A stretch of DNA of 64,000 nucleotides. Source: Yersinia mollaretii ATCC 43969 (GTDB lineage: Bacteria; Pseudomonadota; Gammaproteobacteria; Enterobacterales; Enterobacteriaceae). The translations under genes and the position numbers were made by a program. This document shows, piece after piece, positions 1-64,000 of the stretch (within the stretch, counting starts at the first letter, position 1; every line of letters begins with the position of its first letter). Location of the stretch: NCBI RefSeq assembly GCF_013282725.1, contig NZ_CP054043.1:4402001-4466000 (forward strand), in the 5' to 3' direction. Under the pieces are notes generated by a model, which made no database searches, was not told the DNA's origin, and worked only from the letters and a program-made list of their open reading frames with translations.

Positions 1-124
1 CCCTTCATATTTCAAGTTGCAGGTGTGTTGGCGACACTCAAAAACCCGAATCACTGACTTGAGTCAGCTCAGCGGGATTTTCTCGCTTGCCGTCTTCCTG
101 CATCTCGAAATCTATTGGGTATAA
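1..124 (-). repeat. ERIC-type intergenic repeat
   Basis: Read on the minus strand, this stretch runs from TATACCCAATAGATTTCGAG, through the central inverted repeat (AGCTGACTCAAGTCAGTGATTCGGG), to a right end reading CACCTGCAACTTGAAATATG. That is the order of blocks in enterobacterial ERIC elements, in the version common in Yersinia. It lies directly upstream of mdtA and may run beyond the left window edge. Such elements fold into long hairpins when transcribed. Confidence 0.85.
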
Positions 125-185
125 ATTTTAATTGATTGCACCTGTGTGCAGATAACCAGAACACCAAAAGGAATTCTCCGCCATC

Positions 186-1517
186 ATGAAAGCTCAATCT
201 AAACGCACCTCCCGGTTATTGATATTATTGGGAATAGCGGTGGCGATTATTGTTGCTCTATTTGTCTGGCGTCACTTCAGTGCCACCCCTGAAAGTAGCG
301 CCGCAGGGGCGCAACCCACCGCCACCAGCGGGAGTAGCTCTGCCCGCTCCGGCGGTCGTCGAAATGCGACCATGCCCCCGGTGCAAGCCGCCACGGCCAC
401 CGAGCAAGCGGTGCCGCGCTATCTCACCGGGTTAGGCACGGTGGTGGCTGCCAATACCGTGACCGTGACCAGCCGTGTCGACGGTGAGTTAATGGCGATT
501 CACTTCACCGAAGGCCAGCAAGTCAAGGCGGGTGAGCTACTCGCAGAGATCGATCCGCGCCCTTACCAAGTGCAACTGACCCAAGCACAGGGCCAATTAG
601 CCAAAGATAAGGCCACACTCGACAATGCCCGCCGTGATCTCGCCCGCTATCAGAAACTGGTCAAAACTGGGGTAATTTCGCAGCAAGAGCTGGATACCCA
701 AGCTTCATTAGTGCGCCAGAGTGAAGGCAGTGTGAAAGCCGATCAAGGCGCTATCGACAGCGCTGAACTGCAACTGACCTACAGCCGCATTACCGCGCCC
801 ATCTCCGGAAAAGTGGGGCTGAAACAGGTGGATGTCGGCAATTACATCACCAGCGGCACCGCCACGCCGATTGTGGTGATCACCCAAACACATCCGGTGG
901 ATGTGCTCTTTACCCTGCCGGAAAGTGATATTCCCGCCATCATGCAAGCGCAGAAAACGGCGGCCAAAAACAGCACCACAGTGCCGGTTGAGGCGTGGGA
1001 TCGCACCAATAAGCAGCTATTGGCGCAGGGCTATCTGCTGAGCATTGATAACCAGATTGATACCACCACTGGGACCATCAAGCTGAAAGCGCGCTTCGCC
1101 AACGAAGATGACGTGCTGTTCCCCAACCAGTTTGTCAATGCTCGCATCAAGGTCGATCTGCTGCAAAATGCGGTGGTGGTCCCGACCGCTGCCGTGCAGA
1201 TGGGCAATGAAGGTAGCTTTGTCTGGACACTCAATGACGAGAATAAGGTCAGCAAGCATCTGGTCACCACCGGGATTCAGGACAGCAAACAGGTGGTGAT
1301 CAGCACGGGCCTGAATGCGGGTCAGCGCGTGGTGACTGATGGCATTGACCGCCTGACGGAGGGCTTGCAGGTGGAGGTGGTGACACCGCGATCCGCCGTC
1401 ACCGAGAAAGCCGATGCCGAAGCCGCGCCTGCCGCAGAACAAAAAGGCACGCGCACTGGCAGAAAATCGGCCTCTGATGGGCAGGCGAGTAAAACCACTA
1501 CGGCGGAGAGATCCTGA
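186..1517 (+). CDS. mdtA: MdtA, RND efflux periplasmic adaptor
   Basis: Membrane fusion protein of the MdtABC multidrug and bile-salt exporter, linking the inner-membrane pumps MdtB/MdtC to a TolC-type outer-membrane channel. The 443 residues begin with a basic N terminus and a single hydrophobic anchor (about residues 11-27). They continue with the lipoyl/hairpin domains typical of HlyD-type adaptors ([20 protein letters not shown] near residue 95) and the beta-barrel domain. The Ala/Lys-rich C-terminal tail is low complexity. The start is the first ATG after AAGGA. The stop overlaps the mdtB start by one base (TGATG), so the genes are probably translationally coupled. In E. coli the operon is induced by BaeR, whose gene lies downstream here. 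Confidence 0.96.
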
Positions 1518-4500
1518 TGCAAGTGATGCCTCCAACACCCGGTGGTGGCCCCTCACGGCTGTTTATTCTGCGCCCCGTCGCCACCACACTCTTTATGGTG
1601 GCTATTTTGTTGGCGGGGATTATCGGCTACCGCGCCCTGCCCGTCTCGGCTCTGCCGGAGGTGGACTACCCGACTATTCAGGTAGTGACACTCTACCCCG
1701 GTGCTAGCCCGGATGTGGTGACCTCCTCTATTACCGCCCCACTGGAGCGCCAGTTCGGCCAGATGTCCGGCCTGAAACAGATGGCGTCGCAAAGCTCCGG
1801 GGGCGCGTCGGTGATCACCCTGCAATTCCAGCTCACCTTGCCGCTGGATGTGGCGGAGCAAGAGGTGCAGGCGGCGATTAACTCCGCCACCAATTTGCTG
1901 CCCAGTGATCTGCCCTATCCGCCGATTTACAGCAAAGTGAATCCGGCGGATCCGCCGATTCTGACACTGGCGGTCACCTCCACCGCCATCCCGATGACCC
2001 AAGTGGAAGATATGGTGGAGACGCGCATTGCGCAGAAAATCTCCCAAGTCACGGGTGTCGGTCTGGTCACCATTTCGGGCGGCCAGCGCCCCGCCGTGCG
2101 CGTCAAGCTGAATGCCCCTGCTGTTGCCGCCTTGGGGCTGGACAGCGAAACCATTCGCACCGCCATCAGCAATGCGAATGTCAACTCCGCCAAAGGGAGT
2201 CTGGATGGGCCAACCCGCTCAGTCACTTTGTCGGCTAATGACCAGATGAAATCCGCCGAGGATTACCGTGATCTGATTGTGGCTTACCAAAATGGCGCAC
2301 CGATCCGCTTGCAGGATGTCGCCACCATTGAGCAGGGCGCAGAGAATAATAAGCTGGCGGCGTGGGCCAATACCCAGCAGGCGATTGTGCTGAATATCCA
2401 GCGCCAGCCGGGGGTTAACGTGATCGCCACTGCCGACAGTATCCGCGAGATGCTGCCGGAGCTGATCAAAAGCTTGCCCAAGTCGGTGGATGTCAAAATC
2501 CTGACCGACCGCACCACCACCATTCGCGCCTCCGTCAGTGACGTGCAGTTTGAGCTGCTGCTGTCGATTGCCTTGGTGGTGATGGTGATCTACCTATTCC
2601 TGCGCAATGCTGCCGCCACCGTGATCCCCAGTATCGCGGTGCCACTGTCACTGATCGGCACCTTTGCGGCGATGTATTTCCTCGGTTTTTCCATCAATAA
2701 CCTGACCTTGATGGCCCTGACCATCGCCACCGGTTTTGTGGTCGATGACGCCATTGTGGTGATTGAAAATATCTCCCGCTATATCGAGAAAGGCGAGAAA
2801 CCGCTGGATGCGGCGCTAAAAGGGGCGGGTGAGATTGGCTTTACCATTATCTCACTGACATTCTCATTGATTGCGGTGTTGATCCCGCTGCTGTTTATGG
2901 GCGATATCGTCGGCCGCCTGTTCCGCGAGTTTGCCGTCACACTGGCGGTGGCAATCCTGATCTCCGCGGTGGTCTCCCTGACACTCACCCCGATGATGTG
3001 TGCGCGGATGCTCAGTTATGAGTCACTACGTAAGCAGAACCGCCTCTCGCGCGCCAGTGAGAAGTTCTTCGACTGGGTGATCGCCCACTATGCCGTGGCG
3101 CTGAAAAAAGTGCTTCAGCATCAGTGGATCACCTTGGGTGTGGCGGTGAGCACACTGGTACTGACGGTGCTGCTTTACCTGCTGATGCCCAAAGGCTTCT
3201 TCCCGTTGCAGGATAACGGGCTGATTCAGGGCACACTGGAAGCGCCGCAATCTGTTTCGTTCAGCAATATGGCCGAGCGCCAGCAGCAAGTGGCCGCCAT
3301 CATCCTCAAAGATCCGGCGGTCGAGAGCCTCACTTCCTTTGTCGGCGTCGATGGCACCAATGCCACCCTCAACAATGGCCGATTGCAGATTAACCTTAAG
3401 CCGCTGGATGAACGCGCCGATCGCATCCCGCAGGTGATTACCCGCTTGCAGCAGAGTGTCGCCAGCATTCCGGGCGTTAAACTCTATTTGCAGCCGGTAC
3501 AAGATTTAACCATCGACACCCAATTGAGCCGCACACAGTATCAATTCACCCTGCAAGCGACCTCGCTGGAGGAGCTGAGCACTTGGGTGCCGAAGCTGAT
3601 TAGCGAGTTGCAGCAGCAAGCGCCCTTCCAGGATGTGACCAGCGACTGGCAGGATCAGGGCTTAGTCGCCTTTGTGAATGTCGACCGCGACAGCGCCAGC
3701 CGTCTGGGGATCACCATGGCGGCCATCGACAGTGCGCTGTATAACGCCTTTGGTCAGCGGCTGATCTCCACCATTTATACCCAAGCCAATCAGTATCGGG
3801 TGGTGCTGGAGCATGATGTGCAAGCCGCGCCGGGGCTGGCGGCCTTCAATGATATCCGCCTGACGGGTAGCGACGGCAAAGGGGTGCCGCTGAGCAGTAT
3901 TGCCACCATTGAAGAGCGCTTCGGGCCACTGTCGATCAACCACTTGAATCAGTTCCCGTCCGCCACCATCTCATTCAATCTGGCGCAGGGCTACTCCCTC
4001 GGCGAGGCAGTAGAAGCGGTGACGCAAGCGGAGCAGGCGATTCAACTGCCCGCCGATATCACTACCCGTTTCCAAGGTTCGACACTGGCGTTTCAGGCCG
4101 CCCTCGGCAGCACATTGTGGCTGATTATCGCCGCCATTGTGGCGATGTATATTGTGCTCGGTGTGTTGTATGAGAGCTTTATTCATCCGGTGACTATTTT
4201 GTCCACCTTGCCGACCGCCGGGGTCGGGGCGCTGCTGGCGCTGATGTTGACCGGGCATGAGCTGGATGTGATCGCCATCATCGGGATTATCCTGCTGATC
4301 GGCATCGTGAAGAAGAATGCGATCATGATGATTGACTTCGCACTGGCCGCCGAGCGGGATCAGGGCATGAGCCCTTATGACGCTATCTATCAGGCCTGCT
4401 TGCTGCGTTTCCGCCCGATTCTCATGACCACACTGGCCGCGCTATTCGGTGCCTTGCCCTTGATGCTCAGCACCGGAGCTGGAGCCGAACTGCGCCAGCC

Positions 4501-4660
4501 GCTGGGGGTCTGCATGGTCGGCGGGTTGATCGTCAGCCAAATATTGACCCTGTTTACCACGCCAGTGATCTATCTGCTGTTCGATAAACTGGCGCGGAAT
4601 ACGCATCACCACGAGGATATAGATTCACCTGAATTAGCGAATGGACGGGAACAACCGTGA
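1517..4660 (+). CDS. mdtB: MdtB, RND efflux transporter subunit
   Basis: Inner-membrane proton-driven pump of 1,047 residues. It combines with MdtC into a mixed trimer. The RND layout is clear: an N-terminal transmembrane helix starting [12 protein letters not shown], a large periplasmic loop, a central helix bundle with the proton-relay motif [14 protein letters not shown] (paired Asp near residue 408), a second periplasmic loop, and the conserved [10 protein letters not shown] helix near residue 930. It overlaps mdtC by four bases (GTGA). About half the residues appear to match MdtC, as expected for the paralogous pair. Confidence 0.96.
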
Positions 4661-7600
4661 AATTCTTTGCTCTGTTCATCCAGCGCCCGGTGGCGACCAC
4701 CCTGCTGACACTGGCGATCACCCTCAGCGGCATTATCGGCTTTAGTTTATTGCCGGTCTCCCCGCTGCCACAGGTCGATTACCCAGTGATTGCGGTCAGT
4801 GCCTCCATGCCCGGTGCCGATCCGGAAACCATGGCCTCTTCTATCGCCACGCCACTGGAGCGCGCCTTGGGGCGCATTGCGGGGGTCAATGAGATGACCT
4901 CGACCAGTTCATTGGGCAGCACGCGGATCATTCTGCAATTTGATCTCAACCGCGATATCAATGGCGCGGCCCGTGATGTGCAGGCGGCGCTGAATGCCGC
5001 GCAGAGCCTGCTACCGACCGGAATGCCGAACCGCCCGACCTACCGCAAGATGAATCCGTCGGATGCGCCGATCATGATTATGACGCTGACCTCGGACACC
5101 TTCACTCAGGGCCAGCTCTATGATTTCGCCTCCACCAAACTGGCGCAGAAAATCGCCCAAACCGAGGGCGTCAGTGATGTGAGTGTCGGCGGTAGCTCCT
5201 TGCCTGCGGTGCGGGTGGAGCTAAACCCCAGCGCCCTATTTAATCAGGGCGTGTCACTTGATGCGGTGCGGCAAGCCATCAGTGCCGCCAACGTCCGCCG
5301 CCCACAAGGCTCCGTCGATAGCCCTGAGCAGCACTGGCAAGTACAGGCCAATGATGAGATCAAAACCGCCGAGGGTTATCGCCCGCTGATTGTTCACTAC
5401 AACAATGGGTCGCCGGTGCGCTTGCAGGATGTCGCCAATGTGGTCGACTCAGTTCAGGATGTGCGCAACGCCGGGATGTCCGACGGCAAATCGGCGGTGC
5501 TACTGGTGATCAGCCGCGAGCCGGGGGCCAATATTATCGCCACGGTAGACCGCATTCGGGCGGAGCTCCCCGCCCTGCGGGCCTCAATCCCGGCCTCGAT
5601 TGAATTAAACATTGCCCAAGATCGCTCCCCGACTATCCGCGCCTCACTGGAAGAGGTGGAGCGCTCACTGCTCATCGCCGTGGCGCTGGTGATTCTGGTG
5701 GTGTTCCTGTTCCTGCGCTCCGGCCGCGCCACCCTGATCCCTGCCGTGGCGGTGCCCGTCTCACTGATCGGCACCTTTACCGCCATGTATCTGTGCGGTT
5801 TTAGCCTCAATAATCTGTCACTGATGGCGCTGACCATCGCCACTGGTTTTGTAGTCGATGATGCCATTGTGGTGCTGGAGAATATCTCCCGCCATCTGGA
5901 GGCGGGGGTGAAACCGATGGTGGCCGCCCTGCGCGGGGTGCGCGAAGTCGGGTTTACCGTGCTGTCGATGAGTATCTCGCTGGTGGCGGTGTTTATCCCG
6001 CTACTGCTAATGGAGGGGCTGCCGGGCCGATTGTTCCGCGAGTTCGCCATTACGCTGTCGGTCTCCATCGGCATATCACTGGTCATCTCCCTGACCCTGA
6101 CGCCGATGATGTGTGCGCACTTACTGCGCGCGCGGCCAGCGGGTCAGCCGCAACCTATTCGCGGCTTTGGTAAAGTGCTGCTCGCCATTCAGCAAGGTTA
6201 TGGTCGCTCACTCAATTGGGTGTTGGGCCATACACGCTGGGTGATGGTTGTGCTGCTCTCCACTATCGCGCTGAATGTTTGGCTCTATATCAGTATCCCG
6301 AAAACCTTCTTCCCTGAGCAGGATACTGGCCGCATGATGGGCTTTATCCAAGCCGACCAGAGCATCTCTTTTCAGGCGATGCAGCAAAAACTGAAAGATT
6401 TTATGAAGATCATCAATGATGATCCGGCGGTCGATAATGTGACCGGATTTACGGGCGGCTCGCGCACCAACAGTGGCTCGATGTTTATTTCGCTCAAGCC
6501 GCTGAGTGAGCGCAGCGAAAGCGCCCAGCAAATTATCACCCGCCTGCGAGCCAAGTTAGCCAAAGAACCGGGTGCCAGCCTGTTTCTCTCTCCGGTACAA
6601 GATATCCGCGTCGGCGGCCGTCAGGCCAATGCCAGCTACCAATTTACTCTGCTGGCCGACGATCTGACCGCGCTGCGCGAGTGGGAGCCGAAGGTGCGAG
6701 CGGCACTGGCGAAGCTACCGGAGCTGGCGGATGTTAACTCCGACCAGCAAGACAAAGGTTCCGAAATTGCGCTCACTTATGATCGCGAAACCATGGCTCG
6801 GCTGGGGATTGATGTCGCCGATGCCAATGCCCTGCTGAACAACGCCTTTGGTCAGCGGCAGATCTCCACCATTTATCAGCCGTTGAACCAATACAAGGTG
6901 GTGATGGAAGTCGCGCCGCAATACACGCAGGATGTGAGTTCGCTGGACAAAATGTTCGTCATTAATAGCAACGGCCAATCTATCCCGCTCTCCTATTTCG
7001 CCAAGTGGCGACCCGCTAATGCGCCGCTGGCGGTCAACCATCAGGGGTTATCTGCCGCGTCCACCATCTCGTTTAACTTACCCGATGGCGGCAGTTTATC
7101 TGAAGCGACCGCCGCCGTTGAGCGGGCGATGACCGAGCTGGGCGTGCCTTCTACCGTGCGCGGGTCATTTAGCGGGACAGCACAGGTGTTCCAAGAGACG
7201 CTGAGATCTCAGCTTTGGCTGATTATGGCGGCCATCGCCACGGTCTATATCGTGCTCGGGATTCTGTATGAGAGCTATGTGCATCCGCTGACCATTCTCT
7301 CCACACTGCCCTCTGCGGGCGTGGGCGCGCTGTTGGCACTGGAACTGTTCGATGCGCCCTTTAGTCTTATCGCCCTGATTGGCATTATGCTGTTGATTGG
7401 TATCGTGAAAAAGAACGCCATCATGATGGTGGACTTTGCCCTTGAAGCGCAGCGCAATGGCAATCTCAGCGCCCGTGATGCCATTTTCCAAGCCAGTTTA
7501 CTGCGTTTCAGACCGATTTTGATGACCACACTGGCGGCCTTGTTCGGCGCACTGCCACTGGTGCTGGGCAGTGGCGATGGGGCGGAGTTGCGCCAGCCGC

Positions 7601-7731
7601 TGGGGATTACCATTGTCGGCGGGTTGGTGGTGAGCCAGTTGCTCACCCTCTACACCACGCCAGTGGTTTACCTCTACTTTGACCGCCTGCGCAGCCGCTT
7701 TAACAAACAGCCGCTGATGAAACTGGAGTAG
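4657..7731 (+). CDS. mdtC: MdtC, RND efflux transporter subunit
   Basis: Second RND subunit of MdtABC, 1,024 residues, starting at GTG inside the mdtB stop. It has the same architecture as MdtB: the opening [15 protein letters not shown], the proton-relay motif [14 protein letters not shown], and [15 protein letters not shown] near the C terminus. In E. coli MdtC is the drug-translocating partner in an MdtB2C trimer. It ends at TAG 7729-7731 and is followed after only 81 bp by baeS. The MFS gene mdtD, which occupies that place in E. coli, is missing. Confidence 0.96.
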
Positions 7732-7812
7732 CAGCTATGGCCTACCCCATCGATTTCAAGCGGCGTGCCCTGACCCCGCAACATTAGTAGACCGACAGAG
7801 ACAGGTGAAAAA

Positions 7813-9189
7813 ATGAGGATCGGCATTACCGGAAAACTGTTTATGGCCATATTTGCCACCTGCATGTTAGTGCTGATCACCATGCATTGGGGGGTGAGGG
7901 CCAGCTTCGAGCGCGGTTTTATCGATTATATCAAGCAGAGTAATGAGCAGCGGATCACTATGTTGGGTGATGCACTGGAGGAGCAATACCAGCACTACGG
8001 TAACTGGGATTTCTTGCGCAATAATGATCAGCTAATTTATCAGATCATGAAATCGTTCGAGCAGAGTGGTGATAACAGCCGGGGTATGCCCCCCCATGGC
8101 TGGCGTGCCCAGTTTTGGGTGGTTGACAGCCAAAACAATCTGTTGGCCGGACGCACTGATCGGGTGCCCAAAGAGGCTAGCCGTCAGGCGATAACCGTCA
8201 ATAATCAGGTGGTGGGATGGGTGATGTCAACGCCGCCGGAGAAACTGACCCGCAATGCCGATATCAACTTTGATCTGCAACAGCGCCGCACCAGTTGGAT
8301 GATTGTGGGCCTATCGACCCTACTGGCCGCGGCCGTGACTTGGGTTTTATCGCGCGGCATGTTGGCCCCGGTGAAACGATTGGTCGAGGGGACTCATCGG
8401 CTGGCTGCCGGGGATTTCAGTACCCGCGTCACCGTCAGCAGCCGTGATGAATTGGGCCGTCTGGCGCAGGATTTTAACCAGCTCGCCAGTTCGCTGGAGA
8501 AAAATGAGCAGATGCGGCGCGACTTCATGGCCGATGTCTCCCATGAGCTACGCACCCCACTGGCAGTATTGCGTGGTGAACTGGAAGCCCTGCAAGATGG
8601 CGTGCGCCAGCCGACACCGGAGTCGTTGATGTCACTACAAGCTGAGGTCGGCATACTCACCAAACTGGTCAATGACCTGCATCAGTTGTCACTTTCGGAT
8701 CACGGCGCACTGGCCTACCGCAAAACTCAGTTGGATGCCGTGCGGCTGTTACAAATCGCTATTGCCAGCTTTCATGGCCGCTTCCAGAGCAAAAATATTA
8801 CCGTCACAGCCCGCCTGCCGGAACAGGCAGTGATCTTTGGTGACCCTGACCGCTTGAATCAACTGTTCCACAATTTGCTGGAGAACAGTTTGCGTTACAC
8901 TAATGAGGGCGGGCGGTTAGAGATCAATGCACAACTTGATGACGAGACCTTGACACTGCACTGGCAGGACAGCAAACCGGGTCTGAGTGACGAACAATTG
9001 CAGCGTATTTTTGAGCGTTTTTATCGCACCGAAAGCTCGCGTAACCGTGCCAGTGGCGGCTCGGGGTTGGGCTTAGCCATTTGCCACAATATTGTCGAGG
9101 CCCACGGGGGCAAAATCAGCGCGACACATTCACCTTTAGGGGGGTTGCGGATTACGGTACTCTTTCCCCTATTCCACTCCATAGGGTAA
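7813..9189 (+). CDS. baeS: BaeS, envelope-stress sensor kinase
   Basis: Inner-membrane histidine kinase of 458 residues that senses envelope damage and toxic compounds and phosphorylates BaeR. The opening RIGITGKLFMAIFATCM is the first membrane helix. A periplasmic sensor follows to about residue 155, then a second helix (about 160-178), a HAMP linker, a HisKA domain with phospho-acceptor His244 in DVSHELRTPL, and an ATPase domain with N box (LFHNLLENSLRYT) and G2 box (GGSGLGLAI). The start ATG follows AGGTGAAAAA. The stop abuts the baeR start region, so the pair is co-translated. Confidence 0.96.
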   Translation: MRIGITGKLFMAIFATCMLVLITMHWGVRASFERGFIDYIKQSNEQRITMLGDALEEQYQHYGNWDFLRNNDQLIYQIMKSFEQSGDNSRGMPPHGWRAQFWVVDSQNNLLAGRTDRVPKEASRQAITVNNQVVGWVMSTPPEKLTRNADINFDLQQRRTSWMIVGLSTLLAAAVTWVLSRGMLAPVKRLVEGTHRLAAGDFSTRVTVSSRDELGRLAQDFNQLASSLEKNEQMRRDFMADVSHELRTPLAVLRGELEALQDGVRQPTPESLMSLQAEVGILTKLVNDLHQLSLSDHGALAYRKTQLDAVRLLQIAIASFHGRFQSKNITVTARLPEQAVIFGDPDRLNQLFHNLLENSLRYTNEGGRLEINAQLDDETLTLHWQDSKPGLSDEQLQRIFERFYRTESSRNRASGGSGLGLAICHNIVEAHGGKISATHSPLGGLRITVLFPLFHSIG

Positions 9190-9192
9190 TTG

Positions 9193-9918
9193 ATGGTCAT
9201 GCACGAGCCACTTCAGTCTGCCAGCCAGTCTGGCACCGTATTGATTGTTGAAGATGAACCTAAACTCGGCCAGTTACTGGTCGATTATCTACAAGCTGCG
9301 GGTTACCGCACCCAATGGATCACCAACGGCGTGGAGGTTGTGGCCGCTGTGCGCCAAGCCCCTCCGGCGATTATTTTGTTGGATCTCATGTTGCCGGGCA
9401 GTGATGGCATCACCATTTGCCGCGAAATCCGCCGCTTCTCCGATGTTCCCATCATGATGGTCACGGCCAAAACCGAGGAGATTGACCGCTTACTGGGGCT
9501 GGAGATCGGGGCCGATGACTACATCTGCAAACCCTACAGCCCACGGGAAGTAGTGGCGCGAGTCAAAACCATTCTGCGCCGCTGCCATCAACAGCGCGAA
9601 CAGCCGAGCGAAAGTGCGCCGCTGCTGATTGATGAGTCCCGCTTTCAAGCCAGCTATCAGGGGCACTTACTGGAGTTGACCCCTGCCGAGTTTCGTCTGC
9701 TAAAGATATTGGCGACCCAGCCGGGCCATGTGTTTAGCCGTGAACAACTGCTCAATAATCTCTATGACGACTATCGTGTGGTGACTGATCGCACTATCGA
9801 CAGCCATATTAAAAATCTGCGGCGCAAGCTGGAGTCACTCGATGGCGAGAAGCCTTTTATCCGCGCAGTGTATGGGATGGGGTATCGCTGGGAAGCAGAG
9901 ATCTGTCGTTTACTGTGA
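9193..9918 (+). CDS. baeR: BaeR, OmpR-family response regulator
   Basis: DNA-binding regulator paired with BaeS that activates mdtABC, acrD and spy in E. coli. The receiver domain has the acidic pair in IVEDEP, phospho-acceptor Asp64 in ILLDLMLPG and the conserved Lys in CKPYSPRE. The winged helix includes [12 protein letters not shown] and [20 protein letters not shown] at 9190, this ATG at 9193 and another ATG at 9199 are all in frame. The ATG at 9193 is preferred because it gives nearly the E. coli length (241 versus 240) and starts 3 bp after the baeS stop. Confidence 0.94.
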
Positions 9919-10027
9919 TTTCAGGGTGATCAAAGACGCATTATGTTGGTAATGCAGGGAGCATTGGCCTCACTTTCGGTCAAGGTTGACTACACTGATT
10001 ACAGTCACAACCAACAGGAGAAACACT

Positions 10028-10366
10028 ATGGCCACGGGTCACTATGAGATTAAAAAGGCAAAGAATGGGCAGTACCATTTCAATCTGAAAGCCAGCAATG
10101 GTGAAATTATTCTCTCCAGTGAGATGTATGCCAGTAAAGCCTCCGCAGAGAACGGCATCGCATCAGTACAAAGTAACTCCCCACTGGAGAGCCAGTACGA
10201 GGTTAAGCATAACGCCAAAAACGAGCCTTATTTCGTTTTAAAAGCGAAAAATCATCAAGTTATTGGGGTCAGTGAAGCCTACAGTTCTGAAACTGCCGCC
10301 AAAAATGGTATTACCTCCGTGATGAAAAATGGCCCCACCCCCACAATTAAAGATTTGACGCAGTAA
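10028..10366 (+). CDS. yegP: YegP, UPF0339/DUF1508 protein
   Basis: Small soluble protein of 112 residues made of two tandem DUF1508 repeats: GHYEIKKAKNGQYHFNLKASNG near the N terminus and SQYEVKHNAKNEPYFVLKAKN in the second half. Each is followed by an 'A-S/E-x-A-NGI-SV' segment. The fold is known from structural genomics; the function is not established. The start follows AACAGGAGAAACACT, a good ribosome site. A longer in-frame start at 9986 lacks this and is rejected. In E. coli yegP directly precedes yegQ; here the hip pair separates them. Confidence 0.92.
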   Translation: MATGHYEIKKAKNGQYHFNLKASNGEIILSSEMYASKASAENGIASVQSNSPLESQYEVKHNAKNEPYFVLKAKNHQVIGVSEAYSSETAAKNGITSVMKNGPTPTIKDLTQ

Positions 10367-10440
10367 TTTTTATGACTTGATAGCACTTTTTTTACCTGTG
10401 TTTCCTACCCAATCTGTTACTTAACAGTTTGACCTCATAA

Positions 10441-10468
10441 AAATGCGCGGGAGAGTTACCGCGCATTT
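10441..10468. terminator. Bidirectional terminator between yegP and hipB
   Basis: A perfect 10-bp inverted repeat, AAATGCGCGG (10441-10450) and CCGCGCATTT (10459-10468), with an 8-nt loop. A T run follows on the minus strand (GCATTTTTATG), and the plus side has a weaker ATTTCATTTT. It can end both convergent transcripts. Its right arm touches the hipB stop codon. Confidence 0.85.
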
Positions 10469-10809
10469 CATTTTAGACGTTCATCCTCCTGCAAGGTTGT
10501 TTCCCCCTCTTTTTCCAGCATTTTTCTCAAAACTTGCTGATTACGCGGCAACAGTCCTATTTTCAAACCGAAAGGCCGAAAAACACGGCCAAGAACAGAT
10601 AACGTCTGGCTCCCTTTGTCTGTCTCAATATCAGATAAAGTGCGTCGGCTAATCTTAACCAAAGATGAAAACTCGTCCTGAGTCATATTCAACATCTCTT
10701 TCCTCAACTGGCGCAATAACTCACCCGTTGAAATTTGCTCACTGAAAAACTGGCTCAGCAGTTTCAGTAACAGAGCTTCGCGTTCCAAAGGAGAAAGTTT
10801 TACTTTCAT
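10468..10809 (-). CDS. hipB: HipB-like XRE antitoxin
   Basis: Helix-turn-helix protein of 113 residues. The XRE/Cro domain spans roughly residues 40-90 (LNMTQDEFSSLVKISRRTLS, then DIETDKGSQTLSVLGRVFRP), with a charged N-terminal extension and a C-terminal tail. It is expected to bind its own operators and to neutralise the HipA kinase encoded just upstream. The start at 10809 overlaps the hipA stop as ATGA. An in-frame ATG at 10821 is possible but loses that classic overlap. The order is reversed relative to E. coli hipBA, where the antitoxin gene comes first. Confidence 0.82.
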   Translation of the reverse strand: MKVKLSPLEREALLLKLLSQFFSEQISTGELLRQLRKEMLNMTQDEFSSLVKISRRTLSDIETDKGSQTLSVLGRVFRPFGLKIGLLPRNQQVLRKMLEKEGETTLQEDERLK

Positions 10810-12200
10810 AGCTGCGCCCATCGTTTTAATTTTTCATCCAGATAATCAAAAGCCATTCCTGGCATATTAAGAATGCTATCCGGGACACCTCGCGTTTTCA
10901 GTCGTGGCTTCAGACCTATCAATTTTTGAGCTGTTTGCTGAAATGCTAAAAAAACATGCGTTGGGTCAGCAAGATCAGATAGTTCGGCAATAATAGCCTG
11001 CCAATTGAAGTTCCCCCCCTCTTCATACGGTGATCCCCATTGGGTGACTCTGACAATACCTTCTGGATCGGCTTTCATTGGTGCAAAATCATAAATCGGT
11101 GAAAGCCAGATACCTTCAGGCCGTTTAATTAATGCGGTATTACGCCCATGATTATCAGAATTACCAAAAGCAACATTCAATAAATCCCGCTGAACCATTT
11201 CAATAACGAGCGCTTCTACATTTAAAGGTTGGCCTAACTCCCTGACCCGATATTGAGATACTAATTTCCGTGATAACCTCCGGATGACATCGAAATGATT
11301 TAAGTGGCTGCCAGAAGCCGCATTCATGACAGAGTAAATAGACTCCAGTCCATATTGAACGCGTTTATTTTCAATAAAATCAATATCAAACCGAGGTAGC
11401 CACAATGAAGGATAATGTTCACCCTCTAGCAATTTCATCTTTTCGGTATTGATTGTATTGATTGTATTGATTGTATTGATTGTATTGATTGTATTGATTG
11501 TATTGATGCCAATACTGGCTAACTCCTGATAAAAGTAGTACTCGGCGCGCAAAATATCGCAATCAATAGGAGTACGTTTTCCTCTTGGGAATTTAACCAA
11601 ATAATGAGTATCTGGGTTATCGATGTCATTTTGAAACGTGTCTATCCAAATTTCATCATGGTTCGAACAGCATAACAGCAACTTTGGAGCCTCTCCCCCC
11701 GCGCCTGTTGCACCTCCCGCGGCAGCCCCCATCTGTTGGGCATATTCCAGAAATGAAGAATCACGCTCAATGACATCTTGCAATGTAAAACGGATATTCA
11801 TTAATTGGCTATCAGGATGCAATTCAGGTAAGGCTTCTTTTATTCGCATATTACCTACAGGTGCAATAGTCCCATTTTTAAGCAGAATATAATCTTGCTC
11901 ACTGGCAGACATTGATTGCAGCCCCAACTGATTGATCCAATAGCGGCGGCTTGCCCCTGCGGGCATGATGTCATCAAGAAAGGCAAACCACTGCTTAGAC
12001 GAATAAGTGTAAGCTAATTCAATAGGAAAATTTATACTGCAACTGAACTCATCATCACGATACATCCAGTCAACAGAATAATCACCGTCATAGCCTAATA
12101 CTGCGGAGCCTTGTCTTCCGCGCTCGGGGTCGGCAAAAACAAGCTCAGCAGCATCATGCCAAAATCCGTCATTAAAAATCTGTATCGTTAACTTTGCCAC
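10806..12200 (-). CDS. hipA: HipA-family serine/threonine kinase toxin
   Basis: Full-length HipA-like kinase, 464 residues. The N-terminal HipA_N domain (about 1-110) is followed by a glycine-rich loop (AGGATGAGGEAPK, about 161-173), a likely ATP-binding Lys in LVKFPRG (about 203), catalytic Asp349 in GNSDNHGRN and metal-binding Asp371 in YDFAP. In E. coli, HipA phosphorylates glutamyl-tRNA synthetase and causes growth arrest; the target here is not shown. The start is GTG after AAGGGGGAT. Residues 232-252 are seven exact Ile-Asn-Thr units encoded by a 9-bp DNA repeat. It is co-transcribed with hipB downstream. Confidence 0.88.
   Translation of the reverse strand: MAKLTIQIFNDGFWHDAAELVFADPERGRQGSAVLGYDGDYSVDWMYRDDEFSCSINFPIELAYTYSSKQWFAFLDDIMPAGASRRYWINQLGLQSMSASEQDYILLKNGTIAPVGNMRIKEALPELHPDSQLMNIRFTLQDVIERDSSFLEYAQQMGAAAGGATGAGGEAPKLLLCCSNHDEIWIDTFQNDIDNPDTHYLVKFPRGKRTPIDCDILRAEYYFYQELASIGINTINTINTINTINTINTINTEKMKLLEGEHYPSLWLPRFDIDFIENKRVQYGLESIYSVMNAASGSHLNHFDVIRRLSRKLVSQYRVRELGQPLNVEALVIEMVQRDLLNVAFGNSDNHGRNTALIKRPEGIWLSPIYDFAPMKADPEGIVRVTQWGSPYEEGGNFNWQAIIAELSDLADPTHVFLAFQQTAQKLIGLKPRLKTRGVPDSILNMPGMAFDYLDEKLKRWAQL
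11447..11507 (-). repeat. 9-bp in-frame tandem repeat inside hipA
   Basis: Six perfect copies of TATTGATTG plus seven further bases on the plus strand. Read as hipA they encode seven Ile-Asn-Thr units. The unit is a multiple of three, so changes in copy number would lengthen or shorten a loop without breaking the reading frame. Confidence 0.97.
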
Positions 12201-12210
12201 ACATCCCCCT

Positions 12211-12310
12211 TGAGTAGTATTTTGCTCAAATAAAAGAGAAGAACACTATTATGTGCAAAATATTACTCATTAAAAGTGATTAAGTCAAAATTAGAGCAAT
12301 ATTTTGCTCA
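12211..12310 (-). promoter_or_regulatory. Three evenly spaced hip operators
   Basis: Three 18-bp imperfect palindromes match TGAGCAAAATATTACTCA: 12211-12228 (reverse, TGAGCAAAATACTACTCA), 12252-12269 (TGTGCAAAATATTACTCA) and 12293-12310 (reverse, TGAGCAAAATATTGCTCT). Start-to-start distances are exactly 41 bp, about four helical turns, so the sites lie on one face of the DNA. They fill the space just upstream of the hipA start, with the nearest site about 10 bp away. They are most likely bound by the HipB-like antitoxin, alone or with HipA. The assignment is inference; the sequence matches are direct. Confidence 0.8.
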
Positions 12311-12435
12311 AAAAGAGCGTCTCTTCTTGCATCAAAAATGCTTAAAATCCCATAAATTGATCTAAATCATTTAAACCTTACAAAAATTGTGCGATGGCTG
12401 ATTTTCAGGGTGGTGGAGGTTACAATCCCCGGCTT

Positions 12436-12458
12436 TTAGCCCCCCTATGGGGGGGTTC
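12436..12458 (+). promoter_or_regulatory. GC hairpin in the yegQ leader
   Basis: AGCCCCCC (12438-12445) and GGGGGGGTT (12449-12457) face each other across TAT, 30 bp before the yegQ start, in otherwise AT-rich DNA. No T run follows, so it is not an obvious terminator. It could be a 5'-UTR structure or attenuator. Confidence 0.5.
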
Positions 12459-12488
12459 TGACTTGAACTCAGACTGAGAGCCAATACT

Positions 12489-13883
12489 ATGTCGCCATCT
12501 GCACTATCATCATCCATGCCTTTTACACCGGAACTGCTATCCCCAGCCGGTACACTTAAAAATATGCGCTACGCCTTCGCTTACGGTGCGGATGCGGTCT
12601 ATGCCGGTCAGCCGCGCTACAGCTTGCGGGTGCGCAATAATGAATTCAATCACGAGAATCTGGCATTAGGTATTCAGGAGGCCCACTCACTGGGTAAGCG
12701 CTTCTATGTGGTGGTGAATATTGCCCCCCATAACTCCAAACTGAAAACATTTCTGCGTGATTTAAAACCCGTGATTGATATGGGGCCAGATGCGCTGATT
12801 ATGTCTGATCCCGGCTTGATTATGCTGGTGCGAGAAGCGTTTCCGCAGATGGATATCCATCTCTCAGTGCAAGCAAATGCCGTCAACTGGGCGACAGTTA
12901 AATTCTGGCAGCAGATGGGCTTGACCCGCGTGATCCTCTCCCGTGAGTTATCACTGGAAGAGATTGCGGAAATCCGTGCACAAGTCCCTGAAATGGAACT
13001 AGAAGTGTTTGTCCATGGCGCACTGTGCATGGCCTATTCTGGCCGCTGCCTGCTCTCCGGTTATATCAATAAGCGCGATCCAAATCAGGGAACCTGCACC
13101 AATGCTTGCCGCTGGGAATATCATGTCCAGGAAGGCAAAGAGGACGATATCGGTAACATCGTCCATATTCACCAGCCCATTGCAGTGAAAAATGTCGAGC
13201 CAACACTGGGTATCGGCGCACCCACCGACAAAGTGTTTATGCTTGAAGAGGCGCAGCGTCCGGGCGAGTATATGACGGCCTCAGAAGATGAGCACGGCAC
13301 TTACATTATGAACTCAAAAGACCTGCGGGCGATCCAGCATGTCGAGCGCCTGACCCAATTGGGTGTGCATTCGCTAAAAATTGAGGGCCGGACCAAATCA
13401 TTTTACTATTGCGCCCGTACCGCTCAGGTCTACCGCCGCGCCATTGATGATGCTGTCGCGGGTAAACCTTTCGATCCGACCCTGTTGACCACACTGGAAG
13501 GTCTGGCCCATCGCGGCTATACCGAAGGTTTCTTACGTCGCCACGTGCATGAAGACCAACAAACTTACGACTACGGCTATTCAGTTTCAGAGCGCCAGCA
13601 GTTTGTCGGCGAGTTTACCGGTGTGCGCCGTGATGGTTTAGCCGAAGTGGTGGTCAAAAACAAATTTTCGGTCGGTGATAGTGTTGAGTTGATGACGCCC
13701 AACGGCAATATCCAGTTCACCCTTGAGAGTATGCAGGATAAAAAAGGCCAGCCTGCGGATATTGCTCCGGGTAATGGGCATATCATGTATTTGCCTATCC
13801 CGGCAGACATTAATGTAGAATATGGCTTGCTAATCCGTAATCTGAACGGAACAAATAGCCGTAATCCCCATGAAAAAGCGTAA
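12489..13883 (+). CDS. yegQ: YegQ/TrhP, U32-family tRNA hydroxylation protein
   Basis: Peptidase-U32-like protein of 464 residues. In E. coli this protein (TrhP) is needed for prephenate-dependent 5-hydroxylation of uridine 34 in several tRNAs. The U32 signature is present in VFVHGALCMAYSGRC, and further cysteines occur in QGTCTNACRW. Similarity to E. coli YegQ begins at PFTPELLSPAGTLKNM. The upstream ATG at 12489 adds nine residues; the ATG at 12516 gives the E. coli-like N terminus but has no visible ribosome site, whereas 12489 follows GAGAGCC. The choice remains uncertain. Confidence 0.93.
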   Translation: MSPSALSSSMPFTPELLSPAGTLKNMRYAFAYGADAVYAGQPRYSLRVRNNEFNHENLALGIQEAHSLGKRFYVVVNIAPHNSKLKTFLRDLKPVIDMGPDALIMSDPGLIMLVREAFPQMDIHLSVQANAVNWATVKFWQQMGLTRVILSRELSLEEIAEIRAQVPEMELEVFVHGALCMAYSGRCLLSGYINKRDPNQGTCTNACRWEYHVQEGKEDDIGNIVHIHQPIAVKNVEPTLGIGAPTDKVFMLEEAQRPGEYMTASEDEHGTYIMNSKDLRAIQHVERLTQLGVHSLKIEGRTKSFYYCARTAQVYRRAIDDAVAGKPFDPTLLTTLEGLAHRGYTEGFLRRHVHEDQQTYDYGYSVSERQQFVGEFTGVRRDGLAEVVVKNKFSVGDSVELMTPNGNIQFTLESMQDKKGQPADIAPGNGHIMYLPIPADINVEYGLLIRNLNGTNSRNPHEKA

Positions 13884-13901
13884 CGCGAAACAATAAAAAT
13901 G

Positions 13902-13927
13902 AATGCCATCGCTAAGGTGGCATTTTT
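13902..13927 (+). terminator. yegQ terminator
   Basis: Seven-base inverted repeat AATGCCA / TGGCATT followed by TTTT, about 20 bp after the yegQ stop and before the cyaR promoter. It separates the two transcripts. Confidence 0.8.
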
Positions 13928-13935
13928 AGCAAATA

Positions 13936-13978
13936 TTAGAATTAGATCACATCAATTATAATGCCGCTGGGGTAGCAT
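13936..13978 (+). promoter_or_regulatory. cyaR promoter with CRP site
   Basis: A CRP-like site (TTAGA, six bases, TCACA; 13936-13951) has a good right half and a weak left half. A -10-like TAGCAT at 13973-13978 would place the transcription start near 13985 and the CRP centre near -41.5, a class II arrangement. A perfect TATAAT at 13957-13962 is an alternative -10 but fits neither the known sRNA length nor the CRP position. cyaR is CRP-activated in E. coli. Confidence 0.6.
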
Positions 13979-13984
13979 AGCTCG

Positions 13985-14075
13985 AGTACAATCAAGAACT
14001 AAAAAAGTTTTAAAACAAGACTAGGAACCACCTCCTTGGCTAGCCCAATCTCCCTTGGGCTGGCCTTTTCTTTTT
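13985..14075 (+). ncRNA. cyaR: CyaR small regulatory RNA
   Basis: The core AGGAACCACCTCCTTGGC (14023-14040) matches the seed loop of E. coli CyaR almost exactly. It is followed by a terminator, GGCTAGCCCAA / TTGGGCTGGCC, and a TTTTCTTTTT tract. The position directly downstream of yegQ is the same as in E. coli. CyaR is an Hfq-dependent, cAMP-CRP-controlled sRNA that represses ompX, luxS, nadE and yqaE by pairing through the CCUCC region. The 5' end here is inferred from length and promoter; the first 35 bases differ from E. coli. Confidence 0.9.
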
Positions 14076-14449
14076 CACCTCCATCAGATTGATTTTAATC
14101 GATTTTTAATTTTTTTATTATTAGTGATTCTTGTTAAGCTATTAAGTAATAATAAAAAATCCCCGTAAAATGAATAACTCCATCTCAAATAATAACTATT
14201 TCAGTTAATTTGGGATGATAATAATCCCTATCTTTATTCAACCTAACATTCATTGAACCTTTCAATTATTCTGATATTTCCATAAGAGATAAAAAGGGTC
14301 AATAGGCAGCAAGTGAATGAATTCCACTAAATTTGCTTAGCCAAATCGCCGAGGCTAAAGGTGAGGCACTTCAGGTAAGAAGAGAATAGGTAAATTAAGC
14401 AAATATGAGTTACTGTTACCGTTATTACAGAAATGATCTGGAGCAAGTT
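14076..14449 (+). other. AT-rich leader of yegS
   Basis: About 370 bp between the cyaR terminator and yegS. It is AT-rich and has no convincing ORF, repeat or terminator. It presumably holds the yegS promoter. A short in-frame extension from ATG 14405 ([15 protein letters not shown]) is not considered coding. Confidence 0.5.
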
Positions 14450-15349
14450 ATGACCCCAACGCCGTGTGCCCTTCTGGTTTTAAACGGTAAAGAGTCCGGT
14501 AATCTTGAGGTTCGCGATGCCGTCAAAAATCTACGAGAGGAAGGAGTCACACTTCATGTTCGGGTCACTTGGGAACAAGGTGATGCGAAACGTTATGTCG
14601 AAGAAGCCGCCATTCTGGGGGTGGATGCCGTCATTGCTGGCGGCGGCGATGGCACGATTAATGAGGTGACAACCGCATTGATGGTCATACCCGCCGAAAG
14701 TCGCCCCGATTTGGGTATCTTGCCGCTCGGCACCGCCAACGATTTTGCCACCAGTTGCAACATTCCGCTGCAAATAGAAAACGCACTGCAATTGGCCGTT
14801 AAAGGCCGCGCCGTGACCATAGATGTCGCACAAGTGAATGACGAGCACTATTTTATCAATATGGCGACGGGGGGTTTTGGGACTCGGATCACCACAGAGA
14901 CGCCCCAAAAACTCAAAGCTGTCTTGGGTGGCGCTTCCTACTTTATTCATGGCCTGATGCGCATGGATGCCATTAAAGCCGATAGCTGTGAAATCCATGG
15001 GCCTGAGTTCGACTGGGCAGGTGATGCATTGGTGATAGGAATAGGTAATGGTCGGCAAGCCGGTGGCGGGCAACCACTATGCCCCGATGCACTGATTAAT
15101 GATGGCCTGCTGCAATTGCGTTTATTGACGGCCGAAGAGTTGCTTCCTGCCCTACTGACCAGTGTATTCAGCGGCGAGAAAAATAAAAATGTGGTGGAGG
15201 CCACCCTTCCTTGGCTGGAAATTACTGCGCCGCACGAAATCATCTTTAATCTGGATGGTGAACCCTTGTCAGGCAAATATTTCCGCATTGAAATTATTCC
15301 CAATGCCATCCAGTGCCGCTTACCCCCAAATTGCGCACTGCTCGGTTAA
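14450..15349 (+). CDS. yegS: YegS, lipid kinase
   Basis: Diacylglycerol-kinase-family lipid kinase of 299 residues, the same length as E. coli YegS, which phosphorylates phosphatidylglycerol in vitro. The catalytic-domain signature [11 protein letters not shown] (about 63-73) and PLGTANDFA (about 94-102) are both present, as is NLDGEPL near the C terminus. The ATG at 14450 follows GGAG by six bases and gives the standard length; a longer reading from 14405 has no ribosome site. Confidence 0.94.
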
Positions 15350-15417
15350 ATCTCAACTCATGGGTTAACTGCGGTTAGCTCATGATTGACTTCTATTTTC
15401 ACCTCTCTCTACTCCCC

Positions 15418-15447
15418 CCTAATCCTAATCCTAATCCTAATCCTAAT
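15418..15447 (+). repeat. Hexanucleotide repeat (CCTAAT)5
   Basis: Five exact tandem copies of CCTAAT, 70 bp downstream of yegS in non-coding DNA. A possible slippage site, with no coding consequence visible. Confidence 0.95.
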
Positions 15448-15530
15448 ACTGGCAAGGCTTCAGTCATCGTTAGTCTATTTTCAACCCAAAAACTTTCATT
15501 TCAATCCAATTTTCTTTTATTTATAACATT

Positions 15531-15561
15531 CAATTTGAAAGATTTATCTTTCAAATTGTGA
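15531..15561 (+). promoter_or_regulatory. srl operator-like palindrome and CRP half-site
   Basis: A perfect 11-bp inverted repeat, CAATTTGAAAG (15531-15541) and CTTTCAAATTG (15548-15558), is separated by ATTTAT, with TGTGA overlapping its right end (15557-15561). It lies about 200 bp upstream of srlA in the 407-bp region before the operon. It is a good candidate binding site for SrlR or GutM, with a CRP half-site (TGTGA; the opposite half is poor). A second small hairpin, AAACCTT/AAGGTTT (15699-15718), precedes the srlA ribosome site. Confidence 0.6.
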
Positions 15562-15696
15562 TCTATATACGATAAATAGATCTAAAAAGTGTTTATGGTA
15601 GTTCGCATGGCGATAGACAAGATACTGAGGTTGACTCTACTACCCCAGCATTTTGAAACCATTTTATTATGTGGTATTTAAAATTTCTTTTCATAA

Positions 15697-16305
<609 letters not shown>

Positions 16306-16340
16306 TATGTAAATCATATACATAATGTGTGGAGCAGATC

Positions 16341-17363
16341 ATGAGTGAATTTATCCGGATTGAAAAAGGCGAAGGCGGCTGGGGTGGGCCATTAGTGCTG
16401 CCAATCGTCCCCGGTAAAAAAATTGTTTATATCACTGCGGGCACTCGCCCGGCGATTATTGACCGTATTAGCGAACTGACTGGCTGGGAAGCAGTAGATG
16501 GCTTTAAAGAGGGTGAGCCGCCAGCGGAAGAGATCGCGGTCGCCATTATTGACTGCGGCGGCACCCTGCGCTGTGGCCTCTATCCCAAACGCCGGATTCC
16601 AACGGTCAACATCCATTCAACCGGTCAATCCGGACCGATGGCGCAATACATTCTGGAAGATATTTATGTCTCCGGTGTTCGCGAAAAGAATATCCAGAAA
16701 ATCAGCGGAACCGAGCAAGCAACCGCCACTGTCGTGCCAACAGAACCACAAGCCGCTGTAGCAGCGAAAGCAGCCGAAAACAGCGCGGCCAAGGGGCGTG
16801 ATTACGACACCAGCAAGAAAATCACCGAACAGAGTGATGGTTTGTTGGCAAAAGTGGGCATGGGGATGGGGTCCGTCGTGGCGGTCTTCTTCCAGTCAGG
16901 CCGCGACACCATTGATACCGTCCTGAAAACTATCCTGCCCTTTATGGCCTTCGTTTCGGCATTAATCGGCATCATCATGGCCTCCGGTTTGGGCGATTTT
17001 ATTGCTCATGGCTTAACACCACTGGCGAGCAGCCCGATAGGGTTAGTGCTTCTGGCGCTGATCTGCTCCTTCCCGCTGTTGTCACCTTTCTTAGGCCCTG
17101 GGGCGGTGATTGCACAAGTTATCGGCGTATTAGTGGGGGTACAAATTGGTTTGGGGAATATCCCACCACAATTAGCCCTGCCAGCACTATTCGCGATAAA
17201 TGCTCAGGCGGCGTGTGACTTTATCCCTGTGGGTCTCTCTCTGGCTGAAGCGAAGCAAGATACCGTGCGGGTTGGCGTCCCATCCGTGCTGGTTGGCCGC
17301 TTCCTGACGGGTGCACCGACAGTATTGATTGCCTGGGCAGTATCGGCCTTTATCTATCAGTAA
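16341..17363 (+). CDS. srlE: Glucitol/sorbitol PTS enzyme IIBC (SrlE)
   Basis: 340 residues: an N-terminal IIB domain with the phosphorylated cysteine probably in [13 protein letters not shown], an Ala/Glu-rich linker (about 120-150), and a membrane IIC1 domain ([40 protein letters not shown]). The linker is longer than in E. coli SrlE (319 residues). The ATG at 16341 follows GGAGCAGATC; an upstream GTG at 16329 overlaps that ribosome site and is rejected. Ends [20 protein letters not shown] and beyond, as in the family. Confidence 0.95.
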
Positions 17364-17426
17364 GAGTTATCGATTAGCTAAAACGTAAAGATTTCTGTAA
17401 TACATTCAACGGTTAAGGATGTACGT

Positions 17427-17789
17427 ATGAATACTATTTATCAGACAACCATTACCAATATCGGCGACAGCGCCCGCGAGGCGCTGCTTGATGACATGCT
17501 CATCACCTTCCGCGAAGGCGCTCCCAAAGATATTGAAGAGTTCTGTTTTATCCACCAGCACAGCACCACTGATGGGGAGTTACAGGCGGGCAACATTATG
17601 GAACTGGCGCAACTGCGCTATGTGATCACGGCGGTGGGCGAAGTGGCCACCCAAAACCTGCGGGAGCTGGGCCACGTCACTATCCGATTCAATGGTGATA
17701 AGCAGCCCGAGTTCCCCGGTTCCATCCATGTGAATGGCCCGACACCCAGTGATATTCCGGTCGGCAGCGCATTGAAATTTAGTCGTTAA
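17427..17789 (+). CDS. srlB: Glucitol/sorbitol PTS enzyme IIA (SrlB)
   Basis: Cytoplasmic IIA domain of 120 residues that passes phosphate from HPr to SrlE. The phosphorylatable histidine is His43 in EEFCFIHQH. REGAPKDIEEF and LRELGHVTIRFNG are also conserved. The ATG follows AAGGATGTACGT. Its stop is followed by a cluster of ERIC-type sequence before srlD, which would place a strong RNA structure between the two genes. Confidence 0.95.
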   Translation: MNTIYQTTITNIGDSAREALLDDMLITFREGAPKDIEEFCFIHQHSTTDGELQAGNIMELAQLRYVITAVGEVATQNLRELGHVTIRFNGDKQPEFPGSIHVNGPTPSDIPVGSALKFSR

Positions 17790-17808
17790 TTTATTTATCA
17801 ATTTATAT

Positions 17809-17862
17809 CCGACGTACTTGGAGTTGCAGCGCTTTTAGTTGCAACTTCAAGTGTGAAGGATA
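17809..17862 (+). repeat. Short, internally deleted ERIC copy
   Basis: The left end (CTTGGAGTTGCAGCG) is joined almost directly to the right end (GTTGCAACTTCAAGTGTGAA) without the central inverted repeat. It stands immediately in front of a full copy. Confidence 0.7.
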
Positions 17863-17986
17863 TTAGCCAAAGTCATTGGAGTTGCAGCAAGGCAACCAAC
17901 GAACGAATCCCAATGAGCTGACATCAGTCAGTGATTTGGGTAAGTGAGTGCAGCTAACACCGCTGCAACTTCAAGTACGAAGGATA
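17863..17986 (+). repeat. ERIC element between srlB and srlD
   Basis: Full-length copy with left block (CATTGGAGTTGCAGCAAGG), centre (CCCAATGAGCTGACATCAGT, then CAGTGATTTGGG) and right block (CTGCAACTTCAAGTACGAAG). It ends just before the srlD ribosome site (GGAGG at 17989-17993). Confidence 0.88.
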
Positions 17987-17998
17987 ATGGAGGTGTAT

Positions 17999-18784
17999 AT
18001 GTCACAACAACAAGTCGCAGTAGTCATTGGTGGTGGACAAACTCTGGGCGCATTCTTGTGCCACGGTCTTGCCGAAGCGGGTTATAAAGTGGCGGTTGCT
18101 GATTTAAATTCAGATAACGCACAATTGGTCGCGGATCAGATTAATGCAGAGTATGGCGCAGATATCGCCCGTGGTTTTCAGGTTGATGCCACCAATGAAA
18201 GCAGCGTAGAGATGCTGGCAAAAGCAGTCGATCAGCGCTTTCATCAAACAGATTTATTGGTTTACAGTGCCGGTATCGCCAAAGCCGCGCCGATTACAGA
18301 TTTCCCGTTAGATGATTTTGACCGCTCATTGCAGGTGAATTTGGTGGGCTATTTCTTGTGCGCCCGTGAGTTCTCTCGGTTAATGATTCGTGATGGTAAT
18401 GGCGGACGCATTATCCAAATCAATTCCAAATCGGGTAAAGTGGGCAGCAAACATAACTCTGGTTACAGTGCAGCGAAGTTTGGCGGTGTCGGCCTGACAC
18501 AATCACTGGCATTGGATTTGGCGGATTATGGAATTACCGTGCATTCACTGATGTTAGGTAACTTACTTAAATCGCCGATGTTCCAATCACTTTTACCGCA
18601 GTACGCCGCTAAGTTAGGCATTAAGCCAGAAGAAGTTGAGAAGTACTATACCGATAAAGTCCCCCTAAAACGGGGTTGTGATTATCAAGATGTGCTGAAC
18701 ACCCTGCTGTTCTACGCCAGTGATAAAGCCGCCTATTGCACCGGCCAATCCATCAATATCACTGGCGGGCAGGTGATGTTTTAA
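17999..18784 (+). CDS. srlD: Sorbitol-6-phosphate 2-dehydrogenase (SrlD)
   Basis: NAD-dependent short-chain dehydrogenase of 261 residues converting D-sorbitol 6-phosphate to fructose 6-phosphate in the cytoplasm. The nucleotide-binding turn is VIGGGQTLGAFL and the catalytic pair is Tyr156-x3-Lys160 in GYSAAKFGG, with the family serine in NSKSGKVG. The ATG at 17999 follows TGGAGGTGTAT. An earlier in-frame ATG at 17948 would make the ERIC sequence coding and has no support. Confidence 0.95.
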   Translation: MSQQQVAVVIGGGQTLGAFLCHGLAEAGYKVAVADLNSDNAQLVADQINAEYGADIARGFQVDATNESSVEMLAKAVDQRFHQTDLLVYSAGIAKAAPITDFPLDDFDRSLQVNLVGYFLCAREFSRLMIRDGNGGRIIQINSKSGKVGSKHNSGYSAAKFGGVGLTQSLALDLADYGITVHSLMLGNLLKSPMFQSLLPQYAAKLGIKPEEVEKYYTDKVPLKRGCDYQDVLNTLLFYASDKAAYCTGQSINITGGQVMF

Positions 18785-18795
18785 GGCTGTAAACA

Positions 18796-18827
18796 CCCGA
18801 ATCACTGACTCGCACCAGTGATTCGGG
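18796..18827 (+). repeat. Perfect 12-bp inverted repeat after srlD
   Basis: CCCGAATCACTG (18796-18807) and CAGTGATTCGGG (18816-18827) with an 8-nt loop, 12 bp after the srlD stop. The arms match the ERIC core, so this is probably a remnant of a further copy. Without a T run it is more likely an RNA processing or 3'-end stability hairpin than a terminator. Confidence 0.75.
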
Positions 18828-18835
18828 TAATCATG

Positions 18836-18930
18836 ACAGCAAACGAAAGCATCCCGATGAGCTTACATGAGTAAGTGATTCGGGTAAGTGAGTGCAGCTA
18901 ACGCCGTTTCAGCCCCAAGGGAGAAGAGTC
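18836..18930 (+). repeat. ERIC element, first of two between srlD and gutM
   Basis: Contains CATCCCGATGAGCTTACATG, AGTAAGTGATTCGGGTAAG and GTGCAGCTAACGCCG, the ERIC core and right part. It ends GCCCCAAGGGAGAAGAGT and is nearly identical to the next copy, which suggests recent duplication. Confidence 0.88.
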
Positions 18931-18932
18931 TT

Positions 18933-19052
18933 ACTCAAAGCCATTGGGGTTGCAGCAAGGCAGCAAACGAAAGCATCCCGATGAGCTTACATGAGTAAGT
19001 GATTCGGGTGAATGAGTGCAGCTAACGCCGCTGCAGCGCCAAGGGAGAAGAG
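18933..19052 (+). repeat. ERIC element carrying the gutM ribosome site
   Basis: Full copy from CAAAGCCATTGGGGTTGCAG to GCGCCAAGGGAGAAGAG. The last bases, AAGGGAG, stand 9-10 bases before the gutM ATG and are its only visible Shine-Dalgarno sequence. Confidence 0.88.
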
Positions 19053-19055
19053 TAA

Positions 19056-19409
19056 ATGGCCCTCATCAGCATCATTATCATTGCCTGGCTACTGCAAATC
19101 GTACTGGGTTGGTGGCAAATTAATCAGTTTAACCGTGCCTTTGACCGCCTGTGTCAACACAGCCAATCGGTGGGGGTGGGCCGCTCTGGTGGACGTTTTA
19201 AGCCCAGAGTGGTGATGGCTTTAGCTTTTGATGAGAATATGCGGGTCCGTGACAGCATGATCATGCGTGGAATCAGTGTTTTTGCCCGCCCACGCCCATT
19301 AACTCACCTTCATGGGCTGCATCAGCAGGATTTAATCCCAAATGTGATCTTTCCTACGGATACCGCATGTCAAACTGCACTATCATTAGCGATTAAACCG
19401 AAATCATGA
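19056..19409 (+). CDS. srlM: GutM/SrlM, glucitol operon activator
   Basis: 117 residues with a hydrophobic N terminus (LISIIIIAWLLQIVLGWW), then the conserved core QFNRAFDRLCQ, VGVGRSGGRFKPRVVMALA and NVIFPTD. In E. coli this protein activates the srl/gut operon and acts against the repressor SrlR. The hydrophobic start suggests membrane association; its mechanism is not well known. Translation is served by AAGGGAG at the end of an ERIC copy. Confidence 0.92.
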   Translation: MALISIIIIAWLLQIVLGWWQINQFNRAFDRLCQHSQSVGVGRSGGRFKPRVVMALAFDENMRVRDSMIMRGISVFARPRPLTHLHGLHQQDLIPNVIFPTDTACQTALSLAIKPKS

Positions 19410-19493
19410 TATTTTCATAATGAAAGTTATTCTTTTTCATGTGAAAGTTGTGCCTGAAAAAGAGGCAATGGAAATACTTGAGCAGGAATCGTT

Positions 19494-20264
19494 ATGAAAC
19501 CAAAGCAGCGGCAGGTTGCCATACTGGAATATCTCCAGCAACACGGCAAGACGGCAGTCGATGAACTCGCCGACCACTTTTCGACCACCGGCACCACTAT
19601 TCGTAAGGACTTAACCAGCCTCGAAAAAGAGGGAGCCGTTATCCGCACCTACGGCGGCGTGGTGCTAAATCGCGACGATGTCGAACAACCGATTGACCGC
19701 AAAACCCATATTAATACCGACAAAAAAAAGCAGATTGCCCAAGCGGCCAGTAAACTGATCAAAGATGGTGACAGTCTGGTTTTTGATGCGGGGAGTACGG
19801 TGCTGCAAATGGTGCCGCACCTGACAAAATTCAACAATATCACGGTGATGACCAACAGCCTGCATATCGTCAATGAGCTGGTTGAGTTGAATAACGATCA
19901 AACTATCCTGATGCCGGGGGGCACTTACCGTAAAGGCTCAGCCTCTTTTCATGGCAGTCTGGCGGAATCAGCATTTGATAACTTCAGCTTCGATAAGCTG
20001 TTTATCGGCGCAGATGGTGTTGATCTGAAAGCCGGTGTCACCACGTTTAACGAAGTTTATCATGTCAGCACCGCGATGTGCCGTGCCGCCAGCCGCATCA
20101 TTCTGCTGGTTGACTCGTCCAAATTTGGCCGTAAAAGTCCCAATGTCGTTTGCCCATTAAGCGCCGTCGATACCCTGATTACGGATAAAGGGATTAGCCC
20201 AGAATATTTGCAGGCACTGCAAGAAATGGGCATTAACATCATTCTGGTTGATAAAAATGAGTAA
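19494..20264 (+). CDS. srlR: SrlR (GutR), DeoR-family repressor
   Basis: DeoR-family transcription factor of 256 residues. The N-terminal helix-turn-helix includes [16 protein letters not shown] and [19 protein letters not shown]. The C-terminal sugar-phosphate-sensing domain includes [13 protein letters not shown] and [15 protein letters not shown]. It is expected to repress the operon in the absence of sorbitol 6-phosphate, perhaps through the palindrome upstream of srlA. The start follows GAGCAGGAATCGTT. The stop overlaps gutQ by eight bases. Confidence 0.94.
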
Positions 20265-21222
20265 TCCACTGCTGACCTATGCCCGTGAAACACTGGAAAT
20301 TGAGCTGACAGAGGCCCATAAGTTGCTGTCACGATTAGATGATAATTTTATTCGAGCCTGCGAACTGCTGCTGGCTTGCACCGGTAAAGCCGTGGTGTCC
20401 GGCATCGGCAAATCCGGCCATATCGGCAAAAAGATTGCCGCCTCACTGGCCAGTACTGGCACCCCGGCGTTTTTCGTTCATCCCGCCGAAGCACTGCACG
20501 GCGATTTGGGCATGATTGGCCCGCAAGATGTACTGATTTTCATCTCCTACTCTGGCCGAGCCAAAGAGCTGGATCTGATTCTGCCCTTGCTGGCGGACAG
20601 TCATATTCCGGTGATTGCCATCACTGGCGGCAAAGAGTCCCCCTTAGCGCTCAATGCGGCCTGTGTGCTGGATATTAGTGTTGAGCAGGAAGCTTGCCCG
20701 ATGGGACTCGCCCCGACATCCAGCGCGGTGAATACCCTGATGATGGGGGATGCACTGGCAATGGCATTAATGCGCCATCGCGGCTTCAATGCCGAAGATT
20801 TTGCCCGCTCACATCCGGGCGGCAGCTTGGGTGCACGCTTGCTCAACCGCGTCCATCATTTGATGCGAACCGGTGATCGCCTGCCAGTGGTGAATGAGTC
20901 CGACAGTGTGATGGAGGCAATGTTAGAGCTTAGCCGTACCGGATTGGGCTTGGTGGCCGTGTGCGATCCCGATCAGCGAGTGGTGGGCGTGTTCACTGAT
21001 GGCGATTTGCGCCGCTGGTTGGTCAAAGGCGGTACGCTGCAACAACCGCTGGCAGGCGCAATAACGCGGCCGGGTTACCGACTACCTGAACAGTGGCGTG
21101 CTGGCGAAGCGCTGGAAGCACTGCACCAGCATCATATCAGTGCGGCACCCGTGGTGAATTTGGACGGGAAACTGGTCGGCGCGATTAATCTGCATGACCT
21201 GCATCAGGCCGGTATTGCTTAA
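20257..21222 (+). CDS. gutQ: GutQ, D-arabinose 5-phosphate isomerase
   Basis: 321 residues, the same as E. coli GutQ. It interconverts ribulose 5-phosphate and arabinose 5-phosphate, a KDO precursor. The SIS domain includes [20 protein letters not shown] and [13 protein letters not shown], and two CBS domains follow from about residue 205 ([12 protein letters not shown] onward, [14 protein letters not shown]). The ATG at 20257 overlaps the srlR end. An upstream in-frame start at 20248 is less likely. Last gene of the operon. Confidence 0.94.
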
Positions 21223-21283
21223 TGATGGTGGAGGAGCAAGGTGATCACCATCCTGCTCCGCATTCATTATTCGTCGCCAAAGA

Positions 21284-21814
21284 TTAACGCCAATTAGGAT
21301 CTTGCTGTAACTGCTTTTTCAGCATGGCCTGAATAGGCTCATCAGGGCGGCCCAGCCACTGATAGGTGGCAAACTGGCTCGGGTTATCCTGCGCTTGCGG
21401 CTTGTCTTCCACCGTGACTCTCATCCCCCAAGCCTGCCAAACTTGCTTCTTATTCTGGCTAAACGCCACCCACATAAAATTATTGCTGCAATCATGGGGC
21501 TTACAAATTCGGCCCACTTTATACTGCTGCCCTTCCCACGTGATCACCTCATACGGCGCTGACGTCCCCACCCCTTTGCGCGCCCATGCGGGTAAGTTTT
21601 TCTGGCTCTTGGTCATTTTCTGCCAGCTATTTTTATAAACCGGCTGTTGCAGCAAATCCGCCATGGTCGGCAGGAGTTTCGCGGGCGCGGCCTGAGAAGG
21701 GGTCGGTACTGAATTAGGGGGTGATGGTGTACTGGTTGATTGCGCGAAGGCCCAGGAGCTGGCACTGAGTATCGCCGCTGCAACAAGACAATGGAGGGTT
21801 TGATGACCTTTCAT
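21284..21814 (-). CDS. ivy: Ivy-family lysozyme inhibitor
   Basis: Exported protein of 176 residues with a signal peptide cleaved near SSWAFAQ (about residue 25) and a Pro/Ser/Thr-rich linker. The core holds the Ivy hallmark CKPHDC (about residues 104-109), whose loop inserts into the active site of C-type lysozyme in E. coli Ivy. LPAWARKG and YQWLG also fit the family. It is longer than E. coli Ivy because of the N-terminal linker and the C-terminal tail. It is transcribed alone, convergent with gutQ. Function is inferred from the motif and fold family. Confidence 0.82.
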   Translation of the reverse strand: MKGHQTLHCLVAAAILSASSWAFAQSTSTPSPPNSVPTPSQAAPAKLLPTMADLLQQPVYKNSWQKMTKSQKNLPAWARKGVGTSAPYEVITWEGQQYKVGRICKPHDCSNNFMWVAFSQNKKQVWQAWGMRVTVEDKPQAQDNPSQFATYQWLGRPDEPIQAMLKKQLQQDPNWR

Positions 21815-22037
21815 TATCGAAATCCTTATGATCTGATTAATCTATTCGCCGGGGTATTAACCGCGATCCCAGTGCAACTGATTTGCAGGCGTCGTGTTGG
21901 TTTGCCTGTCTATGACCATCAACGGTAGAAAAAGTTGATCCATAGCACGAATTTTCATCCTAATTCCAGTTATACCACAATCGGTATGACAGCTTGAGTT
22001 AAGCTATGAACCAGATGATGATTGAGAAGGCCACGCC

Positions 22038-22901
22038 ATGTTAACCTATGAGTTACCCGAAGCACCCGAGAAGCTGTATTACTCTGCCGGGGATGCCCAT
22101 CCACTGGACAAACTTGAGACCGATAAAATCATCCAGATGGTGATCGACTTGGATGTCGCCAACTCAGACAGCGAACACTATGTCACCGGCTGGATGGGAC
22201 TAAATAGTGTGGTAGTGGTGCGCAACTATCAAAATAAGCGCGGCACAGCTAACGGTTTTGTGGTGAATAAAGGCGATCGCTATCGGCTAAGTATTCAGTC
22301 GATTGAATTCCGCATCCCGAAAGCAGTTTTGTGGATGAGCTTTCGCCGCAAGCCGCGCACCATGGAGCTAATTACCTACGAAACGCTGGGTGAACAACCG
22401 AGTGGCATGCAGCAATACCGCAATATCCTTGATGAAGATCTGCTACAGCAGTTAGATGCCGATTGGCGCGAACTGAATGATTATCTGGGTGCTGCCTGTT
22501 GGCAACTGGAGAACGGCACCCCATTGTGGCAGCAAGCTCAACAGCAGATAACATCAGACGCGATCCGTCAGTTAGCTGATGCAGCCATCTTCCGCACTAA
22601 ATCTTTGCAAGCCGATGGCGATTACGCTGGTTTCTGGGCTGGCGAGTACTTTTTCGCGGTCAGACAGCCCACAGCGAGCCATCCCCTGCCCGCAATCCAA
22701 ATCTCTTGGCGCGAAGACGAGAAAGAGATTGGCAGCTATCAATTTGATCTGATCAATGATGAAGCCGGCGAGCCAACACTCTCACTGTGCATCCGCCCCC
22801 GTAAAGGTGCGGACAGTTATCTGCTTAACCGTTTTGATGCTCATCATCTGCAACGTGCCATCGCGATGTTTGCCATGATCCAGCGCCATTTGTTGGCGTA
22901 A
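22038..22901 (+). CDS. Unrecognised 287-residue protein
   Basis: I do not recognise this protein. The start ATG follows GAGAAGGCCACGCC, a good ribosome site, and the reading frame is open for 287 codons. There is no signal peptide or membrane helix. The sequence is rich in acidic residues and tryptophan, with a central Gln-rich stretch (residues 160-172). The N-terminal 120 residues (DKLETDKIIQMVIDLDVANS to FRIPKAVLWMSFRRKPR) and the last 80 look like two compact domains. It stands alone between two transcripts running the other way and is followed by an ERIC copy. Confidence 0.8.
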   Translation: MLTYELPEAPEKLYYSAGDAHPLDKLETDKIIQMVIDLDVANSDSEHYVTGWMGLNSVVVVRNYQNKRGTANGFVVNKGDRYRLSIQSIEFRIPKAVLWMSFRRKPRTMELITYETLGEQPSGMQQYRNILDEDLLQQLDADWRELNDYLGAACWQLENGTPLWQQAQQQITSDAIRQLADAAIFRTKSLQADGDYAGFWAGEYFFAVRQPTASHPLPAIQISWREDEKEIGSYQFDLINDEAGEPTLSLCIRPRKGADSYLLNRFDAHHLQRAIAMFAMIQRHLLA

Positions 22902-22924
22902 CCCCTGTGGCTTCAAGCACGAAG

Positions 22925-23051
22925 GGCATCCCCAAAGGCATTGGAACCACAGGTAGGCGGCCAGCGAAAGCATCCCGATAAGCTGACACCAGTCAGTGAT
23001 TCGGGTAATTGAGCGCAGCTAACACCCCTGTGGTTTCAAGGACGAAGGGGA
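22925..23051 (+). repeat. ERIC element between convergent genes
   Basis: Copy with CATCCCGATAAGCTGACACC, AGTCAGTGATTCGGGTAATT and CCTGTGGTTTCAAGGACGAA. It sits exactly in the gap between the 22901 stop and the thiD stop at 23052, where its hairpin could act on both mRNA 3' ends. Confidence 0.85.
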
Positions 23052-23852
23052 TTACCACCATTGGTGGAAATGATGCACCGGCCCCACCCCCAGCCCCACT
23101 TCGAGGCTATCGGCCTGCTCCAATGCCCTTTGCAGATAGCCTTTGGCCGCTTCTACGGTATCACCCCAATTCGCGTGCCGTGGGCGCAATGCGGCCAGTG
23201 CCGCAGATAAGGTGCAACCAGTGCCGTGGGTATGGCGAGTGTTGACTCTGCGGGTCACAAAACGCTGCTCTCCTTGTGCTGTCAACAGCCAGTCGGGGCT
23301 ATTTTCGCCAGTCAAGTGGCCCCCTTTCATCAGTACCCCCTGACAGCCTAGCGCCAGCAGCGCCCGCCCCTGCTCACACATCTCCTGTTCATCGCGGGCG
23401 AGTGGGCAATTGAGTAACGCCGCCGCTTCCGGCAAATTCGGCGTAATCAGATCAACCTGGGGTAACAGTTGTTGGCGCAGCGCAGCCACCGCCTCCGGTG
23501 CCAGTAGCGGATCGCCACTCTTCGCCACCATTACGGTATCCAGCACCACAAAGGCGATCGGATAACGGCGTAGTTGCGCGGCGACGACGGCAATAATGTC
23601 AGCATTCGCCAACATGCCTATTTTGGCGCTATCAATGTGTACATCACTCAGCACAGAATCCAGTTGAGCGGCGACAAAAGCGGGTTCGATGGGATAGACC
23701 GACTGCACGCCAGTGGTGTTTTGCGCCACCAGCGCAGTGATCACTGTGGTGCCGTAGGCTTGCAGAGCAGAAAAGGTTTTCAGGTCAGCTTGAATACCCG
23801 CGCCGCCACTGGGGTCAGTTCCGGCAATCGTGAGTGCATTAATGCGCTTCAT
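23052..23852 (-). CDS. thiD: ThiD, HMP/HMP-phosphate kinase
   Basis: Cytoplasmic kinase of 266 residues that phosphorylates hydroxymethylpyrimidine and its monophosphate in thiamine biosynthesis. Family motifs: ALTIAGTDPSGGAGIQADLK at the N terminus, TPNLPEAAALL in the middle and the anion-hole motif THGTGCTLSAALAA near residue 215. The start overlaps the stop of a 32-codon leader ORF (TCATGA) that follows a TPP riboswitch, so expression should fall when thiamine pyrophosphate is abundant. Confidence 0.95.
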   Translation of the reverse strand: MKRINALTIAGTDPSGGAGIQADLKTFSALQAYGTTVITALVAQNTTGVQSVYPIEPAFVAAQLDSVLSDVHIDSAKIGMLANADIIAVVAAQLRRYPIAFVVLDTVMVAKSGDPLLAPEAVAALRQQLLPQVDLITPNLPEAAALLNCPLARDEQEMCEQGRALLALGCQGVLMKGGHLTGENSPDWLLTAQGEQRFVTRRVNTRHTHGTGCTLSAALAALRPRHANWGDTVEAAKGYLQRALEQADSLEVGLGVGPVHHFHQWW

Positions 23853-23947
23853 GAATATGTCTCCATACTCATATCCGTAAGCGATAGTGCCAATAGCGAG
23901 GGTTTCACCGTGGCAACAGCAGAAAAAGCGGCAGGTTGAACGAACAT
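23849..23947 (-). CDS. Leader ORF (32 aa) coupled to thiD
   Basis: A short reading frame opens at an ATG seven bases after a strong AGGAGG (MFVQPAAFSAVATVKPSLLA...) and ends in TGA overlapping the thiD ATG. thiD itself has only a weak GGAG upstream (ATATGGAGACATATTC), so ribosomes finishing this ORF could feed thiD. It has no recognised homology and does not resemble ThiM. The riboswitch expression platform lies immediately before its ribosome site. Confidence 0.55.
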   Translation of the reverse strand: MFVQPAAFSAVATVKPSLLALSLTDMSMETYS

Positions 23948-23987
23948 ATTCCTCCTAACCGGCGGTCAAGAAGGCGGAACCCTGCGG

Positions 23988-24079
23988 TGCCGAGACTTCC
24001 CTACGCTGGCATAATCCAGATCAGGTAATACGGGTAAAATCTCAGCCAAACCACTTTTAGTGGCGGGCACCCCGAGTCA
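23988..24079 (-). promoter_or_regulatory. TPP riboswitch (THI element)
   Basis: Read on the minus strand: ACTCGGGGTGCCC, then GGCTGAGATTTTACCCGT, then ACCTGATCTGGATTATGCCA and GCGTAGGGAAGTCTC. These are the conserved P1, P2/P3 and P4/P5 blocks of the thiamine pyrophosphate aptamer. About 40 bases of expression platform separate it from the AGGAGG of the leader ORF. Control by hiding that ribosome site is likely, since no T-tailed terminator is visible. Confidence 0.96.
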
Positions 24080-24087
24080 GAATTGTT

Positions 24088-24116
24088 ATTATCATTGGCA
24101 AGTGATAGAAGATCAA
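24088..24116 (-). promoter_or_regulatory. thiD promoter
   Basis: On the minus strand a -35 box TTGATC (24111-24116) and a -10 box GATAAT (24088-24093) are separated by 17 bp. Transcription would start a few bases before the TPP aptamer. Confidence 0.7.
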
Positions 24117-24182
24117 TGATGCATTCGCAAAACCAATAAGTAAGACAACAATAGCCTCCTGTGCTGGAGAGATAACCGGAGA

Positions 24183-24623
24183 ATGAGTATCGAGATTCGT
24201 CTGTATCAAGAGAGTGACCGCCCCTTTCTGCGCACTCTGTATCTGGCATCACGGCGAGCGGCCTTTAGCTGGCTGGATGGGGAGCATTTTCGTTTGGAAG
24301 ATTTTGATCGTTCCACTATGGGAGAGACCGTTTTGGTCGCCATGGATGGTGATCGACATTTGGGTTTCGCCTCAATTTTTATGGAGGAGAGTTTCCTGCA
24401 TAACCTGTTTGTTGATCCTACCGCGCAGCATCACGGGGCGGGCAAGGCATTATTACAAGCAGCACAAGCGCTATTTACCACACATGGTTCACTAAAATGT
24501 CTGGAAAAAAACCAGCGAGCGCTGACATTTTATCAAAAACAGGGTTGGGTAGTGATTGCGACGGGTAAGAGCAGTGACGGCGATTACGTTTTGATGCATT
24601 GGCATAATGAAAAAGTTAAATAA
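24183..24623 (+). CDS. GNAT-family N-acetyltransferase
   Basis: 146 residues with the GNAT fold pattern: IRLYQESDRPFLRTLYL at the N terminus, LHNLFVDPTAQHHGAGKALL as the acetyl-CoA-binding loop (about residues 78-97), and NQRALTFYQKQGW in the last third. The substrate cannot be told from sequence. It diverges from the thiD transcript, and its start lies about 70 bp from the thiD promoter. GGAG touches the ATG, too close to be ideal; CTGGAGAG 13 bases upstream is the alternative ribosome site. Confidence 0.85.
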   Translation: MSIEIRLYQESDRPFLRTLYLASRRAAFSWLDGEHFRLEDFDRSTMGETVLVAMDGDRHLGFASIFMEESFLHNLFVDPTAQHHGAGKALLQAAQALFTTHGSLKCLEKNQRALTFYQKQGWVVIATGKSSDGDYVLMHWHNEKVK

Positions 24624-24635
24624 AGCACAGATAAA

Positions 24636-24665
24636 AAATAAAAAAGGGAGCCTAGCTCGCTCCCT
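24636..24665 (-). terminator. Terminator of the gluconate dehydrogenase operon
   Basis: On the minus strand the stem AGGGAGC / GCTCCCT with a 7-nt loop is followed by TTTTTTATTTTTTA. It is a textbook intrinsic terminator 27 bp after the cytochrome gene. Confidence 0.9.
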
Positions 24666-24691
24666 CTGTTGGCTGAAAAAAGAGTGATGCC

Positions 24692-25960
24692 TTACTCCCC
24701 GCGTAGCGTTTTGACCTCATCCACTTTGATATTCAGTGTCGGTTGCCCAAACTGCTGAAGCAGATAATTGCTCAAACTCACCACCTGCTCATCAGTTAAT
24801 GTCTCGGCAAAACCGGGCATAAATATCTCGCCATCGTTGGTTTTGCGCGACACCCCATGGAGGATCACATTGATCAGGTTATTGGGGGTATTGGCTCCGA
24901 CCACTGAGTTCTTCATCAGCGAAGGATAGTAGCCGTCTTTCACGCCATCTCCCGTAAAGCTGTGGCACGTCGCGCAGTTCCCCAGATACAAACGCGCCCC
25001 GTCAGTCGTGTTATCCGCCTTGAATGGCACACCGCGCAAGGTATTGACGCTGGTTGCCGATTGGCCCCAATCCGAGCGGCTTTGGGTTTCGTCGTCAGGA
25101 TTGAGCGGTTTCAATGTGCGCAGATACACCGCCATCGCATTGAGATCACCCTCCGTCAAGTGGCGAGTACTGTTTTCAATCACTTCCGCCATTGGGCCAG
25201 CCGCCTGCCCCTTGCCGTCGACATGCCCGGTGCGCAGATATTGCACAATTTGCGCCTGACTCCAGCCGCCAATCCCGGCGTGAGGGTCTGAGGTAATATT
25301 GAATGCCGTCCAGCCGTCAATTTCAGTGCCGCTATAAGCTTTGCTCTCTTTCATTCCCATAGTGATGTTGCGCGGCGTATGGCATTCACCACAGTGACCC
25401 AATGCCTCAACAAAGTAAGCGCCCTGATTCCATTGCGCATCTTTGCTGCTATCAGGCTGGAAGCGCTGCCCTTCAAAGTTCACCAGATTCCAGAACCACA
25501 ATCCCCAGCGCTGATTGAAGGGGAAAGGCATCTCATTTTCGCGGTTTGGCTGATGGACCGCCGGCAGACTGAACAGATAGGCTTTGATCGCTTTAACGTC
25601 ATCATTGGTTAGCAAGGTATAGGAGGTGTAAGGGAATGCGGGATAGAGATTCTCCCCGTTTTTGCCTTTCCCCTCATGCAACGCGCGCAGAAACTCCTCA
25701 TCACTCCAACTGCCAATCCCCGTCTCTTTGTCGGCGGTGATATTGGGCGAATATAAGGTGCCCATGGGCGTTTTAAAAGCCAGTCCACCGGCAAAAGGTT
25801 TACCATTTTTAGTGGTATGGCACGCCACGCAGTCGGCGGCTTTGGTCAGGTACTCACCGCGTGCAATCAGGCTCTCGTCCGCACTGGCGTAGCCGCTGAT
25901 GGCGAATCCCAAGGCGATAAGCAGGGGTTTTACTGAGTGACCCAGGGTTATTTTTTTCAT
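24692..25960 (-). CDS. Gluconate 2-dehydrogenase, triheme cytochrome c subunit
   Basis: Periplasmic or membrane-anchored c-type cytochrome of 422 residues. A signal peptide ends near ISGYASA (residue 27). Three heme-binding CxxCH motifs are present: CVACH (residues 44-48), CGECH (about 188) and CATCH (about 328). It takes electrons from the FAD subunit and passes them to ubiquinone. It starts 2 bp after the FAD gene, whose end supplies GAGGTG as ribosome site. The exact polyol or sugar-acid substrate of the complex is inferred from the family. Confidence 0.92.
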   Translation of the reverse strand: MKKITLGHSVKPLLIALGFAISGYASADESLIARGEYLTKAADCVACHTTKNGKPFAGGLAFKTPMGTLYSPNITADKETGIGSWSDEEFLRALHEGKGKNGENLYPAFPYTSYTLLTNDDVKAIKAYLFSLPAVHQPNRENEMPFPFNQRWGLWFWNLVNFEGQRFQPDSSKDAQWNQGAYFVEALGHCGECHTPRNITMGMKESKAYSGTEIDGWTAFNITSDPHAGIGGWSQAQIVQYLRTGHVDGKGQAAGPMAEVIENSTRHLTEGDLNAMAVYLRTLKPLNPDDETQSRSDWGQSATSVNTLRGVPFKADNTTDGARLYLGNCATCHSFTGDGVKDGYYPSLMKNSVVGANTPNNLINVILHGVSRKTNDGEIFMPGFAETLTDEQVVSLSNYLLQQFGQPTLNIKVDEVKTLRGE

Positions 25961-25961
25961 G

Positions 25962-27596
25962 TCACACCTCGGTCTTCAATGTTTCAGCGATACGCAGGGA
26001 GAGTGCCGCGATCGTCAGCGTACAGTTCACTGAGCCGACGGTTGGCATCACACTGCTGCTGGCGATAAACAGGTTTTTATGGTCATGGGTGCGGCAATCG
26101 CTATCGACCACCGAATCTTTCGGGTCGTCGCCCATGATAGTGGTACCGGTGATATGGTTATTGTTGGCAAAATTATTATTGAATTTAATTTCAGTGCCGC
26201 CCATCAACCGCGCCGCTTCGGCGTAAATCTGTTGGGTGTGTACCGCACTTTTGCGGACGTAATCGTCCATTGCATAGTAGAACTCAGGTTTTGGAATGCC
26301 GATCGCATCTTTCTCTGTCGAACTGGGAATAATGCGGTTTTCTACGTGCGGCAGAATCTCGTGGAAGCTGTCGAACTGCACAAAACGCGCGGCTCGATCA
26401 CGGATTTTGGCTTCAAGCTGTGGTCCAAGTTGCAAATCGCCCTGCTTAAGCAGCTCAATCGTCACTTGGTCAGTGCGCGATAAGTTAGATAAATGAATCT
26501 TTTTCGCCGCAAAATCAGCGCGGAAAGCCCCATCACGGAAGCCGACCATCGAGGTCATCTCCTGCGGCCCACGCCCCGGCCAAAGAGGTTCACTGGCCAT
26601 AAAGGTGACCCCTGTCCCCGGATGATCCATCAGGTTGCGGCCCACCATATCTGAACTGTTACCCACGCCGTGCGGGTTCTTCTCACTGGTGGACATCAGC
26701 ATCAGTTTCGGTATCTCAATTCCATTGGCGGCCAGCACAAAGAACTTACCCTCAGCCCGGTGCTGATTGCCCTGCGCATCCTTAAACAGTGCGGCGGTGA
26801 TCTGCTGCTGGTCGTTCACTTCTAGCTTATAGACCACCGCTTGTGGGCGCACGATAGCCCCGGCAAGCTCCGCTTTCTCCACATGGGTGATGCCATTGTA
26901 CATGGCCCCAATAGGGCAAATGGGCATACAGTTATTGTTGCCACAACAGGTCGGGCGGCCATCATAAGGGCGACTGTTACGCGCTACCGGCTCGGTCACC
27001 ACATTAAAATGGGCATCGGTAAAGCCGCTCCCCGTAAAGCGGTTGCTGTTCAGCACCGTTTTGATGCGCTGCTCATTCCACGACAGCGGTAAAGGGGCCA
27101 TCGGGTAAGGCTCACTGCGCGGCGATCCCAACTCTTCATCACTCGGCCCCCAAACACCCAACTCCTGCTCGGCACGTAAATACCATTTTTCCAGTGCGGC
27201 ATACTCGATCGGCCAGTCGCGGCCAACGCCATACAGGGTTTTTAGCTTGAAATCATTCGGCAGGAAACGCCATGCCGATGCCGCCCAGTGCCAGGTAGTC
27301 CCACCAACGGCGCGGATATACTGCACATCATACGGATGTTCGCCCTTTTGAATCAGATAGTTATTATTTGGGTTAGATTCCGGATGAGGCGCATAAGAGG
27401 TGGAGGGATAAGGTGCCATATTGTCTGATTTATCCGGCTGGTTGCGGAAATTCTCCACAATTTCCCAGCGCGATAAACGCGGCCCCGCTTCCAAAACCAA
27501 TACTGATTTACCCGCCATCGCCAGTTGATGTGCTACCAATCCGCCTGCAACGCCCGAGCCAATGACGACGATATCCGCCTTGAGTGTGTCAGCCAT
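25962..27596 (-). CDS. Gluconate 2-dehydrogenase FAD subunit (GMC oxidoreductase)
   Basis: Flavoprotein of 544 residues that oxidises D-gluconate to 2-keto-D-gluconate in the periplasm. The N-terminal dinucleotide fold is IVVIGSGVAGGLVAHQLAMA and the C terminus carries NNNHITGTTIMGDDP and SSVMPTVGSVNCTLTIAALS, as in GMC family members. It lacks its own signal peptide and is probably exported with the Tat-signal-bearing subunit 3. The ATG at 27596 follows GGAGAATACATTT; a TTG at 27611 is an unlikely alternative. Confidence 0.93.
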   Translation of the reverse strand: MADTLKADIVVIGSGVAGGLVAHQLAMAGKSVLVLEAGPRLSRWEIVENFRNQPDKSDNMAPYPSTSYAPHPESNPNNNYLIQKGEHPYDVQYIRAVGGTTWHWAASAWRFLPNDFKLKTLYGVGRDWPIEYAALEKWYLRAEQELGVWGPSDEELGSPRSEPYPMAPLPLSWNEQRIKTVLNSNRFTGSGFTDAHFNVVTEPVARNSRPYDGRPTCCGNNNCMPICPIGAMYNGITHVEKAELAGAIVRPQAVVYKLEVNDQQQITAALFKDAQGNQHRAEGKFFVLAANGIEIPKLMLMSTSEKNPHGVGNSSDMVGRNLMDHPGTGVTFMASEPLWPGRGPQEMTSMVGFRDGAFRADFAAKKIHLSNLSRTDQVTIELLKQGDLQLGPQLEAKIRDRAARFVQFDSFHEILPHVENRIIPSSTEKDAIGIPKPEFYYAMDDYVRKSAVHTQQIYAEAARLMGGTEIKFNNNFANNNHITGTTIMGDDPKDSVVDSDCRTHDHKNLFIASSSVMPTVGSVNCTLTIAALSLRIAETLKTEV

Positions 27597-27613
27597 AAAT
27601 GTATTCTCCAAAA

Positions 27614-28123
27614 TTATAGGGCGACATCAGGCTTCGCAGCCCAGTATCCAGGTTTATTCGGGCAATAAGAGCGAATAACCAACACATCGGATACCGCATC
27701 GAACATCAACGCATTTTCAAAGCTGATCACCGCCGCGTCGGCTCCCTCGCCAATCACGCCGATATACCAGCCTTGCAAAATCTGCCGGGCAATTTGCTGC
27801 TGCAAAGGTGGCCATTGTGCAGGCTCACCGGCGGGCAAAGGTTGCAACAGCGCTAATTTCTGGTCGAAACCGCCGATTTTTCCGAGCAAAATCTGATAGA
27901 TGCGTTGACCAATCTGCCCATTGAGCTGGCGTTTACCCGTCAAGGCACGAGAGACCAACATGAATCTTTCCAGATTCTGTGGCGAGGTTTGGGTCGATGC
28001 TGCGAAAGCATCCAGAGAGAGGGGACTCATCAGGCTGCTGACCAGCCCGACACCGATGTAACCCAGCAGGCGACGGCGTGAGACGCCGCGTACCTGAGGT
28101 ATCGGAGAGCGATTTACCGACAT
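27614..28123 (-). CDS. Gluconate 2-dehydrogenase subunit 3 (Tat signal)
   Basis: Small subunit of 169 residues. It begins with a twin-arginine signal (VSRRRLLGYIGVGLVSSL), which would carry the folded FAD subunit across the inner membrane. The rest matches the gluconate 2-dehydrogenase subunit 3 family (QRIYQILLGKIGGFDQ, IARQILQGWYIGVIGEG). It is first in the operon, 17 bp before the FAD gene. The ATG at 28123 follows GGAGAAAAAC. Confidence 0.9.
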   Translation of the reverse strand: MSVNRSPIPQVRGVSRRRLLGYIGVGLVSSLMSPLSLDAFAASTQTSPQNLERFMLVSRALTGKRQLNGQIGQRIYQILLGKIGGFDQKLALLQPLPAGEPAQWPPLQQQIARQILQGWYIGVIGEGADAAVISFENALMFDAVSDVLVIRSYCPNKPGYWAAKPDVAL

Positions 28124-28505
28124 GTTTTTCTCCACAAAAAAGCATGCGCGCAGTATTCATCTGTTGCATTGATCGACATGTTGTTAATAGGCATGGCGCT
28201 AACAGATGCGGGTTACCGCGAGCTAAACTACCGAGCGGTTCACGCCGCAGCAGTGGCAATCTTGACTAATTATGAATGGACTTCTCGCCTTGCTGGCGAT
28301 GTGAATTAGGGAATGCAGATGTTAAATATTTAGTTGAGATGTAAAGATTCGTCAAGATTATACATCTCTCAATGTGGGGGTAAAGCCAAACGTGACTCAG
28401 ATCACATTTTGTAACTATAGCGGTGAGTAATGCACCAAGCTGCACAATTCATCAGCGGGATTGACGAGATAAGCCGCACAGAGGCGGCTTAATAAGGTTG
28501 ATGGA
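28124..28505. other. Gluconate dehydrogenase upstream region
   Basis: About 380 bp between the start of subunit 3 and the stop of the next minus-strand gene. It should hold the operon promoter. A small hairpin, AAGCCGC / GCGGCTT (28471-28490), lies about 15 bp after the stop of the 64-residue gene but has no T run. No further gene is visible. Confidence 0.5.
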
Positions 28506-28700
28506 CTACAAAGGCCGATAAATCTCTCTGTAGTGAGCTAATCTTTCGCGGAAGAAATCGAGTTCCTCTGGCGAAAGTTTCGCTTCAATTTTATCAATCC
28601 TAATTTTCTTTTTTTGGTTTTCCATAAAAGCAATCGTGGATGCCACGAAGTCCAGACTGGTATGGCAATAGGCGGAAACCATCTTCTCAAGTGCTGACAT
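28506..28700 (-). CDS. Small hypothetical protein (64 aa)
   Basis: I do not recognise this protein. It has an excellent ribosome site (GGAGGTGTAAA before ATG 28700). The first half is mixed hydrophobic (SALEKMVSAYCHTSLDFVAS). The second half is strongly charged and probably helical (KKKIRIDKIEAKLSPEELDF). It is soluble and monocistronic. A longer reading from 28742 ignores the ribosome site and is rejected. Confidence 0.7.
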   Translation of the reverse strand: MSALEKMVSAYCHTSLDFVASTIAFMENQKKKIRIDKIEAKLSPEELDFFRERLAHYREIYRPL

Positions 28701-28940
28701 TTTACACCTCCACACAACCCAGCACACGGTTAAAATTAACACAAATAATTATATTAAAACCGTGAAACAGATCAATATTAGAGAGTGAGTCTCACTAAGA
28801 TAAACCCCCTCCTCGACGTTATCGTTTATTTAAAATGTCGACTGAAGCAGACTATTTTGTCGTGAGTCGATGTTTTTAAATTCATTTTCCGCTATCTTCT
28901 TGGGCTGCGTCCCATACCCACAACGGATAACGAGAACAGC

Positions 28941-29021
28941 GTGAAATTAAGAAAAACAACCCTGATTATGATAGCGCTAGCACTGGCCGTATTTGCTTAC
29001 ACCTATTTTACCGGAGCTTAA
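28941..29021 (+). CDS. Possible 26-aa membrane peptide
   Basis: GTG start, 26 codons: a basic N terminus (KLRKT) followed by about 18 hydrophobic residues (LIMIALALAVFAYTYF) and stop. This is the layout of bacterial single-span small proteins. The ribosome site is weak (ACGAGAACAGC). It ends 13 bp before the next gene, which has only AAGG at this stop as a ribosome site, so coupling is possible. Confidence 0.5.
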   Translation: MKLRKTTLIMIALALAVFAYTYFTGA

Positions 29022-29034
29022 GGCACCTAAACTC

Positions 29035-29322
29035 ATGCTAAAAGTTATTGCCCAAGATTTTATAAAACTCGAACATATTGATGATGTTATGCCGCTCTAC
29101 AGAGAGTTAGTCGCCTGCACAAAATTGGAGCCACTCGGTATATCCTACGATCTATTTATTGACCATAAAGATCCCGGCCACTTTATTTTTATCGAAGAGT
29201 GGCCGGATCAAGCGGCTCTGGATATCCATTGCGCAACGGCACATTTCAGACGATTAGTACCGCAGATCAATCAATACCAGAGGAGAGAGTGCATAGTGAC
29301 TCTGATGCACTCTTTTGATTAA
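29035..29322 (+). CDS. ABM-domain protein (putative quinol monooxygenase, YgiN-like)
   Basis: 95 residues forming one antibiotic-biosynthesis-monooxygenase (ABM) domain: MLKVIAQDFIKLEHIDDVMP, FIFIEEWPDQAALDIHCATA and HFRRLVPQI. Such dimeric ferredoxin-like proteins oxidise quinols or small aromatics, or are signalling-related; the substrate is unknown. The ATG at 29035 matches where the family starts, so an extension from 28993 is not used. Confidence 0.85.
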   Translation: MLKVIAQDFIKLEHIDDVMPLYRELVACTKLEPLGISYDLFIDHKDPGHFIFIEEWPDQAALDIHCATAHFRRLVPQINQYQRRECIVTLMHSFD

Positions 29323-29339
29323 TATTTAACAACAGCTCA

Positions 29340-31112
29340 TCACTCCACGAGCTGTTCTTCTTCGTGATATTGATTTTGCCACATGGCTGAGTATCGGCCA
29401 TTCTTCAGCAATAGTGCCTCATGACGCCCACGCTCGACGATCTCCCCCGCTTCCAACACAATAATTTCATCCGCATCAATGATGGTTGATAAGCGGTGGG
29501 CAATCACCAACGTGGTGTGATCGCGGCTAACCTCGCGCAAATGGGCCTGTATTTCACGTTCAGTGTGGGTATCCAAGGCACTGGTCGCTTCATCGAAAAC
29601 CAATATGGCTGGATTTTTTAGAATAGTACGGGCGATCGCGACCCGCTGTTTTTCGCCGCCGGATAATTTAAGCCCGCGTTCGCCCACTCGCGTATCATAA
29701 CCATCGGGTAAGCTACTGATAAAATTGTGAATATGGGCAAGTTTTGCCGCGCGCTCTATCTCTTCAAAACTGGCTGAAGTTCTGCCATAAGCAATGTTAT
29801 AGCGCAGCGTGTCATTAAAAAGCACAGTATCTTGGGGCACGATACCAATGGCCTTGCGCAGGCTCGCCTGAGTGACATTGCGGATATCTTGACCATCAAT
29901 CAGCACGGCACCCTCAGTCACATCGTAGAAACGGAACAGCAAACGAGAGAGTGTGGACTTGCCCGCCCCAGAAGCCCCGACAACGGCCACCGTTTTACCT
30001 GAAGGAATGGTAAAACTCACATTACTCAAAATAGGTCTGCGTGGATCATAACCAAAACTGACAGCCTCAAAGCGCACTTCACCTTGAGTCAACTGTAATC
30101 TCGCGGCATCTGGCTTATCCGTAATCTCTTGCTCAACCATCAACAAATTGAGCATATTCTCCATATCAATCAGCGCCTGTCTAATTTCAGAATAAATAAA
30201 ACCAAAGAAATTAAGCGGCTGATATAGCTGTAATAGATAGGCATTGACCAAGACAAAATCACCAATAGTCATTCGACCTTGCGTAATACCTTTCGCGGCC
30301 ATCGCCATCATAACCACTAATCCGATTGAGATAATGGCCGTCTGCCCGAGACTTAATGCCGTAAAGCTGAATTGATTTTTAATCGCCGCATGTTCATACA
30401 GTTGCCGCGAAGTATTAAAACGTTGAGCTTCAAACTCTTCATTACCGAAATATTTTACGGTCTCATAATTGAGCAAGCTGTCGATAGATTTAGTATTGGC
30501 ATCCGCATTGGCCTGATTTAATTCGCGGCGAAAACGAGTACGCCAACTCACCGCCATCACAGTAAACAGAATATAACAGGTGACCGTGACCAAGATGGCG
30601 ACCGCGAACCAACCATCTAACAGATGCCACATGATCAAAGAGACCAGCGTTATTTCAAATAAGATGGGGAAGATGGAGAACAGCAGGCGTGAAAGTACCG
30701 TCGCAACAGCTTGTGTTCCGCGCTCGATCGACAACGATAAGCCACCGGTTTGTCGGTCAAGATGAAAGCGCAAACTGAGCTCATGTAACTGTTTGAATAC
30801 CCGTAATCCCAGTAGCCGAGTCGCATTCTGGCTAATGTGTATAAACATGACGTTGCGCAGTTCTTCAAATAATGAGGCGCTAATTCTCGCGACACCGTAA
30901 GCAATAATAAAACCGATGGGAATAGCCAATATCTTCGCGCTTTCACTGCTTAATGTGTCGATCATTGCCTTGTAGGCGAGTGGCACCAGTGTTGTACTGA
31001 TCTTAGAAACCACCATAAATATAACGGCGGCAATTAAGTAGTAGCGCAGTTTAGGGTTATTCTTCGGCCACAGATAAGGCAGCAGGAATTTGAGTAATCG
31101 GGAACGATCCAT
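29340..31112 (-). CDS. Atm1-type ABC exporter
   Basis: Half-transporter of 590 residues with six membrane helices in the first 300 residues, then an ATPase domain. It has Walker A GASGAGKST (about 376), signature LSGGEKQR (about 482), Walker B ILVFDEATSALD (about 503) and a switch His in VIAHRLST. The membrane domain (LSIERGTQAVATVLSRLLFS, ETVKYFGNEEFE) fits the ATM1/HMT1 group, which exports glutathione-linked compounds or metals. The substrate is inferred only at family level. It is monocistronic on the minus strand, 17 bp from the convergent ABM gene. Confidence 0.88.
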   Translation of the reverse strand: MDRSRLLKFLLPYLWPKNNPKLRYYLIAAVIFMVVSKISTTLVPLAYKAMIDTLSSESAKILAIPIGFIIAYGVARISASLFEELRNVMFIHISQNATRLLGLRVFKQLHELSLRFHLDRQTGGLSLSIERGTQAVATVLSRLLFSIFPILFEITLVSLIMWHLLDGWFAVAILVTVTCYILFTVMAVSWRTRFRRELNQANADANTKSIDSLLNYETVKYFGNEEFEAQRFNTSRQLYEHAAIKNQFSFTALSLGQTAIISIGLVVMMAMAAKGITQGRMTIGDFVLVNAYLLQLYQPLNFFGFIYSEIRQALIDMENMLNLLMVEQEITDKPDAARLQLTQGEVRFEAVSFGYDPRRPILSNVSFTIPSGKTVAVVGASGAGKSTLSRLLFRFYDVTEGAVLIDGQDIRNVTQASLRKAIGIVPQDTVLFNDTLRYNIAYGRTSASFEEIERAAKLAHIHNFISSLPDGYDTRVGERGLKLSGGEKQRVAIARTILKNPAILVFDEATSALDTHTEREIQAHLREVSRDHTTLVIAHRLSTIIDADEIIVLEAGEIVERGRHEALLLKNGRYSAMWQNQYHEEEQLVE

Positions 31113-31336
31113 ATTTATGTCTTTGTCATCTCAGGTGAAATAGCTGTCACTGTTTTTTATATTCTGCCACGTATCAAGGTAATGGCCTAATTGGGCAATA
31201 CTATTTTTGATTCACAGAAACCACGCTCTGCGAGATCTAAATTATAGGTTCAGGGGGGTAGGAACACGCGATATCACAGGGATGAGGCTGTCGGTAAATT
31301 AGCAAGTTATCTTTAAATCGAAGGAATTCTTGCCAT

Positions 31337-31379
31337 GTGGCTTCCGAATCACGTCACGACATAGATTTCTGGAAGCCAC
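31337..31379 (-). terminator. Long-loop inverted repeat after roxA
   Basis: Perfect 9-bp arms, GTGGCTTCC (31337-31345) and GGAAGCCAC (31371-31379), with a 25-nt loop, 15 bp after the roxA stop. There is no clear T run, so it may be a weak terminator or an mRNA-end structure. The rest of 31113-31393 shows no gene. Confidence 0.4.
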
Positions 31380-31393
31380 TATTAATAAAGTTA

Positions 31394-32515
31394 TTATTCG
31401 TCGAAGAACCAATAGCCCTGATTAATCAGTTCGGTTAATTCAGCAACAAAAGCGGGGTTCTGTAGTGCCTCACCCAGCTCTTTTTTACTAATACAGGTGT
31501 AACGGCATAGCGCATCAGCCGCTTTCGGGTCAACCGTTTCCAGTCGTTCGCTGTTGACGAAGAAGCTGTCACCCACTTGCAGAACCCGCAACCCACTCAG
31601 GCGCGACAAGACTTCACCGCCCATCAGGGCATCAACAATCTCATCCTGCTCGAAAGGCGGCTCGGCAGGTGCAATATCCAGCTCATGCCGTGGCGTGGTA
31701 GCAAAGCGGCCGAACCACTGTTTGAAATCTTCTGGCTGATTAATCATGTCGACCATCATGCTGCGCAGGCGGTCAAGCTCATACTCTTCAACCTTGCCCG
31801 GATGCTCGCGACAGGTTAAATCAGGATCACTGTAGTGCTCGCCGCCGAGGTCATTTTCCAGTGCATAGTCAGCGAAGCTGCTGATTAAGTCCCTGCCGTT
31901 TGGCCCACGAAAGCCGACAGAGTAGTTAAATGCCGTTTCGTGGGTGAAGCCATCGTGCGGGAAGCCCGGAGGAATGTATAAAATGTCGCCCGGTTCGAGA
32001 TCTTCATCAATGATCGGCGTGAATGGCTCAACGTGCAGCAGTGCCGGATGCGGGCAAAATTGTTTCAGCGGCAATTTATCGCCCACACGCCAACGGCGAC
32101 GGCCCATTCCCTGAATGATAAAGACATCATACTGATCAATATGTGGCCCGACGCCGCCCCCCGGAACGGAAAAGGAGATCATCAAGTCATCTAAGCGCCA
32201 GTCCGGCAGCACGCGAAATGGGCGCACCAGCTCGGCGGAGGGGGCGTGCCAGTGGTTAACTGCCTGAGCCAGCAGCGACCAACCGGTTTCACCCAGATGA
32301 TCAAAATGCTCAAATGGCCCATTACTCGCCTGCCACTGACCGTGGGTATGACTGACCAGACGGCTATCTACTTCTGCTTCCATCGCCAAGCCCGCCAGTT
32401 CGTCCGGCGTAATAGGATCGACGAAGTTTGGAAAAGCATTTTTTAATACAACAGGTTGTTTTTGCCAATATTTTTCTAAAAATTCGGGCCAGTTAAGATT
32501 CAGTTGATAAGCCAT
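31394..32515 (-). CDS. roxA: RoxA (YcfD), ribosomal protein uL16 arginine hydroxylase
   Basis: JmjC-type Fe(II)/2-oxoglutarate oxygenase of 373 residues, matching E. coli YcfD throughout. It hydroxylates an arginine (Arg81 in E. coli) of ribosomal protein L16. Iron ligands are His125 and Asp127 in HIDQYD and His187 in PPGFPHDGF, the same numbering as E. coli. The C-terminal winged-helix part follows from about residue 300. A TATAAT box lies about 30 bp upstream on the minus strand. It directly borders the T6SS island. Confidence 0.95.
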   Translation of the reverse strand: MAYQLNLNWPEFLEKYWQKQPVVLKNAFPNFVDPITPDELAGLAMEAEVDSRLVSHTHGQWQASNGPFEHFDHLGETGWSLLAQAVNHWHAPSAELVRPFRVLPDWRLDDLMISFSVPGGGVGPHIDQYDVFIIQGMGRRRWRVGDKLPLKQFCPHPALLHVEPFTPIIDEDLEPGDILYIPPGFPHDGFTHETAFNYSVGFRGPNGRDLISSFADYALENDLGGEHYSDPDLTCREHPGKVEEYELDRLRSMMVDMINQPEDFKQWFGRFATTPRHELDIAPAEPPFEQDEIVDALMGGEVLSRLSGLRVLQVGDSFFVNSERLETVDPKAADALCRYTCISKKELGEALQNPAFVAELTELINQGYWFFDE

Positions 32516-32545
32516 GCTTCATACCAGTGAGGAAAAACGGGCCTG

Positions 32546-32551
32546 ATTATA
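32546..32551 (-). promoter_or_regulatory. Likely roxA -10 box
   Basis: TATAAT on the minus strand, 31 bp before the roxA ATG. The -35 region is not a good match. CGGGC/GCCCG arms flank it with a T5 run, so the same DNA may also form a long-loop terminator for the T6SS operon ending at tssE. Confidence 0.4.
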
Positions 32552-32627
32552 GAGTGGCTCCCCCCAGCCCGCTTTGTCATGGGTCAAAACAGTGCGTCAG
32601 TTAAGTAAAAATATCTCAGCAGGCCAA

Positions 32628-33107
32628 CTAACGCCCCCTTAGCTCAGCTTGATCGGTTTCCACATCATAGGCCCCCTCAACACACAGATCGATAGGATGC
32701 GGGTCCCAATGAATCAGCCCCCTAATCTCAAACTGCACAATGCCATTTCTGGCATTGTGCTGCTGACTCACGACCAGAGATTCAGTCATCACCCGGGGTT
32801 CAAAACGAATGATAGCTTCACGAATAACTCGCTCAATGGTATTCCAATTATGGGGGGTCGAATGCCTCCCCACCAATGGCGCAATACCAAAGTTTAATAC
32901 TGATGTGGCGACCCATTTATGGCGCTGCTCATTAAGCCTATCGTCAATATTGGCATTATTTAATATCTCACCAATATTACGCTGCACCAGTTTTCGCATC
33001 ATACGTGAGTCATAAAAGAACTTATCATGAGGCTCTAACAGCTTTTTAGGCTCATCATCAAGTAAACGCTCTAATAATGCAGGCAAAAACTGTCGTTTCT
33101 TTTCCAT
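32628..33107 (-). CDS. tssE: TssE, T6SS baseplate gp25-like protein
   Basis: 159 residues of the gp25/lysozyme-like baseplate family. The family core is visible in MRKLVQRNIGEILNNAN (wedge-sheath contact), FGIAPLVGRH, and IREAIIRFEPRVM, the last being the conserved 'I-x3-I-x2-FEPR' element. It joins TssF, TssG and TssK in the baseplate wedge. The start overlaps the tagJ stop by one base (TAATG). Last gene of the minus-strand T6SS operon. Confidence 0.93.
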   Translation of the reverse strand: MEKKRQFLPALLERLLDDEPKKLLEPHDKFFYDSRMMRKLVQRNIGEILNNANIDDRLNEQRHKWVATSVLNFGIAPLVGRHSTPHNWNTIERVIREAIIRFEPRVMTESLVVSQQHNARNGIVQFEIRGLIHWDPHPIDLCVEGAYDVETDQAELRGR

Positions 33108-33913
33108 TAATTAACCTGTTCGTCAAACCTAAATTCTTCAACGTCAAATAACGCGTACTCATTTTGGTCGGTAATAAACATTTTCCGACCAGAGCCAATA
33201 TAAAGCGAATCTACCGGTTGGCTCCATTCTGTTTTAAGGCCGAGCTGAGTATCATTATCGGCGTCGGCTGCCAGTGGATAACGGGCTGGTACGTAGCCGT
33301 ACCAAATTTTATCGCTAATTGTCAGCTGTGCCGGTGCCCAGATCAGGTCGGTGATATTTTTCGGTTTGGAAACCGTCAATAACTGCACATCAGCAAACGG
33401 AACCCAGCGATAGCCTCCCGAGCTGATAAATTCACACACTGGCCCGATTCGCCCATCACTGTCAGCAATCCAGGAGAATCGCGCCGCAGAACTACTCTCC
33501 CCAGCACTTACCGGTGCTTGGGACAGTGCCTGCTCACGTAAATCTTCACTTTTCTGATAATCCCCCTCGTGCAACAGTTGGTTAGCTTGTTGCATCAATG
33601 TCACCCACTCAGGCAATGTGTTACCCAAGGTTCCGGGGGCGCGTTTCCCGGCTAATACGGCTTCCCGCAGCATCTCACCCAATACCAGATTTTTATAAAG
33701 CTCAGCCCGCTTGGCCATATCAGGTGCAACCTTGACCAAGGTTTCAAGCTGAAACAGCGCTTTTTGCCATAAACCTCCCAGACAATAGAGCTTAAATAAT
33801 AACTCTCGTGCATCGATATCGGTGGGTTTGGTTTTCAATGTTGAGATGGTTTCTGCTTGTATTTCGCTTAACGAACTGCTTTTCAATAATTCATTTAAAT
33901 TAGTGGTATTCAT
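33107..33913 (-). CDS. tagJ: TagJ (ImpE family), T6SS accessory protein
   Basis: 268 residues with the ImpE layout: a TPR-like helical N terminus (ETISTLKTKPTDIDARELLF, LYCLGGLWQKALFQLETL), then an SciE-type domain (SDGRIGPVCEFISSGGYRWV, ITDLIWAPAQL). In Pseudomonas TagJ binds TssB and the sheath and modulates ClpV action. It lies between tagK-like and tssE, with which it overlaps. Confidence 0.9.
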   Translation of the reverse strand: MNTTNLNELLKSSSLSEIQAETISTLKTKPTDIDARELLFKLYCLGGLWQKALFQLETLVKVAPDMAKRAELYKNLVLGEMLREAVLAGKRAPGTLGNTLPEWVTLMQQANQLLHEGDYQKSEDLREQALSQAPVSAGESSSAARFSWIADSDGRIGPVCEFISSGGYRWVPFADVQLLTVSKPKNITDLIWAPAQLTISDKIWYGYVPARYPLAADADNDTQLGLKTEWSQPVDSLYIGSGRKMFITDQNEYALFDVEEFRFDEQVN

Positions 33914-33938
33914 TATTCTATTATCTCCCTACTTGAAA

Positions 33939-34781
33939 TTATAAATGACTGTCTAGCCCTAACTTATAGAGCTCCTGAAATACCAATTCAGGAACTCTAT
34001 TTTTCTCTTTTGTGATAATATGGTCCGGTGCCAGCACTTTTAACAAATCAACTTTCTCTTCGTTACAGGCGGTTTCCAGATAGTCGATAACACTTAATTC
34101 TTTGGTGACTTTTTCGATCAGTCCGCCGGAATCTAAAATACATTCAGTCAGCGTTTTATCCTTGACGCACTCTCTGATATTCTCCAAAAAACCGTCATTG
34201 GCAGACAATTTTGTCGCCTGCTGCTTATTTTTTTCTGAGAACTCCCGGCCTTGTTCACCCCACATAAGAAACCGCTTGTACTCCAGTTCCAAGCCTTTCA
34301 GAACATCCTGCCCCTGATGTTGGTAAGCTTGCACCTCATTTACGTCATCGAAATAGGAGATGTAGTAACCACCATGGGACAGAATATCTTCAATTTCTGG
34401 AAGATCAGTCGCATCGTAGACCGTCGGTTGTTCGAGCATCAGTAGATTGTCAGTAAAACTTTTACCCGCCGCTTGTCCTGATGCTTTTTTGGCCGTTATG
34501 ACAAAATGACCACACTTGATCTCTGCTCCAAATGACAAAGGGTGGTGCTCACCTGGGCTTAACTCTTTGCCATTGATCATGCAAATAAAATCATCGCAAT
34601 GATTAATCATCATTGGCCCAAGCTTATGCCAGTAAAACCACACTTCGTTCTGTCGGTCTCCCACAGAGTGGGGAGAGAACTCCCCTTTTTCCATGCTGAA
34701 ACAGATAGCATTTCTCTCTGTCACAGAGTCATTCAGTTGAAACTGTTGCGACATGCGTGGCCAAGTTAAGACTAATAACAT
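33939..34781 (-). CDS. tagK: TagK-like T6SS-associated protein
   Basis: 280 residues. The first 110 resemble an FHA-like beta domain (FYWHKLGPMMINHCDDFICM, INGKELSPGEHHPLSFGAEI), joined to a helical C-terminal part with the TagK-type pattern (FLMWGEQGREF, VIDYLETACNEEKVDLLKVL). No enzymatic motif is seen; the exact role is unknown. The start at 34781 lies 5 bp after the PAAR stop; an ATG at 34754 is the alternative. It might connect PAAR/VgrG cargo to the rest of the machine (inference). Confidence 0.75.
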   Translation of the reverse strand: MLLVLTWPRMSQQFQLNDSVTERNAICFSMEKGEFSPHSVGDRQNEVWFYWHKLGPMMINHCDDFICMINGKELSPGEHHPLSFGAEIKCGHFVITAKKASGQAAGKSFTDNLLMLEQPTVYDATDLPEIEDILSHGGYYISYFDDVNEVQAYQHQGQDVLKGLELEYKRFLMWGEQGREFSEKNKQQATKLSANDGFLENIRECVKDKTLTECILDSGGLIEKVTKELSVIDYLETACNEEKVDLLKVLAPDHIITKEKNRVPELVFQELYKLGLDSHL

Positions 34782-34786
34782 CGCTA

Positions 34787-35047
34787 TTATCCGCCGATAA
34801 GGACGTTAGGTGATCCACAAACAATGGAGGCACCATCTCCGGCTATATCGCCCAGGCGAGCGGCCGGAAGCCCATTAATAAATACGGTTCCGGAGCCTTT
34901 GACGATAATGGTCATGCCGACCAATATAGAGGTGGCCGTGCTTCCAGTCGCAAAAGCGGCGGGAATGCCATTAATAATCACATTAGGTGAACCGCTACAT
35001 ATCACCCCCAGACTGGTGGCATCCCCTATTCTTGCTGCACATACCAT
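34787..35047 (-). CDS. PAAR spike-tip protein
   Basis: 86-residue stand-alone PAAR protein: ARIGDATS at the N terminus, GSPNVIINGIPAAFATGS, GSGTVFINGLPAARLGD and a closing CGSPNVLIGG. It sharpens the VgrG spike and can carry effectors. There is no C-terminal toxin domain, so any effector must be separate. It follows vgrG by 114 bp in the same operon. Confidence 0.95.
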   Translation of the reverse strand: MVCAARIGDATSLGVICSGSPNVIINGIPAAFATGSTATSILVGMTIIVKGSGTVFINGLPAARLGDIAGDGASIVCGSPNVLIGG

Positions 35048-35161
35048 ATTTCATCTCACTTAACGGTATAACCGTTTAAAAGCTGACTGCCTTAGCCTAT
35101 CGGCGAGTCATGACGACTCATGTCCACGCCGAAGAGGCTAAGTCCCTTTTCTCTTTCAGAA

Positions 35162-38100
35162 TCAAGGTGGCGGAGTCTGTTCATCCGTCGGCGTTTCGGT
35201 CGGCGTCTCGGTCGGCGTCTCGGTTGGCGTCTCCGTCGGCGTCTCGGTCGGCGTCTCGGTCGGCGTCTCCGTCGGCGTCTCGGTTGGCGTTTCGGTTGGC
35301 GTCTCCGTCGGCGTCTCGGTCGGCGTTTCCGTTGGCGTCTCCGTCGGCGTCTCGGTCGGCGTTTCCGTTGGCGTTTCCGTTGGCGTTTCCGTTGGCGTTT
35401 CCGTTGGCGTCTCGGTTGGCGTCTCCGTTGGCGTCTCGGTTGGCGTCTCCGTTGGCGTTTCCGTTGGCGTCTCGGTCGGCGTTTCCGTTGGCGTTTCCGT
35501 TGGCGTCTCGGTTGGCGTCTCCGTCGGCGTTTCGGTTGGCGTCTCCGTCGGCGTCTCGGTCGGCGTCTCGGTCGGCGTCTCGGTTGGCGTCTCGGTCGGC
35601 GTCTCCGTTGGCGTTTCCGTTGGCGTCTCCGTTGGCGTTTCCGTTGGCGTCTCGGTCGGCGTTTCCGTTGGCGTCTCGGTCGGCGTCTCGGTCGGCGTTT
35701 CCGTTGGCGTCTCGGTCGGCGTCTCGGTTGGCGTTTCCGTTGGCGTCTCGGTTGGCGTCTCGGTCGGCGTCTCGGTCGGCGTCTCGGTCGGCGTCTCGGT
35801 CGGCGTCTCGGTCGGCGTCTCGGTCGGCGTCTCGGTCGGCGTCTCGGTCGGCGTCTCGGTCGGCGTCTCGGTCGGCGTCTCGGTCGGCGTTTCCGTTGGC
35901 GTCTCGGTCGGCGTCTCCGTTGGCGTCTCGGTCGGCGTCTCCGTTGGCGTTTCCGTTGGCGTTTCGGTCGGTGTCTCCGTTGGCGTCTCGGTCGGTGTCT
36001 CGGTTGGCGTCTCGGTCGGTGTCTCGGTCGGCGTCTCGGTCGGTGTCTCGGTCGGTGTCTCCGTTGGCGTCTCGGTCGGCGTCTCCGTTGGCGTCTCGGT
36101 CGGCGTCTCCGTCGGTGTCTCCGTTGGCGTCTCGGTCGGTGTCTCCGTTGGCGTCTCGGTCGGTGTCTCGGTCGGTGTCTGAGTCGGCGTTACGGTCGGC
36201 GTTACGGTCGGAGTCTCCGTTGGTGTCTCCGTTGGTGTCTCCGTCGGCGTCTCCGTCGGCGTCTCCGTTGGTGTCTCCGTCGGCGTCTCCGTTGGTGTCT
36301 CCGTCGGCGTCTCCGTTGGTGTCTCCGTCGGCGTCTCCGTTGGTGTCTCCGTCGGCGTCTCTGTCGGCGTCTCCGTTGGCGGTTGGGTCGGCGTCTCGGT
36401 CGGCGGTTGGGTCGGCGGTAGCGTCGGTGGTTCCCACGTCGGTAAAGGAGGTAATGGCAATGGAAGCCCAATGATGCCAAACATCAACGATAGTCCGGCA
36501 AGGCTTGAAAGCGCAGCTAAACCACCACCCGCACCACCACCGCCGCCACCACCGCCGCCGCCGCCACAGCCACCTTCAGTGTTGAGGAGAATCTGCCCTC
36601 CCTGAATAACGACTTTACTTGAACCTATGATCTTGATAACGCTAGCACTGAGTACCAACTCCCCACCCGCACCAATCGCAATCGCACCACCCGCAACCAG
36701 TGAGGCGGCGCCCCCCGCAGCAACCTGATGAGCGCCACCGACGGAAAGGGCATTGTAGCCCCCGACATTCGTCAAGTTGGCCCCACCCACGTTGGTCGCA
36801 TTAAGACCCCCCACGTTGGTCCCATTAGCACCACCCACGGTGGTCATATTTGCAGCACCCACCGTGGTCGTATTGGCTAAACCCACTGTGGTTGAATTGG
36901 CCAAAGCCACACTTAATGAGTGGGTTGCTCCCACCACCACGTCACGCGCAGCCCCCACTTGCAATGAGGAGGTTGAAGCGATGTTTTTAACGGCAGCACC
37001 GAGAATTGTTGATGACGAGTTCGCGCCCACAATAATACTGCGGTTAGCACCGATAGTGAGGTCGGCATTGGCCCCGACAATTTGCGTCTCATCATTTTTC
37101 GTCAGACGCGCCATATTGCGCTCAGCCTGCTCCCAGTACTGCTCTTGGCCGGGTTTATCCTCAAAACGCACGCCGTTATAGTTGGTTAGCCCGCCACCAA
37201 TGGTGCGGCTGACCAAGCCACTTTGGGTGGCATTAGCCGGTAAATCCCAAGGTGGACGAGTGACGTTGTTGTAGAGACTACCGCTGACCAGCGGGCGATC
37301 TGGATCGCCGTTGATACAGTCAACCAGCACTTCCTGACCAATACGCGGAATATAAATCCCACCAAAACTGTTCCCGGCCCACGCCTGACTAACTCGCAGC
37401 CAGCACGAATCTGACTCGGTATTTTTGCCATAGCGGTCCCAGACAAAACGCACTTTTACCCGACCATATTCATCGGTCCAAACCTCTTCACCCGGCGGCC
37501 CCACTACGATGGCGTTCTGTGGCCCGCTAGTTTTTGGCTTGGGTGTGAGCTGCGGGTGTCGATAGATTTTGGTGGTGGGCTGAACCAGGAAGGTAGTCTC
37601 ATAGCGAAACTCATCCCCGTGGGATAGCTGTGCCACTTCGGATACGGACAAACGGCTGGAGATCACCATGTATTCGCGGTTAGCTTTATTAACCGGGAAG
37701 CCTTGCAGTTCAAAGTTAGCGCCACACACGATGCCGCGAACCTCACCGGAACCCTCGGCTCGAGAACCCAGTGCACCGCGCTCCTCAATACGTACCCGCG
37801 AGAGGTGTTCCCCAATGTCCGGCTGCTCATAATCCCCAGGCCAGTGATAGATCTCCAGCTCGTTAAAACTGGTTTTACGTGGCTTGCTGTCCATGGTCAA
37901 AATGTCAGCGCGGGACTTAGTAAAATCGTAGTCGTTGTAGACCCAGCGCCCGGTGGTCAGGGTTTCTTGAGTCTGGAATTGGGTGATGTACTCTTCCCCA
38001 GCCTTTGGCTCATCGGAGAGATACTCGATAATATGGTAGGCTTCACTGAAATAGCGCTTGTGAGCGCCGACATGATCCACCAGTATTAATTTTTGTTTAT

Positions 38101-38680
38101 GATCATCATGTTCGAAAAACCAGTAAATACCCCACTCCTCCATTAAACGCTGAAGGAAGTTAAAGTCGGTTTCACCGTATTGCACTTGGAAGTCGAGTAA
38201 CGGATAAGTCGTCGCCAGCCGTTTTTCAAACGGGAAGTTATAGTCGGCGAGCACTTCATCAATAATATCTACGACATTTTTTTTCTGAAAAATTTTAAAG
38301 TCAGAGGTTAAATTCGTCAGATAGAACCACGGTCTCAGAACAATTTCGAACATCGCCTGATTAGCGTCTCGGCCAATAAATCTCGCTTTCTCCACCAGCC
38401 CCGAAATTTCACGTGTGCCTTTGCCGACACCTTTCACATAATCAAGGCCATTACCATCCAGTTCCATTTCAATCGTCATCTCTTTACCAATTAAGGCTTT
38501 GAGATCGACATTGGAGGCAGTCTGCCAAGGAATGGATGGATTAGCCGGCGTTTTTGCCGTGATGGTATAGGAATACAAAGTCGAAAAGGCTTCCTCTCCT
38601 TCCAACTTTGACAGTACCAGCGCAGGCTCACCCAATAAATAGGGCATAGCCGGGCTGCTCAACTTTATTGTCCTTGACAT
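35162..38680 (-). CDS. vgrG: VgrG (TssI) with giant Pro-Thr-Glu-Thr tail
   Basis: T6SS spike of 1,172 residues. About 1-370 is the gp27-like part (GETDFNFLQRLMEEWGIYWF); about 383-470 is the gp5 OB-fold (GPPGEEVWTDEYGRVKVRFV, DPDRPLVSGSLYN). About 500-690 is the beta-helix needle with repeated 'N-x-T-x-VGG' units. An unusually long glycine run follows near 703-720, then a hydrophobic stretch to about 740. From about 753 to 1165 the chain is roughly 100 PTET units, ending DEQTPPP. Normal VgrG proteins end at the needle. The tail has no predicted enzyme fold. Confidence 0.95.
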   Translation of the reverse strand: MSRTIKLSSPAMPYLLGEPALVLSKLEGEEAFSTLYSYTITAKTPANPSIPWQTASNVDLKALIGKEMTIEMELDGNGLDYVKGVGKGTREISGLVEKARFIGRDANQAMFEIVLRPWFYLTNLTSDFKIFQKKNVVDIIDEVLADYNFPFEKRLATTYPLLDFQVQYGETDFNFLQRLMEEWGIYWFFEHDDHKQKLILVDHVGAHKRYFSEAYHIIEYLSDEPKAGEEYITQFQTQETLTTGRWVYNDYDFTKSRADILTMDSKPRKTSFNELEIYHWPGDYEQPDIGEHLSRVRIEERGALGSRAEGSGEVRGIVCGANFELQGFPVNKANREYMVISSRLSVSEVAQLSHGDEFRYETTFLVQPTTKIYRHPQLTPKPKTSGPQNAIVVGPPGEEVWTDEYGRVKVRFVWDRYGKNTESDSCWLRVSQAWAGNSFGGIYIPRIGQEVLVDCINGDPDRPLVSGSLYNNVTRPPWDLPANATQSGLVSRTIGGGLTNYNGVRFEDKPGQEQYWEQAERNMARLTKNDETQIVGANADLTIGANRSIIVGANSSSTILGAAVKNIASTSSLQVGAARDVVVGATHSLSVALANSTTVGLANTTTVGAANMTTVGGANGTNVGGLNATNVGGANLTNVGGYNALSVGGAHQVAAGGAASLVAGGAIAIGAGGELVLSASVIKIIGSSKVVIQGGQILLNTEGGCGGGGGGGGGGGAGGGLAALSSLAGLSLMFGIIGLPLPLPPLPTWEPPTLPPTQPPTETPTQPPTETPTETPTETPTETPTETPTETPTETPTETPTETPTETPTETPTETPTETPTETPTVTPTVTPTQTPTETPTETPTETPTETPTETPTETPTETPTETPTETPTETPTETPTETPTETPTETPTETPTETPTETPTETPTETPTETPTETPTETPTETPTETPTETPTETPTETPTETPTETPTETPTETPTETPTETPTETPTETPTETPTETPTETPTETPTETPTETPTETPTETPTETPTETPTETPTETPTETPTETPTETPTETPTETPTETPTETPTETPTETPTETPTETPTETPTETPTETPTETPTETPTETPTETPTETPTETPTETPTETPTETPTETPTETPTETPTETPTETPTETPTETPTETPTETPTETPTETPTETPTDEQTPPP
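35187..36418 (-). repeat. 12-bp minisatellite encoding PTET units
   Basis: About 100 tandem 12-bp units. On the plus strand each is a variant of GGCGTCTCGGTC or GGCGTTTCCGTT. Differences between units fall at third codon positions (Pro CCG/CCA, Thr ACC/ACG/ACA, Glu GAG/GAA). Only a few units near the N-terminal end change protein (PTVT, PTQT, PTQP). From 35754 to 35885 eleven units are identical, suggesting recent expansion or conversion. The size is a multiple of three, so copy changes keep the frame. Confidence 0.97.
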
Positions 38681-38940
38681 ACTAATACCTAATATCTGGT
38701 TAATATCGCAAAGTGCTCATTACACTTTTAATTGTCTGTTCATAATAACGAGTGGGGTTATTCCATTAATTTTCCATCCCTGCACTGCCTCCAAAACCAT
38801 AAACAACTGTCTCTCCGGACGACGCAGCCAGTCAGGCTATGGCATCCATTCCAACATCACCCTGACACCAAGCTCGTTATGCAGAAATTGCCTATTGGGC
38901 ACATAATTAATGCTTAGGTCAGCGTTAAATTACTGTGAAG
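38681..38940. other. Spacer between tssM and vgrG
   Basis: 260 bp, much longer than the other gaps in this operon. No terminator, ORF with ribosome site or repeat is evident. It may contain an internal promoter for vgrG-PAAR-tagK-tagJ-tssE. Confidence 0.4.
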
Positions 38941-41900
38941 TCACCATGTTCTAAGCATGTCATCGCTAGCGGCACTCGGGCATTGGAAACCTTTAAGTAG
39001 ATCGCCAATACTCTCGTTGCCATAAGTTAAACCGGACACTTCCAGCTCAACGCGATCATCACCGATGGCATAGGTCAGAAGTTGTATACCGCTAGCGTCT
39101 TGTCTGACTTCATCAGCCTTATCAGCCCACTTCAGCAATGCCCAAGGGCCACGCAGAAGAATGTCTGGCATCGCCAATGCTTGCTGGTGCTGAGCGGTTA
39201 AACTCACCAAAGTCCCTTGGCGGACACCCGGCCATTTAAAGAAAGAGGGCGTCACTGGGCCATGAGAATAGCGCGCAATATTCCCATCAAAATTCATGAC
39301 TAATTGCGTTATTGAAGGGGCTAAATAACGCACGGATACCGAGAAGTCCAAGGCCACTTTTCGGCCTTCATTGGCATTAAACAGTGCATTTCTGATAACC
39401 GCAGCTTGTTCAAAGAACGCCAGACCTTCGCTACTTGCGCTGCCCTTATAGCGCCAAGGGGTCGCCGTGGTATCGACTTTGCTTTCCAGATTCTGCTTAA
39501 AGTAACTATCGACTGTGCCACCCGCACCGAAGAAGCGCTCAAAATCATTCAAACTGACCACTTTTTCGCTGTCAGCAAAGGGATAGCGCCCTTGTAGCGT
39601 GTTGCGACAAATCTCACCGACGCCCATATCAATGGCTTTCGAGGTGTGAGTAATCACTTTATTTTCAAATTTCTTTGATGAGCCGGTTAATAGCGGCCTA
39701 ATAATATTGCTGAACGGATCTGGCCACGTTTGTGACTCTATCGCGATGCGCTCCCCACCATTTGAGATCGGCGGAATATCGCCATATTCAAAGGCGCTGT
39801 TAAACACCACCAGACGGGTATATTGGTCATTTAACGCGCCGATAACCCGACTCATCTGGGTGCCCTGAATCACGGAAAGGTTGCTGTTGCTCCCCTCATC
39901 ATTCGCCTCACCAATGACAAAGGTTCGCAAGGTGTCAAAGCGCCTATCAACAAACTCCTGCACCAACTTGTTCTCACGAAATGCGATCTTTTCCTGCACT
40001 TTTTTAGCTTGGCTAATGATATTGCCCTGATTTCTTATCGTGATATCGTCAAGCAAGGGTTTCTCTTTTTCCTTCTCTATCAGGGTCGTCTCTTTCACTG
40101 CTTGTTTGGCTAAATTGAGTAAAGGTGAGTTTTCTGACACCAACGTTCTCAACAGCGCAATATCCAGAGACAGCCCTTCTGCATACTCTCCACTGTCAGC
40201 TTCGACAGGAATCAGGCGCACACTGGAGAGGAAGCGTTGCCAGTAATTTGTATACTCTTTCAAATAGACGGTTAGAACATCCTGCTGAAGCGCCAGTGGA
40301 TCAAATGAGGAAGAGAGCGGCTGGGCCATCACCCAGCGGTCCTCTTGCTGAAGTTGCATCAGCAGTGGCGTAAGCTTTTTTCTAACCACCTGATGGTAAC
40401 CGGCGTGGGTATACAACCCCGGAACCCCTTCATGCAGTAGCTCGTCGTCTGATAGGGTAAAAACCTGTGTTGCGTTTTCACCCACCATTCTGCGTAATGT
40501 GAGATTAGCCGGGGCTTCCGGCTGCAAACGAGATTGAACGCGGCTCCAGAGTCTGGCGGTGACCGTTTTCTCCGCCAGCATTGCCCGGGCCTGTTTGATC
40601 AGTTCGTTATCTGCCGGTTGCCCGTACTGTCGCCACTCTTTCTGAGTAAACAGCATGTTCAAATGAGAGGAAAAAATACCTTTTTCTTCATAGGGTTCGA
40701 TTTTCCCGCTTTTTTGCCAAGCTTGCGTCACATGGTCAATCACATAATTCCGATCGAAATGATCATCCCCGGTGAGCATCAAATAGAGCTTCAACGCGCT
40801 ATAGACCGCATCGTAATCCGCAGCATTCATCGCATTATTTAATGCCACTTCCGCCTCACGCTCGATCATCGGGAACAGATATTTTTGCAGGAAGAACTGA
40901 TACAGGCTGTTCGCCCCATGAGAGACGGTCCCGCCAGTGTATAGACCATAACGCCACTCAAGATCGGGGTTATTGGTATCCAGCGTGCCATAGTCGGGTA
41001 ACTGTTCAGTGGCGTTCAGTAATGCAGGTAACAGCTGCTCATTGGTGGTTTTAACATAGCGGCTAACCTGCCCTTCTAACTGCTGAAGCTTGGTGCCGAC
41101 CGCCTGCAAATAGCCCTCGTTATGCTGGAAACTGATTAAAAACGCCCAGACGAGCCAGACCGCCAACCCCATACAGGTAATGTGTCCTACCAGATTTTGG
41201 AGACGGTGTTTGGATTGCACCTTGAGGTTATAGCTCACCAAATCGCCATCTTTGGTGATCACGTCACGGAACAGTTGCTTAAGAAAATACTGTTTCCCAT
41301 ACGCCGCTTCACTGATCAGCTGGCCTTCATCATCACTTCGCTGAGAAAGAGAGGCCGGAGAGGTCGGTTTCTGATGGTCGATAACATTGCGCCACTTTTG
41401 AATTAGCGTGTTGTTATTTAACAGGCCAATATTTGCTGGTTGGCAACTGCTGACAAAATAGATCCCTCGCAATGTGGTATGGAATTTTGTTTCATCAAAA
41501 CGTGAGGCGAAGAAAACATTCTGTAAGATTTCAGTGACCCGCTGGGACAACATTCTGAAATCCTGCGGCAGCGCATACATGCCTTTGCGATCCGCCACTG
41601 AATACTCTTCCTGCTGACGGACAGGCATATTGCTACTGATACGACTCTCAAGTAGCGCCAGTTCACGACTAATCAGCTCCTCAAGCCCGATATCCGCCTG
41701 CCCCTTCTCCTCGTTATAAGGTAAAGTCACACCCCAGATTTGATCGCGATCTTCGGCGGTTAAATTGCGGAAATACTCATCAAAACCAGATAATTGGTCC
41801 AGTTTGGTGATTACCACATACACTGGAAAACGGATACCCAGCTCACCACGCACATCATCTAAACGTGCGCGCAGTGTGGCTGACAGGTTCAGCAACTCAA

Positions 41901-42774
41901 CTTTACTTTTACCCAGAATATCAGTGACCGAAATCGCAACAATGACCCCATTCACCGCGTCAACAGGGCGATACTTTTTAAGCGCCTTTAAAATGCCATT
42001 CCATTCAAGCTGATTCTCTTTACCATCATCAATGTATTTACCGGCGGTATCTAAAAACAGAGCATCGTTGGCGAATAAACATTCACAATGCTGAGTCGGC
42101 AAATTATCTTTGCCAATCCGATTCAACTGTTCAGGTAAAGGAAAGTCTTGTCCTGATGAGAGCAGTAGAGCCGTTTTTCCGGCACTTTTGGTGCCCACCA
42201 CCATGAACCAAGGCAGTTCGGTACGCCAACGGCCAGAGACAAAAAAACGTTTCCAGAGTGGAATACCACTGTGAATGCGGCGCACATAATTGATGCCATT
42301 GCGAATCATCGCATTGATTTCGGAAAAGTCAGGCCCGAGTTCAGGCTTGCCTTTCTTCGGGTTAATAAAGTTATCCAGCAACGCAGGATTTAGCGCTAAA
42401 GCCCGCATAAAACGCCACACCCCATAAAGCAGAGTGATAAAGACGATCACGGCGATAATTGCGCCACGGCGCAGCGGATCTTCTAGTGGGTGGCTCTCCC
42501 CGATTAAGATAAAGGGAGTGATAACCCATATAGCGGCACAGGCGGCCACCGCCAAGATGACAAACCGAGGCACGTTGAACCAAAAACCCAATAACAGGGC
42601 GAGAGTTAGCAGTAAGAAAATAACTCTGGGTTCATAACCTTCGAGAGGTCGCGCCTCGCCATATCCGAGGAAAGGCCCCAAAAACCATATTGCGACAGCC
42701 AGCAAGGTAAAGCAGCCCACCAGCAATACGCGTTTCATGACCCAGCCATAAAGCAATCGATTCAAATAAGACAT
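38941..42774 (-). CDS. tssM: TssM (IcmF-like) membrane complex protein
   Basis: Inner-membrane protein of 1,277 residues. Two N-terminal helices (VLLVGCFTLLAVAIWFLGP; RVIFLLLTLALLLGFW) and a further pair are followed by a cytoplasmic NTPase-like domain with Walker A GTKSAGKTALL near residue 190. Another membrane helix (LVGHITCMGLAVWLVWAFLI) leads to a large periplasmic domain that contacts TssJ. Together with TssL and TssJ it forms the trans-envelope channel. The ATG at 42774 lies 8 bp after the tssL stop; a TTG at 42786 is less likely. Confidence 0.95.
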   Translation of the reverse strand: MSYLNRLLYGWVMKRVLLVGCFTLLAVAIWFLGPFLGYGEARPLEGYEPRVIFLLLTLALLLGFWFNVPRFVILAVAACAAIWVITPFILIGESHPLEDPLRRGAIIAVIVFITLLYGVWRFMRALALNPALLDNFINPKKGKPELGPDFSEINAMIRNGINYVRRIHSGIPLWKRFFVSGRWRTELPWFMVVGTKSAGKTALLLSSGQDFPLPEQLNRIGKDNLPTQHCECLFANDALFLDTAGKYIDDGKENQLEWNGILKALKKYRPVDAVNGVIVAISVTDILGKSKVELLNLSATLRARLDDVRGELGIRFPVYVVITKLDQLSGFDEYFRNLTAEDRDQIWGVTLPYNEEKGQADIGLEELISRELALLESRISSNMPVRQQEEYSVADRKGMYALPQDFRMLSQRVTEILQNVFFASRFDETKFHTTLRGIYFVSSCQPANIGLLNNNTLIQKWRNVIDHQKPTSPASLSQRSDDEGQLISEAAYGKQYFLKQLFRDVITKDGDLVSYNLKVQSKHRLQNLVGHITCMGLAVWLVWAFLISFQHNEGYLQAVGTKLQQLEGQVSRYVKTTNEQLLPALLNATEQLPDYGTLDTNNPDLEWRYGLYTGGTVSHGANSLYQFFLQKYLFPMIEREAEVALNNAMNAADYDAVYSALKLYLMLTGDDHFDRNYVIDHVTQAWQKSGKIEPYEEKGIFSSHLNMLFTQKEWRQYGQPADNELIKQARAMLAEKTVTARLWSRVQSRLQPEAPANLTLRRMVGENATQVFTLSDDELLHEGVPGLYTHAGYHQVVRKKLTPLLMQLQQEDRWVMAQPLSSSFDPLALQQDVLTVYLKEYTNYWQRFLSSVRLIPVEADSGEYAEGLSLDIALLRTLVSENSPLLNLAKQAVKETTLIEKEKEKPLLDDITIRNQGNIISQAKKVQEKIAFRENKLVQEFVDRRFDTLRTFVIGEANDEGSNSNLSVIQGTQMSRVIGALNDQYTRLVVFNSAFEYGDIPPISNGGERIAIESQTWPDPFSNIIRPLLTGSSKKFENKVITHTSKAIDMGVGEICRNTLQGRYPFADSEKVVSLNDFERFFGAGGTVDSYFKQNLESKVDTTATPWRYKGSASSEGLAFFEQAAVIRNALFNANEGRKVALDFSVSVRYLAPSITQLVMNFDGNIARYSHGPVTPSFFKWPGVRQGTLVSLTAQHQQALAMPDILLRGPWALLKWADKADEVRQDASGIQLLTYAIGDDRVELEVSGLTYGNESIGDLLKGFQCPSAASDDMLRTW

Positions 42775-42782
42775 TCTATATC

Positions 42783-44159
42783 TCAATAATTAACAAAGAT
42801 TTCTACACGGCGATTTTGCGAACGTCCTGCTGCATCGTCATTGCGACTCACGGGTTGTGTGTCACCTTTACCCTCGAACCGAATTTTGCCGGTCGGAATG
42901 CCTGCTTTTTCCATAAAGCGTGCAACGTTGGCGGCACGTTTCTCAGAAAGCACCTGATTATTCGGGTAGCCGGGCTTATTAATCGGCATCGAGTCGGTGT
43001 GTCCAACAATCAGAACCGCCCCTTTCACGCGATGAACTTCCTGAGCGACGCGCTCAATAACATTCACTATTTCTGGTCGCACCTTATCCGAACCGACTTG
43101 GAACATGGTGTCGCCTCTGAAGATGACTTTGCTGCGGCTGGTTGTCTCATCGACACTCACGAGTTTCTTCGCGATCTCATCTTTTAACAAAACAGTCAGA
43201 CGCAACTTCTGCACGGCGACTGGCGGTGTGGCTACCGGGTGTTGCAATATCACCATTCTTTTCAGCAAGTCGCTTTCGGGTACGGAGAGAAAATATTTGC
43301 AACCGATAAAGGTGGAGGCAATTAAGAAACCGCCTAGCAGCATCGACACGCGAACCGGAACAAAAATCCCACGCCGTCTTCTCAATTGATGAGTGACCAA
43401 TCCATGCGGAGAGAGTGCCGTAGGCACCGTGTCTCTGGTGCTTTGCAGCAGGGTTAACAACCCTTGCCGAATTTTGGTCAGTTGCCGGTCGCCATCTTCG
43501 ATAATGCTGTAACGGCCTTCGAAACCTAACCCTAAAATCCTCAGTAACACTTCTAAACAATCCGCATACTCATGCGGACTCATTGAGAGGCGGCCCACTA
43601 ACAGGAAAAATTTATTCCCGCCGTCGTTGTCACCTTCGAAATGGTTCAGTAGGTTACTTTGCGACCAGCCAGACATCACGCCCCACGGTAGGGTGTGAGC
43701 TGCTTCATCTAACGCGGTACACAAGCAGTAGCGGACGATAGCCATTTTCTTCCATGAGATATCCGCTTCATCGCACACCACGCTAAACAGGGTGATTTCA
43801 TTTTTCAGGCTCTCTTTGAGTATCTGAACCTGCGAAGCATCCGCTATCTTTTCCGGCATTTCGCTTAAGGCGCGTAATAGCGGCTGTGACGCCTCTAACA
43901 GTGGCGTCGGTGAAGCGACCGCTTTCGCCACGCGCTGCTGCACACTTTCGCCTCGAAGCTGAGCGGTGTCATAGGGTTGAAAACCTGACGAGCGGGGAGC
44001 TTCACTGCCAAAGACGGTGCTATGCGGTGTTTTATCCGAATAGGTACTCTGCTCATCAAGCAAGAAGTGGCCTAGCGCCTGCGGATTGGTATCCGCATCT
44101 CTGCTTGGGTCAAAGGGGGGCATCGTGACTCCCCCGTTCAATTCACTGCTATCACTCAT
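42783..44159 (-). CDS. tssL: TssL with peptidoglycan-binding OmpA domain
   Basis: 458 residues: a cytoplasmic DotU-type domain (about 90-250, with CLCTALDEAAHTLPWG), a single membrane helix (about 258-285) and a C-terminal OmpA-like domain (GHTDSMPINKPGYPNNQVLS and KGDTQPVSRNDDAAGRSQNR, about 390-458) that should hold peptidoglycan. This 'specialised' TssL anchors the membrane complex directly to the wall without a separate TagL/TagP protein. The start overlaps the tssK stop (ATGA). Confidence 0.94.
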   Translation of the reverse strand: MSDSSELNGGVTMPPFDPSRDADTNPQALGHFLLDEQSTYSDKTPHSTVFGSEAPRSSGFQPYDTAQLRGESVQQRVAKAVASPTPLLEASQPLLRALSEMPEKIADASQVQILKESLKNEITLFSVVCDEADISWKKMAIVRYCLCTALDEAAHTLPWGVMSGWSQSNLLNHFEGDNDGGNKFFLLVGRLSMSPHEYADCLEVLLRILGLGFEGRYSIIEDGDRQLTKIRQGLLTLLQSTRDTVPTALSPHGLVTHQLRRRRGIFVPVRVSMLLGGFLIASTFIGCKYFLSVPESDLLKRMVILQHPVATPPVAVQKLRLTVLLKDEIAKKLVSVDETTSRSKVIFRGDTMFQVGSDKVRPEIVNVIERVAQEVHRVKGAVLIVGHTDSMPINKPGYPNNQVLSEKRAANVARFMEKAGIPTGKIRFEGKGDTQPVSRNDDAAGRSQNRRVEIFVNY

Positions 44160-45505
44160 GAATCTCTAATCCCCCACAGCTCCATTTTCAATGCGGGGAA
44201 ATCACCGGCCACGTGCAATGCAATGGCCCCCGCATTGGAAACCTTGTCCCAGAACGGCCCACTTTTCATCAATTCGAAATAGACATATCCCGCGCTGTAC
44301 GGGATTTGCCTTGGTGGCACTGGCAACCGCTGTAACTCTAGGCCCGGTAAGTGTGAGCGCACGAGTTCATGCAGTTGTTGAGGCGCACTGATTTTGGTCT
44401 GCACGGAGAATTGATGCTGCAAGACATCCATCGGCAATTGCGCATGAACCGCCAAGACCAGATTAGAGAATGAGCGTAATTCATTCGGCAGCACGGCCGC
44501 TGACCACACACCATTGCCTTTCGGGTCCAGTGGTATCATCTGCCCAGCACGTACCAGAATCTGATTGAGCAACTCATGTACATCGTCTACCAACGGCCGA
44601 ATTGTTGGGTAGAGTCTGCCGTGGTCATATCCCGGGGCAGGACGCGGGCGACGTGTTTTGGTACGAATAAATGTGGATAACTCACCGGCAAATTTGGCTA
44701 ACTCCTGATAAAGCATGATCGGCGGCAACTCAGGAATGTTTCGCAGATGATCAAGAATCGGCTCGTATTTATTAAAAATTTGCAGCAGTAGATAATCGAC
44801 AATTTCTGAGCTGGCACTGGCTTTACCATCACTGTTGGATAGGCGTTTAGCCAGCATATCCGCACGCATTTTGACCAGCCCATTAAGATGGGTCAGCCAC
44901 TCTGACAGCAGTGAACTGGCGGCATAACCGGTGACCGGAGGAATGTAATCCTCCAGATGCAGTAACACGCTACCGTCAGGCTGGATAGCTCGGACTTTAG
45001 CCAGTGGCAACCCGATCCATGACTCAGTCATTTCACTTTCAGAAACTAATTTGAGGCGCAGTCGCGAAAGTTGCACTGGTTTCGGCCCCTGACGAATAGC
45101 ATTGGTATCGCTAAGGTCAGTTTCATAGGCGTAAAAGCGCGCCAGAGAACTGGTGTCATATTCATCAAAAATAGTTTCATCACTGTTATCAAGGCGCAGT
45201 GGCACCGCCAGATAGATAAGCTTACCCAGATGGTCCGAGGTGATGGTGAGTGGCTCAGGCAGTTCTGCATGACCGGGGATATCAAAAGGCGTTCCGTCAG
45301 GTAACACCCCTTTGCCGGATCGCAGCACCAACTTGCCATAGGAGAGTGCTTCGCGATCAATTTCATATTGTGCGAATCCCCAAAAGAACGGGGTGATCGT
45401 TGCCGCTCTTTTGTGGGCATAATATTCAAAGTAACGCTCTTGCTGCTGAAAAAGTTGCGGGCGAAGAAAAAGACCCTCACTCCAAACGACTTTGTTAGTT
45501 CTCAC
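44156..45505 (-). CDS. tssK: TssK, T6SS baseplate-membrane connector
   Basis: 449 residues; trimeric TssK links the baseplate to TssL/TssM. The signature N terminus is KVVWSEGLFLRPQLFQQQERYFEYYA. MIPLDPKGNGVWSAAVLP in the middle and VPPRQIPYSAGYVYFELM toward the end are typical. Translation begins at GTG 45503-45505, overlapping the end of tssJ by 11 bases. Confidence 0.94.
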   Translation of the reverse strand: MRTNKVVWSEGLFLRPQLFQQQERYFEYYAHKRAATITPFFWGFAQYEIDREALSYGKLVLRSGKGVLPDGTPFDIPGHAELPEPLTITSDHLGKLIYLAVPLRLDNSDETIFDEYDTSSLARFYAYETDLSDTNAIRQGPKPVQLSRLRLKLVSESEMTESWIGLPLAKVRAIQPDGSVLLHLEDYIPPVTGYAASSLLSEWLTHLNGLVKMRADMLAKRLSNSDGKASASSEIVDYLLLQIFNKYEPILDHLRNIPELPPIMLYQELAKFAGELSTFIRTKTRRPRPAPGYDHGRLYPTIRPLVDDVHELLNQILVRAGQMIPLDPKGNGVWSAAVLPNELRSFSNLVLAVHAQLPMDVLQHQFSVQTKISAPQQLHELVRSHLPGLELQRLPVPPRQIPYSAGYVYFELMKSGPFWDKVSNAGAIALHVAGDFPALKMELWGIRDS

Positions 45506-46049
45506 GGCTTAATCCATTTTCTTTGATTGACATTGACAGACGCTCAACGCGCACCTTAACGACGGGATCGGCTTGCTGTGTCCCTGACCATAATTTTCTA
45601 TACCAGGATTTCACGCGTTTCTTGGGTAACGGGTTAATAACCACTTTCCACTCCGCCTGTTCAATTTCTCGGTAAGCAGCAACAACGCCGATGGCAGTGA
45701 CGTCACTCTTTAGCGTCAGTTCTAATTTTTTTGTCTCATTAGGTAGCATGATTCCGTCATACACTTTATCCATCTGCTCCTTGAGTGAGGGCATCTCCTC
45801 TTCCGTAATAGTGAAGAAACCACTCGACTTAAATTCATCCGCACTCTTGAGGGTATAAACTGAGAGCCTTAACGGATTGGCCTCAGCTTTATCATTAGGA
45901 TTGATGTTGTTCGCCGTAATCAGCTCGACGATCAGTTTTTCATCCTCTGCTGATGGCGGTATCGAGCTACATGCCATAACTAATAGAGTGATTAATGCCA
46001 CAAAAAAGTACTGTGTAATCCAATTAAACCAACGGATGTTTTTTTTCAT
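45495..46049 (-). CDS. tssJ: TssJ outer-membrane lipoprotein
   Basis: 184 residues with a lipoprotein signal (ALITLLVMAC, cysteine at about residue 27) and the TssJ beta-sandwich pattern (NPLRLSVYTLKSADEF, LKSDVTAIGVVAAYREIEQA). It anchors TssM to the outer membrane. Overlaps tssK by 11 bases. It is separated from hcp upstream by 208 bp that include a terminator, so its operon segment may have its own promoter or rely on read-through. Confidence 0.9.
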   Translation of the reverse strand: MKKNIRWFNWITQYFFVALITLLVMACSSIPPSAEDEKLIVELITANNINPNDKAEANPLRLSVYTLKSADEFKSSGFFTITEEEMPSLKEQMDKVYDGIMLPNETKKLELTLKSDVTAIGVVAAYREIEQAEWKVVINPLPKKRVKSWYRKLWSGTQQADPVVKVRVERLSMSIKENGLSREN

Positions 46050-46202
46050 ACTCAGCCTAATTAAATAAAAGCCTTAAGTTTTATCCACAATAAAATAGTC
46101 CCTGACAGACACACTCTTTTTCTTATTACATCTGCAACTTATAGTCTGATTACATTTATTGTGGATAAAGCCTATCTTGTAGATAAAATTCGATTAATCA
46201 GA

Positions 46203-46232
46203 AAACTTGCCACCCTATTGAGTGGCAAGTTT
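46203..46232 (-). terminator. Terminator downstream of hcp
   Basis: AACTTGCCAC (46204-46213) and GTGGCAAGTT (46222-46231) form a perfect stem with an 8-nt loop; TTTTCTGATT follows on the minus strand. Located 26 bp after the hcp stop. It would boost hcp mRNA relative to the downstream tssJ-tssE genes. Confidence 0.85.
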
Positions 46233-46257
46233 AATGTCTAATCTACAGCAGCCTAAT

Positions 46258-46743
46258 TTAGCTTTGCAGGTTAGCTTTAACATCGTAATTAGCAGAAATA
46301 ACGCCAGATTTATGGCCTTCAGCATTCTGCATTACGTAGTCCTGAGTCATCTTAGTGAATGAGAAACGAACTTCTTCACGTGGACGAGTTTCATCTTCAA
46401 GAGAACCGGCCATATCAACACGAGTGATGATGACATCGGTAAATTTGATTGTCAGATATTCAAGCGGATCGCCACCGGCTTTACGCAGCACGAATTGGAT
46501 ATTCTTTATGTGCTTACCGAGCAAACAGTAGCTCAATAAGTTCGGGCTTGCTTTATCGATATAATGCGCGAAGCAGAAATCGGAAACAGAGGCTTTACCT
46601 GAACCGCCGCCTGAACCACTGTGCATATTCGAGTGCTGAGAAACATCCCATTTCCAAGCCAATACCTGAATTTCATTTTTATGATTAGCATCCAAAGACT
46701 CGCCTTCGATACCATCAATTTTAATAAACATATCTTGCGCCAT
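46258..46743 (-). CDS. hcp: Hcp (TssD), T6SS inner tube protein
   Basis: 161 residues, standard Hcp1-family length, forming hexameric rings of the secreted tube. Motifs: DMFIKIDGIEGESLD at the N terminus, VLAWKWDVSQ, and ISANYDVKANLQS at the C terminus. ATG 46743 follows GAGAGGAATATT; upstream in-frame codons to 46776 have no ribosome site and are dropped. It is followed by a strong terminator. Confidence 0.96.
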   Translation of the reverse strand: MAQDMFIKIDGIEGESLDANHKNEIQVLAWKWDVSQHSNMHSGSGGGSGKASVSDFCFAHYIDKASPNLLSYCLLGKHIKNIQFVLRKAGGDPLEYLTIKFTDVIITRVDMAGSLEDETRPREEVRFSFTKMTQDYVMQNAEGHKSGVISANYDVKANLQS

Positions 46744-46942
46744 AATATTCCTCTCTAGCACTTTTATTAATATCATTCAATACAGAAAATTGAATGACGA
46801 AAGGCCTCGCGCGATGTATTGCACGAAAACACATACTTTATTTCTGTCACGAACAGAATTAAGTTCCTTTAAATTCCGTTTTCCACAACATGACGCCTAA
46901 AAATATTATCTCTCAGCCCCTTGTTGTGTTTAATGCACTGAA

Positions 46943-48442
46943 TTACGCAACATCTTTCAGTGAAGGTAATTTAGCCACCATACGCAGTGATACCGTCAAA
47001 CCTTCCAATTGGAAGTGAGGACGCAGGAAGAACTTCGCTTGGTAATAACCTGGGTTACCTTCCACTTCTTCAACGATCACTTCAGCAGCCGCCAAAGGAC
47101 GACGCGCTTTAGTTTCGATAGAGGAGTTAGCCGGATCGCCATCAACATAGTTCATGACCCAGTCGTTCAACCAGCGTTGCATCTCATCACGCTCTTTGAA
47201 TGAACCGATTTTGTCACGCACGATACATTTCAGATAATGGGCAAAACGTGAACAGGCGAACAGATACGGCAGACGCGCGGACAAGTTGGCGTTAGCGGTT
47301 GCATCGGAATCATAATATTCAGCCGGTTTTTGCAGCGACTGTGCACCAATGAATGCCGCGTAGTCCGTGTTTTTCCGGTGAACCAACGGGATAAACCCAT
47401 TTTTAGCCAGTTCAGCTTCGCGACGGTCAGAAATCGCAATTTCTGTTGGGCACTTCATGTCAATGCCGCCATCATCGGTCGGGAAGGTATGACATGGCAG
47501 ACCTTCAACCACACCACCACTCTCTACACCACGAATCAGCGTACACCAGCCGTACTCTTTGAATGAACGGTTGATGTTAACGGCCATAGCATAGGCCGCA
47601 TTTGACCACACATATTTGCTGTGATCGGCACCATCGGTCACTTCTTCAAAGTGGAAAGCATCAACTGGATTCGTCCGAATGCCGTATGGCAGACGTGCCA
47701 AGAAGCGCGGCATCGCTAGACCAATATAACGAGAGTCTTCAGACTGACGTAGTGAGTTCCATGCTGCATATTCAAGGTTCTGCGTGAAGATTTTGGTCAA
47801 ATCACGTGGATTTGACAGCTCCTGCCAAGACTCCATCTGCAACACCGAAGGTGCCGCACCGGTAATAAATGGCACGTGAGCAGAAGCCGCTACCTTACCG
47901 ATTGAAGCCAGTAGATCAACATCAGGCGCAGTATGGTCGAAGTAGTAGTCCGCCACCAGACAACCATAAGGTTCGCCGCCCAGTTGACCATACTCCTCTT
48001 CATACACTTTTTTGAATAATGGGCTTTGATCCCAAGCGACGCCTTTGTAACGCTTCATATTACGGCGTAATTCATTTTTAGAGATATCCAAGAAACGCAA
48101 TCTCAATTTCTCATCAGTCTCAGTGTTATTCACTAAATAGTGCAGACCACGCCAGGCACTTTCCAGAGATTGAAACTCTTGATGATGCAGAATTAAGTTG
48201 ATCTGCTCAGACAGCTTGCTATCGATTTCAGCAATAATAGAGGCAATGCTCTTATAAGCATCGTCTGATACAGTAACCGTATTCGCCAGCGCCTGCTCTG
48301 CCAGCGTTTTAACGGCACCTTCTACTGCCGCTTTCGTCTGCTCAGACTTCGCCTTGAACTCTTTGGTCAATAACGAGTTAAAATCGCTATATTCAGTCGC
48401 GGTAGCCGCCGCAGGTTTATTTTTTGCTTCTAAAGTGGACAT
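46943..48442 (-). CDS. tssC: TssC, T6SS sheath large subunit
   Basis: 499 residues. TssC forms the contractile sheath with TssB and carries the C-terminal part recognised during contraction and disassembly. Signature regions include LHYLVNNTETDEKLRLRFLD, EEYGQLGGEPYGCLVADYYF and GGVVEGLPCHTFPTDDGG. ATG 48442 follows AGGAAGAGAGAAACC. It lies 23 bp after tssB. Confidence 0.96.
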   Translation of the reverse strand: MSTLEAKNKPAAATATEYSDFNSLLTKEFKAKSEQTKAAVEGAVKTLAEQALANTVTVSDDAYKSIASIIAEIDSKLSEQINLILHHQEFQSLESAWRGLHYLVNNTETDEKLRLRFLDISKNELRRNMKRYKGVAWDQSPLFKKVYEEEYGQLGGEPYGCLVADYYFDHTAPDVDLLASIGKVAASAHVPFITGAAPSVLQMESWQELSNPRDLTKIFTQNLEYAAWNSLRQSEDSRYIGLAMPRFLARLPYGIRTNPVDAFHFEEVTDGADHSKYVWSNAAYAMAVNINRSFKEYGWCTLIRGVESGGVVEGLPCHTFPTDDGGIDMKCPTEIAISDRREAELAKNGFIPLVHRKNTDYAAFIGAQSLQKPAEYYDSDATANANLSARLPYLFACSRFAHYLKCIVRDKIGSFKERDEMQRWLNDWVMNYVDGDPANSSIETKARRPLAAAEVIVEEVEGNPGYYQAKFFLRPHFQLEGLTVSLRMVAKLPSLKDVA

Positions 48443-48465
48443 GGTTTCTCTCTTCCTAATCAATC

Positions 48466-48990
48466 TTACTGTGGAGCATCAGCAGCGGATTGCTTTGTTT
48501 TCGGTGCGGATGCCAGTGTTGTCAGTAATGATTTATCTTTCAGAAGTTTCATTACTAATTCCTCTGCACCTGCTTTGCCATCCATATAGGTTTGCAAATT
48601 AGCTAACTGAGTACGCGCATCTAACAATTGCGACAGGGAATCGACTTTCTTCGCGATTTCATCTGGAGAGAAATCATTCAGGCTCTCAAAAGTCATATCC
48701 ACCATCAACTGACCGTCACCTGTCAGCGTATTCTTCACAGCAAATGCCACACGGGGTTTCATTGCACGCATACGCTCATCGAAATTATCGATGTCGATAT
48801 CCAGCAGTTTTCTATCGGCAACTGACGGTAATGGCTCTAACGGCTTACCTGATAGATCAGCCAATACACCCATAACAAATGGCAGTTCAACTTTCTTCTC
48901 ACTACCGTATATTTCCACATCGTATTCAATCTGTACGCGTGGTGCTCGGTTTCGAGCGATAAATTTTTGGGAATTACTTTTACTAACCAT
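48466..48990 (-). CDS. tssB: TssB, T6SS sheath small subunit
   Basis: 174 residues with the TssB signature RAPRVQIEYDVEIYGSEKKV, ELPFVMGVLADLSG and LRAMKPRVAFAVKN in their usual order, and the C-terminal helix that interlocks with TssC. It is separated from the fimbrial minor subunit gene by about 100 bp. Confidence 0.96.
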   Translation of the reverse strand: MVSKSNSQKFIARNRAPRVQIEYDVEIYGSEKKVELPFVMGVLADLSGKPLEPLPSVADRKLLDIDIDNFDERMRAMKPRVAFAVKNTLTGDGQLMVDMTFESLNDFSPDEIAKKVDSLSQLLDARTQLANLQTYMDGKAGAEELVMKLLKDKSLLTTLASAPKTKQSAADAPQ

Positions 48991-49090
48991 ATGTGCCTTT
49001 TATTAAAAACGTATTGTAAAATCACCAGGAAATAAGTTTCCTGAACCGCTGTTGGAGCGATTAATGTAAAAACAGTACTGAACCGCCCCC

Positions 49091-49693
49091 CTACTTATAA
49101 TTCAATTCAATACCGGCAGTCGTTCTGACCTGTCCAGGGGTTACCGCATTAGTACCTTTCGCATAATAACCCGCTAGAAAATAGTGAGTGACATCCTCAC
49201 CCGAGCTGGAAATAACATATTCCTGAACACTATTTTCATCGCCAACGAACATTTGTTGCCCTGCAACTTTACTTAATCTTATTTGCGCATTTTTGCTGAA
49301 ATCATCAGCCACTTCATTTTGTAAGTTTCCGGTTGTCCCATCCGGTTGCGTTCCCCCCGCACCAATAAAACCTAATGACACTGTTCTATTGACCGGACAT
49401 GACTTCAACGCAATTTGGAATTGCTGTTTACCTGCTTCTTCTCCGTCAGTTTTTAATTGTTGTGTCGACAAGGTCGGTAATAAAACAGACTCTGACGATG
49501 AACCATCATTAATACTAACTTCGCAGGTATCTTCCAAATACTCACCCGTAAATGAAACCTGAACTTTACAATCAGCCGCACCCGCACATGCACTGGCTGC
49601 CTGAGCAGACTGGCGGAAGATAAAAGCGGCCACCATTAACAGCAAAAGCAAGATAAACTTCAGGAGAACACTCCTTTTCAGCCACGAAGACAT
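49091..49693 (-). CDS. Fimbrial minor subunit
   Basis: 200 residues with a hydrophobic signal (LKFILLLLLMVAAFIFRQSA, cut near AQA) and pilin pattern: cysteine near the start of the mature chain, LPTLSTQQLKTDGEEAGKQQ, second cysteine in LKSCPVNRT and a C-terminal AGIELNYK beta strand for the usher/chaperone. Shares the LPTLSTQ motif with the major pilin of this operon. The start has a near-perfect GGAGGTGAT and lies inside the end of the usher gene (16-bp overlap). Confidence 0.88.
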   Translation of the reverse strand: MSSWLKRSVLLKFILLLLLMVAAFIFRQSAQAASACAGAADCKVQVSFTGEYLEDTCEVSINDGSSSESVLLPTLSTQQLKTDGEEAGKQQFQIALKSCPVNRTVSLGFIGAGGTQPDGTTGNLQNEVADDFSKNAQIRLSKVAGQQMFVGDENSVQEYVISSSGEDVTHYFLAGYYAKGTNAVTPGQVRTTAGIELNYK

Positions 49694-52347
49694 ATCACCT
49701 CCAACTGTTTTATTTGCGTACTTTTTGTCTTCGCCGCACTCTTATCTTCCGCTGGCGGTGGAATACGGCACTGCCCTTTACCACCATCCAGAGTGACATG
49801 CAGTGGTTGTGAACCTGAAGCCCAGCCACGAATAAAGGCCATCCCACCCTGCCCGACAATGCCAAGACTCACCCCCTCGGCATCCAGCAGCTCTGTACCA
49901 ATTGGGATAAACTCTCTATTTTCATCCCTGACGATCAGCATCAGTGGTTCGCCGATAATGGTCTTCATCTTGACTGGGATCATCGCCCCGCTTCTCGGCA
50001 CTACTGTCTTCTGGTTCTCTAGCACATCAACCGAATCAGGTAAGTTGTCGTAATCAATCGCAACGCTGTTTTCTCGGTACGGTGTCAGCGATGGCATAAT
50101 GGCGTATCCGTGACTATCAATTTTCGCACCACGACCATTAAACAACTTAGCCCCTTCAGCCCCCTCAGCTTGGATGATGGCAAAAGGCGCATCTCCTAGC
50201 CGTGGCCCGACGGTGACCCCGCCCTGATGTGCCACCAGACTGCCGTTTGCCGAAACTGAAAGCTGTTTCGACGCCCGATTGTTGGCTGACGCCGTCATAC
50301 CGAATTGACCCACTGGTGTCTGGTAATTCAGATTACCTGTCACCGATTTATCCGCAGAATTCCCACTACGGTTGCTATATGCGGTCCCGACACCATAAGT
50401 CAGTTCACTCTGATCCCCTCTGCTGCCATTCGCATTCATCTGAACCAGCGAGTTGCCTGCATCATCATGGCTAACCATGGAGTAGAGCGAGCTAAACAGC
50501 GGCCGATTTGCCCCACTGCCCCCCAGTGGAATGCTGATGGCGAGCATGTAACTATTCTCATAATCTCTATTGTTGTTGCTGGTGTTACTGTCACTGCTAT
50601 TACTGCTGCGCATCGCCGTCACGGCATAAGAGAAATAGCGCAATGAGTGATTAAACGTCAGTGCATATTGCTTTGACGTGTCCTGATTTCCCCAGTAGCT
50701 ATAGAAACTGCTATTCAGGTTAACCGACATGGTGTCCGTGACACGCTGAGAAACACTCAGCGACAGACGATTGCGCGTCCGTAAGTCAATAATCTCACCG
50801 CCATTTCTTGCGCCATAGTGATCAAGACTGGCTTCTCTAAAGCTATAAAAACCCGTGGATGAGTATCGATACGCCGCTAATGTCAGGTTGGTATCGGTTT
50901 CTCCAACGTACTTGCTGTAATCAATTTTGTAACTGTTCCCGGATGAGCGACGATCATCCGCCAATTCACTTCTCGCATGGGTAACGTCCATCGAGATACC
51001 CCCGATTGGCGTATTAAATGCGTTGCCTATCCCAATCGAACTGTAATTCTCTGATAACTGAGTTCCGCCATACAGCGTATAAGAGTTACCCAAACCATAG
51101 TGATACGCACCTTGCACGATACTCGGATGCGCATTTATCGTACTGTCATTCAGTTGCCCCGCCGCCACATTGAACTGTGAGACACCTTGGTAAAGCAGCA
51201 TCGGCGGTGCCGAGAACGGTATCCTTTGAATACGGGTTCTACCGTCAGACTCGGTGATCGTCATTTGCAGATCCCCGCCGTAAGCCATCGTACCGATATC
51301 GGCCAGTTCAAAAGCCCCCGGCGTCACCACCGTCTCATACACCGTTTGCCCACGCTGAGTCACGGTGACTCTGGCGTTGGTTTCCGCCATACCGCGAATA
51401 ATCGGGGAGTAATTTCGGATCCCTTCCGCTAACATACGGTTGTCAGACGCCAGTTGCACACCGCGCAGCCCGTAGCTATCGAATAAGTTCCCGTTAGTAT
51501 CACTTTCACCCAGCGTTAACTGACTTTTCAACGACGTAATATCTGTTGCCGCATAACCATATAAATTTTGGGTATGCATTCCACCCGTGTTAGTCCAATT
51601 ACTATTGAGTCGTTTTCTTAAACGCCACTCGCCAATATTCACTCCGGTAATCAAACCAATATTGCCGTTATACGAATTTGAGGCTGCATCATTATTATTT
51701 TGGCCATTAAAAACACTGTAAATATTGCTGTTATAATCTAAAAAACCCACTGGCCCGCCGGAGTCCCACAAACTGGGGTCAATATACCCACGGGGATGCT
51801 TCACTAAATTAAACTGTGGCACCGTCATTGAAAGTTCAAAATCACCAGAGTTATAGTGAGTACTGCTGTCTTTAATTAAATCCTTTAGCAGGTAGCACTG
51901 ATCCTTTGCCGCTACCTTGACGTTCTCAGGTATATGAGTCGAACCGTTAAGCTCAATTCTGATGCCCAATGCATCAAGCTGATCCAGCCTGAAACAAGGT
52001 TCTGCAGTTGATTCGCCGGTAACTGATTTAAAGCGAATCGTCTGCCTACCCATCGTTTTGCCATTAACGATAACTAAAACATCATAGCTACCCGGAGAAA
52101 CAGGGTTCTCATTCGTAAATCGCGAAACATCAATGGCTGAACCATGAATAAAATCAGGGTTAAATTCAACTGATGTCACTTCAGTATTATCTCTCTTATT
52201 CACAACCGGAGCTGCTGTTGCATTTTTATTGATGATCAGCGCCGAACCGATAATTGTAATCGTGAAACCAAATGAAGCCTGACAGAGTAAATTAACCAAT
52301 CGTTCGATTTTATTATCTATGTAGCATGTTATATATGGATAGTTCAC
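49678..52347 (-). CDS. Fimbrial outer-membrane usher
   Basis: 889 residues. The N-terminal domain (VEFNPDFIHGSAIDVSRFTN) and signal-like segment precede a 24-strand pore (LTLGESDTNGNLFDSYGLRG; GLGNSYTLYGGTQLSENYSS), with a plug and C-terminal domains ending in a conserved cysteine (LEVICLRG). It assembles the fibre made of the pilins encoded beside it. GTG 52347 follows GGGAGCTTTTAATC; upstream TTG at 52386 is less likely. It overlaps the minor subunit gene. Confidence 0.92.
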   Translation of the reverse strand: MNYPYITCYIDNKIERLVNLLCQASFGFTITIIGSALIINKNATAAPVVNKRDNTEVTSVEFNPDFIHGSAIDVSRFTNENPVSPGSYDVLVIVNGKTMGRQTIRFKSVTGESTAEPCFRLDQLDALGIRIELNGSTHIPENVKVAAKDQCYLLKDLIKDSSTHYNSGDFELSMTVPQFNLVKHPRGYIDPSLWDSGGPVGFLDYNSNIYSVFNGQNNNDAASNSYNGNIGLITGVNIGEWRLRKRLNSNWTNTGGMHTQNLYGYAATDITSLKSQLTLGESDTNGNLFDSYGLRGVQLASDNRMLAEGIRNYSPIIRGMAETNARVTVTQRGQTVYETVVTPGAFELADIGTMAYGGDLQMTITESDGRTRIQRIPFSAPPMLLYQGVSQFNVAAGQLNDSTINAHPSIVQGAYHYGLGNSYTLYGGTQLSENYSSIGIGNAFNTPIGGISMDVTHARSELADDRRSSGNSYKIDYSKYVGETDTNLTLAAYRYSSTGFYSFREASLDHYGARNGGEIIDLRTRNRLSLSVSQRVTDTMSVNLNSSFYSYWGNQDTSKQYALTFNHSLRYFSYAVTAMRSSNSSDSNTSNNNRDYENSYMLAISIPLGGSGANRPLFSSLYSMVSHDDAGNSLVQMNANGSRGDQSELTYGVGTAYSNRSGNSADKSVTGNLNYQTPVGQFGMTASANNRASKQLSVSANGSLVAHQGGVTVGPRLGDAPFAIIQAEGAEGAKLFNGRGAKIDSHGYAIMPSLTPYRENSVAIDYDNLPDSVDVLENQKTVVPRSGAMIPVKMKTIIGEPLMLIVRDENREFIPIGTELLDAEGVSLGIVGQGGMAFIRGWASGSQPLHVTLDGGKGQCRIPPPAEDKSAAKTKSTQIKQLEVICLRG

Positions 52348-52428
52348 GATTAAAAGCTCCCTTTTATACCGTCCTTTTGATGACAAGCGTGTCGAATTTC
52401 CTGTCCGAAACTATATCCTTGCCAATAT

Positions 52429-53175
52429 TTACTTCTTAACTAGAGTCCCTTTCCCTTGTGTAAACGATATGCTCTCTTCGATTGGAGCACCGTAATCGTT
52501 TAGTATTTTATAAACCACCGCTGAAATACCCGATATTTTGTTTTCAGGATAAAAAGTCAGAGTTGAAAAAGGAGCCAACATTTCCGTTTTTAGCTCAACT
52601 TTTTTACTACCGGCAGTCGCAATACCACTATCAAAGGAGAAATAATAAGGTGTCGGGTTAGTGACTTTCACGCCCTGACCTTTTTGGCTATCACTCGCCA
52701 GCGCCCATTGCAGCTTCTCGCTTTGTTCAGTCCCACTGCTCTTTAAAGCAATTGGGCGATAGAAGATTTTAATTCGGGTACGAAAAGCCAGTTCAAGTTT
52801 ATTCTTATCACTGCCGCTCTTTTCTACTGTCGGTATTTCTAGCATGTTAAACCAGAATACGGACTCTTTATCCTGCGGGAGCGCCATGCCGTTATAAATC
52901 ATACGCACACTTTGCCCTTTACCTGCCTCAACACGAAATACAGGAGGCGTCACCACAAAGGGAATCGTCAAGCTATTAATATTGGCATCGCTCTTTCCAT
53001 CATCGACCCAAATTTGGACTAAAGCGGGATCAGTGCCTCTATTATTCGTCCGTACACTGACCTCTTTTTTAGCTGCGGGAAATATTACCCGTGTGCCACT
53101 GATCGTCATAGATGCATAGGCAGGGATACTGCCAGCAATGAGCATCAACCCTAAAATACATTTTTTATAAAACAT
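52429..53175 (-). CDS. PapD-like fimbrial chaperone
   Basis: Periplasmic chaperone of 248 residues. Signal peptide to about ASIPAYA (residue 21). Conserved positions: TRVIFPAAKKEVSVRTNN, PPVFRVEAGKGQSVRMIYNG, then IPTV and RIKIFYRP in the second strand region. The loop between F1 and G1 is short, indicating the FGS group. Located 82 bp upstream of the usher. Confidence 0.92.
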   Translation of the reverse strand: MFYKKCILGLMLIAGSIPAYASMTISGTRVIFPAAKKEVSVRTNNRGTDPALVQIWVDDGKSDANINSLTIPFVVTPPVFRVEAGKGQSVRMIYNGMALPQDKESVFWFNMLEIPTVEKSGSDKNKLELAFRTRIKIFYRPIALKSSGTEQSEKLQWALASDSQKGQGVKVTNPTPYYFSFDSGIATAGSKKVELKTEMLAPFSTLTFYPENKISGISAVVYKILNDYGAPIEESISFTQGKGTLVKK

Positions 53176-53283
53176 TACGCTACCAAATAATAATGCTTTG
53201 AATTAGCAATGGCCCATCTTTATAACAACATGCTGCCAGTCCCTTTATCAGCCTGAGCAGCAAGCTGTTATCATTTTCCGGAA

Positions 53284-53309
53284 TGCGATCCGACCGAAGT
53301 CGGATCGCA
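53284..53309 (-). terminator. UUCG-capped hairpin between pilin and chaperone
   Basis: On the minus strand, TGCGATCCGAC and GTCGGATCGCA form an 11-bp perfect stem closed by TTCG, an extra-stable tetraloop. No T run follows. It lies 22 bp after the major pilin stop and 108 bp before the chaperone start. It should protect the pilin mRNA 3' end and lower downstream expression. Confidence 0.85.
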
Positions 53310-53330
53310 ACTAATCACCCAAAGGGAGAT

Positions 53331-53879
53331 TTAGTTATAAGCCAGTACGTATTGAACTTTTGCAGTCACAGCACCTGGCGTGGTTGCTTCAGTAGCATAG
53401 TAACCACCCGCGTAGGACAGGGTAGCAGTACCCGGATCGGTGCCAGCACCTGGGACAACATCAAACTTAGCGCCCGTATCACCGACACGAATCTGTTTAC
53501 CATCGGCGATATCGTACAAACGCACTTCAACTTCACCCGCAGGGTCAGTTTTCTCTGAGTTTGTCAGGTTACCAGTCACTGGGTTAGCGCCAGTGCTGTT
53601 GATAGCCTCAAAATGCGCAGCAACTTTAAGGATCTCTTTCGGGCAGTCAATAACATTAATAAGGAAACTGGTTGAACCCGCTTCTTGACCCGCCTTATCC
53701 AGATTCTGGGTTGAGAGCGTTGGCAGTGTGACAATAACGTCTTTGCTACCCGGTTCAACTTTACAGGTTTCGCTGATCAGTTTGCCGTTGAAGGTCACTG
53801 TACCATCAGTCCCGGCAAGAGCAGCGCCTGAAGCTACAGACAGTGCCAGTGCACATACCGCTAGGTTTACTTTACGCAT
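53331..53879 (-). CDS. Major fimbrial subunit
   Basis: 182 residues with a signal peptide cut near ASGAALA (residue 23). The mature pilin has GTVTFNGKLISETCKV, LPTLSTQNLDKAGQEAGS, a second cysteine in INVIDCPKE and a C-terminal AKVQYVLAYN strand. First gene of the minus-strand fimbrial operon pilin-chaperone-usher-minor subunit. ATG 53879 lies at proper distance from AAGGA; the ATG at 53888 is too close. Confidence 0.92.
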   Translation of the reverse strand: MRKVNLAVCALALSVASGAALAGTDGTVTFNGKLISETCKVEPGSKDVIVTLPTLSTQNLDKAGQEAGSTSFLINVIDCPKEILKVAAHFEAINSTGANPVTGNLTNSEKTDPAGEVEVRLYDIADGKQIRVGDTGAKFDVVPGAGTDPGTATLSYAGGYYATEATTPGAVTAKVQYVLAYN

Positions 53880-54065
53880 AACTTTCATCCTTTTAGTTTA
53901 CTTTCCAAAAATATTATTGATTCCATAAAACACGTACATAGTTAACACCTGCCTAAGCAGATATACCCTATTCTTTTTGCCTTTAGTTTTGATAAGAAAC
54001 AGCAAGTCCTTTTGAGATAAAATTTATAATCAGCATTAATTAAAATGAATATTCGTTGTCACTCA

Positions 54066-56735
54066 CTACGTTAATTCAGCCCAGACAGTAAATTTATTTT
54101 CACTTTTATCGACAAAAATAATCTGGTTCGGCATGACATTATGGTCGCGTAAAATAAACTTACCGATTTCTGGTGTAATATTCTGTTCAATATAGCGAAT
54201 CAGCATACGGGCACCGGTTTCTGCCACTGCACATCGGCTGACAACATCCTCAACTACTTTGTCACTGTATTGTAAAGTGAGCTGATGTTGAGACTGCAAA
54301 CGTTCGCTGATACGATCCAAGTGCAACCGAACAATATGCTGCAATGCGCTTTGTTGGAGCGGCAAATAAGGAATCACCGTGACACGACCTAAAAATGCGG
54401 CTGGGAATACTTTCAACAATTCAGGTTGTAGAGCACTTAATATTCCATCCTGATCCGGCGCGGTATCAGGATCTGCGAGTAAGTTACTTAATAGTTCACT
54501 GCCCACATTACTGGTTAATAGTAAAATCGTGTTTTTGAAATCGATACTCCGCCCTTCGCCATCTTCCATCTGCCCTTTATCAAATACTTGGAAGAACAGC
54601 TCATGGACATCAGGGTGGGCTTTTTCAATTTCGTCTAACAGCACCACACTATAAGGTTTACGGCGAACGGCTTCCGTTAACACCCCCCCTTCACCGTAAC
54701 CAACATAGCCCGGAGGCGAACCTTTTAGGGATGAGACCGTGTGCGACTCCTGATATTCACTCATATTAATCGTGATCAGGTTCTGCTCACCACCATACAT
54801 ACTTTCAGCAATGGCCAGCGCAGTCTCCGTTTTCCCCACACCTGAAGGACCGACCAACATAAAGACACCCAGTGGTTTTCTTGGATCCGCCATACCCGCA
54901 CGCGCAGTCATAATATTTTCACTCAACTGCACTAATGCATGGGGCTGACCAATCACACGCTCCTCAAGGCGTTGCGGCAACTCCAGCACCGCACGAATAT
55001 CGTCTTTCAGCATTTGTCCGACCTGAATCCCAGTCCAGTCCGCAACGATATTGGCAATCACGTTGGCATTCACTTCTGCCTGCACCAAGGGTTGTGCACT
55101 GCGAGCCTGTGAAAGCTGCTCTTCTAGCCGTGCCAATTGTTGCTGCTGCTCTTGGCATTTCTCTTCATCAGGCGTTGGCTGTGAAACCAGTTCATACAGT
55201 GCCACTCGTGTCGCTGTGATCTCGGCCACTAGCTCACGCTCGGCCTGCCAACGTTGATCAAGCTGAGTGACAGCCTCTGAGTGCTGAGAAATCGCGGTTT
55301 GCAACTGCTCAGTACGTTCATCCTGCCCTTTACCAAAATGGCGTGCTTTTTCCAAGGAGAGTAATTCGGTTTGTGCCGTTTCACTCTGGAACGTCAGCTG
55401 TTGCAGCTCTTTTGGTGGCGAAAATTGCTGTACTGCCACACGTGCACAGGCCGTATCAAGCAGACTGATCGCCTTATCTGGCAACTGACGCGCAGGAATG
55501 TAGCGATGAGACAAACGTACCGCAGCCTGTAAGGCTTCATCCATTATCCAAACACCGTGGTGCTTCTCTAACGCCGGTGTCAGACCACGCAACATGCAAA
55601 TGGCGGTTTCTTCATCAGGTTCAGCGACTTGAAGCACTTGGAAACGGCGCGTCAACGCCGGATCTTTTTCGATATGCCGCTTAAACTCACTCCACGTCGT
55701 GGCACCGATGGTACGCAACTGCCCACGAGCCAAGGCGGGTTTCAGCAGATTTGCTGCATCGCCAGTGCCCGCGTTCCCTCCAGCCCCCACCAGAGTGTGT
55801 ACTTCATCGATAAACAGGATGACCGGAGTGGGTGAAGCCATCGCTTCATCCAAAACATTTTTTAGACGCGCTTCAAATTCGCCTTTCATGCTGGCACCCG
55901 CCGAGAGGGCAATGACATCCAACATCAACAAACTGACCTGACTCAGTGCTGGCGGCATTTCGCCAGCAGCAATAGCCAATGCCAGCCCTTCGACAACGGC
56001 CGTTTTACCTACGCCCGCTTCACCCGTCAGCAATGGATTGTTTTGCCGACGACGCAGCAAGATATCCACCATAGTGCTGATTTCATGATTGCGCCCCAGA
56101 ACGGGATCTATCTTGCCTTCCCGGGCCAATGCCGTGAGATCTGTCGTGTACTGCGCTAATGTCGCGGTGTTTTTGCTGCCAATCGCATTGCTGGCCTCAC
56201 CGGGTAGTGCGCCGTCATACATCGGGCTACCATCTGTGGCAGCTTCATAGGTTTCAGGCGATTCCTGCGTAATGAAGTTAAAATCACTGTTCAGGTGCTC
56301 CAGAGAAATTTTTTCCATTTCCGGTGCAATACTAAACAGCGCGCGGCGCAGCTCCATGTTCGTCAGCATCGCCAGCAATAAATGCCCGCTACGAATACGG
56401 GTATCTAAACACTCCAGACTGGCGTGAATCCATGCCCGTTCGATCGCTAATTCAATATGATACGAAAAATCTGAGATGCTGCTCGCCCCGACGGGCAAAT
56501 TGGCAAGTGCCTTAGCCAAACCGCGCTCAAAGGCCTCCACATCCACAGCAAAGTATCGAATAATATGTTTAAGGTCGTTATCTTCTTGATGCCAAAGTTG
56601 ATTGATCCAATGAACTAACTCAACATAGGGATTGCCGCGCAATTTACAAATCGTCGTCGCACTTTCAATACCTTTGAAAAGAGTGGCATCCAGTTTGCCG
56701 AAAAGGTTTTTCCTTGTAATAGCCACGTTGTTCAT
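54066..56735 (-). CDS. clpV: ClpV (TssH), T6SS sheath-disassembly ATPase
   Basis: AAA+ protein of 889 residues with an N-terminal domain to about 160, two ATPase modules (Walker A GEAGVGKT near 238, GPSGVGKTETAL near 625) and the ClpB/ClpV middle region (about 410-560). It recycles contracted TssBC sheath. It is first in the minus-strand T6SS block, but the fimbrial operon sits between it and tssB. Its start ATG is close to AGAGCAGG. Confidence 0.95.
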   Translation of the reverse strand: MNNVAITRKNLFGKLDATLFKGIESATTICKLRGNPYVELVHWINQLWHQEDNDLKHIIRYFAVDVEAFERGLAKALANLPVGASSISDFSYHIELAIERAWIHASLECLDTRIRSGHLLLAMLTNMELRRALFSIAPEMEKISLEHLNSDFNFITQESPETYEAATDGSPMYDGALPGEASNAIGSKNTATLAQYTTDLTALAREGKIDPVLGRNHEISTMVDILLRRRQNNPLLTGEAGVGKTAVVEGLALAIAAGEMPPALSQVSLLMLDVIALSAGASMKGEFEARLKNVLDEAMASPTPVILFIDEVHTLVGAGGNAGTGDAANLLKPALARGQLRTIGATTWSEFKRHIEKDPALTRRFQVLQVAEPDEETAICMLRGLTPALEKHHGVWIMDEALQAAVRLSHRYIPARQLPDKAISLLDTACARVAVQQFSPPKELQQLTFQSETAQTELLSLEKARHFGKGQDERTEQLQTAISQHSEAVTQLDQRWQAERELVAEITATRVALYELVSQPTPDEEKCQEQQQQLARLEEQLSQARSAQPLVQAEVNANVIANIVADWTGIQVGQMLKDDIRAVLELPQRLEERVIGQPHALVQLSENIMTARAGMADPRKPLGVFMLVGPSGVGKTETALAIAESMYGGEQNLITINMSEYQESHTVSSLKGSPPGYVGYGEGGVLTEAVRRKPYSVVLLDEIEKAHPDVHELFFQVFDKGQMEDGEGRSIDFKNTILLLTSNVGSELLSNLLADPDTAPDQDGILSALQPELLKVFPAAFLGRVTVIPYLPLQQSALQHIVRLHLDRISERLQSQHQLTLQYSDKVVEDVVSRCAVAETGARMLIRYIEQNITPEIGKFILRDHNVMPNQIIFVDKSENKFTVWAELT

Positions 56736-57443
56736 CCTGCTCTTTTAGCTGTATTCACATCGTCTGTATTTATCTCTACATGTGTATATCAGCGTATGTG
56801 TTTATATGATTTTCATGGAGTGTCGCAAGGTAATTATCATTACGCAGCAAACTTTCTGGGGCTAAGAGTAATGGGATGAAATAAAAAACGAAAGTGTATT
56901 TATACGATTTTGTGCATTTTAAGAATTTAGCTCACATTAATAACGCACTGCATGGAAATATATTTACAGTTCTAAAAGCACTAACGCAATGAAATTCAAC
57001 AGCAGATTCAAGATATGTCCTAAAAGGTAAGATTGGCTAAAAATTAAAATACAAAACGAATTCAGCTCGATTAGGAATTATGCCCACACCAAAATCCTAA
57101 AGTTACACATGTAATTAATAATAAGATTATGATTAATATGAAAAAGCACAATAAGACAACTTACTTTACACTATGAATACTTTAAAGAAAGTTGAGGCAA
57201 CCATCCTGACATGCAATAATTTCCTCATGCATTAGGATTTAAAAAATTATTATTTACACTCATTTCACACATCGCAAAAACATCAGGGAAAGATAAATAA
57301 TTATATTTTTACATATAGACACATAATTTTTAAAACTGTTGTTTCGTTATCTCTGAATGCGTTAACTCCCAATAAGCGAACATAAATTAACGCAATTCAA
57401 CTGATAGGGTGAAATAAGGCTGACATAACAACCGGGGCAGTAA
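56736..57443. other. AT-rich divergent control region of the T6SS island
   Basis: 708 bp without a convincing gene between clpV (minus) and tssF (plus). The DNA is visibly AT-rich, with many A and T runs, which suits silencing by H-NS-like proteins. It must hold the promoters of both T6SS blocks. I found no sigma-54 site (TGGCAC-N5-TTGC) and no long inverted repeat. Confidence 0.6.
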
Positions 57444-59324
57444 GTGGATCACAAATTCCTTGATTACTATAATAAAGAACTGACCTTCATGCGCGAAATG
57501 GCGCAGGAGTTCGCAGATAAGCATCCTAAAATAGCAGGACGCTTGGGCATGCATGGAATTGAAGTTGCCGATCCTTATGTCGAGCGCTTGATTGAGTCTT
57601 TCTCTTTTTTATCGGCTAGAACACAAATTAAGTTGGATGCCGAATTCCCTAAATTCACTCAGCGCCTGTTGGATATTGTCTACCCTAATTACAACTCACC
57701 CACCCCTTCAATGGGGGTGATTCAGCTTAAGCCAAACCTGAAAGAAGGTGATCTGACACAAGGGTATAACGTCCCTCGTGGTAGCTCATTTTTCACCCAT
57801 ATCGCCCCAGGTGAAACCACGCGCTGTGAGTTTCGTAGTGGGCAGGATGTCGGGCTGTGGCCGCTGGAGATAACCGAAGCGCGCTTAAGCTCCGTTCCGC
57901 CTGATATGCCCAATTTGGAAAAGCACCGTATTGCCTATCATCGGTTAAAAGGGGCTTTGCGCATCAAGCTAAAACTGGTCGGTGACCTGAAGTTTTCACA
58001 ACTCGTGGGGCTTGATAGGTTGCCTATTTATATTGATGGCGACGAGAGAATTGTCTCCCATATTTTCGAGCTTCTGCATGCTAGTCATGTGGCGACCATT
58101 ATTCGGGCAGGTCACGGTGAGACCGCAGAAGATACCGTGAACAGTAAGAACCCTCTTGCGTTTGAGGGGCTAAGCCCTGATCAAAGCCTGCTGCCGTTGT
58201 CATGGAACATTTTCCATGGCCATAACCTGATGCAGGAGTACTTCACCTGCCGCCAGCGGTTCTACTTCTTTACCCTGACACAGCTCTCCAAAAGTCTGGG
58301 CAATAATCATACTAACGAAGCCGAGATTATCATCTTACTCGACCGACTACCGCAGGAGCTGGTCAGTCATGTGGCCGCATCTCGTTTCCTGTTAAGTTGT
58401 ACCCCAGTGATAAATCTGTTCCCGAAACGAATGGATAAGATCGAGATCAATCGAGCGCTAAACGATTTCCACGTGGTGCCAGACCGGAGCCGCCCACTCG
58501 ATTACGAAGTCTTCTCGATCAGTAAAGTCTTTGGTCAACAGGCCGAAACCAGCCAAGAGGTGGTATTTAACCCCCTCTACCAAACCCGCCACTGTGACAA
58601 TGGCAATTTTGGCCGCTACTTTTCGATTACCCGCAAGCCCAGAACCGGCCAAAACAATAAGCGCAAATATGACACCCGCACGCCTTATGCCAGCACTGAG
58701 GTGTTTGTTTCGTTGGTTGATCAGCAAGAAGCCCCTTATGGCGATAATCTGCGCTATTTATCGATTGAGGCACAGGTAACCAATCGCGACCTGCCACGGC
58801 TGATTTCGAGTAACGGTAACTTTGAATTAACGATGTCGGATTCCGCGCCAGTACATGGTGCGCGCTTCGTATTCCAGCCCAGCGCCCCACGCGCACCGTT
58901 TGCCATAGACGAATCAGCTTGGCGTTTAATTCGCCAGCTCAGTTTCAACTATCTGCCACTGTCTGATATGTCTCACTCCAATGGGGGTGAGTCGCTGCGC
59001 AATATGTTGCGCCTGTTTGTTAACGCTTCCGATCTTGAGTCGAATACCCAAATTGATGCCTTGGTAGGGTGTAAAAGCGAGCCGGTGATCCGGCGGTTGC
59101 CCGGTAATGGCCTGCTGGTTTATGGCCGAGGCATCTGCTGCACCTTGACGGTCGACGAAGAGGGTTTCTCCGGTATCAGCCCCTATCTGTTCGGCTTGAT
59201 CATGGAAAACTATTTGGCACGCCATGCTGCGATCAACGTGTTTACCGAGACTGAACTGCACTCCATGCAAAGAGGCCGGGTCGCTAAATGGAAAGCCCGT
59301 CCAGGCAGACGAGGAGTTCTGTAA
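57444..59324 (+). CDS. tssF: TssF, T6SS baseplate wedge protein
   Basis: 626 residues. Signature N terminus YYNKELTFMREMAQEFADKH, then HPKIAGRLGMHGIEVADPYV and FTQRLLDIVYPNYNSPTPSM. It forms the wedge with TssG and TssE. It begins at GTG (57444-57446) after GGGGCAGTAA and overlaps tssG (TAATG). First gene of the plus-strand operon. Confidence 0.95.
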   Translation: MDHKFLDYYNKELTFMREMAQEFADKHPKIAGRLGMHGIEVADPYVERLIESFSFLSARTQIKLDAEFPKFTQRLLDIVYPNYNSPTPSMGVIQLKPNLKEGDLTQGYNVPRGSSFFTHIAPGETTRCEFRSGQDVGLWPLEITEARLSSVPPDMPNLEKHRIAYHRLKGALRIKLKLVGDLKFSQLVGLDRLPIYIDGDERIVSHIFELLHASHVATIIRAGHGETAEDTVNSKNPLAFEGLSPDQSLLPLSWNIFHGHNLMQEYFTCRQRFYFFTLTQLSKSLGNNHTNEAEIIILLDRLPQELVSHVAASRFLLSCTPVINLFPKRMDKIEINRALNDFHVVPDRSRPLDYEVFSISKVFGQQAETSQEVVFNPLYQTRHCDNGNFGRYFSITRKPRTGQNNKRKYDTRTPYASTEVFVSLVDQQEAPYGDNLRYLSIEAQVTNRDLPRLISSNGNFELTMSDSAPVHGARFVFQPSAPRAPFAIDESAWRLIRQLSFNYLPLSDMSHSNGGESLRNMLRLFVNASDLESNTQIDALVGCKSEPVIRRLPGNGLLVYGRGICCTLTVDEEGFSGISPYLFGLIMENYLARHAAINVFTETELHSMQRGRVAKWKARPGRRGVL

Positions 59325-60349
59325 TGCACCCCGATGAGAACATCCATCAGGAAAACCGGGTCAATCTGGAAACCTGGTACCAAGAAGCAGAGCCTTGGAA
59401 TGCCGGTTTTATCAGCATCATGCGGGCCAATGCGGCTCGCACGCCTGACATGCCAGCCCCAGGGAAAGCGATGCTGCCAGAGCAGGAAGCCTTCCGTATC
59501 GGGCAAAGTGCCAATATGGCTTTCTCACCCCGTGAGATAGCGCATGTTGAAATGAAAGACGGGAAGATGGATCTACAGCTTTTTGGTCTGGGTATTTGGG
59601 GGCCAGATGGTGCGATGCCACTGCAAATGACTGAACTGGCCTACACCCGCGCTGAGCTGCATGACCACACCATGACCGACTTCGTCGATCTTTTTCATCA
59701 TCGTGCGCTATCACAATTTTATCGCGCATGGTTTGTCTCTCAGGATACCGCCTCACTGGATAGACAACATGATGAAAAGTTCTCCTTTTATGTCGGCAGT
59801 CTGGCAGGGCTAGATCCGCAGGAACTGATGCATAGCGTGTTACCGGTTCATGCACAGCTCGCCTCATCCGCACATTTAATTCGTGAAGCGCGTAACCCTG
59901 AAGGTTTGGTGGGTGCGTTGCAGTACTACTTTGAAGTGCCCGTTAGCATCGTGGAGTACGCCAAACAGTGGATCTTTTTGGATAAAAATGACCAAACCCC
60001 TTTAGGCGATGGTGCCTCAGCGATGATGCTGGGTGACGGTGCCATTTTGGGCGACACCGTTTTAGACAGACAGCACAAATTTGAGTTGATCCTCGGCCCA
60101 CTCAGCCTGCAACAGTACTTGCGCTTCAGCCCATCCGGGCAGGATCTGCCGGTATTACGTGAATGGGTGCGTAACTTTGTCGGGTTTGAATATGCCTGGG
60201 AAGTGCAGCTGCTGTTAAGCGCCGATGAGGTGCCTATCGCAACCTTGGAGGGAGGAAGCCAGTTGGGCTACACCAGTTGGTTGGCCAGAGAGGACGTATC
60301 AGTCGATGTGCGTGGGATGAGTTTTGAACCTGAAATGCATCGCTATTAG
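59324..60349 (+). CDS. tssG: TssG, T6SS baseplate wedge protein
   Basis: 341 residues. Family features are FRIGQSANMAFSPREIAHVE, FGLGIWGPDGAMPLQMTELA and DFVDLFHHRALSQFYRAW. Together with two TssF and a TssE it makes the baseplate wedge. ATG 59324 follows GAGGAGTTCTGTA and overlaps the tssF stop by one base. An upstream in-frame start is inside tssF and lacks support. Confidence 0.95.
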   Translation: MHPDENIHQENRVNLETWYQEAEPWNAGFISIMRANAARTPDMPAPGKAMLPEQEAFRIGQSANMAFSPREIAHVEMKDGKMDLQLFGLGIWGPDGAMPLQMTELAYTRAELHDHTMTDFVDLFHHRALSQFYRAWFVSQDTASLDRQHDEKFSFYVGSLAGLDPQELMHSVLPVHAQLASSAHLIREARNPEGLVGALQYYFEVPVSIVEYAKQWIFLDKNDQTPLGDGASAMMLGDGAILGDTVLDRQHKFELILGPLSLQQYLRFSPSGQDLPVLREWVRNFVGFEYAWEVQLLLSADEVPIATLEGGSQLGYTSWLAREDVSVDVRGMSFEPEMHRY

Positions 60350-60426
60350 TCCATACCGTCACGCCCGGATGTCCGGGGGTAAAAACCAGACCTCGACGTC
60401 CACCCATGGCGTTAAAAGGAAAAAAC

Positions 60427-61668
60427 ATGAGTGTACAGAGTATTGCGGAAAGCACTGGCTACTATCACCGCCTAATGCAACCTATTCCGGGTGACCACCC
60501 TTGCGGCATAAGTCTGGAATATGATTCAGCATTTCTTTTGTTGCAGACAAAATTACAGCCCAAGCTCACCGCTGAATATGGCACTTTTGTCGAAGTCGCA
60601 GAGCCGACTAACTGGATAGAAACCGAGCGAAAATGCCTTGAACTGCTGGGTAAAGCCCGGGATGTGCGGCTAATTATTATTTTGATGCGCTGTCGGATGT
60701 GCCAAATCGGCGTCAGTGCGGTGCAAGAGGGTCTTGAGGCTTTACTCTGGTGCCTAAGTGCCTGGCCTGATGGTCTGCACCCTCAACTCTTCGATGAAGG
60801 GGAGTTTGAACCCTTTATGCGCGCCAATGCCTTCGCCGAATTAGACGACAGCGAGGGCTTTATTGCTGATCTTCGCAACCTCATGTTACCAAAAGCGGCA
60901 GGTATGCAGATTTCGCTCAAAGAGTTTGAAAAAGCGCATTCGTTCCCCCGCGAAGAGGGGGCATTGGAAGAAGCCACACTGGAAGGGATTAAGCAGGAGT
61001 GGCTGGTCCGTTCTGATAGCGTCATCATCTCATTGCAGCAAGCCTATACATTACTGTTGGAATTAGCCTCGCGGCTCGGCGACTCCCTCGGCGATGTCGC
61101 GCCTGACTTTGTCAAATTGACCTCGCTGTTATGCCATTTTGGTCAGGCCGATATTGCACCGATTGTGGCCCATGAGGCACATGAATATAGTCCTACGTCG
61201 GAATATAGTCCTACGTCGAAACATAGCCCTGCGTCAGAATACAGTGCTGCGCCGATAGAAAACGAGCCACATCCTAGCGCCGTTGAGCTGCCGCCGATGG
61301 AAGTTGCGGCAGAGGCAATACCGGTCGCAGTCGCACCCATCGGAACAGTACAGACCGGAGTCGTTCAGACCAACGTCGCACCAACAGAAGTGATGCGAGT
61401 AGAAGCCCCTACCCTCGCTAATCAGCCACCAATGCAACTTTCAGCTATGCCAGTAGAAGCACCAGCGCTGCCCAAAGGGATACAAAACCGCGCGGACGCC
61501 CTATCCCGACTTATTGAGGTACGTCAGTGGTTTACCACAACTGAACCCAGCAGCCCAGTGATTGCTCTCTTGTCCTTTTCAGAACAGACGATTGGCAAAA
61601 GCTTCGGCGAACTACTTCAGATTATTCCTCAGGAACTGATTTCTAAACTCGATGTATTACAGGAGTAG
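60427..61668 (+). CDS. tssA: TssA, T6SS assembly cap protein
   Basis: 413 residues with an ImpA_N domain (about 12-130, PIPGDHPCGISLEYDSAFLL) and a conserved C-terminal segment (about 355-413, NRADALSRLIEVRQWF and EPSSPVIALLSFSEQTIGKS). Between them lies a Pro/Ala/Thr-rich linker from about 250 that begins with four 6-residue repeats (EYSPTS, EYSPTS, KHSPAS, EYSAAP) coded by 18-bp units at 61183-61254. TssA primes and caps the growing sheath. The start follows AAAAGGAAAAAAC. Confidence 0.93.
   Translation: MSVQSIAESTGYYHRLMQPIPGDHPCGISLEYDSAFLLLQTKLQPKLTAEYGTFVEVAEPTNWIETERKCLELLGKARDVRLIIILMRCRMCQIGVSAVQEGLEALLWCLSAWPDGLHPQLFDEGEFEPFMRANAFAELDDSEGFIADLRNLMLPKAAGMQISLKEFEKAHSFPREEGALEEATLEGIKQEWLVRSDSVIISLQQAYTLLLELASRLGDSLGDVAPDFVKLTSLLCHFGQADIAPIVAHEAHEYSPTSEYSPTSKHSPASEYSAAPIENEPHPSAVELPPMEVAAEAIPVAVAPIGTVQTGVVQTNVAPTEVMRVEAPTLANQPPMQLSAMPVEAPALPKGIQNRADALSRLIEVRQWFTTTEPSSPVIALLSFSEQTIGKSFGELLQIIPQELISKLDVLQE
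61183..61254 (+). repeat. 18-bp tandem repeat in tssA
   Basis: Four consecutive 18-bp units; the first two are identical, the third and fourth diverged. In frame within the TssA linker. Confidence 0.95.
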
Positions 61669-61674
61669 TTGGTC

Positions 61675-62670
61675 ATGACAAGGAAGCTTTTTATCGTGTT
61701 AGCCGGTGCCGCACTCTCAGGGCAAGCCCATGCCATCTGTGAAATTGATACTTCAGAGGGATCTCTGCCCTCAACCATGACAGCGCCTTCATTAACGATC
61801 ACTATTGATGCCGATGCCCCAGCAGATACCAGCAAATTTATTGCCGAGGCAATCACCGCAGTACAGGGAGTAAAGGTAACCTATCACCATTGTGAGATAG
61901 GTAATCTTTACGGTAAAAATGTCACGGCCATGTTGGGGGCCGATCTGGGTAAAGGGCTGTTTGCCACCAATATCGACGGTATTGCCATCAAACCCATGTG
62001 GAATAATGGTGACGCCTTCGGCACTTATAACTCACAGGGAGTTATGCAATTTGGTACCGAGACGGGCCGTTGGAGTTACGACCCCAAGACCTATTTCCGA
62101 ATAGAGTTATATAAGACCAAAGAGACCCTCTCGTTAACCAATCCGGCGGGCGAGCAAGTGCTACCCAGTGGCACCCTAGCCTATAACTGGGTAAACACAA
62201 ATAGCCTGACAAACTACGCGCAGAAACTGGATATTGGTCGAATCACCATTATCAGCACCCCATCCTGTACTTTTGCAGGCAAAAAAGTGGTTGATTTCGG
62301 TCTCGTCACCTCAGGCAAATTAAATCAGGGCATAGAACGGAACCTTGATTTCGATATCACCTGTAAAACTGATTATGGCAAATATTCAGCCACCGCCTCT
62401 ATTACGACACAAACGCCAACCGCCGATGGGAATTATATTAAAGTCAAAGATAACAACGGTCAGGATGATCGGATGCGTATAAAGATCAGCGACAGTACCG
62501 GGAAATTACTGAAACTGAATGGCAGTAGCAGCGAGCAAAAAGTCAATATCGCCAGTGCCATACCGGCTGAATTCAACTGGAAGGCGACTCTTGAGCCTAC
62601 CTCTGTCAGTGCAAAACCGGCTAACGGCATATTCAGTGCAGCTGCCGAAATTATTTTGCAGATTAATTAA
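61675..62670 (+). CDS. Two-domain fimbrial adhesin
   Basis: 331 residues with a signal peptide ending near QAHA (residue 20). The N-terminal receptor-binding-like domain (about 21-190) is unlike the other pilins. The C-terminal pilin domain starts near IISTPSCTFAGKKVVDFGLV and ends with AAAEIILQIN, so the layout is that of FimH-type tip adhesins. It starts 6 bp after tssA with AGGAG as ribosome site, hence in the T6SS plus-strand operon while the rest of the fimbrial genes are on the minus strand 8 kb away. Confidence 0.85.
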   Translation: MTRKLFIVLAGAALSGQAHAICEIDTSEGSLPSTMTAPSLTITIDADAPADTSKFIAEAITAVQGVKVTYHHCEIGNLYGKNVTAMLGADLGKGLFATNIDGIAIKPMWNNGDAFGTYNSQGVMQFGTETGRWSYDPKTYFRIELYKTKETLSLTNPAGEQVLPSGTLAYNWVNTNSLTNYAQKLDIGRITIISTPSCTFAGKKVVDFGLVTSGKLNQGIERNLDFDITCKTDYGKYSATASITTQTPTADGNYIKVKDNNGQDDRMRIKISDSTGKLLKLNGSSSEQKVNIASAIPAEFNWKATLEPTSVSAKPANGIFSAAAEIILQIN

Positions 62671-62709
62671 CCCATTACAGAAACACTATTTATTTTATAC
62701 GGATTATAT

Positions 62710-64000
62710 ATGCAGTCTGCACCTTCTATTTTTGTGAGTATTGCAAGTTATCGGGACCCAGAATTAATCCCGACGTTGCATGACATGATAAAGACAGCCA
62801 AACACCCTGAAAATCTCAATATTGCGATTTTCTGGCAAGATGATAAAGAGATCAAAACTTTCTTAAATCAGGGTATGCGACTGATCAAAAAGAAAAAACA
62901 TCTTGGCTATCCATTACATCAGTTGAAATATAAGCATGCACGCATCTCGATTTTAAGTGTGCATTATTATGAGAGTAAGGGTGCCTGTTGGGCCAGACAT
63001 ATGGCCGAAAGTCTATTTAAAAATGAAACCTATTTCTTACAAATAGACTCTCACTGCCGGTTTATTCAAAACTGGGATCATGAAATGATCACTATGTTGA
63101 ATAGCCTACGAGATAAGAGTCCTAAACCGATATTATCCAGTTATCCACCGGCCTATGAGCCTGGCGAGGACGAAAAAAGAAAAGATTATGTCAGCCGCTT
63201 AATCTTTAATGCCTTTTCGCCAGAAGGTATGGTGCAAATGACCTCAATGCCGGTTAAGGAAGACGCGCCAGTGCGTTGTGGATATTTAGCCGCTGGGTTT
63301 GTCTTCAGTGATGGTAGCTTTGTCCACGACGTCCCCAATGACCCAAACATTTTCTTTATGGGTGAAGAAATTGCCATGGCCACCCGCGCATTCACCCACG
63401 GCTACGATACTTATGCCCCAAACAAAATTTTGCTTTGGCATTTCTATACTAGAAAAAATCACAGCAAGGTTTGGACCGATCACAATAATGAGGCCAAGAA
63501 GTCAGGTGCTGTGGAATTAGCTTGGTGGGAGCGAGACAAAATAGCCAAAAGCCGGGTTCGTACTCTGCTAGGTACTGGACCTGATGCAGTTGAACTAGGC
63601 CGATATACGCTGGGTACACAGCGCTCTTTACAAGAGTTCGAATACCGCCTTGGGGTCAATTTTAATAAACGAGCCGCGCATCCTGATGTTGCTGGTGCAA
63701 AGAAAGTGAGCTATTTCGCTGACCTCCCCACCTCCCATGATCAGTGGTTAGAGTCCCTGATTATCGTGAATAAAAAAACGCTCAAAATAGAAAAACACGA
63801 AGTAGATTTCACCCGAGAAGATGTGGAGTGGTGGCACATTGGCGTTTATAACCCACAAAACGCGCAGGTCATGGTGGAAAAAGTTGATATCAGCAACATG
63901 AAGAAAATTATTACCAAAACCGATGACTCAACCTTTGAGTTAAAACTGGCTTTTAATAGCGAAACTGATTCAAACCCACGCACAATCAGAATATGTCCTT
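62710..64000 (+). CDS. GlcNAc-type glycosyltransferase (partial, cut by window end)
   Basis: At least 430 residues, open at the right edge. The N terminus, SIFVSIASYRDPELIPTLHD, and the block YFLQIDSHCRFIQNWD (Asp113-Ser-His as likely metal/nucleotide-sugar site) match the family of GlcNAc transferases related to the Skp1 enzyme. CGYLAAGFVFSDGSFVHDVP and FMGEEIAMATRAFTHGYDTY follow in the usual order. There is no signal or membrane helix, so it acts in the cytosol. From about residue 335 a second domain begins. It follows the adhesin by 39 bp; substrates are unknown, with VgrG or the adhesin as candidates (inference). Confidence 0.8.
   Translation, partial: MQSAPSIFVSIASYRDPELIPTLHDMIKTAKHPENLNIAIFWQDDKEIKTFLNQGMRLIKKKKHLGYPLHQLKYKHARISILSVHYYESKGACWARHMAESLFKNETYFLQIDSHCRFIQNWDHEMITMLNSLRDKSPKPILSSYPPAYEPGEDEKRKDYVSRLIFNAFSPEGMVQMTSMPVKEDAPVRCGYLAAGFVFSDGSFVHDVPNDPNIFFMGEEIAMATRAFTHGYDTYAPNKILLWHFYTRKNHSKVWTDHNNEAKKSGAVELAWWERDKIAKSRVRTLLGTGPDAVELGRYTLGTQRSLQEFEYRLGVNFNKRAAHPDVAGAKKVSYFADLPTSHDQWLESLIIVNKKTLKIEKHEVDFTREDVEWWHIGVYNPQNAQVMVEKVDISNMKKIITKTDDSTFELKLAFNSETDSNPRTIRICP

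Follow-up and report, generated by a model that had tools for sequence, protein, structure and literature searches.

VgrG (TssI) assembles as a trimer in the spike of the type VI secretion system (T6SS), and its C terminus sits in front of the tube, at the end of the spike where PAAR is located. In "evolved" VgrG proteins, a C-terminal effector domain is found at the tip of the needle. Outside secretion spikes, the spacer of TonB is Pro-rich, extended, and charged and spans the periplasm between two domains. We know of no model of the T6SS spike that includes disordered arms at its tip. VgrG4 of Klebsiella pneumoniae is reported to have a proline-rich region after the modelled needle and the PAAR site (PMC7108748), and tandem-repeat length variation has been studied with long reads in Periscope proteins (PMC8201768).

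The window analysed here, a stretch of 64,000 nucleotides from Yersinia mollaretii ATCC 43969, encodes a VgrG with likenesses to these systems. It shares the hub, OB, and needle domains and the T6SS neighbours of the VgrG/TssI spike, whereas the armed VgrGs, of which it is one, add a neck and a low-complexity arm, with tails of up to 638 residues and no further domain found. As in "evolved" VgrG, the extension is located at the needle tip, but it is made of the neck and repeats and has no effector domain recognisable by Pfam or NCBIfam. The arm resembles a TonB-type spacer in being Pro-rich, extended, and charged, although the TonB protein is unrelated. VgrG4 of K. pneumoniae shares a proline-rich region, but more protein follows it, and the text available describes no long array (PMC7108748). 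Periscope proteins are arrays of folded domains that project a binding domain from the surface of the cell (PMC8201768), whereas here a low-complexity arm is carried on a spike, with a unit of four residues and no domain in the array. The literature searched, which left subscription journals mostly outside its scope, yielded no account of repeat arms on VgrG.

The vgrG reading frame occupies positions 35162-38680 on the minus strand, starts with ATG, and encodes 1,172 residues. Its core (residues 1-700; 36581-38680, minus strand) comprises a gpD hub (29-347), an OB domain (403-470), and a gp5-like trimer needle (487-598), followed by a repetitive, needle-like continuation from residue 598 to approximately 700. 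Pfam matched PF05954 (3.1e-84), PF22178 (1e-27), and PF04717 (1.2e-12), and TIGR03361 scored 512 bits against a cut-off of 186. The neck (residues 701-739; 36464-36580, minus strand) consists of a Cys/Gly-run hinge (701-720), with TEGGCG, Cys705, and then a Gly run at 706-720 containing one Ala, and of the hydrophobic stretch LAALSSLAGLSLMFGIIGL (721-739); its 19-residue Kyte-Doolittle mean is 2.02. A Pro/Leu-rich junction (residues 740-755; 36416-36463, minus strand), similar to a motif in many orthologues, connects the neck to the arm, a PTET array (residues 756-1165; 35186-36415, minus strand), and the protein is closed by the end peptide DEQTPPP (residues 1166-1172; 35165-35185, minus strand), so that the C terminus reads TDEQTPPP. 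Read from residue 756, the 104 four-residue units include 97 PTET, 2 PTQP, 2 PTVT, and one each of PTQT, PTDE, and QTPP. A recognisable effector domain within the tail was considered and rejected, as neither Pfam nor NCBIfam gave a match past residue 598 and residues 756-1165 are repeats.

The preliminary description of this DNA had placed a nearly pure tail of about 100 PTET units, roughly 420 residues long, at 35162-36420, after a glycine run and a hydrophobic stretch. These observations agree with ours: 97 units are exact, the arm spans approximately 418 residues, and the Gly run and hydrophobic stretch are present at 706-720 and 721-739; only the purity needs tempering, with 97 of the 104 units exact and the array not wholly pure. 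That the protein must fit inside the sheath, as was also stated, is not quite the problem, because the known architecture of the spike puts the VgrG C terminus ahead of the tube.

The gene lies in a T6SS locus in which Pfam identified TssM, TssL, TssK, TssJ, Hcp, TssC, TssB, PAAR, ImpE, and TssE; an 889-residue ClpB-type ATPase is presumably ClpV, a name taken from its context. On the minus strand, TssM (38941-42786; PF14331, PF06761, PF06744) adjoins vgrG on the upstream side, and on the other side are found an 86-residue PAAR tip protein in which the PAAR motif alone was detected (34787-35047; PF05488), TagK with an FHA-fold N terminus (residues ~1-101) and a TagK domain (158-280) (33939-34781), ImpE/TagJ (33107-33913; PF07024), and the gp25-like TssE (32628-33107; PF04965). 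To compare orthologues, named genomes were scanned with the VgrG core alone, so that the resulting 71 loci were not selected for the arm. PAAR follows VgrG in 49 of the 51 loci whose right flank extends for 1,000 bases or more (the exceptions being L082 and L099), and TagK is present in 29 of these 51, accompanied by ImpE in 26 and by TssE in all 29. TssM was matched in 68 of the 71 loci, and the distance between the TssM and VgrG matches exceeds 600 bases in 42 of these 68, so a fixed TssM-VgrG-PAAR order would be too strong a statement; two genes lie between them in the record of the Burkholderia ambifaria plasmid pBMC401. After PAAR, six of the seven Burkholderiales loci that were read (L081, L085, L088, L089, L095, and L106, but not L104) have a reading frame of 1,137-1,212 residues, which we take to be Rhs-like, and pBMC401 has a protein annotated RHS at the corresponding place. 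TagK as a partner common to all arms was rejected, as these Burkholderiales loci have the Rhs-like frame instead.

Other features of the window were recorded in passing. Fimbrial pilin, usher, and chaperone genes identified by Pfam lie within the T6SS locus at 49091-53175, between tssB and the ClpV-like gene, with another reading frame in the same region at 53331-53888. An 18-bp repeat at 61183-61245 encodes EYSPTS-like units within the reading frame 60406-61668, which by its look we take to be TssA. A 9-bp repeat at 11446-11507 gives approximately seven consecutive NTI units in a 464-residue frame (10806-12200, minus strand) that is presumably HipA-like, judged by its sequence, and a HipB-like frame (10468-10821) adjoins it.

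The PTET array scores approximately 1,500 in Tandem Repeats Finder, the periods being 24, 36, and 60 bp, and a single 12-mer is repeated without change over at most 11 units. The 4.6-Mb single-contig genome contains 94 matches to a degenerate coding pattern for TETPTETP, every one of them within the array, and none to the reversed control pattern. An assembly artefact was an early worry, and the repeat number does come from one assembly. However, long arms of other units exist in independent records (B. ambifaria pBMC401, L035, and L104), and of the 20 among the 71 loci that run off their contig, 17 stop inside the tail. The region is hard to assemble, as these contig stops show, and the worry is mostly answered by the arms in independent genomes and the contigs ending inside them; what stays with the single assembly is the repeat number. 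The closest named protein, among the matches listed, is a partial Y. mollaretii VgrG with 99% identity over 61% of the query, and 20 of 120 database relatives among the matches listed are named "partial"; such records, together with the contig breaks, may be one reason for the absence of a published account. A length ruler, which had also been suggested, is contradicted because TssM length does not vary with the length of the tail: in three Yersinia with tails of 472, 222, and 105 residues, TssM has 1,281, ~1,281, and ~1,284 residues, and across the 26 pairs that passed the length, identity, and tail filters, the Spearman coefficient is -0.19 (p = 0.36). We regard artefact or ruler as extremely improbable.

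Arms that follow a similar Gly-rich and hydrophobic neck are present in VgrG orthologues, but they are built from quite different low-complexity units. The unit is TPEPTD or TPEPTE in other Yersinia, TTPEP in Morganella, PT in Izhakiella and Erwinia, PTPTESPT in Enterobacteriaceae RIT714, PPPSET or PPPSEE in Burkholderia, and PDET in Paraburkholderia, and on the complete plasmid pBMC401 a VgrG with PPPPSSE units is followed by PAAR and then by the RHS protein. Units differ even among Yersinia relatives at 79-87% core identity, and both the length and the unit of the arm shift quickly between close species. The arms have in common a high Pro content and few basic or aromatic residues, with basic residues reaching 10% in L066. 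Acid is optional, with a share of 0-46%, and so is Thr, with a share of 1-48% across the 43 arms compared and none in L076. The trait that is kept combines Pro with small residues that are polar or acidic, basic and aromatic ones being few; the long acidic, Thr-rich arm of the preliminary description is accurate for this protein, but neither trait is kept by the family. Among the six reading frames, P/T/S/E/D content is highest in the arm's own frame for 62 of 63 arms, with a median Pro fraction of 0.32 against 0.012 in the other frames, the comparison covering 63 of 74 rows after tails that were too short or cut had removed 11; the sole exception is N-filled and out of frame.

After eight rows that were out of frame, N-filled, broken, or orphan had been dropped, the 46 closed tails range from 48 to 638 residues with a median of 128.5, and certain orthologues have tails of just 48-60 residues. 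The Kyte-Doolittle mean of the neck is at least 1.6, a conventional threshold, in 40 of 67 tails, and the neck is likewise weak (0.45) in the orthologue L099, which has no TssM or PAAR match and lacks a Pro-rich arm. Both observations would suit an entropic bristle, in which the arms bind no partner but prevent the hydrophobic neck and the tip from sticking in the cytoplasm and keep them in solution, and which would also account for the tolerance of sequence and length and for the low share of basic and aromatic residues. On the other hand, long Burkholderia arms are found on weakly hydrophobic necks (L084, L087, L088, and L104; 0.56-0.84), some rows with a neck carry tails of only 48-60 residues, and the kept end peptides described below are left unexplained, so that we consider the bristle somewhat unlikely.

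Within a 99-unit segment of the PTET array, 127 of the 130 variant codon cells, scored against the commonest codon, are synonymous. Counted as variant types, seven are synonymous and two nonsynonymous where 71% nonsynonymous would be expected (binomial p = 0.003), the cells being non-independent, as units copy each other. This synonymous excess shows selection on the protein. Across all 47 arrays the effect is weaker than in the PTET array, with 225 synonymous and 197 nonsynonymous types against the same 71% nonsynonymous expectation, and 92 of the 197 fall in L009, L035, and L037, arrays that hold out-of-frame stretches. The L035 arm (Yersinia G011) contains three short stretches in another frame before returning to the usual one, which may be real or a sequencing error, and in L009/L114 (Yersinia G007) the array goes out of frame near its end, leaving the protein as read without the usual end peptide. 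A dispensable C terminus that merely tolerates repeat growth would explain the fast change of length and unit between close species, the out-of-frame arms of L009 and L037, and nonsynonymous variants that are not rare across the 47 arrays. Such neutral slippage is nevertheless unlikely in view of the own-frame bias in nearly every arm, the synonymous excess, and the presence of arms in two orders. Overall, the tail looks like a genuine, retained part of VgrG.

The end of the arm was compared in groups that were set by hand once the arm ends were visible, and the sequence pairs are non-independent. QTPPP terminates the arms of this VgrG, L035, L039, and L040, as well as the contig-edge fragment L113, and over their final six codons the four arms other than L113 differ pairwise by 10 synonymous and 3 nonsynonymous changes; L115 and L116 have no QTPPP end, and G007 is out of frame at the end. 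In the Enterobacter-type clade, all eight closed arms end in EP, and of the pairwise differences 63 are synonymous and 44 nonsynonymous. The nonsynonymous to synonymous counts for the last six codons are 12/0 in Morganella, 45/29 in Burkholderiales A, and 43/14 in Paraburkholderia B, and other short ends after the arm exist, such as EAIFR in P0029 and P0033. These comparisons suggest that the end peptide is kept in at least some clades, with Morganella, Burkholderiales A, and Paraburkholderia B giving no support, and a non-repeated edge may seem conserved because it lies outside the array.

The reading we prefer, at about even confidence, is that the arm is a disordered, Pro-stiffened, inert tether on the spike tip, holding the end peptide for partner docking. 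A spacer is favoured because units swap freely while composition and frame mostly stay, and a tether with a docking end because in Yersinia the end peptide persists where the arm has changed. In one T6SS lineage, the spike protein would have this array as its C-terminal arm, the position, composition rule, lineage-wide presence, and synonymous excess being those described here. We infer arm disorder, the trimer geometry, and the tether role: the VgrG trimer would carry three arms, each rooted by the PAAR tip via the Gly hinge and the hydrophobic neck, and the arm sequence would be free to vary while it stays Pro-rich, soluble, and non-basic, with repeat slippage continually renewing it. The arm would keep the short end peptide clear of the spike, and the peptide would dock a partner, whether cargo, a loading factor, or the membrane complex, before or during firing; the cargo-binding arm of the preliminary description may in this way form part of our reading. 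With commonly used constants, a 427-residue arm measures approximately 130 nm fully stretched and has a coil radius of gyration of approximately 6 nm. Against the tether stand the variation of end peptides among clades, the tails of 48-60 residues in certain orthologues, and six armless rows in the Burkholderiales clade.

Another possibility is a Thr platform read by the N terminus of TagK, which has the fold of FHA phospho-threonine readers. The first 101 residues of TagK adopt an FHA fold, with a profile match to TIFA (E = 0.003), whereas the second half is poorly modelled, with pLDDT mostly below 60. In FHA readers, a conserved Arg binds phospho-threonine; in the FHA part of the 23 TagKs aligned (from 30, the one in the window and 29 others), no column has Arg in half or more of the sequences. 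Moreover, no Hanks-type kinase (PF00069) was matched in the genome, the Thr contrast (26 against 17 rows, picked by hand) is confounded with clade, and the TagK of L047 seems to have no FHA part, yet its tail is 320 residues long. A phospho-threonine platform is unsupported, and we judge it quite improbable. The TagKs of L040 (7638-8204, 189 residues) and L047 (8509-9060, 184 residues), with start codons guessed by script, keep the TagK domain and appear to be without the FHA part. The co-occurrence of TagK and arm is weak evidence because the cluster is inherited together, and in the class-wide sample TagK was found in 1 of 274 genomes, our own, so that it offers no outside case. We also consider, as decidedly unlikely, that the arms are multivalent docking lattices in which a divergent TagK FHA part binds unmodified Thr-Pro repeats. 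If so, repeat number would set the load of TagK or TagK-bound cargo per spike, slippage would tune firing between strains, and the Burkholderiales arm would hold the Rhs-like protein after PAAR instead.

A glycosylated or mucin-like coat, also put forward in the preliminary description, would fit a Ser/Thr-rich, Pro-spaced arm and the presence of a PglL_A-type protein in the genome. Presence of the PglL_A domain shows no association with the arm: 6 of the 8 armed Yersinia have it, with no match in the other two, as do 14 of the 17 unarmed ones. The proposal is unsupported and very improbable. A periplasmic ligase would not meet the cytoplasmic spike before firing. The PglL_A-type protein here (protein or O-antigen ligase-like) was located at G000:C1:2185575-2185652, and the domain is present in 20 of 25 Yersinia genomes.

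The VgrG orthologue is found in 8 of these 25 genomes, and the same eight have TagK. The other VgrG-type reading frames of Yersinia could be read at 22 of 24 loci, and in all 15 that are closed, Pro makes up no more than 12% of the final 60 residues. No orthologue with 80% core coverage was found in 5,426 Escherichia coli genomes, of which 2,921 have shorter, ~70% matches to other VgrG genes (best 15 records viewed). In a FastTree tree of 143 cores, 90 rows were called armed at a threshold of at least 0.17 Pro, which labels L071, L081, P0076, and P0104 as having no arm despite low-complexity tails; eight rows were set as unknown, and L009, L035, and P0001-P0049 were left out. Armed rows account for 57 of 65 on the enterobacterial side, which includes one Neisseriaceae row, and for 33 of the 40 that form a single Burkholderiales clade, where the armless calls are the six rows mentioned above, and armless rows surround the armed groups. 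The arm label takes 12 changes on this tree, which has a midpoint root and comes from a method that tends to join long branches; the arm may have originated once or more than once.

The tail may thus serve as an inert, extended, disordered tether, and a lineage of T6SS spikes appears to bear long, probably disordered arms at the tip. With its fast sequence change and its kept composition rule, the arm would be a good case of function without sequence conservation.
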